A stretch of DNA of 36,088 nucleotides from Deltaproteobacteria bacterium. Lineage in GTDB: Bacteria > Desulfobacterota > Syntrophia > Syntrophales > UBA6807. Made by a program: the position numbers and the translations under genes. Of the stretch, positions 1 through 36,088 are shown one piece after another; within the stretch, counting starts at the first letter, position 1; the number at the start of each line of letters is the position of its first letter. The stretch covers positions 1-36,088 of the forward strand of contig DSDU01000196.1 of the NCBI GenBank assembly GCA_011056835.1, in the 5' to 3' direction. Under the pieces are notes generated by a model. That model was not told the origin of the DNA. It searched no databases and worked only from the letters and a program-made list of their open reading frames with translations.

Positions 1-280
1 TAGCACCTTCAAACCATGATTATGGGCAAGGTGTTACTGTACCCGAATTTTTGATAATTTACCCAAAAACCGTGTCAAGAACTTTTTTCAAAGAACGAAA
101 CTTTTTTGTGCTGAATAGTTACCTTTCTTTTTCTGAGACGGGGGACATTATGCCGTGCTTTTTCAGCCGGTGAATTCATGAGTGCCTGCGCTCAGTTTCT
201 CTCTTCACGTTTTACAGTCTGTGATCCCCAATCGAAAATTCCTATTATTTAAAAAGACGAAAGAAAAAATGTATTTAAGG
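1..280. other. Upstream non-coding stretch
   Basis: No convincing coding region is visible in the first 280 bases. The reading frames here are short and lack recognisable motifs or good ribosome binding sites. The stretch is AT-rich with several A and T runs. It may hold the 3' end or terminator region of a gene lying before the window. It ends at the promoter of the small sigma-region-4 gene. Confidence 0.5.
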
Positions 281-308
281 TTGACAAATCTGATTTTGGC
301 CATATGAT
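281..308 (+). promoter_or_regulatory. Sigma-70-type promoter of the sigma-region-4 gene
   Basis: A perfect -35 box TTGACA lies at 281-286. A -10 candidate TATGAT lies at 303-308, giving a 16 bp spacer. Transcription would start near 315, almost on top of an ATG at 317. That makes 317 a poor start codon unless the message is leaderless. This is a consensus match seen in the sequence; activity is inferred. Confidence 0.6.
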
Positions 309-326
309 AATGGCATATGAAAAAGC

Positions 327-332
327 GAGGAG
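327..332 (+). promoter_or_regulatory. Ribosome binding site that favours a TTG start
   Basis: GAGGAG at 327-332 sits 8 bases before an in-frame TTG at 341. The upstream in-frame ATG at 317 has no Shine-Dalgarno sequence and falls at the predicted transcription start. The site therefore argues for translation from TTG 341. Confidence 0.55.
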
Positions 333-340
333 AACAACCA

Positions 341-619
341 TTGGCCGATCTGTATAAATGTAAAAAGAGCAACTTTTTTATTGTAGATCCTTGTGACGAC
401 AAGACGTGTGAATGGTGGCTGAAGAACGAGATTTTCTGTAATTGTACATGGGTCGCCTGTAATTATGGACCATTCACTCTTGAAGAAGTTGGTGAAATGA
501 TGGGAGTTACCCGGGAGCGGATACGCCAGATCGAGGCAAAAGCCTTGAGGAAGCTTCAACACAAGAAAAGGAGAGATCAATTGCGAGATTTTGCCAAATC
601 CGATTTTGATGAAGAATAA
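341..619 (+). CDS. Small Cys-rich protein with only sigma-70 region 4
   Basis: This is a protein of 92 residues from TTG 341, or 100 if ATG 317 is used. The C-terminal half carries the region 4.2 helix-turn-helix of primary sigma factors, with the hallmark string [18 protein letters not shown]. In RpoD this element reads the -35 box. Regions 1 to 3, including the main core-binding and -10-reading parts, are absent. The N-terminal half has six cysteines within about 40 residues, plus paired tryptophans, and could bind metal or sense redox state; that is inference. Stand-alone region-4 proteins occur in Desulfobacterota, but I know of no settled function. The gene stands alone, with its own promoter and a terminator shared with the convergent crotonase gene. 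It is probably a DNA-binding regulator rather than a true sigma factor. Confidence 0.75.
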
Positions 620-657
620 AGAATACCGAAGCAGAAACGGTATCGACTATGGATAGG

Positions 658-689
658 CGGAAGGATTCCGTTATTTCTTCCGTTTTTTT
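658..689 (+). terminator. Rho-independent terminator of the sigma-region-4 gene
   Basis: CGGAAG at 658-663 pairs with CTTCCG at 677-682 around a 13-base loop, followed by a run of seven T. It overlaps the last codons of the convergent crotonase gene, whose Lys/Arg-rich C-terminus is encoded by the T/C-rich tract. A second hairpin without a T tract (ATACCG 623-628 with CGGTAT 638-643) lies just upstream. Confidence 0.6.
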
Positions 690-1435
690 AATGCTTCCAG
701 AAATGTTTCCATATACTCTCTTCGTTCCGATCGTGAAAAAAGCAGTGCTGATATTTCGAATTCATGCTCAAGGGCGCTGTTCCTGTCCAGGCGAGGGACA
801 ATGTCGGAGATTCTCTTGACGGCTTCGAGGGCCTTGGCCGATCGCTTGGCAAGCTCCCGTGCTATTGTCTTCGCATCCTCCATATACTTCTCCGGGGAAA
901 CAACTTTGTTGGCAAGGCCGATCCTCAATGCCTCCTGTGCACCGATCGGTTCTCCAAGCATCGTTATTTCTTTTGCCTTGGCCATACCGACAATTCGCCT
1001 GAGGGGATCGAACAGCGGATTCAAACCAAACTTCAGCTCAGGGTGACCGAATATTGCCGTTTCCGAAGCGACAATCATGTCGCAAACCGTGGCAAGATTA
1101 AACCCGCCACCGAGTGCGATTCCTCCGACAGCCGCAATAACCGGTTTTTTAAAGCTGTATATTTTTTGAAGATATGAAATCATCGATGCAAAATAATCAT
1201 CAATGTCTCCATCGGGCAGTGCCGCCATTTCCTTGATATCCATACCTGCGGAAAAAACATAATCTCCACCGGTAATAATAACCACCTTTACCGAATCGTC
1301 CCGCTCGAGCGTATGGAAACAATCCTCAAGCTCATGTCTCATTTCACGAGACAGGGCATTCATCTCATCGGGACGATTTAAGGTTACAATTGCGTATCCA
1401 TCTTCTTTTGTCACGAGAATAGTATTGTAGTCCAT
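671..1435 (-). CDS. Enoyl-CoA hydratase/isomerase (crotonase) family protein
   Basis: This is a 254-residue crotonase-fold protein, the usual length. The family hydrates or isomerises enoyl-CoA thioesters in the cytoplasm, commonly in fatty-acid or amino-acid beta-oxidation. Both oxyanion-hole segments are visible: FSAGMDIKEM (about 61-70) and GIALGGGFNLA (about 105-115). Of the two catalytic glutamates of classical hydratases, the second is kept (Glu133 in GHPEL) but the first is Asn113 (GGGFNLA rather than GGGCELA). The loop after it reads GLNPLFDP instead of the common GxxPGxGG. The exact reaction is therefore uncertain: an isomerase or a specialised acyl-CoA lyase is as possible as a hydratase. 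It is the last gene of the minus-strand run, 80 bp after sppA. The ATG at 1435 has no strong ribosome binding site. Confidence 0.85.
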   Translation of the reverse strand: MDYNTILVTKEDGYAIVTLNRPDEMNALSREMRHELEDCFHTLERDDSVKVVIITGGDYVFSAGMDIKEMAALPDGDIDDYFASMISYLQKIYSFKKPVIAAVGGIALGGGFNLATVCDMIVASETAIFGHPELKFGLNPLFDPLRRIVGMAKAKEITMLGEPIGAQEALRIGLANKVVSPEKYMEDAKTIARELAKRSAKALEAVKRISDIVPRLDRNSALEHEFEISALLFSRSERREYMETFLEALKKRKK

Positions 1436-1515
1436 TGTTCAGTGCATCGATACGGAGCGATCCTTTCCGATATTCGTCTCTTTGCAATCATGGATATGAT
1501 CAGTATTGGAAAGTG

Positions 1516-2397
1516 TTAATTCTGGTAAATATACTGAATACCCGTTTGTTCGGTTCTCAGTTCCTCAACTACGGTACTAACCGCTTCCTGGAAGATATAA
1601 CTGATAATCCCTTTTCGTTTTTTCTTGGGATAAACAACTTCAGGTTTTCCTTCTATTCCCGATAACTGTGCCGCCAGCTGTATGGTGTATTCCATATTCC
1701 CAAGATAATCGATGAGTCCCAAAGACAAAGCCTGCCTTCCGGTAAAAATCCTCCCATCGGCAATTGCTTCAATATCGGCTTTCGGTATTTTCCTGTTCAA
1801 TGACACTACTTCGACAAACTGATTATAAATGTCATCGACGACTCCCTGAATCAATGATTTTTCATCTGAAGTCATCTCGCGGGTCGGCGAGCCCGTATCC
1901 TTATATTTGCCGCTCTTGATAATGGTAGATTTCAATCCTATTTTATCCAACAACTCTTTCATCTGCGGGAATTGGGCGATAACGCCGATACTTCCCGTAA
2001 TCGTTCCCGGATTTGCTACGATTTTTTCTGCAGCACTGGCGATGTAGTATCCACCCGAGGCTGCCACAGCTCCCATGGAAACAAGCACGTTCTTATTCTT
2101 CTTAACTTCCAGGATCTTATCGTATACTTCTTGGGCGGGAACAACCGATCCCCCGGGAGAATCGATCCTTATCACGATTGCCTTGACATTGTTATCCCGA
2201 TCATATTCTTCAAGCTGGTCGTTGATTTGACTGGATTCGTTGAGGACGCCCTTGATCATGACGACGCCGACTTTATCTTTCGACGAGAGGACACGTTTTT
2301 CACCGGTCAAGGAAGCGACGAAATAGGCGACGATCAGAAAAACCACTCCTATAAACAGCATAAGCAGGAGCCCATAAATAATTGGGTGTTTTCTCAT
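1516..2397 (-). CDS. sppA: Signal peptide peptidase SppA (36 kDa type)
   Basis: This 293-residue membrane-anchored serine protease of family S49 degrades signal peptides left in the membrane after export. Residues 7-30 form one transmembrane segment, so the catalytic domain faces the periplasm. The oxyanion segment DSPGGSV (about 79-85) is present. The catalytic Ser114 lies in AVAASGGYY, and the general base is most likely Lys166 in SGKYKD, matching the Ser/Lys dyad of the short SppA form. The length fits the single-domain type, not the double-length E. coli enzyme. It starts 18 bp after the rpsA stop, with GAGGAA at about 2408-2413 as ribosome binding site, so it is probably co-transcribed with rpsA. 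Confidence 0.92.
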   Translation of the reverse strand: MRKHPIIYGLLLMLFIGVVFLIVAYFVASLTGEKRVLSSKDKVGVVMIKGVLNESSQINDQLEEYDRDNNVKAIVIRIDSPGGSVVPAQEVYDKILEVKKNKNVLVSMGAVAASGGYYIASAAEKIVANPGTITGSIGVIAQFPQMKELLDKIGLKSTIIKSGKYKDTGSPTREMTSDEKSLIQGVVDDIYNQFVEVVSLNRKIPKADIEAIADGRIFTGRQALSLGLIDYLGNMEYTIQLAAQLSGIEGKPEVVYPKKKRKGIISYIFQEAVSTVVEELRTEQTGIQYIYQN

Positions 2398-2415
2398 TGA
2401 CCGGAATCGTTCCTC

Positions 2416-4185
2416 TTATACATCCAGAATTTTGAGACCGGCAAGGGCCTTACCGAGATTGGATGAGACTTTTTCTCTGTTATTTACGTAATTTTTCATG
2501 GAAGATTCTTCGGATGTGGTCTCGTAATCTTTGATGCTCAATCCCAGTTTCCGATTCTTTGCATCGATATTTTTTACGATGGCAGTGATGGTTTCACCAA
2601 TCGTATACATTTCCTTGGCCGATTTGACTCGTTTCTGGCTCAATTCCGAGACATGAACCAGACCCTCAATTCCTTCTTCAACCTCAACGAACACCCCGAA
2701 ATCGGTAACATTAGTTACGTTTCCCGTTATAGCAGAACCGATAGCATATTTGATGCTTAACTCTTCCCATGGGTCGTTTTCAAGCTGTTTGATTCCCAGC
2801 GAAAACTTCTCGTTTTCAACGTCTACGTTCAATACGACCGCTTCAATTTCGTCACCCTTCTTGTAGAGTTCAGAAGGATGCTTTACCCGTTTTCTCCAGG
2901 AAATATCCGATACATGCACGAGACCGTCAATTTCATCATTTATTCCGACAAATATGCCGAAATCCGTAATGTTCCTTATTTTCCCTTTCACAATCATTCC
3001 GGACGGATATTGCTCTTTTAACGCTTCCCATGGATTAGGCATCGCCTGTTTGAATCCAAGAGATATCCGCTTATTCTCCGAATCTATCTCGAGGATCATA
3101 ACCGATATGGTGTCTCCGATTGATACCACTTTGGAAGGGTGCTTCATCTTCTTTGTCCAGAACATTTCTGATATGTGCACGAGACCTTCGACACCCGGCT
3201 CCAACTCGACAAAAATTCCATAATCCATGATATTGACGACCTTTCCCTCAACAACTGAACCGATGGCATATTTATCGGTTATGGTGTGCCAGGGATTGTC
3301 AAACATCTGCTTCAGTCCCAGTGATACCCGTTCAGCCTCCTTGTCGAAGGATAATACCTTTACTCGCATCCGATCACCCCTCGAGAAGGATTCCGACGGG
3401 TGCTTTATTCTTCCCCATGACACATCCGTCACATGGAGTAAACCGTCTATTCCGCCAAGGTCTATAAACAGACCATAGTCGGTAATATTTTTTACGGTAC
3501 CTTCAACAATTTTTCCTTCCTGCATACTCTCGAGGGTTTTCTTCTTTTCCGCAGTACGTTGCAGTTCCAATACGGATTTCCTTGAAAGAACAACGTTGCT
3601 TCGCTTTCTGTCATATTTTAGAATATGAAATTCAAGCGTCTGGCCTACATATTTATCGTAATCCCTTACCGGCCGAACATCCACCTGAGAGCCCGGCAGA
3701 AACGCCGTTATTCCGATATCGACGGAAAAACCACCCTTGACCCGCTCTATAATGCTTCCCTCAATGATGGATTTTTCGTCACAGGCATCTTTGATGTCAT
3801 TCCAGACTTTTGATTTCACTGCTTTGAAACGGGAAAGAACCAGGCTGTCTTCTTTCTTCCTGTCCACCACCACCTCGATCTCATCACCTTCCACCACGGT
3901 CATGTTGCCGTCTTTGTCAAGCAATTCCTCAACTCTGACCTGCCCCTCTGTCTTATAGCCGACATCGACCATCACAACATCCTGATTTATCTGAACTACC
4001 CTGCCGATCAGTATTTCTCCGTACGGCACATCCTGCAGGCTTTGTTCATAGAGGTCGCCAAAACTCATAGCGTCTTCCATGTGGAAAACCTCATCATGGC
4101 TCCCCATGCTCACCGGTTGTGATTCACCTTCGATGGTTTTGTTTTCATTTTGTTCATCAACATTCTTGTTTTCTCCGTTAACCAT
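2416..4185 (-). CDS. rpsA: 30S ribosomal protein S1
   Basis: This 589-residue protein has six S1 (OB-fold) repeats at roughly 54-118, 139-205, 223-292, 308-378, 395-465 and 482-551. Repeats 3 to 6 carry the typical GxFVxxxxGxxGLVHxS-like core. S1 binds mRNA leaders and holds them on the 30S subunit for initiation. Before the first repeat is an acidic, Asn/Glu-rich extension of about 40 residues. The chosen ATG has AGGGGG about 10 bases upstream. Inner ATGs at Met26 and Met35 would trim the extension. The gene follows cmk, an order common in proteobacteria, and is followed 18 bp later by sppA. Confidence 0.97.
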   Translation of the reverse strand: MVNGENKNVDEQNENKTIEGESQPVSMGSHDEVFHMEDAMSFGDLYEQSLQDVPYGEILIGRVVQINQDVVMVDVGYKTEGQVRVEELLDKDGNMTVVEGDEIEVVVDRKKEDSLVLSRFKAVKSKVWNDIKDACDEKSIIEGSIIERVKGGFSVDIGITAFLPGSQVDVRPVRDYDKYVGQTLEFHILKYDRKRSNVVLSRKSVLELQRTAEKKKTLESMQEGKIVEGTVKNITDYGLFIDLGGIDGLLHVTDVSWGRIKHPSESFSRGDRMRVKVLSFDKEAERVSLGLKQMFDNPWHTITDKYAIGSVVEGKVVNIMDYGIFVELEPGVEGLVHISEMFWTKKMKHPSKVVSIGDTISVMILEIDSENKRISLGFKQAMPNPWEALKEQYPSGMIVKGKIRNITDFGIFVGINDEIDGLVHVSDISWRKRVKHPSELYKKGDEIEAVVLNVDVENEKFSLGIKQLENDPWEELSIKYAIGSAITGNVTNVTDFGVFVEVEEGIEGLVHVSELSQKRVKSAKEMYTIGETITAIVKNIDAKNRKLGLSIKDYETTSEESSMKNYVNNREKVSSNLGKALAGLKILDV

Positions 4186-4298
4186 TCAACGACTACCCCC
4201 TGACATTAATATAACTATCCTCGGATAGGGCAGGACTAACACAGTGATAATAAAATATCAAGCTAATTCCCGAAGAATGACACCCTCAACGACAGTCA

Positions 4299-4988
4299 TT
4301 ATGCACCGTTACCACAGCGCTCTTCAATGATCCGCTTCATCGTATCAACGACCTCATCTATGCTACGGTATGTAGTATCGATGATGACGGCATCCTCCGC
4401 CGCCCTGAGAGGAGCTATCGACCGTCCTGAATCCTGCTCGTCCCGAACCAGCAACCCCCTGTATATTTCTTCGAAGTCAACGCTTTCTCCTCGTTCGATG
4501 AGTTCGTCGTATCGACGTCTGGACCGTTCAATGACGTCGGCAACGAGATAGAATTTTATATCTGCTCGAGGAAAAACAACCGTTCCCATGTCACGTCCTT
4601 CAGCAACAATTCCACCTGCACTGCCCACTTCCCGCTGGATTGAAAGAAGGCTCTCCCGTACGATGGGAACGGCGGATATCCGTGAAGCAAGAAGGCCGAT
4701 TTCCTCTGTTCTGATTTTATCCGTCACGTCGTCACCGTCTATGATGATCCTGAGTCCTCCATCACGTGTCTCGAGTGATATGACGATTTCATTACATAGT
4801 TTTGAAAGATGTGCCCCATCGCCCGGCATGATCTTTTCATTATGGGCACGATAAGCGACTGCACGATACAATGCACCGGTATCCAGATAAACATAGGATA
4901 TTTTCTCTGCCAACGCTTTGCCGACGGTGCTTTTCCCCGAACCGGCAGGTCCGTCGATCGTAACAACAAGTTGATGATTCACGCTCAA
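4299..4988 (-). CDS. cmk: Cytidylate kinase
   Basis: This 229-residue kinase phosphorylates CMP and dCMP with ATP in pyrimidine nucleotide recycling. The P-loop GPAGSGKST is at residues 13-21, followed by the LDTGALYRAVA segment typical of CMP kinases. EGRDMGTVVFP (about 130-140) and the RSRRRYDE region of the NMP-binding and lid parts are also clear. The start is a TTG at 4988 that overlaps the VanZ stop codon by four bases, with GAGGA about 10 bases upstream. A GTG two codons later is an alternative. It lies directly upstream of rpsA with a 113 bp gap. Confidence 0.96.
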   Translation of the reverse strand: MSVNHQLVVTIDGPAGSGKSTVGKALAEKISYVYLDTGALYRAVAYRAHNEKIMPGDGAHLSKLCNEIVISLETRDGGLRIIIDGDDVTDKIRTEEIGLLASRISAVPIVRESLLSIQREVGSAGGIVAEGRDMGTVVFPRADIKFYLVADVIERSRRRYDELIERGESVDFEEIYRGLLVRDEQDSGRSIAPLRAAEDAVIIDTTYRSIDEVVDTMKRIIEERCGNGA

Positions 4989-5509
4989 ATATCCGCTATC
5001 CTCGTTTCTATGCGGCTGACTACAGGTAATCTATATCTTATCATTTCAAAGGTCCATGCGGCGACAGCGACGCCGAGCACATCAAACCATACATCGACGA
5101 TGGATGAATGTCTTCCCGGAACAAACGACTGATGCCATTCATCTGATATGGCGTATGTCAGGCCGATAACTACAGTTATCACCTTCGATCGTCTCGACAC
5201 GGTCGTATGCGGCGAGGTCGTCACAACCCTCATCAGAAGATATCCCAGAATAAAGTACTCCACCGTATGAAGCAGCTTGTCATAATTAAAAATAAACGAT
5301 AGTTTTTCCGGTTGTTTCGACAGCGATGACAGCAGGAAGATGATGCAGGCGTATATGACAAGCGGACCTATATAAAAAAGAAATCGTTTACCGGTAACAG
5401 TTCTCATTCCACAAAATAAATCGCACAGGAGGTTTTCCATCTGCACCGTGGCGACGCGCCTGTTGTATCGCTCAGTGTCTCTTTCACGGTTCTTTTTTAT
5501 CCTGCTCAC
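4985..5509 (-). CDS. VanZ-like membrane protein
   Basis: This 174-residue protein has about four predicted membrane helices after a basic, soluble N-terminus of about 40 residues. The VanZ family core is visible: DKLLHTVEYFILG, then DEWHQSFVPGRHSSIVDVWFDVLG, with the conserved His, Glu/Gln and the VPGR..S..D motif. VanZ in Enterococcus gives low teicoplanin resistance, but chromosomal homologues are widespread and mostly of unknown role. The start used is GTG 5509, overlapping the upstream gene by 26 bp. ATG 5440 (Met24) would remove most of the basic tail. Its stop overlaps the cmk start, suggesting translational coupling. Confidence 0.8.
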   Translation of the reverse strand: MSRIKKNRERDTERYNRRVATVQMENLLCDLFCGMRTVTGKRFLFYIGPLVIYACIIFLLSSLSKQPEKLSFIFNYDKLLHTVEYFILGYLLMRVVTTSPHTTVSRRSKVITVVIGLTYAISDEWHQSFVPGRHSSIVDVWFDVLGVAVAAWTFEMIRYRLPVVSRIETRIADI

Positions 5510-6044
5510 GACGCATCTCTATTATTCGTTGATAATACGGACCGTCTTCTCTCCACAACCAGCAACTGTTCAGAAGCAGAGATAAGTCAACCTCGGGAAC
5601 TCTGACGTGCAATCCGCCTCTGTTCCTGCTGTAGTATGCCCATTGCCCCTGCACAGCGGCAGATCCCATGCTGATGATAAGATTTGCCATGTGAAGACAC
5701 CCGGTTGTTCCACCGATTACTGTTCGTATCTTTTGAGTAAATCCCTTTCTTATCCGTATGCCGATAAGTTTCGTGACGATATCTTTAATTTCGCGACAGA
5801 GTTGGCTCGGAACAGATGCCATCTCAGCCTCGGCATCGGTAATTTCTATTTCGGGGAGCGATATGTTCATCCGTATAATAATGTGATGAATCGTACCGGG
5901 ATCAATAAATTGCTTCGCGGAATAAAAATACGATGGGAAGAACCGATCATCCTTTAATATACCTTCAATCATGAGTCTATTTTTCCCGATTTCATATGTA
6001 TTCACCGTTATATTTCTTGTGTGGATCAGGTCGTTTTTATCCAC
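5484..6044 (-). CDS. DUF2889-like protein
   Basis: This 186-residue soluble protein has no signal peptide. The pattern resembles the DUF2889 family: an N-terminal HTRNITVNTYE-type segment, an EGILKDDRFFP stretch, and a later GGTTGCLHMANLI motif with a conserved Cys-His pair. The family has no established function that I can name. The GTG start at 6044 has AAGGAG six bases upstream. It is the first gene of the minus-strand run towards cmk, rpsA and sppA and overlaps the VanZ-like gene. The family assignment is from memory of the motif pattern and could be wrong. Confidence 0.6.
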   Translation of the reverse strand: MDKNDLIHTRNITVNTYEIGKNRLMIEGILKDDRFFPSYFYSAKQFIDPGTIHHIIIRMNISLPEIEITDAEAEMASVPSQLCREIKDIVTKLIGIRIRKGFTQKIRTVIGGTTGCLHMANLIISMGSAAVQGQWAYYSRNRGGLHVRVPEVDLSLLLNSCWLWREDGPYYQRIIEMRREQDKKEP

Positions 6045-6073
6045 GGCAAACTCCTTACGTTGACATGACGCAA

Positions 6074-6102
6074 TTTATAACACAGGGGTTATGCCTTAAC
6101 AA
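6074..6102 (-). promoter_or_regulatory. Probable promoter of the DUF2889-VanZ-cmk-rpsA-sppA run
   Basis: Read on the minus strand, TTGTTA (complement of 6097-6102) and TATAAA (complement of 6074-6079) are separated by 17 bp. This places a transcription start about 25-30 bp before the GTG start at 6044. It lies in the 289 bp divergent gap that must also hold the promoter of the M48 protease gene. It is a consensus match only. Confidence 0.4.
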
Positions 6103-6333
6103 TAATATTTTACAAAGAAATATTCTTATGTAAGGCAGCATGAACATTGAATGCGGCTCCCACAGGACTATTTGATCATGAACTGATTTTCATCAATGAA
6201 CAGCGGCGCGGTTCCACACGAGATCTGATCGGCCGGATATGAAACACTTCCGTTTACCTCCCAAACATGTCTTGATTATCCCGGTTAAAAACGTTACGAT
6301 AGTTTCATTGTAACCGCAGGAGAGCCTTAAGCC

Positions 6334-7761
6334 GTGTTATTTTTCAACAAACCAAAAACCGTTTGCGCCCGTATACTGGTCATGGTCATACTGGGCACCG
6401 TATCGCTCCCGGGTTTTTCCCATGCATCGTTCACCGTACAGGATGAAAGAAAACTGGGGCAGGAATTCTACGAGAAACTTACGGCCAAAGATCTCCTGGT
6501 TAAGAATCCTCTAGTTTTTGACTACATTGATAAAATCGGGCGTCGCGTTCTTCAGCACGCCGATGACTCACCGTTCTCATTTACCTTCTCCGTCATTAAA
6601 AGTTCAGGAATCAACGCCTTCGCAACTCCCGGCGGATACATTTACGTCTATGAGGGGCTCATCAACCTGAGTGAAAACGAGGCACAACTGGCCGGTGTCA
6701 TAGCTCACGAAATCGCTCATGCTACGTCGCGGCATATCGCCGACACCATAGAGAAATCCCAAAAAGTCAGCATGGCGACGCTCCTGGCAATTCTTGCCGG
6801 TGCCTTTCTCGGTGGAAGCGCCGAGGGAGCGGCAGCCATCACCAGTTTTTCCATGGCGGCGGCAACAAGTCTCAACCTGAAATACACACGGGATAATGAA
6901 GAGGAAGCCGACCGCAAAGGTATGCGTTACCTTACCGAATCGGGGTACGACGGGCAGGCAATGCTGGACTTTTTGAAAATCATGAGACAATTTGAATATT
7001 ATTCGAATTCAGTACCCTCTTATTTCCTCACGCATCCCGGCACAGGCGACCGTATCAGATATCTTGACGGGCTGATCCAAACGACATACAAACAGAGAGG
7101 AAAGACCAATATTATCGGTGGACTCAACAGGATAAAGACGATCCTTGTTCTTAATCAAAGAAATCTCAGCGAGAACTTGAAATTTTTTCAAAATGCCCTT
7201 AAAGAACACCCCGGAGATACCGATTTCACATACGGACTGGCGGTAGTTCAGGGAAAACTGGGGCAAACCGACGAGGCACTGAAAAATTTCTCCATTGCGC
7301 TTCGTCAATCACAGGATGATGTCGATATTCTCCGAGACCTGGGGATACTCTACTTCAACCGGGGGAAAGTGATCGAAGCCCTAGAACCTCTCAAAAAGGC
7401 GTATCATATCAATCAAAACGATCCCGAAACGATTCTGTACCTCGGAAGATCCTACGAGATGATCGGCAGTAACTTCGAGGCTCTCGACTTATATGAGAAA
7501 TTTCAGCGGGATAATCCCGACGATACGAATATTTACTACAACCTTGCCATGACCTATGGAAAAATAAATAAAACCGGAGAATCACACTATAATTTCGGGA
7601 TTTACTTCAAAAAAATAAACAGGGTCAAAAGTGCTCTTTTTCACTTTAAAGCGGCGCAAAGCTATTTTCCATCCGGTACTGAAAAAGGCAACCGCATTCG
7701 GAGTGAAATCGACTTGCTCAATCAGCCGGTATCCCCTCGGGCTCAACCCCGACGTCCATAA
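6334..7761 (+). CDS. Periplasmic M48 metalloprotease with TPR domain (BepA-like)
   Basis: This 475-residue protein begins with a signal peptide (about 1-31, hydrophobic stretch then SHA). An M48 zinc protease domain follows, with HEIAH (His125, Glu126, His129) and a third ligand in NEEEAD (about Glu191). From about residue 275 to 450 it has tetratricopeptide repeats with the alternating Ala/Leu/Tyr pattern. The same order is found in BepA (YfgC), which clears stalled LptD and BAM substrates in the periplasm. The role here is likely outer-membrane protein quality control. The start is GTG 6334 with a GGAG-type site about 11 bases upstream. It is monocistronic by position, divergent from the DUF2889 gene and followed by a 364 bp gap. 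Confidence 0.9.
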   Translation: MLFFNKPKTVCARILVMVILGTVSLPGFSHASFTVQDERKLGQEFYEKLTAKDLLVKNPLVFDYIDKIGRRVLQHADDSPFSFTFSVIKSSGINAFATPGGYIYVYEGLINLSENEAQLAGVIAHEIAHATSRHIADTIEKSQKVSMATLLAILAGAFLGGSAEGAAAITSFSMAAATSLNLKYTRDNEEEADRKGMRYLTESGYDGQAMLDFLKIMRQFEYYSNSVPSYFLTHPGTGDRIRYLDGLIQTTYKQRGKTNIIGGLNRIKTILVLNQRNLSENLKFFQNALKEHPGDTDFTYGLAVVQGKLGQTDEALKNFSIALRQSQDDVDILRDLGILYFNRGKVIEALEPLKKAYHINQNDPETILYLGRSYEMIGSNFEALDLYEKFQRDNPDDTNIYYNLAMTYGKINKTGESHYNFGIYFKKINRVKSALFHFKAAQSYFPSGTEKGNRIRSEIDLLNQPVSPRAQPRRP

Positions 7762-7963
7762 GCTCATGTATCCCTTCCTCATGAAGAATCTCACTATCCG
7801 AACTGTCGTTCACGAAGCATCACTGCTATAATCAAAAAAACGATATTGTTAAAAATGCCGGAACACCACCATGGTTCTGGCCCTCCTAACAAGTGGAGTA
7901 TTCTGACATTTTTCCTCCTTATCAGCCAATTCGGCGCTATCCTGTCTGACGTAGAGTATATAG

Positions 7964-7993
7964 TTGACATGACAAGCCTTTTTCTGGTATCGA
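7964..7993 (+). promoter_or_regulatory. Candidate promoter of the cell-shape cluster
   Basis: A perfect TTGACA lies at 7964-7969. After 18 bp comes TATCGA (7988-7993), preceded by TGG, resembling a weak extended -10. The predicted leader before the ATG at 8126 would be about 125 bases and contains both hairpins. Confidence 0.35.
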
Positions 7994-8008
7994 AAGTGAC
8001 ATCATGCA

Positions 8009-8030
8009 GTCGGACCGAAAACAATCCGAC
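8009..8030 (+). repeat. Leader hairpin 1
   Basis: GTCGGA (8009-8014) and TCCGAC (8025-8030) form a perfect 6 bp stem with a 10-base A-rich loop. It is not followed by a T tract, so it is not a simple terminator. Confidence 0.4.
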
Positions 8031-8063
8031 GTTACACTGTCAGGAATAGGCCGTGTTTGATTC

Positions 8064-8079
8064 CGGATTGAAAAATCCG
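8064..8079 (+). repeat. Leader hairpin 2 with GAAA tetraloop
   Basis: CGGATT (8064-8069) and AATCCG (8074-8079) pair around GAAA, a stable GNRA tetraloop. It lies about 46 bases before the L,D-transpeptidase start and has no T tract. It could be part of a structured leader. Confidence 0.4.
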
Positions 8080-8125
8080 AGGCTCAGCCGGATACGAAAA
8101 TATCACCACTGTCACCATACTGCAC

Positions 8126-9466
8126 ATGAAACACCGTATGAGAAATAAAAAGCCGATGTTATACATGCTTGTCATCGCATGGATTACCACATCCGCACTT
8201 TCAGGCCTGCTTTTTCCTGCGTGTGCCGCACTCGGGTCGACGGTGGAGCAGCATCAATCATTAATTCCCGAGGCTCTGATCAACTTGTCGGCCGACTATG
8301 CCATTCTTGTCGACAAGAAAGCACAAAGACTTTACGCATTTCAGCGAAACCATACGGGACTGGAAAAGGTTTTTGAGGCGCCGTGCTCTACCGGAAAAAA
8401 CAGCGGTCCGAAGATGATCTCCGGGGACGGAAAAACACCAGAGGGAATCCTGTTCGCAACAAGGATATACAGCGTAAAGGAGCTTTCATCAACGTACGGA
8501 AGCATGGCCTTTCATCTCAACTATCCAAATCTTATGGACCGCAAGGAGGGTAGGAACGGCAATAATATATGGATTCACGGAACAAATAAAAAACTCCGTG
8601 CTTTCCAGTCAAACGGCTGCGTGACCCTTACAAACAAAGATATTCTCGATCTCTCGTCCTTCATAAAACTCGACGAAACGCCGATTATTATAAAGCATCA
8701 TATCAAGTGGGTTCCGGAGGACACCCTGACCGCCCTTAAATCTGAAGTGGAATCGGTACTGCATGCATGGTGGGACGCATTTAAAAAAGACGAATTGCAG
8801 GAAATGAAACGTTTGTATGATTCAGAGGAATCAATGGATCACAACAACATAAAGGCCCTCGCGGAGAAACTTACGTCATGGAAGACTTCAGGGATTGAGG
8901 TCACATGTAACCCTGCAAACATTTCCATCCTGAACCACGACCGGTATACTGTCGTAACATTCGACCAATTGATCAGATACAGGAATCAATCCTGGCAGTG
9001 CGGGCATCGCAAACTTTTTTTGAAGAAACATGATGACAGGTGGAACATCGCCGGTGACAAACTTCATTCCGCCGATGTGGACGAAACATTCACTGCCAGA
9101 CTTGAAGCGATCGATACGGCCATCGTAACCTGGGAAACAATAGAAGAGTTCATTAAACAATGGATAAACAGCTGGCAGTCCGGTGACATGCAATCGTACC
9201 GCTCATATTACGCACCGGATTTCAAGGGATACGGGATGAATCTGACACAATGGATACAATATAAAACCGGTCTGATCGGCGTAAATAAAGATCTATGCAT
9301 CACTATGGAGAATCTGAACGTCATTCCACGATCAACAACGGTAACGGCCACGTTCACCCAGCGGTATGAATCGACGGGATACAGCGACATCGGCGTAAAA
9401 AAACTGCGGCTTAAAATGATTAATAATAACTGGAAGATTGACAGGGAATCATGGAAAGCCTTTTAA
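8126..9466 (+). CDS. L,D-transpeptidase-fold enzyme with NTF2-like C-terminus (Csd6/Pgp2-like)
   Basis: This 446-residue exported protein has a hydrophobic signal segment at about 11-35. The YkuD domain spans about 55-195, with the catalytic signature IHGT (His151) and SNGC (Cys165). This fold makes 3-3 peptidoglycan cross-links or, in Helicobacter Csd6 and Campylobacter Pgp2, trims tetrapeptide stems to tripeptides. The C-terminal part looks like two NTF2-like domains (about 203-315 and 340-446), each starting with a WWDAFK or WINSWQSGD helix. Csd6 also carries an NTF2-like C-terminal domain. Together with the M99 peptidase and bactofilin downstream, this favours a cell-shape role over lipoprotein attachment. 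No clear ribosome binding site precedes ATG 8126; Met5 and Met11 are alternatives. Confidence 0.85.
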   Translation: MKHRMRNKKPMLYMLVIAWITTSALSGLLFPACAALGSTVEQHQSLIPEALINLSADYAILVDKKAQRLYAFQRNHTGLEKVFEAPCSTGKNSGPKMISGDGKTPEGILFATRIYSVKELSSTYGSMAFHLNYPNLMDRKEGRNGNNIWIHGTNKKLRAFQSNGCVTLTNKDILDLSSFIKLDETPIIIKHHIKWVPEDTLTALKSEVESVLHAWWDAFKKDELQEMKRLYDSEESMDHNNIKALAEKLTSWKTSGIEVTCNPANISILNHDRYTVVTFDQLIRYRNQSWQCGHRKLFLKKHDDRWNIAGDKLHSADVDETFTARLEAIDTAIVTWETIEEFIKQWINSWQSGDMQSYRSYYAPDFKGYGMNLTQWIQYKTGLIGVNKDLCITMENLNVIPRSTTVTATFTQRYESTGYSDIGVKKLRLKMINNNWKIDRESWKAF

Positions 9467-9494
9467 GGAAGAATCCACGGGAAACAATGCAGAG

Positions 9495-10232
9495 ATGAAT
9501 ACCGATAAAAAATCTAAGAGTTGGACTATTCTGGTTATCGGAGACCAGCAACAACTGGGGTCCTACGAAGTCAAAAAAAGCGCTCTCCGTGTTGCCGTAA
9601 TCAGCATCATCGGTGTGGTCCTGATCATTGCAGGATATCTCTGGTTTCAGAATTCAGCTCACCTGAGACTGCAGGATGATCTGCGAAAGAAGCTTGAAGC
9701 CGGGAAACAATCCATTGAAACGGTTAAGCTGGAAAACGACGCCATGGCGGATAAACTCAAAGAGTTGGAGAATGCGCTCGCAACAGCCTTCAAGGAATCA
9801 ACAGTTGAGAAAGGAGAAGCCCCCATCACGTCAACCGATGATTTCAATAGAATGTCCGTGGAAAATTTTGAAATCAACCGAGACAAATCATCAAATTCAC
9901 TTCGTTTCAAATTTCTCCTGCGAAACACTATTTCTTATAACAATCCTATTTCCGGTTATGTTTTCATCGTTCTCAAACCACAGTATCTCGATGTTTCTAC
10001 TTGGCACTGTTATCCGAATACGGTGCTTGCAGACGGGAAACCTCAAAACATCAACAGCGGAGAATCCTTCACTGTCGCCCGATTCAAAACTATCAGGGGG
10101 ATGTTCACAACGCCGCCGAAGCCGGAGGAACAATACTTTATTTCAATATGGGTATTCTCAAACAGCGGTGAACTCATGATGATAAAAGATTTCTATATAC
10201 GGGACGATGAAGGGAAAATGAATGAATCATAA
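9495..10232 (+). CDS. Single-pass membrane protein with coiled coil, cell-shape cluster
   Basis: This 245-residue protein is of no family I can name with certainty. It has a cytoplasmic N-terminus of about 30 residues containing SWTILVIGD, one transmembrane helix (about 32-50), and a heptad-like coiled coil (about 55-100, rich in Leu, Lys, Glu). A beta-rich periplasmic domain follows (about 115-235). The N-terminal peptide, helix and coiled coil resemble the N-terminus of bactofilin-linked M23 peptidases such as LmdC, but there is no LytM zinc motif. It may be the membrane link between the bactofilin and the periplasmic enzymes. ATG 9495 was preferred because an upstream in-frame ATG at 9438 lies inside the transpeptidase gene. 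Its 3' end overlaps the next gene by 11 bp. Confidence 0.75.
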   Translation: MNTDKKSKSWTILVIGDQQQLGSYEVKKSALRVAVISIIGVVLIIAGYLWFQNSAHLRLQDDLRKKLEAGKQSIETVKLENDAMADKLKELENALATAFKESTVEKGEAPITSTDDFNRMSVENFEINRDKSSNSLRFKFLLRNTISYNNPISGYVFIVLKPQYLDVSTWHCYPNTVLADGKPQNINSGESFTVARFKTIRGMFTTPPKPEEQYFISIWVFSNSGELMMIKDFYIRDDEGKMNES

Positions 10233-12057
10233 ATTACACGGCATCATAAAAGCAGTCATTGACATGGGCGTACCTGCAGCAACAATCGTTTTGTCACTGC
10301 TCATCGTGCTGGCGGGATTGGTCATTCCCGCATTTTGCAAAAACACATATCAGAATTTTTTTGCAGGAACAGACCATGAATTGAATGTTTACAGGATTAA
10401 CGGCAAGATGCCCGGTGCAACCATCCTCATAATCGGCGGAATTCAGGGAGACGAACCGGGCGGGTTTCTTTCAGCCGACCTGTACGCCGATATGCGACTG
10501 GAAAAAGGAAATCTCATCGTCGTCCCCAGGGCGAATTTCTATTCCATTCTCCTGAACCGGCGTCTGGTTAATGAAGACATGAATCGAAAGTTCACTGAAA
10601 CATCGGAACTAAACTTCGAAACTCAGGTCGTCACCATTCTCAAGGATCTCATTGCTGAAAGTGATTGCCTTTTAAATCTCCATGATGGTTCGGGATTTTA
10701 TTCCGAGACCTGGGAGAGCGAACAAAGAAACCCCCTGCGGTTCGGACAGTCCATTATCGCCGACTGCGAAGAGTATCACGATCCGAAAAGCGGGACTGTG
10801 ATAAAGCTTGGTGAAATGGCACGGAACATCGCCGAGGTAATCAACAAAAGCATCGATAACCCGGAGATCTTTTTCAGTTTTAACAACCACAGGACGAATG
10901 AGCAGACAACCCTTCATGCCGAACAGCGAAAGTCGGCAACCTATTACGCACTCTTCACATGCGGCATTCCGGCCTTCGGAATTGAAACAAGCAAGGCGCT
11001 CCCCATCGAAACAAGAATTAACCATCACAAACTGGCGGTCAACGCATTTATGAAAATATTCGATATCACGCCGGAGGTGCCCGGCATGACGGTGGAAAAA
11101 CCGATCGTAAAATATATCGTTGCACGAGTTAACGATCAGGCACCGATTGTCATAGGTGACGGTGAAACATTGAATATCGTGCCGGGTGACACGGTGAAGA
11201 TAACACACGTCGAGGGCAATTACGAAAGAGGGTACACCGTCGATATAGAGGAACACGGATCAATCAATGACGTGAACAAACCCTTCTCAATCACCAAACC
11301 GACCCGTGTCATCGTACGCAAAGACAACAATATCTGTGGAAATATCTCTATCTTTCTCAAGGGCACCAACAAGTCGATACACACCATAACGAAAAGCCCT
11401 CGAGTCGTCTATTTCAAATGCAGAATCAACCGCAAGGAATATCATTTTCCCAACGGAGCCCATGTGGACATACTGAAGGGAGATCAGATTGAATTGGTTG
11501 ACGTGTATACCATCCCCGAATCATGTCCCGGAGTGGTTGTCAATCTCAAGGGATATGTTCCCCCGGGTCCCGTGAATACCGGTGAGGACCGTGGATGGAT
11601 CGTCGACACCGAAAAAGACCTCTGGAAGCGATATTCCTTATACAATAAAGGGCGGATTTATCAGGTCGTCGTTTTGAAAGATGACAAGCACGTGATCGGC
11701 CGTCTGTTCTTTGATATGAATGAACCATCCTTTCACTACATCGTCTTTCAGCTCAACGACGGCATCAAGCGATGCTTCTTACCCGACGATACGATTTCCA
11801 TACAACAGGATGAGTCGATCAAGCTTATTGATGTAAAGACCAACGTCCCGTACAATTTCAACGTAAGCACATCGCTTACCGGAAGCGATTTCTCCGTGCC
11901 GTTTGGAATTGGGAGCGAAATCGATGGAAAAAACATACAACAGAAAGGAAACTCTTGCGACATTGTCATTTCCCGGGGAAGTTTAAAAATGGGCCGGTTA
12001 TCGCTTAACGTGACGAGTGAGGGTCTGGCCTGCTCCGATCAGAATATACGGCAGTAA
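10222..12057 (+). CDS. M99-family carboxypeptidase (Csd4-like)
   Basis: This 611-residue protein has an N-terminal membrane or signal segment (about 16-38) and a zinc carboxypeptidase domain (about 50-285). The zinc site reads GGIQGDEPGG with Gln75 and Glu78, and His154 in NLHDGSG. M14 enzymes have His-x-x-Glu here; Gln as first ligand is the known peculiarity of Helicobacter Csd4, which trims peptidoglycan tripeptides to dipeptides. The substrate-binding NEDMNRKF (117-124) and the catalytic Glu255 (FGIETSK) are present. The rest contains three similar beta units starting near 297, 396 and 505, each with a hydrophobic strand, Asn or Arg turn, and a GDxIxxxDV-like end. That is longer than Csd4. 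ATG 10222 has GAAGGGA eight bases upstream and overlaps the previous gene. Confidence 0.88.
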   Translation: MNHKLHGIIKAVIDMGVPAATIVLSLLIVLAGLVIPAFCKNTYQNFFAGTDHELNVYRINGKMPGATILIIGGIQGDEPGGFLSADLYADMRLEKGNLIVVPRANFYSILLNRRLVNEDMNRKFTETSELNFETQVVTILKDLIAESDCLLNLHDGSGFYSETWESEQRNPLRFGQSIIADCEEYHDPKSGTVIKLGEMARNIAEVINKSIDNPEIFFSFNNHRTNEQTTLHAEQRKSATYYALFTCGIPAFGIETSKALPIETRINHHKLAVNAFMKIFDITPEVPGMTVEKPIVKYIVARVNDQAPIVIGDGETLNIVPGDTVKITHVEGNYERGYTVDIEEHGSINDVNKPFSITKPTRVIVRKDNNICGNISIFLKGTNKSIHTITKSPRVVYFKCRINRKEYHFPNGAHVDILKGDQIELVDVYTIPESCPGVVVNLKGYVPPGPVNTGEDRGWIVDTEKDLWKRYSLYNKGRIYQVVVLKDDKHVIGRLFFDMNEPSFHYIVFQLNDGIKRCFLPDDTISIQQDESIKLIDVKTNVPYNFNVSTSLTGSDFSVPFGIGSEIDGKNIQQKGNSCDIVISRGSLKMGRLSLNVTSEGLACSDQNIRQ

Positions 12058-12087
12058 ACCGCAAAATCAACAACGAGGGTTAACCAC

Positions 12088-12423
12088 TTGAAAGCAAGCC
12101 CCAGAACCATTTCGATCATTAATAAAGGCTGTCACCTTGAAGGTAATTTTGATTTTAAGGGATATCTTATTGTAGCGGGAACGCTTAAGGGCACACTGAA
12201 TGCAGATACGGTTATAACGGAAGAAGGAAGTACGATAACAGCGACTATCACCTCCACATTTCTGACCGTTGCAGGTGCCTTCCGCGGAGAGATCACCACG
12301 ACCGATACCCTGACCCTTCTGAAGACATCTGATGTCAGCGCCTGTATACGGTGCGGCAAGCTCATCATCGAAGAAGGATGCACCGTAAATGGTAAAATCT
12401 GCGCTCTCCCCCGCCGATCATAA
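12088..12423 (+). CDS. Bactofilin (CcmA-like)
   Basis: This 111-residue cytoskeletal protein has the bactofilin beta-helix pattern: short repeats with Gly and small hydrophobic residues, for example KGYLIVAGTLKGTL, LTVAGAFRGEI and KLIIEEGCTVNGKI. Bactofilins polymerise without nucleotide beneath the membrane and recruit cell-wall enzymes. CcmA in Helicobacter and bactofilins in other bacteria set cell curvature. It is short, with few residues outside the core. The start is TTG 12088 with a GAGG site about 8-9 bases upstream, only 30 bp after the M99 gene, so it is very likely in the same operon. Confidence 0.92.
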   Translation: MKASPRTISIINKGCHLEGNFDFKGYLIVAGTLKGTLNADTVITEEGSTITATITSTFLTVAGAFRGEITTTDTLTLLKTSDVSACIRCGKLIIEEGCTVNGKICALPRRS

Positions 12424-13205
12424 CCGTATGAAACGCCGCAGATGGAACTCCTCAACAGCTTTTGAATGCGTGGCAGTGTTTTTCACGAGTGAACTTGTAT
12501 ATTTTTCGAATTATATATATGATACGCTCCACTTTCTGCATGCCGATACTCCCGTTTTCGGTGTAATTGATCTGTGTCAGTGCGTATCGCCGCATGCCGT
12601 GAAGGTAAGAATGATGAAGATGGTGTTGATTTAAAGCCATCGGTGGTGCGGTCATTAGAAATTTACATGGATATGCGGGAGGGGACTCTGTCTTTCCGGA
12701 CACCCCGGAAGGAACATTGTTCCTTTTTTATTTTCAACAGGCTGCGGCCGTATGAAATGCTTTGTTCGAGAGGGTCAACAAAACGATAACCCATGATGTT
12801 GCAATGTTCACCGGGATTGTGGTCATGAAGTCGTCTCTGTTCGACTGTCCGACACTTCCTCGACGATGTTTCGATCATTGACGGTCTTACCGTGGCAACA
12901 AACCGTCGGAAGGCTGTTTAAAGCGTATCACCATGACATTATTCACAGACATACAGTGATAAAATTACCGAAATCCTGGAGAGACATGGAAATGGAAATT
13001 CATAAACCGAACATGGAGTATCGTGCATTGTCTCCGGCTTTTGCCATGGGTTCCCGGCCTTTGAGCTTTAACATCTGCGGCTTTGTCGCACTCGGTGCGC
13101 TTCACGGCTGTCCCCGTGAAAACGGGGGAAGAGGAGGGAGAACGCCGAAGATATGCGTTTTTCAATAGCATTACGGGAATTGACCAAAAGAGGTACGCAC
13201 ACACC
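12424..13205. other. Long non-coding gap with terminator
   Basis: About 780 bp separate the bactofilin and the response regulator. Short frames exist (for example 12574-12789 and 12866-13168) but show no recognisable motif, and they contradict each other. One frame from ATG 12986 has a fair GGAGAG site, but its sequence looks random. The stretch holds a terminator hairpin (12709-12731). It also holds an inverted pair, GACGGT near 12891 and ACCGTC near 12912. It may contain an untranslated leader, a small RNA or decayed DNA. Confidence 0.45.
12709..12731 (+). terminator. Rho-independent terminator
   Basis: AAGGAAC (12709-12715) pairs perfectly with GTTCCTT (12719-12725) around ATT, followed by more T residues to about 12734. 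It lies 286 bp after the bactofilin stop, so it could end that operon or a small RNA encoded between. Confidence 0.55.
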
Positions 13206-14549
13206 GTGAAAAGAATTCTGGTTGTTGACCCCGAACATGATTCACGCCTTACGTCGACAGCTCTCCTCAGACAAGGGGGCTATGAGGTTCACGATATACC
13301 TGACGAGTCCGGTGCATTTCAACTTTTGCATGATTACAGCTATGATCTCATCATAACCGACCTGAGCCGACCGCAGTGTGAATGTGATAGTGCTGTTCTC
13401 AAGTGGATACAAGAAAACGCACCTCAAACGGCGGTCATTATTCTGACATCCCACGGTTCAATCGATTGCGTCGTCAAAACAATTCAAATGGGGGCAACGG
13501 ATTATATACTTAAACCCGGGAGCGATGATGAATTTCTCAAAAAGGTTGAAGGAGCGATACAAAAAACATCAAAACATCACAGCATCCCATCGCGGAAAGA
13601 ACCGTACAGGATACATGACATCGTGGGAATCTCACGGAGTATGGAACGAATCATCGAAATGGCCCTGAAGATTTCCCATATAGGCAGCAACGTTCTGATC
13701 TACGGAGAGAGTGGAACAGGCAAGGAACTCGTCGCGAAAGCCATTCATTATCATGGACGGACGGAAGATGAACGTCCTTTCGTTGCAATCAATTCTGCGG
13801 CCATACCGGACCATATTCTGGAAAGTGAACTCTTCGGCTATGCAAAAGGGGCATTTACCGGCGCGGTACGTGACAAGAAGGGGTTGCTTGAGGAAGCTAA
13901 TGGCGGAACGCTTTTTCTCGATGAAATCGGAGACGCATCACCGCAGTTTCAATCAAAACTTCTCAGGGTCATTGAGGAACAGAAAATGCGTCGCGTCGGC
14001 GACACACGTGCAAGGAAGATAAACGTTCGATTCATCGCGGCGACAAATAAGAATATCGTTTCCATGGTTTCAGAGGGAACATTTCGCGCTGATCTATACT
14101 ACCGGCTCGGAATCGTTGAAATCAGCATCCCTCCGCTGAAAAACAGGAAGGAAGATATCTATCCGTTGATCACCCATTTTCTCCACGATATTTCAAAACG
14201 GCTCGGAAAAAAAATCAAAGGTATTTCCGACGAAACGGTGCAGGTTCTTCTCGCATATGACTGGCCCGGAAATGTGAGAGAACTTAAGAACTCCATTGAA
14301 CGTGCAGTAGCTCTTTCAGGTAACAAAACCCTCGAACCGGAAGATTTCCCCATTATTAATTCGGCATACCACGACTCTCTTTTTTCAGGACACGAGGACG
14401 AAGTTATCCCCCTCAAAGAAATCGAAAAGAGATATCTCCTTAAAATCATGAAAAAATACAGCTACAATCAGAAACTTGTCGCTAAGAAACTGGGCATCGG
14501 CTACACAACACTGTGGAGAAAGCTCAAAGAAATAGAAAACGACATGTAA
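13206..14549 (+). CDS. Sigma-54-dependent response regulator (NtrC family)
   Basis: This is a 447-residue regulator. A receiver domain (about 1-120) has the phosphoacceptor Asp52 in ITDLSRP, the Thr/Ser switch (ILTSHG) and Lys in ILKPG. The acidic pocket reads VVDPE instead of VVDDE, so one acidic residue is replaced by Pro. An AAA+ domain follows, with Walker A GESGTGKE (167-174), GAFTGA (215-220, which contacts sigma-54), Walker B GTLFLDEIGD and the R-finger region. A Fis-type helix-turn-helix ends the protein (about 405-447). GTG 13206 is preferred, with AGAGGT about 11 bases upstream; the longer frame from TTG 13083 adds a low-complexity, unlikely tail. No histidine kinase is adjacent and no good sigma-54 promoter was found nearby, so its targets are unknown. 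Confidence 0.93.
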   Translation: MKRILVVDPEHDSRLTSTALLRQGGYEVHDIPDESGAFQLLHDYSYDLIITDLSRPQCECDSAVLKWIQENAPQTAVIILTSHGSIDCVVKTIQMGATDYILKPGSDDEFLKKVEGAIQKTSKHHSIPSRKEPYRIHDIVGISRSMERIIEMALKISHIGSNVLIYGESGTGKELVAKAIHYHGRTEDERPFVAINSAAIPDHILESELFGYAKGAFTGAVRDKKGLLEEANGGTLFLDEIGDASPQFQSKLLRVIEEQKMRRVGDTRARKINVRFIAATNKNIVSMVSEGTFRADLYYRLGIVEISIPPLKNRKEDIYPLITHFLHDISKRLGKKIKGISDETVQVLLAYDWPGNVRELKNSIERAVALSGNKTLEPEDFPIINSAYHDSLFSGHEDEVIPLKEIEKRYLLKIMKKYSYNQKLVAKKLGIGYTTLWRKLKEIENDM

Positions 14550-14554
14550 ATATC

Positions 14555-14588
14555 TTTCAAAATGAAATCCGACGATTTCATTTTGAAA
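14555..14588. repeat. Perfect 15 bp inverted repeat after the response regulator
   Basis: TTTCAAAATGAAATC (14555-14569) and its exact reverse complement (14574-14588) flank CGAC. It starts six bases after the response-regulator stop codon. It could form a long AT-rich hairpin that ends transcription, although no T tract follows, or it could be a dyad bound by a regulator upstream of nuoA. Confidence 0.8.
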
Positions 14589-14657
14589 TACATATTACCA
14601 TCTTCACCTCATTTTTTTCATATCAATCCCCCGTGGATGTTTCTACAAATGATAGCT

Positions 14658-14685
14658 TTGAATATTTATAGTTATCGTGTATTCA
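14658..14685 (+). promoter_or_regulatory. Candidate nuo operon promoter
   Basis: TTGAAT (14658-14663) and TATTCA (14680-14685) are spaced by 16 bp within the 246 bp gap before nuoA. The match is moderate. The distance to the nuoA start leaves a leader of about 100 bases. Confidence 0.3.
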
Positions 14686-14795
14686 ACATGTTATCTCTTC
14701 CCCCGCACCCCAAAAGATAGTTCCGGCAACAAAAACGGTCACGGTGGTATCCTTTTTGCGTTAGTAGTTAATAAACATTGTAAGGATGCATATCT

Positions 14796-15152
14796 GTGGC
14801 ACCATCATTATCACTTTTTGTCTATACACTTCTGGTCGTGGGAACCGCTGTTGCGATTATTCTTCTTTCCCATTTTCTCGGAAAGCGCCCCCTTACCGAC
14901 GAGAAAACAATCCCCTATGAATGCGGCATGGATCCCCTGGATACTCGGAAACACCGGTTTTCCATCAAATACTACATCGTGGCTCTTCTTTTTGTCATTT
15001 TCGATGTTGAAATTGTTTTTATCTATCTCTGGGCCATCTCGGTGCGGGACATGGGGCTGTTCGGACTCCTTGAAATGTTCATCTTCGTCGGGATTCTGCT
15101 CGTAGCGTTTGTCTATGCATGGATAAAGGGGGGACTGACATGGGAATCATAA
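14796..15152 (+). CDS. nuoA: NADH-quinone oxidoreductase subunit A
   Basis: This 118-residue membrane subunit of complex I has three predicted helices. The loop between helices 1 and 2 carries the conserved PYECGMDP motif with the reactive-state Cys, and helix 2 starts with [18 protein letters not shown], as in all NuoA. It helps seal the quinone chamber with NuoH and NuoJ. The start is GTG 14796 with TAAGGA nine bases upstream. It opens the nuo operon and overlaps nuoB by 13 bp. Confidence 0.96.
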
Positions 15153-15604
15153 AACTCGACAATGCCAACATCATACAGACCAATCTCGACAGGCTTGTCA
15201 AATGGTCCCGAAAAAACTCCCTCTGGCCACTCACGTTCGGGCTGGCCTGTTGTGCCATTGAGATGATTTCAACGGCGGCCGCCCGTTACGACATTGCCCG
15301 CTTCGGAATGGAAGTATTCCGGCCGTCACCTCGACAGGCAGACGTCATGATCGTTGCCGGTACGGTTACCAAGAAAATGGCCCCCGCTGTTAAACGTCTC
15401 TACGAACAAATGGCCGAACCGAAATGGGTCGTAGCCATGGGCGCATGTGCATGCTCGGGAGGAATCTTTCCGACCTATGCAGTTGTTCAGGGAATCGATT
15501 CAATTCTTCCGGTTGATATTTACATTCCGGGATGTCCCGTCCGTCCCGAGGCGCTACTGGACGGCCTGATGAAACTGCAAAGCAGAATTGCCCAGGAACA
15601 GTGA
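15140..15604 (+). CDS. nuoB: NADH-quinone oxidoreductase subunit B
   Basis: This 154-residue subunit carries the terminal [4Fe-4S] cluster N2, which reduces quinone. The ligands are visible as the tandem Cys37-Cys38 (GLACCAIEM), Cys103 (MGACACSGG) and Cys132 ([13 protein letters not shown]). ATG 15140 is chosen over the in-frame ATG 15119 because the AAGGGGGGA stretch lies just before it and the family begins near this point. The C-terminus is short compared with E. coli NuoB, as in many anaerobes. It contacts NuoD and NuoH at the quinone site. Confidence 0.96.
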
Positions 15605-15609
15605 TTTTT

Positions 15610-16056
15610 ATGGATATAGATATACTCAGAAAACAATTTGGAAACGGCATTCTCGATATTAGTTATTTCAGAGGTGAATGTACCGTTACGGTCGACAAAG
15701 AAATCATCGTCCCTGTATGCCGGTTTCTCAAAGAAACTGAGGGCCTGGCCTTCGATTTTCTTTCCGATTGTTGTGGTGTTGATCGTTTATCTGACCGTCC
15801 CCGTTTCTGGGTTGTTTATCACCTCTATTCAACGGCCTATAATCACCGGTTAAGACTTAAAGCAGCAGTAAACGATGACAATCCCGTCATCGACTCGGTC
15901 GTATCGGTCTGGCCGACAGCGGATTGGCATGAAAGGGAATGTTTCGATATGTTCGGCATCACCTTTTCCAATCATCCGGACATGAGACGAATTCTCATGG
16001 CCCACGACTTTGAGGGACATCCCCTGAGAAAAGATTTTCCATTGGAGGGACGATAG
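15610..16056 (+). CDS. nuoC: NADH-quinone oxidoreductase subunit C
   Basis: This 148-residue subunit of the 30 kDa family is a structural part of the connecting arm. The conserved WHERECFDMFGI and the C-terminal GHPLRKDFPLEG stretch are clear. It is a separate gene, not the NuoCD fusion of E. coli. ATG 15610 is favoured, since the frame upstream runs back into nuoB; a GTG at 15601 is a possible alternative. It lies five bases after the nuoB stop and six before nuoD. Confidence 0.95.
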   Translation: MDIDILRKQFGNGILDISYFRGECTVTVDKEIIVPVCRFLKETEGLAFDFLSDCCGVDRLSDRPRFWVVYHLYSTAYNHRLRLKAAVNDDNPVIDSVVSVWPTADWHERECFDMFGITFSNHPDMRRILMAHDFEGHPLRKDFPLEGR

Positions 16057-16061
16057 AACAC

Positions 16062-17231
16062 ATGTCGGCAGAAACAATGGCCGTAAATCTCGGCCCGCAA
16101 CATCCCAGCACCCATGGAGTTCTTCGAGTCATGCTCGAACTCGACGGGGAAATCGTCGTTAATGCAAAACCTGACATCGGATTTCTCCATCGCGGGATCG
16201 AAAAACTGGCTGAATACCGGACATATCATCAGATTATTATCCTTACCGACCGTCTGGATTATCTCGCCGCCATGAGCAACAATCTGGCCTATGTCCTTAC
16301 GGTGGAAAAACTTCTGGAGATTGAAATACCCAAACGAGCGCAGTATATCAGGATTATTCTTGCAGAACTGCAGCGCATCGCAAGTCATCTCTTCTGGCTG
16401 GGCACTCATGCCCACGATCTGGGTGCCATGACTCCTCTCTTCTATACACTCCGGGAACGGGAGACAATCATGGATATTTTCGATGCCGTTGCGGGATCAC
16501 GACTGACTCCCGGATTTATGAGAATCGGCGGTCTCGCTGCCGAGGTGGACAGGGAGATACTGCATCGAATCGACACGTTCGCCCGGTACCTTCCCGACAG
16601 AATTGACGAATACGAATCACTTTTAACGGACAACCCTATCTGGAAATCGAGAACACAGGGCGTTGGAATTCTTACCATCGATGAATGCATTGAACTGGGG
16701 GTATCGGGCCCCCTCCTTCGGGCATCAGGCCACGGACGAGACATTCGAAAAACAGAGCCCTATTCATCTTACAAAGATTTTGATTTCAACATCCCGACAG
16801 GCACACGGGGAGACGTATATGACCGCTTCCTCGTCCGGCTGGCTGAAATGAGAGAGAGTGCGCGGATCGTTCAACAGGCAGTTCAGAATCTTCCCGACGG
16901 ACCTCATATCATTCGAAAGGCACCGGGTGTTCTTCCCGACCGAGATGCTCTTGATACGGACATCTATGCCATGATTAGACACTTTCACCTGATTACGGAA
17001 GGTGTGAAACCACCCATTGGGGAAGTGTACCATTGTATCGAATCCCCGCGGGGCGAACTCGGCTTTTACCTCGTAAGTGATGGAAGCAGCAACCCATGTC
17101 GCCTACGGGTTCGCCCCCCCTCCTTTGTCAATCTCCAGAGCCTTGTCAAGATGGTGAAGGGTAAGATTCTTTCCGACGCTATTGCGGCAATATCCACTAT
17201 CGATATTGTCCTGGCCGAGGTTGATCGATGA
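16062..17231 (+). CDS. nuoD: NADH-quinone oxidoreductase subunit D
   Basis: This is a 389-residue subunit of the 49 kDa family, related to the large subunit of NiFe hydrogenases, that forms the quinone pocket with NuoB. The N-terminus has the conserved LGPQHPSTHGVLR loop, whose His contacts quinone, and LDYLAAMSNNLAY supplies the conserved Tyr region. The end, IDIVLAEVDR, matches the family C-terminus. The Cys ligands of NiFe hydrogenases are absent, as expected. GGAGGGA about 11 bases upstream supports ATG 16062. The stop overlaps an ATG at 17228, the longer but less likely start of nuoE. Confidence 0.97.
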   Translation: MSAETMAVNLGPQHPSTHGVLRVMLELDGEIVVNAKPDIGFLHRGIEKLAEYRTYHQIIILTDRLDYLAAMSNNLAYVLTVEKLLEIEIPKRAQYIRIILAELQRIASHLFWLGTHAHDLGAMTPLFYTLRERETIMDIFDAVAGSRLTPGFMRIGGLAAEVDREILHRIDTFARYLPDRIDEYESLLTDNPIWKSRTQGVGILTIDECIELGVSGPLLRASGHGRDIRKTEPYSSYKDFDFNIPTGTRGDVYDRFLVRLAEMRESARIVQQAVQNLPDGPHIIRKAPGVLPDRDALDTDIYAMIRHFHLITEGVKPPIGEVYHCIESPRGELGFYLVSDGSSNPCRLRVRPPSFVNLQSLVKMVKGKILSDAIAAISTIDIVLAEVDR

Positions 17232-17281
17232 ATCACATGAACGGCAACTGTCCTAAATTATACGAAGAAAGAGGATATGCA

Positions 17282-17788
17282 ATGAAACATGAACTGCTGA
17301 TGGAATTCACAGATAAACAGATAGAACAGGTCGATGAGTTAATCAGGAAATACCGCACAATTCCCGGTTCACTCCTTGTCGTTCTGGAGGAAGTACAGAA
17401 AGTCTGCACCTATCTCCCCATGTGCCTCCAGCGTTACGTAGCAGAAAATATGAACATTTCCCCCAGCACGGTACACGGCGTCGTCACCTTTTATTCATAT
17501 TTTTCAACCGTCCCAAAAGGGCGAAGAGTTATTAAAGTCTGCAGCGGAACGGCGTGTTATGTAAAACGTTCCCAGGACATAACCAATTCACTGCAGCAAC
17601 ACCTTCATATCAAGGATGGAGAAGTAACGGAGGACGGCGAGTACTCACTGGAAGAGGTACGCTGTCTCGGAGCGTGCGGTCTTGCCCCCGTTGTCATGAT
17701 CGGGGCGGATACCTTCGGATTGGTCGACCCTGAAAAAGCGGAAGAAATCTTATTGAAAGATAAAGTGGAGGAAAGTCATGTCGGGTGA
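17282..17788 (+). CDS. nuoE: NADH-quinone oxidoreductase subunit E (HndA-like)
   Basis: This is a 168-residue thioredoxin-fold [2Fe-2S] subunit. Cluster N1a ligands are Cys87 and Cys92 (CSGTAC), and Cys128 and Cys132 (CLGAC). The N-terminal helical part includes the usual ITPSTVHGVVTFYSYF-like segment. ATG 17282 has AAAGAGGA seven bases upstream and is preferred over the ATG at 17228 that overlaps nuoD. It belongs with the next two genes as a diaphorase module. The same subunit type is HndA or HydC in hydrogenases. Confidence 0.93.
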   Translation: MKHELLMEFTDKQIEQVDELIRKYRTIPGSLLVVLEEVQKVCTYLPMCLQRYVAENMNISPSTVHGVVTFYSYFSTVPKGRRVIKVCSGTACYVKRSQDITNSLQQHLHIKDGEVTEDGEYSLEEVRCLGACGLAPVVMIGADTFGLVDPEKAEEILLKDKVEESHVG

Positions 17789-18170
17789 AGAACTGAACAA
17801 AATTAAAGGTAACTATATCGAAGAACGAATGAAGGAAGCCGATCATGGTGTGGTCACGGTACTGGTTCACATGGGAACCTGCGGCATTTCCGCAGGCGCC
17901 ACGAAGATATTCTCGGCACTTCAACAGGAAATTGATCGATTGTCACTCAACAATATCAGGCTCAAAACTACAGGCTGTGCCGGCCTGTGCAGTCAGGAAC
18001 CGATGATTACTGTGGAAGTTCCGGGGCAGCCTGCCGTCCGATATGGAACACTCAATGCCAAAAAAGTAATTGAAATCTTCTACAGTCATGTCCTGGGAGG
18101 TCATGTACGCTCGGAACACGCCATCAGCACCGGCCTGGAAAAACCACAGAAACGAGTCATAGGAGCGTAA
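17778..18170 (+). CDS. HndB-like [2Fe-2S] thioredoxin-fold protein inside the nuo operon
   Basis: This 130-residue protein is not a standard complex I subunit. It matches the HndB pattern of NADP-reducing hydrogenases and the N-terminal part of some HydB proteins: a VHMGTCGISAGA motif, then TTGCAGLCSQEP and VEVPGQPAVRYG. Only three cysteines are present (Cys35, Cys67, Cys71), one fewer than a normal [2Fe-2S] site, which is also a feature I recall for HndB-type proteins. It starts 11 bp inside the nuoE end, with GGAGGA upstream, and ends two bases before nuoF, so it is translated with them. It probably forms part of the NADH-oxidising arm, as a structural or electron-transfer subunit. Confidence 0.8.
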   Translation: MSGEELNKIKGNYIEERMKEADHGVVTVLVHMGTCGISAGATKIFSALQQEIDRLSLNNIRLKTTGCAGLCSQEPMITVEVPGQPAVRYGTLNAKKVIEIFYSHVLGGHVRSEHAISTGLEKPQKRVIGA

Positions 18171-18171
18171 G

Positions 18172-19959
18172 GTGATTTCAACCGTTGGCACCATAGCATA
18201 TTGTTCCAATAAAAAATGTAAGTACAGGAGTGATTTCGACATGAAGCGATTGCTGTCGGAAGCTCTTGCCGAATTGGGATATGGCGGCCGGATATCCCTG
18301 GTCGAGACGGATTGTCTCGTATCCTGCCGCCAGGGTCCCTCCATGATGTTTCTCCCCGGTGGGAAAGTTTATCAGATCCTGACCACGGAAAATTTCACCC
18401 AGATCGTGGGAGATCTGATTCATAAAACGGAACATCCGTCGTCTCCCCTTTTTAACGCGCCGCAGACGGAAGAAGAAATACCAGACATCGAGGACATCGA
18501 TTTCTTCAGACAGCAGCAACTGATTGTCTTGAGAAACCGAGGACATATCGATGCCGAAAGCATTGAGGAATACATTGCTCATGATGGATACGGTGCGCTG
18601 CATGCGGCGCTGACAACCTTGACCCCCGAGGCGGTTATCGAAACAATCAAGGACTCAGGTCTTCGCGGCCGAGGTGGCGCCGGATTCCCAACAGGCCTCA
18701 AATGGGAAGAAACGGCCAAGTATGATCGTCATACCAAATATGTTATCTGCAACGGCGATGAGGGCGACCCCGGAGCCTTTATGGATCGAAGCATTATGGA
18801 ATCGGATCCTCATGCAGTAATTGAAGGAATGATCATATGCGGTTATGCCACGGGTTCGACTGAAGGATATATTTATGTCCGGGCCGAATATCCTTTGGCC
18901 ATCACCATGCTCCAGAAAGCCATCGATACCGCGCGGGATCGGGGATTGCTGGGTCGGAACATCATGGGATCGGAATTCGATTTCGACATTCATATCTATC
19001 CGGGCGCCGGAGCATTTGTCTGCGGTGAATCGACGGCCCTCATGTTTTCAATTCAAGGAAAACGCGGAATGCCGCGAATCAAACCACCACGGTCATCTGA
19101 AGCGGGTCTTTGGGGACAGCCGACCTGTCTGAACAACGTGGAGACCTTTGCCAACATTCCCCGGATTATCCTGAACGGCGCCGATTGGTTCAAGGCAATC
19201 GGCACCGAAGACAGCACGGGAACCAAGGTATTTTCTCTCACCGGGGCCGTCAAAAACGTCGGCCTTGTGGAAGTGCCCATGGGAACCGATCTGAAGACAT
19301 TAATTTTCGATATCGGTGGCGGCATAAGAGGAAACGGAAAATTTAAAGCGGTTCAGCTCGGCGGACCATCCGGTGGCTGCCTCACAGAGCAGCATCTGAA
19401 CATCCCCGTTACGTTTGACTCACTCCAGTCTGAAGGGGCCATGATGGGGTCCGGCGGGGTCGTTGTCATGGACGATACGAACTGCATGGTTGATGTGGCC
19501 CGTTTTTTCACTCAGTTCTGCGTCGACGAATCGTGCGGCAAATGCGTTCCCTGCCGCACCGGCCTTACGGTTATGCTTGAAATCCTTGACAGGATTGTTA
19601 CCGGCGAGGGCAAACCTGAAGACCTTGAGGAACTGGAATACCTGGCAAATCATATCGCCGCCACATCACACTGCGGTTTGGGGCAGGCTGCACCGAATCC
19701 CGTTCTGAGCACGTTGCGGTATTTCCGCCATGAATATGAAGCTCATATTGTTGAAAAGCGCTGTCCCGCCCTGGTCTGTACAAATCTGATTCGGTTCGAC
19801 ATCGATGAAAATGCCTGCAAGCGATGCGGACTCTGCGCACGGGTATGCCCCGCCGATGCTATCGTTTGGGAAAAGAAAGCACTGCCTGTTTTAATAAAAG
19901 ACAAATGCATCCGATGCAAATCCTGCATCAGGGTGTGTAAATTCGGAGCGATTTCGTAA
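18172..19959 (+). CDS. nuoF: NADH-quinone oxidoreductase subunit F, HndC/HydB type
   Basis: This is a 595-residue flavoprotein, about 150 longer than E. coli NuoF because of domains at both ends. The N-terminal thioredoxin-like [2Fe-2S] domain has Cys11, Cys16, Cys48 and Cys52. The core holds the NAD/FMN loop GRGGAGFPTGLKW, the NGDEGDPGAFMDR stretch and the N3 cluster ligands ESCGKCVPCR with HCGLGQ. The C-terminal domain (about 540-595) has two [4Fe-4S] motifs, CKRCGLCARVC and CIRCKSCIRVC. This layout is that of HydB and HndC in bifurcating or NADP-reducing hydrogenases. GTG 18172 follows AGGAG by six bases. The NAD-binding residues resemble the HydB family, so cofactor choice should be tested. 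Confidence 0.94.
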   Translation: MISTVGTIAYCSNKKCKYRSDFDMKRLLSEALAELGYGGRISLVETDCLVSCRQGPSMMFLPGGKVYQILTTENFTQIVGDLIHKTEHPSSPLFNAPQTEEEIPDIEDIDFFRQQQLIVLRNRGHIDAESIEEYIAHDGYGALHAALTTLTPEAVIETIKDSGLRGRGGAGFPTGLKWEETAKYDRHTKYVICNGDEGDPGAFMDRSIMESDPHAVIEGMIICGYATGSTEGYIYVRAEYPLAITMLQKAIDTARDRGLLGRNIMGSEFDFDIHIYPGAGAFVCGESTALMFSIQGKRGMPRIKPPRSSEAGLWGQPTCLNNVETFANIPRIILNGADWFKAIGTEDSTGTKVFSLTGAVKNVGLVEVPMGTDLKTLIFDIGGGIRGNGKFKAVQLGGPSGGCLTEQHLNIPVTFDSLQSEGAMMGSGGVVVMDDTNCMVDVARFFTQFCVDESCGKCVPCRTGLTVMLEILDRIVTGEGKPEDLEELEYLANHIAATSHCGLGQAAPNPVLSTLRYFRHEYEAHIVEKRCPALVCTNLIRFDIDENACKRCGLCARVCPADAIVWEKKALPVLIKDKCIRCKSCIRVCKFGAIS

Positions 19960-19980
19960 CGACATTTAAACGGAAACATT

Positions 19981-22425
19981 ATGATGATATCTTTAATAGT
20001 TGATGGAAAGGAAGTTCAGGTAGAACGGGGCGCAACGATTCTTGATGCCGCCCGGAAAGCCGGAGTGTACATCCCCACACTGTGTCACGACAGCAGGATA
20101 ACACCTTACGGGTCATGCAGAATGTGTGTCGTGGAGGATCGAAACCGCCGGGGACGGCTTATCCCGTCATGTTTTACACCGGCACGAAACGGCATGGACA
20201 TCATCACGGAAACGCCGGAAATCACTGCCGCACGAAGGACCCAGCTTCAGCTCATACTGACCAACCATCCTCTCGACTGTCCCGTATGCGACAAAGCAGG
20301 CGAATGTGCTCTTCAGGATCTTGTCATACGGTACGATATAGCGGAATCTCCGTATCGCATTCCAAAGAAAGATCGTGGTGTCGACCTAGTCTCCCCGCTG
20401 ATTGAACGTAATATGAACCGCTGTATACTTTGCGGGCGTTGTGTCAGAATCTGTAACGAGCTTCAAGGAACCCATGAGATCGATTTCATACATCGCGGAA
20501 TGGAAACAACTATCGGTACCGACGGCAACCGTCCGCTGGACTGTGACTTCTGCGGGCAGTGCATTTCCACCTGCCCGGTAGGCGCATTGACCGACACCAT
20601 GTTCAAGGATACTACCCGTGTCTGGAAACTGGAACAGAACGAAACCGCATGCAGTCACTGCGGTCTGGCGTGCCCCATCGTTCTCAATACGGAGAACAGT
20701 GAAATCCGGCGCGTGACTCCTCCCGTTTCCGACCAGGGTGACATCGGAAATCTCTGCGTCAGAGGTCGCTTCGGCTGGGTATCCTATGCTCCTCCCGGCC
20801 GGCTCTCCACACCCCGCATCACGGTAAACGGTAAGCAGCAACAAGCATCATGGCCGGATGCGATCAATATGGCTGCACAATCTTTAAACAGGATTATTGA
20901 TGAATACGGCGGCGATGCGTGTGCCGTCCTGTCATCGGACGCCTGGACGACCGAAGAAGCATATGCCTACCAGAAATGGTGCCGAAAGATCCTTGGCACG
21001 CACACCATGGGATCAATCGCTGCCGAGGGATACCGTCAGATTGTCACAATACTCGTGGAGCAACTCGGAGAAACCTGGAACAAAGGAACACTTGCGGATT
21101 TCGAAAACGCCGATGCTATTGTCGTTATCGGCGGTGGTGCCGCCGAACTCCATCCGGTTTTGAAACCGATGATCAACTCCTTTCTAAAAGGAAACGAAAA
21201 GGAACTGGTTGTTATCTCATCGTGGAGAGATTTCTTTATCGAACGGGCAACCCTTCCTATCGAAATTAATCCCGAATTGCGAGAGACATTCTTCTCAGCG
21301 CTGAGAGAAGCTCTTCTGGGAAAAACAAAACACCACCGGTCCGATGTCAACGACTTCGGTATTGACTGTTCCGCTCTTGCACAATTCGTTTCGTTGTTGC
21401 ATCAGGACAAAAATATTTTCCTGCTTATTGTACCCTATCTATTCGGCGACAATGAACAGCTCGGTCAGCTGGCTGCCTGCCTCAGCAGTCGGGTTAAGGC
21501 CATTCTGCCCCTTGGGGGACAGTTCAACAGCCGGGGAGCCTTGTTTCATGCCGGATTCTCACCGATACTGCAACCCGGGGGAGTACCCGCTCACGGTTCT
21601 CAGCGAGGAATCGCTCATGCCGATGAACTGTTCAAGGCAATAGAGGACGGCGTGATACGCGCCCTGTACATCCTTGGCGATGATCCCCTGGAGGAGTACC
21701 CCGATCCGGAACGAATCAAGAAACTTCTCGAGAAACTGGATCTCCTTATCTATCAGAGTCCCTACGAAGGCGCTGTCGCATCAATGGCTCATATAGTCCT
21801 CCCTTCGGCGACGGTCCCGGAAAAAGAAGGAAGCGTTGTATCATTGTTCGGGGAGTCGAAAAACCTTCGTTCCATTCTGCCCATGCCCGACGGTACCAAA
21901 AGTGATCTCCGAATCCTTCAGGAACTTGTCAAAGCAATGAAACATGTCGGCACTCCCTACAGGGAAGAGATTATTTGTCGCGAACTTACCGAACTGAAAA
22001 GTGATCCTGTTGCCGGTGAGACGGCTTCGCAATCTCAGGATGCTCACTTGGAATTCACATGGAAGGAAGAAACAATCAACAGAAAATCGCAGGATTATCC
22101 CCTTACGATGATCCCGATCCCGTCACTTTTCGGAGACGGTATGGTTTCAAGAAACAGTCCCCAACTTAACGAACTTCGAAACGGTATCAGTATTCTGATG
22201 AACCCTGATGATTTCGAGGAACGATCCTTCAAAAAGAAAGACATGGTGCGCATCACGACGCCCTTCGGATCGGCCCGGGGCAGCGTCGACTATTCGCTTA
22301 ACGTTCGAAAGGGAACAATTCTGACGGCCAACATTACAGGAAATGCAGAAGGACTTTCACTTTTCAGAGAACACAGCCGGATCGTGCCGGCCAAACTTAC
22401 AAGGATTGAAGATCATGATTGTTAA
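19981..22425 (+). CDS. nuoG: NADH-quinone oxidoreductase subunit G
   Basis: This is an 814-residue iron-sulfur subunit. The N-terminus has the [2Fe-2S] domain (CHDSRITPYGSCRMC), the His-ligated N5 motif HPLDCPVCDKAGEC and a two-cluster ferredoxin part (CILCGRCVRIC, CDFCGQCISTC). A further CSHCGLAC with a later Cys (NLCVRG) suggests cluster N7. The rest is a molybdopterin-oxidoreductase-like domain with its C-terminal barrel (about 700-814), as in complex I without a cofactor. There is no [FeFe] hydrogenase H-cluster motif, so it is not HndD. It carries electrons from NuoF to NuoI. Start ATG 19981 or 19984. The end overlaps nuoH by 11 bp. Confidence 0.95.
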   Translation: MMISLIVDGKEVQVERGATILDAARKAGVYIPTLCHDSRITPYGSCRMCVVEDRNRRGRLIPSCFTPARNGMDIITETPEITAARRTQLQLILTNHPLDCPVCDKAGECALQDLVIRYDIAESPYRIPKKDRGVDLVSPLIERNMNRCILCGRCVRICNELQGTHEIDFIHRGMETTIGTDGNRPLDCDFCGQCISTCPVGALTDTMFKDTTRVWKLEQNETACSHCGLACPIVLNTENSEIRRVTPPVSDQGDIGNLCVRGRFGWVSYAPPGRLSTPRITVNGKQQQASWPDAINMAAQSLNRIIDEYGGDACAVLSSDAWTTEEAYAYQKWCRKILGTHTMGSIAAEGYRQIVTILVEQLGETWNKGTLADFENADAIVVIGGGAAELHPVLKPMINSFLKGNEKELVVISSWRDFFIERATLPIEINPELRETFFSALREALLGKTKHHRSDVNDFGIDCSALAQFVSLLHQDKNIFLLIVPYLFGDNEQLGQLAACLSSRVKAILPLGGQFNSRGALFHAGFSPILQPGGVPAHGSQRGIAHADELFKAIEDGVIRALYILGDDPLEEYPDPERIKKLLEKLDLLIYQSPYEGAVASMAHIVLPSATVPEKEGSVVSLFGESKNLRSILPMPDGTKSDLRILQELVKAMKHVGTPYREEIICRELTELKSDPVAGETASQSQDAHLEFTWKEETINRKSQDYPLTMIPIPSLFGDGMVSRNSPQLNELRNGISILMNPDDFEERSFKKKDMVRITTPFGSARGSVDYSLNVRKGTILTANITGNAEGLSLFREHSRIVPAKLTRIEDHDC

Positions 22426-23371
22426 CATCATCGGAGAGTTGCTCAAAATCATTATCATCTTCTCGGTCATAATGGGAATTGTGGCCTATATGACGCTCAT
22501 GGAACGACGTTTCCTGGGATTCTTTCAGCTACGCCTGGGGCCCAACCGTGTCGGTCCCGGGGGGCTCCTGCAGCCCATTGCAGACGGCATCAAATTGCTC
22601 TTCAAAGAGGATATGACGGTCCTTCACGCCCGTTCATTTTACTTCATACTCGCCCCGATCATATCGTTTGTTGCAGTCCTCCTCTGCTTTGCCGTTATTC
22701 CATTCTCCGGCACGATGTATATCACCGATTTATCCGTGGCGGTCCTCTATCTCATGGCCATTTCATCCGCCGGAGTTTACGGCGTTCTGTTGGGAGGCTG
22801 GTCATCGAACAATAAATATTCAACACTCGGAGCATACAGGGCGGCAGCTCAGATGATCAGTTATGAGATACCCATGGCCCTGGCCCTGGCAGGAGTCCTC
22901 ATTCTAAGCGGCTCCATGAGTCTCGTGGATATCGTGAATGCACAGAAGGGACTGTGGTATATCGTTATGCAGCCGGTGGGCTTTCTGATTTTTTTCATTG
23001 CCGTCTCGGCGGAGACAAACCGCACCCCCTTCGATTTCCTTGAATGTGAAAACGAACTCGTCGCCGGGTACCAGACTGAATATTCATCCATGAAATTCGG
23101 AATGTTTTACATGGCGGAATACGCCCATATTCTCTTGGCGTCTTGTCTCATTACCGTCTTTTTTCTCGGGGGCTGGAACGGACCGGTGTTGCCCGCTCTG
23201 GTTTGGTTTTTTGCCAAGGTTTTCGCTGTCTTCTTTCTTTTCGTATGGATCAGGGCCACCTATCCAAGACTGCGATACGATCAGCTTATGGCCTTCTCCT
23301 GGAAGTTCCTGCTCCCGCTTGCTTTTTTAAATCTCATGATATCGGCCGTACTGGTCGTTGCCCTGCACTAA
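22415..23371 (+). CDS. nuoH: NADH-quinone oxidoreductase subunit H
   Basis: This 318-residue membrane subunit has about eight helices and links the quinone chamber to the proton pumps. Hallmarks are the ERRFLGFFQLRLGPNRVGP loop near the N-terminus and AETNRTPFDF with ENELVAGYQTEYSSMKF, which holds the acidic residues of the E-channel. Start ATG 22415 overlaps the nuoG end and has AAGGA nine bases upstream. The longer frame from 22343 lies inside nuoG. Confidence 0.96.
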   Translation: MIVNIIGELLKIIIIFSVIMGIVAYMTLMERRFLGFFQLRLGPNRVGPGGLLQPIADGIKLLFKEDMTVLHARSFYFILAPIISFVAVLLCFAVIPFSGTMYITDLSVAVLYLMAISSAGVYGVLLGGWSSNNKYSTLGAYRAAAQMISYEIPMALALAGVLILSGSMSLVDIVNAQKGLWYIVMQPVGFLIFFIAVSAETNRTPFDFLECENELVAGYQTEYSSMKFGMFYMAEYAHILLASCLITVFFLGGWNGPVLPALVWFFAKVFAVFFLFVWIRATYPRLRYDQLMAFSWKFLLPLAFLNLMISAVLVVALH

Positions 23372-23388
23372 AATCAGAGGGAGAAACG

Positions 23389-23814
23389 ATGATTAAACCA
23401 TTACTTGACGGTTTGAAAACAACGCTGAATCACTTTTTCAGGAAGCCGATTACACTTCAATACCCTGAAGAAAAATGGTCGCCTCCTGAGAGGTTCAGGG
23501 GTCAGCCCGTTCTTATCCGCAATGATGAAGGGGAACCACGATGTGTAGCCTGCGGACTCTGTGAAAAGATCTGTCCCTGCGGCTGTATAACCGTCCATCC
23601 TCACACAGGAGCCGATGGCCGCCGTCAACTGAAAAGATACACTATCGACCTCCTTCGGTGCTGTTTCTGCGGTCTCTGCGTGGAGTCCTGTCCCATGGCA
23701 GCGATTAAGATGAGCTCCCGCTATGAACTGGCTAACGACCGTAAGGAAGCGTGTGTCCTCCATGAACAGGATCTCATGGAAAAGATCGGCCCAGTCAGCG
23801 ATGTGAGCGGCTGA
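23389..23814 (+). CDS. nuoI: NADH-quinone oxidoreductase subunit I
   Basis: This 141-residue subunit has two [4Fe-4S] clusters (N6a and N6b) with motifs CVACGLCEKIC and CCFCGLCVESC. It passes electrons from NuoG to NuoB. It is compact, lacking the longer tail seen in some relatives. ATG 23389 follows a GAGGGAG site; the upstream frame from 23143 overlaps nuoH and is not credible. Confidence 0.95.
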   Translation: MIKPLLDGLKTTLNHFFRKPITLQYPEEKWSPPERFRGQPVLIRNDEGEPRCVACGLCEKICPCGCITVHPHTGADGRRQLKRYTIDLLRCCFCGLCVESCPMAAIKMSSRYELANDRKEACVLHEQDLMEKIGPVSDVSG

Positions 23815-23844
23815 TACATTATTATTAGTTATAAAGGATATTTC

Positions 23845-24372
23845 ATGGAAGCAATAACACAACAGATAATATTTTGGATATTAGGCATTACCACCATTAC
23901 GGCGGCCATCGGAGTCATCGCGGCATCAAATACAATCAACAGCGTCATGTCTCTCCTGGTGGTTATGCTTGCCGCAGCGGGATTCTATATGCTCATGGGC
24001 GCACCGGTAGTTGCCCTTTTTCAGATTATTATCTATGTCGGAGCCGTCCTTGTACTGTTCCTCTTTATCATTATGCTGCTGAATCCTGATGCAACGGGAC
24101 TTTCGATGTCTCGAAAGCTCTCCGTATGGATGGCCGGCATCGTATCCGTCGGCATGACGGTTGTCATTGGATGGATTTTCTGGCAATCGGCAACGCAGAC
24201 AAATATGCAGAATGTTATGAAGAACCACGTATGCTCGTGCACGATTCACGATATCTCCGTAGTCCTTTTCAGCCGCCACCTGCTTATCTTTGAATTAACT
24301 TCTCTCCTTCTTCTGGTGGCGGCTGTCGGGGCTCTTCTCATGACTAAAAAGACTCGGGAGGATCGGTCATAA
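23845..24372 (+). CDS. nuoJ: NADH-quinone oxidoreductase subunit J
   Basis: This is a 175-residue membrane subunit with five helices. Helix 3 has the conserved Gly/Tyr pattern IIYVGAVLVLFLFIIMLL, where a pi-bulge gates the proton path in known structures. It starts after an AAGGA site and its TAA shares one base with the nuoK ATG, which implies coupling. Confidence 0.95.
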   Translation: MEAITQQIIFWILGITTITAAIGVIAASNTINSVMSLLVVMLAAAGFYMLMGAPVVALFQIIIYVGAVLVLFLFIIMLLNPDATGLSMSRKLSVWMAGIVSVGMTVVIGWIFWQSATQTNMQNVMKNHVCSCTIHDISVVLFSRHLLIFELTSLLLLVAAVGALLMTKKTREDRS

Positions 24373-24674
24373 TGGGCATATATCATTTTTTTGCGATAGG
24401 AATTATTCTGTTTTCAATCGGATTGATCGGATTCATCCTTCGAAACAATGTGATCATTATCCTCATGTCGGTGGAATTGATGCTGAATGCCGTCAACCTG
24501 CTCTTCGTTGCATTCTCCCGGTATTTGTATGCAAATCCCGATGGTCAGATTTATGTCTTCATCATCATGACCGTCGCAGCCGCCGAAGTGGCCGTGGGAC
24601 TCGCCATCATCGTTGCTCTGTACCGGCGGTTTGCCACGCTTGACGTGAGTAAAATCAATCAACTGAAAGGGTAA
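24372..24674 (+). CDS. nuoK: NADH-quinone oxidoreductase subunit K
   Basis: This is a 100-residue subunit of the usual length with three helices. It has the key glutamates in helix 2 (LMSVELMLNAVNL) and helix 3 (AAAEVAVGLAI) that carry protons. It resembles MrpC antiporter subunits but is placed by its neighbours nuoJ and nuoL. Confidence 0.96.
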   Translation: MGIYHFFAIGIILFSIGLIGFILRNNVIIILMSVELMLNAVNLLFVAFSRYLYANPDGQIYVFIIMTVAAAEVAVGLAIIVALYRRFATLDVSKINQLKG

Positions 24675-24677
24675 ACA

Positions 24678-26600
24678 ATGACCATGTCTGGTATGTCTCT
24701 CTATTTCCTGCCATTAGCACCTGCTCTTGGTGTTCTCATCAACGGACTGGCAGGAAAGCATTTCAGCCGGCAGATGATCGCCATCGTCGCAGTGACAGCG
24801 GTAGGGGTTCCCCTGCTTATAGCCGGCTGGCTCTGTTATCAGATGATTCTCGCTCCCGCAACGACAAAAGCGATGACAGCAACGCTCTATCAATGGATTT
24901 CAACAACGGCCGTTTCAATTAATATCGGTTTGCTCCTCGACCCGCTTTCCATGGTCATGGTACTGGTTGTCCTTTTTATCGGCTTTTTTATTCATATCTA
25001 TTCGGTCGTCTACATGAAGGAAGATCCCGGATTCCGGCGATTTTTCGTCTACATGAATCTCTTTATCTTTTTCATGATCATCCTGGTAATGGCGGACAAC
25101 CTGGCGTTGATGTTCGTCGGCTGGGAAGGAGTCGGCCTCTGTTCCTATCTTCTGATCGGATTCCGGCACGAGAAAAAATCGGCCGCTGACGCAGGGAGAA
25201 AGGCCTTTGTCGTCAACCGCATTGGTGATTTCGGATTCATTCTCGGTATCCTTCTGGTAATCGTTACGTTTCATACCGTGCAGTTTTCCGAGCTGTCGAA
25301 GATTTTGGCGTCTCATCACGGAATCTCCAATCTGACTCTCACCATCGCGGCCCTGTTACTCTTTACCGGTGCCATGGGAAAATCGGCACAGTTTCCCCTC
25401 CATGTCTGGCTTCCCGACGCGATGGAAGGTCCGACTCCCGTGTCAGCGCTTATTCATGCCGCAACCATGGTCAATGCCGGGGTATACTTCATGTGCCGTA
25501 TGGCTCCTCTCCTGCAGCAGGCACCGTATGTTCTGACGTTTATCGCAGTAATCGGACTGATTACCGCCGTGTATGCAGCCCTGTCAGCCCTTGGTCAGGA
25601 TGATATAAAGAAGGTTCTTGCCTACTCTACGATCAGCCAGATCGGCTTCATGTTCATTGCTGTCGGCAGCGGTATTTTCACGGCAGGCATGTTCCATCTG
25701 GTCACTCACGGTATTTTCAAGGGGCTTCTCTTTCTCGGTGCCGGAGCGGTCATGCATGCACTCCACGGAGAGTTGAACATATACAATATGGGAGATCTTT
25801 CAGGACACCTCAAAATTGTTGCCGCAACCTTTTTTATCGGTCTGCTCGCCTTGGCAGGGATCTTTCCGCTTTCGGGATTTTTCAGCAAGGATGCAATCCT
25901 CTGGGGTGCTTTTGAACAGTATGGCAGCTGGTATTGGCTGCTTGCGGTCGTCGGCGCTCTGATAACGGCACTGTACTGTGGAAAGCTCTTCGGCGTCGCA
26001 TTTCTCGGAAAACAGAATTTTTCCGGCACGATTCACAAACCCGATGCGGTCATTACAATGCCATTGGCCGTCCTGGCATTCTGTGCCGTCGGTACCGGGG
26101 TATTCGGTCTGCCCATGTTTACTCCGAACACGCTGTTCTCACGCATTATGGGATCTTCATTCGCTCCCACAGAAGCAGGTCATGCAGTCGCCGTCGCCGC
26201 CGGATCACACACTCTGGAAATCGTGTTGACCGTTGCGGTATCGATAATTGTTATCACCGTCTTTATAATCGCCCTCCGGATCTTCTCGATCCACCGGGAT
26301 AAGGCCGCTCTGTTTTCAGCTTCTTACCGGAAGACCGGCGAGTTCCTTCACGCCGGATTTGGGATGGATGGCCTGTATGATCTGCTTTGGGTGCGACCGT
26401 ATGAATGGATCGCGCAAATCTGCCACACGGTAATTGATCGAATCATTATCGACGGAACCGTCAATGGTACAGGAAAAATGGCAAACGCGACGGGCGGATT
26501 ATTTTCCGCGTTACACTCAGGACAGCTTCGGTACTATGCCGTTTCGATTCTCGCCGGAGTCTTTACGTTTGTCAGCGTTACGTATTTCCTGATCCCATGA
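24678..26600 (+). CDS. nuoL: NADH-quinone oxidoreductase subunit L
   Basis: This 640-residue antiporter-like subunit is the distal proton pump. The conserved Glu in FVGWEGVGLCSYLLIGF and the Lys in GAMGKSAQFPLHVWLPDAMEGPTPVSALIH are present. The C-terminal part extends beyond the 14-helix core, with enough length for the lateral helix HL and last anchor helix. Two in-frame ATGs (24678 and 24684) follow nuoK by three and nine bases. It is followed by a 74 bp gap before nuoM. Confidence 0.96.
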   Translation: MTMSGMSLYFLPLAPALGVLINGLAGKHFSRQMIAIVAVTAVGVPLLIAGWLCYQMILAPATTKAMTATLYQWISTTAVSINIGLLLDPLSMVMVLVVLFIGFFIHIYSVVYMKEDPGFRRFFVYMNLFIFFMIILVMADNLALMFVGWEGVGLCSYLLIGFRHEKKSAADAGRKAFVVNRIGDFGFILGILLVIVTFHTVQFSELSKILASHHGISNLTLTIAALLLFTGAMGKSAQFPLHVWLPDAMEGPTPVSALIHAATMVNAGVYFMCRMAPLLQQAPYVLTFIAVIGLITAVYAALSALGQDDIKKVLAYSTISQIGFMFIAVGSGIFTAGMFHLVTHGIFKGLLFLGAGAVMHALHGELNIYNMGDLSGHLKIVAATFFIGLLALAGIFPLSGFFSKDAILWGAFEQYGSWYWLLAVVGALITALYCGKLFGVAFLGKQNFSGTIHKPDAVITMPLAVLAFCAVGTGVFGLPMFTPNTLFSRIMGSSFAPTEAGHAVAVAAGSHTLEIVLTVAVSIIVITVFIIALRIFSIHRDKAALFSASYRKTGEFLHAGFGMDGLYDLLWVRPYEWIAQICHTVIDRIIIDGTVNGTGKMANATGGLFSALHSGQLRYYAVSILAGVFTFVSVTYFLIP

Positions 26601-26674
26601 ACGGCTATTAATGAAACCGTTTAAGAATAAACCAAAAAACCGCCGGGTAAAAACGTATTAAGGATGTAATCAGA

Positions 26675-28243
26675 ATGAACATATTCGAACTACCGATTTT
26701 ATCAGTTATCGTATTTCTCCCACTGGCAGGAGCCCTTGTCGTATCCGCATGCCGGAAGCGTGCTCATATGCAGTCCGTATCCCTCGTAACGGCAATCGCA
26801 AATTTCATCCTCACGTTGGTGCCTGTTTTTTCGTACAGATCCGCCATTCCTGGATTCCAGTTTGAGGAATATGCACTGTGGATTTCGACACTGGGTATTT
26901 CCTACCATGTGGGAATCGACGGACTTAGTCTTTTTTTGCTGCCCCTTACGAGCTTCCTGATGATCATGGCAATTCTCGTTTCCTGGAACCGGATCGCTAC
27001 CAAGGAAAATTTGTACTATGGCCTTTTCCTTATTCTTGAAACGTCGATGCTCGGCGTTTTTGTGGCCATCGATACCGTGCTGTTTTATGTGTTCTGGGAA
27101 GCAATGCTTATTCCCATGTTCCTGATCATCGGCATATGGGGAAGCACAAACAGGCGGTATGCTTCGATTAAATTCTTGATCTACACTATGGTGGGAAGTG
27201 TCTTTATGCTTGTTGCGTTGATCGTCATGGCCATACTCAATCAACGCACCGGAGCGGGGCTCAGCTTTGACTTCACATCCTGGCTGCTCCTCAATATCCC
27301 GCACTCGTTCCAGATATGGCTCTTTCTTGCTTTCTTTGTGGCATTTGCCATCAAGGTTCCTCTCTTCCCTTTTCATACATGGCTGCCTGATGCCCACGTA
27401 GAAGCACCGACGGCCGGAAGCGTTGTCCTGGCGGGAATCCTTTTGAAAATGGGGGTTTATGGAATGCTCCGTTTCTGCTACCCACTTTTCCCGGCAGCAA
27501 TCCAGGTGTTTACTCCCTGGATCATCGGACTCGGACTGATCGGTGTTATCTACGGGGCATTTCTGGCCTTTGCCCAGACAGATATGAAAAAATTGATTGC
27601 CTATTCAAGCATCTCTCATATGGGACTGATCATCGTTGGAATCTTCGCCCTCAACATGGCGGGTATAACAGGCGGCATCATCCAGATGGTCAATCACGGG
27701 TTGAGCACTGGCGCCCTCTTTATTCTTGTCGGCGCCCTTTATGAACGGAAGGGAACCCGTGACCTTGACAAACTGGGCGGTCTGGCGGGGCGTGTCCCGG
27801 TACTTGCCACATTTTTTATGATCATTATCCTGTCATCCATCGGACTCCCCGGCTTGAACGGATTCGTGGGAGAAATTCTTCTACTTCTGGGGGCTTTCGA
27901 ATTCACCTGGTGGGTCGGCGCCCTTGGGGCAACAACAGTCATCATGTCCGCTGTGTACATGCTCCGCATGTATCAACGGGCCATGTTTGAAACCGAGCGG
28001 TCTCAAAGTGAGACCCCGATTTCCGATTTCTCTCTCAGGGAAAAATTCATTATGACTCCAATCGTTCTTCTGGTTTTCTTCATCGGAATTTTCCCATCGT
28101 TCTTTCTCGACCGAATCGATGTGTCAGCGGGCCAACTGCTTTCACAACTACATAAGCACACAGTTGTTGCCGGAGATACCGTGAAAACACATCCGTCAAA
28201 CACAGGAGGAGATGAATATGAACTTCATTGCGCCAAACGTTAA
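26675..28243 (+). CDS. nuoM: NADH-quinone oxidoreductase subunit M
   Basis: This 522-residue antiporter-like subunit has 14 helices. Proton-path residues are visible: Glu in FYVFWEAMLIPMFLIIG, Lys in FAIKVPLFPFHTWLPDAHVEAP and the late Glu in LNGFVGEILLLLGAF. An AAGGA site lies upstream of ATG 26675. The end overlaps nuoN by 26 bp. There is no sign of damage. Confidence 0.96.
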   Translation: MNIFELPILSVIVFLPLAGALVVSACRKRAHMQSVSLVTAIANFILTLVPVFSYRSAIPGFQFEEYALWISTLGISYHVGIDGLSLFLLPLTSFLMIMAILVSWNRIATKENLYYGLFLILETSMLGVFVAIDTVLFYVFWEAMLIPMFLIIGIWGSTNRRYASIKFLIYTMVGSVFMLVALIVMAILNQRTGAGLSFDFTSWLLLNIPHSFQIWLFLAFFVAFAIKVPLFPFHTWLPDAHVEAPTAGSVVLAGILLKMGVYGMLRFCYPLFPAAIQVFTPWIIGLGLIGVIYGAFLAFAQTDMKKLIAYSSISHMGLIIVGIFALNMAGITGGIIQMVNHGLSTGALFILVGALYERKGTRDLDKLGGLAGRVPVLATFFMIIILSSIGLPGLNGFVGEILLLLGAFEFTWWVGALGATTVIMSAVYMLRMYQRAMFETERSQSETPISDFSLREKFIMTPIVLLVFFIGIFPSFFLDRIDVSAGQLLSQLHKHTVVAGDTVKTHPSNTGGDEYELHCAKR

Positions 28244-29663
28244 TATCATCAGTGTTATGCCGGAGATTCTTCTTCTCCTTTCGGGGACGGCGTTGCTGTT
28301 TTTCCGAAACTGTGCTGGTCAGGGCAAAGCTATTCCGGGAATTGCTTCAGCAGCTATTATCCTCCAGGGATTGATGATTCCCACATTGTGGGGAAACAAC
28401 ATAGCGGGGTTCAACAGCCTTATCGTCCGTGACAACTTCTCCATCCTCTTTCAGACGATGGTTGGAGCAACGGCATTGCTTGCAGTTGCCTTTTCCCATT
28501 ATTATCTGAAACAGAGAAAGGTGAGTGAGGGGGAATATTATGCCCTGATTCTGTATGCCGTCGTGGGAATGAATGTAATGATTGCCGGCCGGGATCTGCT
28601 GGTCATATTTCTGGGAATGGAGATTCTGTCACTCTCCCTGTATGTACTCGTCGGCTTTTTCAGAGACATTAATGAAAGCATGGAAGCGACGGTCAAGTAT
28701 TTTCTCCTGGGAGCTTTTTCATCGGCACTTTTTCTTCTCGGAATTGCTTTCTTTTTCGGGGCACTCGGCGCGACGGGCATTGACAATGTTACGACAGCAA
28801 TCGAACAGTCAGGTTTCAATATCATGCTGCTCATGATGGCAGCGGCGCTTCTCTGCACCGGTCTTGGTTTCAAGATCGCCTCGGTACCCTTTCACATGTG
28901 GGCACCGGATACATATGAAGGCGCCCCCATAAGCGTTGCATCGCTTCTATCGGTGGCACCCAAGATTGCTGCATTTGCCGTCCTTCTCCGTATTGTACTC
29001 GCCGTTTCACCCGCAACGTCTCAGGTTACGTCGTACACCATCATTGCAATGGCAGTTGCCAGCATGATTATTGGTAATATTACCGCCCTGAGACAAACAG
29101 GATTGATCAGGATGCTCGCCTACTCCGGCATCGCCCAGGTGGGCTTCATGCTCATCGGCCTTCTTTCTCCGGAACAGGAAGGAGGCCCGGCGCTGATGTT
29201 CTATCTTTCCATGTACATCCTGATGAATATGGGCGCTTTCGGGGTGGCTATCGTTTTTTCTATGGTGGAGGGCAAGCGGCTGCTTATCAATGATCTGAGC
29301 GGTATCGCCGCTCATCGTCCTTTTCTTTCTCTGGCAATGAGTATTTTCATGATTTCTTTGGCAGGCATACCGCCCACGGCGGGGTTCTTTGCAAAATTTT
29401 ACATTTTCAAAACGGCAATTGAGGCAGGATACCTGTGGATCGTCGTTGTTGCCGTTATCATGACCGTGGTCTCATTGTACTATTATTTCAGGGTCATCAT
29501 GGTCATGTACATGAGTGAAGCATCGGATAAGCTTTCGACGGTGTCTGGCGACGTCACGGTTATTGCGGTCCTTCTCGGGGTCCTCGCTTTCGCCACCATC
29601 CTGTTCGGCATCATGCCGGGAAGTATCATCGGTATTATATCCAAGGCGTTAGCATTCATGTAG
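28218..29663 (+). CDS. nuoN: NADH-quinone oxidoreductase subunit N
   Basis: This antiporter-like subunit has 481 residues from ATG 28218. That start is preferred because AGGAGGA (28204-28210) is seven bases upstream, while the in-frame ATG at 28212 is too close to it. Motifs are FLGMEILSLSLYVLVGF (Glu), GLGFKIASVPFHMWAPDTYEGAP (Lys) and AGFFAKFYIF (Lys near the end). It is the last nuo gene, followed by a gap of 167 bp and the convergent tupA-like gene. Confidence 0.95.
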   Translation: MNFIAPNVNIISVMPEILLLLSGTALLFFRNCAGQGKAIPGIASAAIILQGLMIPTLWGNNIAGFNSLIVRDNFSILFQTMVGATALLAVAFSHYYLKQRKVSEGEYYALILYAVVGMNVMIAGRDLLVIFLGMEILSLSLYVLVGFFRDINESMEATVKYFLLGAFSSALFLLGIAFFFGALGATGIDNVTTAIEQSGFNIMLLMMAAALLCTGLGFKIASVPFHMWAPDTYEGAPISVASLLSVAPKIAAFAVLLRIVLAVSPATSQVTSYTIIAMAVASMIIGNITALRQTGLIRMLAYSGIAQVGFMLIGLLSPEQEGGPALMFYLSMYILMNMGAFGVAIVFSMVEGKRLLINDLSGIAAHRPFLSLAMSIFMISLAGIPPTAGFFAKFYIFKTAIEAGYLWIVVVAVIMTVVSLYYYFRVIMVMYMSEASDKLSTVSGDVTVIAVLLGVLAFATILFGIMPGSIIGIISKALAFM

Positions 29664-29795
29664 AATAATATGATCATATCATCTGATCAGGAAACCGTCG
29701 TACGCGCCTGCGACAATGTTTTCATAGTGACAAGCAATCCATGTCGTGTCATGCGGTGCCCGCGTCAATCCCGTAACAACTCCCCAGTAAACAAG

Positions 29796-29811
29796 CGCCG
29801 TTTTTCCGGCG
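29796..29811. terminator. Hairpin between nuoN and the TupA-like gene
   Basis: CGCCG (29796-29800) and CGGCG (29807-29811) pair around TTTTTC. It lies between two convergent genes and could stop transcription from either side, but neither flank has a strong T tract. Confidence 0.35.
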
Positions 29812-29830
29812 GTAATAGCTCTCCGTTTAC

Positions 29831-30697
29831 CTAATTTTCATACCGGCCGGCGTAGTCGGCATCGTTATACAGCCCTTCGCCGTATTCCTGCTTTCCATAG
29901 TTTCTGATGATGTCCTGACCTTTCTCAGAAGCGACAAAATCTATGAATTCGGCGGCAATCGAAGCTGCAAGTGTTGCGCCGGCGGGCTGACAGAGGGCAT
30001 GGTAGGTATTGATCAGTATCGTATCACCCCGGAACAGAATCTTCAGAGTCGGTAAACTCCTTTTGTCGGAGATCCACGTGCTGCTGTCGGTCATGAAATA
30101 TCCCTGTTCGTCATGAGCCCGTCTGAGTGTCGCCTGCATGAAATCTTTTGTAACGATATACCAAGATCCCAAAGGCGTGATGCCCGCCATTTTCCAGATC
30201 GTCAGTTCCTTTTTATGGGTTCCTGAATTATCTCCTCTTGAAAAAAAGAGCACCTGTGCCTTCGCTATCCGTGCATAGGCATCGACCGCGCTCCCGGCGC
30301 CGGCAATGCCTGCAGGATCATTTGCGGGACCTACAATGTAAAATTCATTGGAACCGATAAGTGTCCGTTTGATCGCCCAACCGTCGGCGACGGCATTTTT
30401 TTCCGCTGCGGGAGCATGTACCATGATCATATCTACTTTTTTCTCTTTAAGAAGTTTCAGTGATGCCCCCGACCCCGCCTTGACCCAGCAGAGAGATGCA
30501 TTTTTCCCTTCAGAAAAAGCTTCCCCGAGGACTTCCAGTAACCCCAGTTCACCGGGACTGCCGGTGGCCAGGGAAAACGAGGCCGATCCGCTTCCATAAA
30601 CCGCCGTGCACTGGTCCTGTGCGTAACCTGCCGACATGGCAACCGCCGAAACGAACATCAGTGCCACCGACAGTATAATCCATCGTTTCACATTCAT
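29831..30697 (-). CDS. tupA: Tungstate/oxyanion ABC transporter substrate-binding protein (TupA-like)
   Basis: This 288-residue exported binding protein has a signal peptide (about 1-26, ending near GYAQDQ). TupA-type motifs are visible: GSNEFYIVGPANDPA, then SRGDNSGTHKKEL.IW. Both belong to the tungstate-binding branch of the PBP-II family, which differs from ModA. The TDSSTWI segment and the C-terminal EFIDFVASEKGQDII also fit. ATG 30697 has AGGAGG upstream; the longer frame to 30748 is unlikely. No permease (TupB) or ATPase (TupC) gene is within the window on either side, so the transporter is incomplete here or encoded elsewhere. Tungsten would serve formate dehydrogenases or aldehyde oxidoreductases in anaerobes. 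Confidence 0.82.
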   Translation of the reverse strand: MNVKRWIILSVALMFVSAVAMSAGYAQDQCTAVYGSGSASFSLATGSPGELGLLEVLGEAFSEGKNASLCWVKAGSGASLKLLKEKKVDMIMVHAPAAEKNAVADGWAIKRTLIGSNEFYIVGPANDPAGIAGAGSAVDAYARIAKAQVLFFSRGDNSGTHKKELTIWKMAGITPLGSWYIVTKDFMQATLRRAHDEQGYFMTDSSTWISDKRSLPTLKILFRGDTILINTYHALCQPAGATLAASIAAEFIDFVASEKGQDIIRNYGKQEYGEGLYNDADYAGRYEN

Positions 30698-31146
30698 GTC
30701 AAACCTCCTGTGTATACTGTTTGATCCCTTGCATATCCCGTCAATCACACACTGCTTAGATACCTCTATAACATTTTTGGAAAAATTCTAACAACCATAT
30801 TAACCAATAAATTACCGACAATATCAATTACTATCTCTCTATCACTTATTCTACCTCATATCTTCAATATTTCTGCACACAGCTCATGGAGAACTGTCTC
30901 TCTTTCGACATACACGCAACTCATTAGGGAATGCCGGTCCGGTATCATGATACAATGAATCACCATTGATTTTATGTGCCATTATTACAATCTATTATAC
31001 TGATATAGCAGGTGCTCGCCTGCCATAATCCGGTGACAGAAAACCGTCACACCTTTTTCTGCATCATCCCGTACCGCATTAAATTCTTGACAATTGAAGG
31101 CCATTTCATTAGCTTACATTGTTAAATCCTGCTGACGGAGTCAATT
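30698..31146. other. Non-coding divergent control region
   Basis: About 450 bp lie between tupA (minus) and the PTS IIA gene (plus). The stretch is AT-rich in its left half and has no open frame worth calling. It holds the IIA promoter (31087-31115). No clear sigma-54 site or known riboswitch was seen. Confidence 0.5.
31087..31115 (+). promoter_or_regulatory. Promoter of the PTS IIA gene
   Basis: A perfect TTGACA (31087-31092) is followed after 17 bp by TAGCTT (31110-31115), a fair -10 box. The start codon lies 31 bases beyond, with ACGGAG as ribosome binding site. Confidence 0.45.
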
Positions 31147-31560
31147 ATGATCGGCGTACTGGTTATTACTCACGGAAACCTGGGAAGTGAGTTGATAAAG
31201 GCTGCAGAGTTGATACGGGGGGAACTGAAATCAGTTCTTGCCATTTCAGTTAATGCCGACAAGAGCGTTGAAAATCTAAAAAAGGAAATAACAGCTGCCA
31301 TTAAGAAAGTTGAAGCCGGCAGTGGCGTACTTATTCTGACAGATCTTTTTGGAGGGACACCGTCGAATATATCGCTGTCATTTCTCAGGGAACAGAAGGT
31401 AGAAGTGGTAACCGGGGTCAATCTTCCCATGATGCTGAAGATTCCGGATGAACAGGAGAAGAGGGACTTGCACAGTTTTGCGGATTTCATACGAAACTAT
31501 GGTAAGAAGAATATTCATCTGGCAAGTGAGATATTAAATAGAAAAGCGAATGATACATAA
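31147..31560 (+). CDS. Mannose-family PTS IIA protein
   Basis: This 137-residue cytoplasmic protein of the EIIA-Man fold has the phosphorylated His9 in the VITHGNLG motif. LTDLFGGTPSN (about 62-72) is the other family hallmark. EIIA-Man accepts phosphate from HPr and passes it to IIB. No EI, HPr, HprK or RapZ gene is in the window, although in many Desulfobacterota such genes sit nearby. A terminator directly follows it. Confidence 0.92.
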   Translation: MIGVLVITHGNLGSELIKAAELIRGELKSVLAISVNADKSVENLKKEITAAIKKVEAGSGVLILTDLFGGTPSNISLSFLREQKVEVVTGVNLPMMLKIPDEQEKRDLHSFADFIRNYGKKNIHLASEILNRKANDT

Positions 31561-31571
31561 TGTGTGTAAGA

Positions 31572-31598
31572 AGTCGATGGAGGTTCGACTCCTTTTTT
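31572..31598 (+). terminator. Rho-independent terminator between PTS IIA and IIB
   Basis: AGTCGA (31572-31577) pairs with TCGACT (31585-31590) around TGGAGGT, followed by CC and six T. It starts 12 bases after the IIA stop. It would end or attenuate the IIA transcript before IIB. Confidence 0.55.
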
Positions 31599-31742
31599 AT
31601 GATTATGCATTCTGTTGAGTCGGCATGGACCAGACCTGAGTGTACAGTTTCGGATACATGATTATTTAACATGGTTTGCACCTCGGAACAGTGTGGCTAT
31701 AAGACGCCGCAGTCGGGAGATTGGCTTTTGGTGAATCTTCAA

Positions 31743-32231
31743 ATGGATCTGACGTTTGTGCGCGTTGATAACCGGCTTGTTCATGGCCAGATACTGGAAG
31801 GGTGGGTTCCGTTTATCAGAGCGGCCCGGATTGTTGTCGTTGATGATGAGGTGGCGAGCGATATCTTTCGGGAGACCGTTATTAAAATGGCGGTTCCATA
31901 TGATATAGAAGTTGTCGTCTACAGTGTCGATGAATTCGCATCGGATTATCATTACGGTGACAATGACGGGAAAAACACTATCATCCTGTTCCAGAATGTA
32001 GCCGATGCCAGGAGGGCCTTCAATTCGGGATTTCGTTTCGGTGAGTTAAATATTGGAAATATCCATTTCGAATCGGACAGAGTCTGTTGTTCCTCATCAA
32101 TATATTTGAACAAGGAAGATATTGACGATCTCGAATTTCTTGTCAATGATGGAGTACATATAGAATTGAGAAGCGTGCCGAGAGATCGGCCCGTTGATTT
32201 TGTTAGCGTCATGAAAAAAATAGAAAATTAG
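31743..32231 (+). CDS. Mannose-family PTS IIB protein
   Basis: This is a 162-residue cytoplasmic IIB of the mannose/sorbose family. The phosphorylated His14 lies in RVDNRLVHGQILEGW, and the following VVDDEVASD is typical. ATG 31743 is chosen because the family starts a few residues before RVDxRLxHGQ; the longer frame from 31671 adds an unlikely Cys-rich tail. A GGTGA site lies nine bases upstream. It is separated from IIA by 182 bp. Confidence 0.9.
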   Translation: MDLTFVRVDNRLVHGQILEGWVPFIRAARIVVVDDEVASDIFRETVIKMAVPYDIEVVVYSVDEFASDYHYGDNDGKNTIILFQNVADARRAFNSGFRFGELNIGNIHFESDRVCCSSSIYLNKEDIDDLEFLVNDGVHIELRSVPRDRPVDFVSVMKKIEN

Positions 32232-32259
32232 ACCATGATCAATCGGGACGATTAAAACA

Positions 32260-32946
32260 ATGGTGATCAAGTCGATCATAGTATCACTCGTCGGCGGATT
32301 CATCTGTCTCGACAGAATCATGGTTCAGATCATGATCTCACGACCCATCATTGCGGGACCCATAACGGGATTGATGCTTCAGGACCCATTCACCGGTCTC
32401 GTGCTTGGTGCTTTTATCGAACTCCTGTGGCTTGACCGGTCACCGATGGGCGTTTATGTCCCGCCGAACGATACGATGGTTGCCATTCTTGCAACGGCAG
32501 GAGCGATTATTGTCGGAGATGCCGTCGGACAGGTAACCAGGGAGTTGATGGCATTGTCGCTGCTGCTCTTCGTTCCGGTTGGTATTCTCGGTCAGCAGTT
32601 GGATATTTATATTTTCCGGTGTAATGATCGGCTGTCGGAAGCGGTGATTAGTGATGCCCGGGAAGGCAATACCGTAGGAATTACGAAGAAGCATCTGCTG
32701 GGGATTGTGAGAAGTTATGTCAGCATGACCGCTCTTCAATGTATTGCTCTGATCTTCGGCATTGTTGTACTTCAGGCGCTCTTGAGCCGATTGCCGGAAC
32801 AAGTGCTGAAAGCGTTACTATATATGTATTTTTTTATTCCCCTACTGGGAGTAGCCGTGGCTCTCACAACGGTAAAATTGCGGGGAGCAATTCCCCTTTT
32901 TGCAGGTATTTTCCTGATCGGTACCCTGATTGCTCAGGTATTGTAA
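32260..32946 (+). CDS. Mannose-family PTS IIC membrane protein
   Basis: This 228-residue membrane protein has about six to seven helices. The N-terminal half has the family pattern GPITGLMLQDPFTGLVLGAFIELLW and the PPNDTMVAILAT stretch. IIC normally works with IID to form the sugar channel. No IID gene follows; the next gene is rimI. It is a little shorter than typical IIC proteins (about 250-265 residues). Sugar specificity cannot be read from the sequence. Confidence 0.85.
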   Translation: MVIKSIIVSLVGGFICLDRIMVQIMISRPIIAGPITGLMLQDPFTGLVLGAFIELLWLDRSPMGVYVPPNDTMVAILATAGAIIVGDAVGQVTRELMALSLLLFVPVGILGQQLDIYIFRCNDRLSEAVISDAREGNTVGITKKHLLGIVRSYVSMTALQCIALIFGIVVLQALLSRLPEQVLKALLYMYFFIPLLGVAVALTTVKLRGAIPLFAGIFLIGTLIAQVL

Positions 32947-32958
32947 TACCGGAGGATT

Positions 32959-33486
32959 GTGCAGTTGGTTCCGGAAACAAGGGGTAAGAAGAAGGAATGT
33001 TCGATCGAAGACCTCGGTAGCGCCTTTAAAATCCGGCAGATGGAAATTCAGGACATCCCCGGCGTTCTCATCATAGAGCGAGTTTCATTTCCCAGCCCGT
33101 GGTCTGAAAATATCTTCAGGGAGGAAATTCAATCCCTCCTGTGTCGCTGTCTCGTTGCGACAATTAATGATCATGTTGTCGGATACATCGATTTTTCGGT
33201 GGTCTGGGATGAAATTCACCTGAGGAACATTGCAGTTCATCCCGCTTGTCGAAAAAATGGAATCGCCTCAATGCTGTTGACTCATATGATGGTGACGACA
33301 TCAAATAAAGGCGCTCAGTGGGCGACCCTCGAGGTACGAAGATCGAATGTCGGTGCGATAAAGCTATATGAAAAATTCGGTTTTGTCCTGACAGGGATAC
33401 GGCCGCTCTATTATCGTGATACGCGGGAAGATGCCCTCATTATGTGGGCCGACCTTACAAAAAAGCCACGGAACGCAGAATTATAA
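32959..33486 (+). CDS. rimI: Ribosomal protein S18 alanine N-acetyltransferase RimI
   Basis: This is a GNAT acetyltransferase of up to 175 residues. The core has the acetyl-CoA loop VHPACRKNGIASMLL, and the C-terminal LEVRRSNVGAIKLYEKFGF with YYRDTREDALIMW, close to known RimI. It probably acetylates the N-terminus of ribosomal protein S18. An N-terminal tail of about 24 residues precedes the usual start. GTG 32959 is only three bases after GGAGG, while TTG 32965 is nine bases after it and may be the real start. Confidence 0.9.
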   Translation: MQLVPETRGKKKECSIEDLGSAFKIRQMEIQDIPGVLIIERVSFPSPWSENIFREEIQSLLCRCLVATINDHVVGYIDFSVVWDEIHLRNIAVHPACRKNGIASMLLTHMMVTTSNKGAQWATLEVRRSNVGAIKLYEKFGFVLTGIRPLYYRDTREDALIMWADLTKKPRNAEL

Positions 33487-33500
33487 AAAAGGCGACACAT

Positions 33501-34343
33501 ATGTGTGATAGTGTGACGGAATTGAACCGGATGGTCATGACGGGGGTTATACATTCGAATGACGCGGCAGCTGAGGATTTTTTTGTCATGTCGGTGGCGG
33601 TTTCCGATGCATTTCAAGCTGCAATGCCGGGTCAATTCGTCATGGTCCGCATAAAGGGGAGAGACTTTCCGTTTCTTCCCCGTCCGTTCAGTATTTTTTC
33701 AGTGGCCCATGAGGGAGGCACGACCATAATTGAAATTTTTTATCAGGTTGTCGGTAAAGGAACAAAGCTGCTTTCTCGTTTAGGACGTGGCGATGAGTTA
33801 ACTATTCTGGGCCCCCTGGGGAAAGGATTCGACATCAGACAAGATCGACACACGATTGTACTGATCGCCGGGGGCGTCGGCATTGCGCCACTGAATTTTC
33901 TCGCTGAATACTGTAAGGGCAGTGACGATGTTCCTGAAAAACAGACACGTATTATTTGCTTCATGGGGGCACGGACGGCTGACTACCTCATCGGGCGTGA
34001 GCGTTTGGATAAAATATGTGATACGCTACTGGTCAGTACCGATGACGGGAGTGAAGGATATTGCGGTACGGTAACAGATTGTTTTGAAAATCATATCGGA
34101 TCAGTGAACGTGGAAGATTCGACCCTGTACTGTTGCGGACCATATCTTATGATGCAGAGCGTGGCACGGAAAGTACGAAAATATTCAATGCCTTGTCAGG
34201 TTTCAATGGAAGCGCGGATGGCCTGTGGCATCGGTGCCTGTCTTGGCTGTTCGGTTAAAATGAAGACTGATGACGAAACCGTCCGATACCTGAGGGTATG
34301 CAAAGATGGTCCCGTATTCGATGTTGCGATGATTGACTGGTGA
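33501..34343 (+). CDS. pyrK: Dihydroorotate dehydrogenase electron transfer subunit
   Basis: This 280-residue protein moves electrons between PyrD and NAD. It has the FAD-binding motif RPFSIFSV, the NAD-binding [12 protein letters not shown] and a [2Fe-2S] site CGIGACLGC with a later Cys (LRVCKDGP). ATG 33501 is preferred, since the longer frame overlaps rimI. Its stop overlaps the possible start of pyrD by 11 bp. With PyrD it forms the class 1B enzyme, which couples to NAD. Confidence 0.94.
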
Positions 34344-35286
34344 TGGTGTGGAGAAGAACGAATACCCCCTGATGACTGTGCGGATCGGTTCCCTGGAACT
34401 TAAAAATCCTGTTATGACGGCATCGGGAACGTTCGGTTATGGAGAGGAGTTTGCACCCTATGTCGATTTGAACAGATTAGGTGCCGTTGTCGTCAAAGGG
34501 CTCTCTCTCGAACCGAGGGCCGGGAATGAACCTCCCCGCATTATGGAAACGGCGGCAGGAATGCTGAATGCCGTGGGGCTTGAAAATATCGGTGTAAGAG
34601 CATTTGTTACGGAAAAACTTCCCTATCTCAGGCAGCATGATGCAGCCGTTATTGCCAATATATTCGGTGAAACGATCGATGAGTATAGCCGCATAGCCGA
34701 AATATTAAACGGGGCGCCCGGTGTGGATGCACTGGAAGTCAATATATCATGTCCCAATGTTAAGAAGGGCGGCATTGCTTTCGGCGCCGATCCCCGAGAC
34801 GCTGCAGAGGTGACGAAACGTGTCAAAGATGTAACGGATCTGCCCGTTATTGTTAAATTGACACCGAATGTTACCGACATCAGGGCGATTGCCGAAAGCG
34901 TGGAGCAGGCAGGTGCCGACGCCCTTTCCTTGATCAATACCATTCGTGGAATGTCTGTTGACATCGACAAGAGAATCCCGCACCTGAAGAATATAACGGG
35001 AGGATTGTCCGGGCCGGCGATTAAGCCGATTGCACTGAGAATGGTATGGGAAGTAGCCGGGGTCGCGTCGGTTCCGATTATTGGTGTCGGGGGAATCAAC
35101 ACTGCATCTGATGCCATTGAGTTTCTGATTGTCGGTGCGACGGCGGTCCAGATTGGAACGGCTAATTTCGTCAATCCCCGTGCCACCGAAGAAATACTGG
35201 AAGGTATTGAACGCTATTTGAGGACAAGACACATTTATGATGTCAACGATGTGATCGGCACATTGAATGTTCGAGAGGAGATGTGA
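34333..35286 (+). CDS. pyrD: Dihydroorotate dehydrogenase, class 1B catalytic subunit
   Basis: This 317-residue FMN enzyme oxidises dihydroorotate to orotate in pyrimidine synthesis. The N-terminus has [17 protein letters not shown], and the catalytic Cys140 is in [11 protein letters not shown], the mark of class 1 enzymes. [15 protein letters not shown] and AVQIGTANF form the FMN phosphate site. The start is uncertain: TTG 34333, GTG 34348 or ATG 34372 all keep the fold, and none has an ideal binding site. It is paired with pyrK. Confidence 0.95.
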
Positions 35287-35287
35287 T

Positions 35288-35968
35288 GTGAAAAAGCCGG
35301 AAAAGATAACTGATGGCATTTATCTTATCGGAGGACCCGACATTTCGCATAGTTCTGATGCAACGTCATTTATTGTAGAAATAGGGGATGATCTGGTGAT
35401 GATTGATGCCGGAGCCGGTGAAAGCAGCCGTATCCTGGTCGACAATATCATCAAGGCTGGATTTGATCCCCACGACATTTCAACGCTTATCCTGACGCAT
35501 TGTCACATCGACCATATCGGGTCTGCCCCTTATTTCAAGAATAATTTTAAGTGTGAAATAGTTATTCATGAGCTCGACGCCGATGCGCTCGAACAGGGCG
35601 ATCCGGTTTTAACTGCGGCAAACTGGTATGATACGGAGTTTCCTCCGACGGTTGTGGATCGGCGGCTGAAAGGGGATCACGAGGTATTGCAATACGGTGA
35701 AGAAGAACTGCATTGCCTTCATACGCCGGGACATACACCCGGTTCAATTTCTGTATATATTGACCGGGGAGGCGAAAGAGTGCTGTTCGGGCAGGATATA
35801 CATGGTCCGTTTTTGCCCAGTTTTCGTTCGGATGTTAAAGAATGGAAACGTTCCATGCAGAGACTGTTGGAACTGGAGGCTGATATTCTTTGCGAGGGGC
35901 ACTTCGGGATTTTCAGAACAAAAAAACAGGTGTCCGAATATATTAACAATTATTTACGGCAATACTGA
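35288..35968 (+). CDS. MBL-fold metallo-hydrolase
   Basis: This is a 226-residue metallo-beta-lactamase-fold protein. The metal site HCHIDH (His71, His73, Asp75, His76) is present, with later ligands in HTPGHTPGS, GQDIHG and EGHFG. It resembles glyoxalase II-like or thioesterase-like hydrolases; substrate unknown. GTG 35288 lies one base after the pyrD stop, with GAGAGGAG about eight bases upstream, so it is part of the same operon. Confidence 0.88.
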   Translation: MKKPEKITDGIYLIGGPDISHSSDATSFIVEIGDDLVMIDAGAGESSRILVDNIIKAGFDPHDISTLILTHCHIDHIGSAPYFKNNFKCEIVIHELDADALEQGDPVLTAANWYDTEFPPTVVDRRLKGDHEVLQYGEEELHCLHTPGHTPGSISVYIDRGGERVLFGQDIHGPFLPSFRSDVKEWKRSMQRLLELEADILCEGHFGIFRTKKQVSEYINNYLRQY

Positions 35969-36049
35969 CGTCCTCGCAAATAGTTACACAGCCAAATCAT
36001 CATAAAAGTGCTAGCTGGCGTGAGGGCAAGTAACAAAAGGAAATATCAA

Positions 36050-36063
36050 CCGCCGACAGGCGG
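36050..36063. repeat. GC-rich hairpin near the window end
   Basis: CCGCC (36050-36054) and GGCGG (36059-36063) pair around GACA. A short T run follows about 12 bases later. It may be a weak terminator for the MBL gene. The 120 bp after 35968 holds no gene. Confidence 0.35.
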
Positions 36064-36088
36064 CAAATCGCTCTTTTACAATGTCACA

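Follow-up and report, generated by a model that had tools for sequence, protein, structure and literature searches.

The DNA analysed here (the window) is a stretch of 36,088 nucleotides that comprises one whole contig (C12) of a 3.4-Mb deltaproteobacterial genome assembled in 261 contigs. According to its list of open reading frames, four genes on the forward strand, spanning positions 8126 to 12423, encode a YkuD protein, an unnamed membrane protein (referred to as X), an M99 metallo-carboxypeptidase and a bactofilin (Table 1). The YkuD and X frames overlap by 29 bases and those of X and M99 by 11 bases, and the M99 and bactofilin genes are 30 bases apart. All Pfam matches exceed the curated cut-offs (YkuD 1.2e-19 and Cds6_C 7.5e-20; Peptidase_M99 and Bactofilin as in Table 1). 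Compared with L100, the nearest relative (a Deltaproteobacteria MAG whose M99 is 71% identical), the dN/dS ratio is 0.14 for the YkuD protein, 0.10 for X, 0.12 for M99 and 0.13 for the bactofilin, and such values of about 0.10-0.15 indicate that purifying selection keeps all four genes. Because of these low ratios, and of an identical gene order in dozens of genomes, the four-gene cluster is not a product of chance. The tight row of four genes proposed in the original prediction is thus confirmed by reading frames, Pfam domains and dN/dS, and the homology to Csd6, Csd4 and CcmA-type bactofilins that it had suggested is borne out by the Pfam scores and by matches in the PDB.

Table 1. Coordinates of the operon genes, their domains and further features; positions are those of the window unless preceded by a locus number.
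Feature	Coordinates	Strand	Evidence
M48 protease with TPR repeats, BepA type	6334-7761
YkuD-type LD-carboxypeptidase-like protein, 446 aa, signal peptide, two tandem NTF2-like domains	8126-9466	+	Pfam, PDB match, AlphaFold
YkuD catalytic domain, residues 57-189, with H151 and C165	8294-8692	+	Pfam, alignment of relatives
First NTF2-like domain, residues 198-314	8717-9067	+	AlphaFold secondary structure
Second NTF2-like domain, residues 322-445, with Y414 and W443	9089-9460	+	AlphaFold; comparison with Bd1075 (PMC8938487)
X, bitopic membrane protein, 264 aa from TTG, proposed adaptor	9438-10232	+	AlphaFold; conserved across 34 first-search loci
X beta-hairpin on the cytoplasmic side, residues 28-46, candidate tail for binding bactofilin	9519-9575	+	AlphaFold; profile match to M23 N-termini; hairpin proteins beside bactofilins
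X transmembrane helix and coiled coil, residues 47-120	9576-9797	+	AlphaFold
X periplasmic beta-sandwich, residues 139-253	9852-10196	+	AlphaFold
M99 metallo-carboxypeptidase, Csd4 type, 611 aa, C-terminal beta domains	10222-12057	+	Pfam PF17033 3.3e-35; PDB 4Q6M
M99 catalytic domain	10414-11067	+	Pfam
Bactofilin, 111 aa, TTG start behind GAGGG, without canonical MF-K membrane-targeting N-terminus	12088-12423	+	Pfam PF04519 2.6e-20
Terminator-like stem-loop, 3' of operon	12707-12727	+	Consensus scan only
Complex I (nuo) operon	14796-29663
M99-bactofilin single frame, Olavius algarvensis Delta 4 symbiont MAG	L124:6971-9154
Hairpin proteins of about 100 residues	L218:1277-1576, L219:1991-2293, L220:1973-2305, L221:2010-2312, L223:1155-1457, L224:1127-1435		Genome search with X profile
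YkuD-NTF2 protein of about 800 residues, Desulfovibrio-like genome	L235:4092-6494

The gene directly 5' of the operon encodes an M48/TPR protease that resembles BepA, with a score far under the BepA equivalog cut-off. It was rejected as an operon member, since L100 is the only other locus in which it adjoins the operon. On the 3' side, a sigma-54 response regulator is followed by the complex I operon, which includes NuoE, NuoF and NuoG-like subunits. The consensus scan that located a stem-loop behind the operon counted as many terminator-like stem-loops in the region as in shuffled sequences. A PADLOC scan of X and the other proteins revealed no link to defence.

The YkuD protein displays, in its AlphaFold model (mean pLDDT 91), a YkuD domain and two NTF2-like domains. 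The NTF2-like C-terminus that had been predicted is therefore present, but there are two such domains in tandem, the second of which had been missed. The catalytic residues H151 and C165 of the YkuD domain are each found in 102 of 103 relatives. With this His and Cys and an NTF2-like domain behind them, the protein fits by sequence into the family of YkuD-NTF2 LD-carboxypeptidases (Csd6, Pgp2, Bd1075). The proposed likeness to Csd6 holds at the level of the family; judged by sequence and by model, the protein is nearer to Bd1075 of Bdellovibrio, since the PDB sequence matches rank Bd1075 (7O21, 8e-44) before Csd6 (4XZZ, 4e-20) and Pgp2 (1e-15), and a Foldseek search with the model returned the same ranking with 7O21 first. 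Moreover, Y414 and W443 align with Y274 and W303 of Bd1075, both of which are required for its targeting to the convex face, W303 being reported as missing from Csd6 and Pgp2 (PMC8938487). As W443 is kept in 89 and Y414 in 83 of the 103 relatives, this targeting-residue feature is not confined to Bdellovibrio. Desulfovibrio-like genomes encode YkuD-NTF2 proteins of about 800 residues (L235 and similar loci), followed by a divergent X, with M99 located elsewhere.

The M99 protein belongs to the M99/Csd4 family, with a Peptidase_M99 score of 122 bits (cut-off 27), the QxxE...H motif and the general-base Glu, and its best relation in the PDB is Csd4 itself (4Q6M, E 1e-27). The residues that bind the metal or act as general base (Q75, E78, H154 and E255, the counterparts of Q46, E49, H128 and E222 in Csd4; PMC4220969) are present in 115-116 of 116 relatives, the sole exception being one gap. 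The substrate residues R86, N93 and R94 of Csd4 correspond to the conserved R114, N121 and R122, and H126, which contacts meso-DAP in Csd4, is replaced by N152. M99 and bactofilin share a single frame of 728 residues in the Olavius symbiont MAG; this fusion of a periplasmic enzyme with a cytoplasmic filament protein would result from the loss of a stop codon or from an assembly error.

X matches no Pfam or NCBIfam model, and 30 X relatives share no Pfam match. Its AlphaFold model (31 sequences, mean pLDDT 84) displays two strands (28-34 and 40-46), a helix (47-120) and a beta-sandwich (139-253), for which a PDB fold search returned nothing significant (weak beta-sandwich matches, best E 2e-3). 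An alternative ATG start is located at position 9495. Near-full-length X was found in roughly 15% of the sampled phylum genomes. The hairpin and transmembrane segment are related to the N-termini of M23 peptidases: hhalign of the two profiles gave a probability of 93%, the top non-X match among 2442 ORF N-termini was an M23 peptidase encoded in the window's own genome (E 3.6e-4), and a genome search with the X hairpin-TM profile again returned this peptidase (G000:C49, E 1.2e-5). With the transmembrane segment left out, the best M23 match of a hairpin-only HMM had an E value of 0.6, so that the signal of kinship comes partly from the transmembrane helix, the hairpin being too short for a significant score by itself. 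The AlphaFold model and the profile match thus give X the cytoplasmic beta-hairpin, transmembrane helix and coiled coil of LmdC-type proteins, with a beta-sandwich in place of the C-terminal M23 peptidase domain; Csd5 in turn carries a periplasmic SH3 domain, whereas X has no Pfam SH3 match, a beta-sandwich of 115 residues, and no detected kinship to Csd5. By its sequence X lies outside the LmdC family, for want of the M23 domain, and outside Csd5, for want of the SH3 domain. The original prediction had rightly seen a membrane protein with a coiled coil but underrated the role of X, which is probably an adaptor. The genome search with the X profile also led to unnamed proteins of about 100 residues that comprise a hairpin, one transmembrane helix and a coiled coil. 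Their genes directly adjoin those of bactofilins with canonical MF-K-like starts, and they resemble an LmdC minus its peptidase.

The bactofilin scores 72.9 bits against a family cut-off of 27.9. It starts KASPRTISIINKG, in place of the MFSKKKK-like membrane-targeting N-terminus that is common in bactofilins without defining them. Bactofilins encoded 3' of M99 display a K/S-rich start running into SIIDKGL or similar, most of them without an MFSKKKK-like start; those encoded upstream (L082-L084, L149, L170 and L172) mostly have one, a reading based on the sequences themselves, the pattern count being loose. The commonest N-terminal motif of Thermodesulfobacteriota bactofilins differs from the membrane-binding one, and a membrane client is able to replace the targeting sequence of a bactofilin (PMC12448750); by analogy, X may stand in for the sequence missing here. 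In L170 and L172, both Nitrospirae MAGs, two adjacent bactofilin genes lie upstream of X and M99, with no YkuD gene found nearby.

In a sample drawn evenly from the phylum (297 genomes), M99 was found in 57, Cds6_C in 74 and bactofilin in 191, and 44 of the 50 M99-bearing genomes examined contain a bactofilin. Neighbourhoods were searched with iterated profiles for the M99 loci of this sample and for 80 further loci from named genomes. The cluster behaves as the unit that had been predicted and is conserved in relatives, so that the outcome named as refuting the prediction did not occur: the non-redundant operon-type M99 loci with full context (n=81, a set that leans toward relatives of the window's M99) include 42 with all four genes, 24 with YkuD-X-M99, six with X-M99-bactofilin and nine others. 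In the phylum sample only (56 loci, some of them close to contig ends), all four genes were found in 15 (the window included), the trio YkuD-X-M99 in 19, M99 alone in 17 and other combinations in five. Calling the module 'self-contained' was too strong, as the bactofilin is not adjacent in 24 of 66 YkuD-X-M99 loci, about a third, and the genome also encodes a second bactofilin and five M23 peptidases. A bactofilin accompanies 48 of 72 loci with X and two of nine without it (Fisher p 0.024, phylogeny ignored). M99 genes with the scores nearest to Helicobacter Csd4 are solitary, for example in Desulfovibrio-like genomes. The unit recurs near ruvCAB (30 loci), purB or rplM-rpsI; its gene order varies while membership is kept, with the bactofilin upstream in L082-L084, L170 and L172, and the two Nitrospirae MAGs have the unit without a YkuD gene. 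M99 is encoded by 32 of 149 genomes in the order and by three of six in the family. The pairwise distances of the operon genes track one another and those of the neighbouring RuvB (correlation 0.63-0.82), suggesting that inheritance was mostly vertical and that losses were numerous. A recent mobile acquisition, considered because M99 was absent from the handful of genomes of the same order in the first sample, is unsupported by these numbers. A search of the open-access literature returned no published report of the four-gene cluster, so that an earlier mention elsewhere is possible.

We consider it fairly probable that the operon encodes a bactofilin-scaffolded peptidoglycan-trimming module, in which X links the enzymes to the scaffold and which shapes the cell. 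In Hyphomonas and Rhodospirillum, the M23 peptidase LmdC has a cytoplasmic tail to which the bactofilin BacA binds, and recruitment is abolished when the conserved beta-hairpin of this tail is altered (PMC10945521). Cytoplasmic bactofilin polymers would similarly bind the beta-hairpin of X, which would cross the inner membrane and hold or position both enzymes with its periplasmic beta-sandwich. The Bd1075/Csd6-like enzyme would cut off the fourth residue of the stem peptide, converting tetra- to tripeptides, and M99 would next remove meso-DAP to leave dipeptides, as Pgp2 feeds Pgp1 in Campylobacter, where the tripeptides produced by Pgp2 are the substrate of Pgp1 (PMC3961634). Since both enzymes are of the Pgp2 and Pgp1 kinds, the operon would encode two successive cuts together with a filament and a protein that may connect the enzymes with it. 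Sequence and model suggest that X is probably the adaptor that places the two enzymes on the bactofilin scaffold. We infer that trimming on one side would lower cross-linking there and so set the shape, most likely curvature, to which a local loss of cross-linkable stem peptides is likely to lead. Curvature is plausible and fits one named strain, the vibrio-shaped Desulfocarbo indianensis SCBM (PMC4559730), whose contig LBMP01000003.1 (L176) carries the whole operon; the helical alternative of the original prediction found no support here.

The operon combines parts of the bactofilin-LmdC module and of the Helicobacter/Campylobacter shape pathway. As in the BacA-LmdC system of Hyphomonas neptunium and Rhodospirillum rubrum (PMC10945521), a bactofilin lies beside a bitopic protein with hairpin, transmembrane helix and coiled coil, and wall hydrolysis would be recruited to one cell side; LmdC, however, is itself an endopeptidase, whereas the enzymes of the operon are separate periplasmic carboxypeptidases. 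Helicobacter pylori has the corresponding NTF2 LD-carboxypeptidase (Csd6), M99 DL-carboxypeptidase (Csd4), bactofilin (CcmA) and bitopic protein (Csd5, whose short cytoplasmic tail contacts CcmA; PMC9448923), but here the set forms one operon and the YkuD protein has two NTF2 domains. Bd1075 of Bdellovibrio bacteriovorus (7O21; PMC8938487), the top match in sequence and structure, lacks both the extra NTF2-like domain and an operon with M99, X and bactofilin. Pgp2 and Pgp1 of Campylobacter jejuni are of the same two enzyme types and act sequentially, as is predicted here, although Pgp2 is only 17-18% identical to the YkuD protein (Foldseek). We know of no X in Campylobacter.

It is quite unlikely that the trimming unit is real with X partnering the YkuD enzyme only, as a membrane anchor or chaperone, and with the bactofilin tied to it by co-expression alone. 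Such a division would fit the Csd6-like gene that adjoins X in most of its locations, including Desulfovibrio-like genomes with M99 and bactofilin elsewhere, the gene fusions in L082, L083, L084 and L149, where the X beta-sandwich forms the C-terminal end of the YkuD protein, and the less constant adjacency of the bactofilin. On the other hand, X and bactofilin are paired without M99 in L230, L232 and L233, in the latter two also without YkuD; M23, bactofilin and X stand in one row in L222; a gene with an M23 motif and a hairpin lies between X and bactofilin in L231; and the X hairpin is akin to the bactofilin-binding tail of LmdC. That the four genes share no functional link and merely descend together on one chromosome segment is very improbable: the correlation with RuvB does indicate largely vertical inheritance, but the unit recurs in several unrelated contexts, with gene overlaps, gene fusions and a varied order at constant membership.

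A scaffolded trimming module could also serve ends other than curvature, such as upkeep of the wall in general or its local remodelling on behalf of other envelope machines (recycling, assembly of flagella or pili, control of LD cross-links, or DpaA/YafK-like release of peptidoglycan-linked protein). We regard this as unlikely. The YkuD domain has a weak NCBIfam match to DpaA (3.8e-9, far under the cut-off), DpaA is among the Foldseek matches, and the carriers are mostly MAGs without a known cell shape; against this, the NTF2 domains, Y414 and W443 group the YkuD protein with Bd1075, Csd6 and Pgp2, all of them shape enzymes, M99 and bactofilin are likewise shape factors in Helicobacter and Campylobacter, and Desulfocarbo indianensis is vibrio-shaped.

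If the adaptor reading is extended to the hairpin proteins at large, the hairpin and transmembrane helix of X would represent a general docking plug for bactofilins with exchangeable cargo, namely the M23 peptidase of LmdC, the beta-sandwich of X, by which carboxypeptidases would be recruited, or the bare coiled coil of the 100-residue proteins. In that case X would be the founding member of a new family of adaptors, through which a bactofilin filament controls the trimming of stem peptides, as well as the substitute for the bactofilin's own membrane-targeting sequence. To this wider proposal we give slightly less than an even chance. According to the Bd1075 study, no mechanism was known for targeting to one lateral wall (PMC8938487), and how an inner cytoskeleton places outer wall enzymes on one side of the cell is the question that the operon addresses. 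With a bactofilin, a candidate membrane-spanning adaptor and trimming enzymes for two successive steps encoded as one conserved unit, it makes this question testable, offers a likely function for the unnamed family X, and provides a link at the sequence level between bactofilin-M23 modules and the carboxypeptidase pathway of Helicobacter and Campylobacter.
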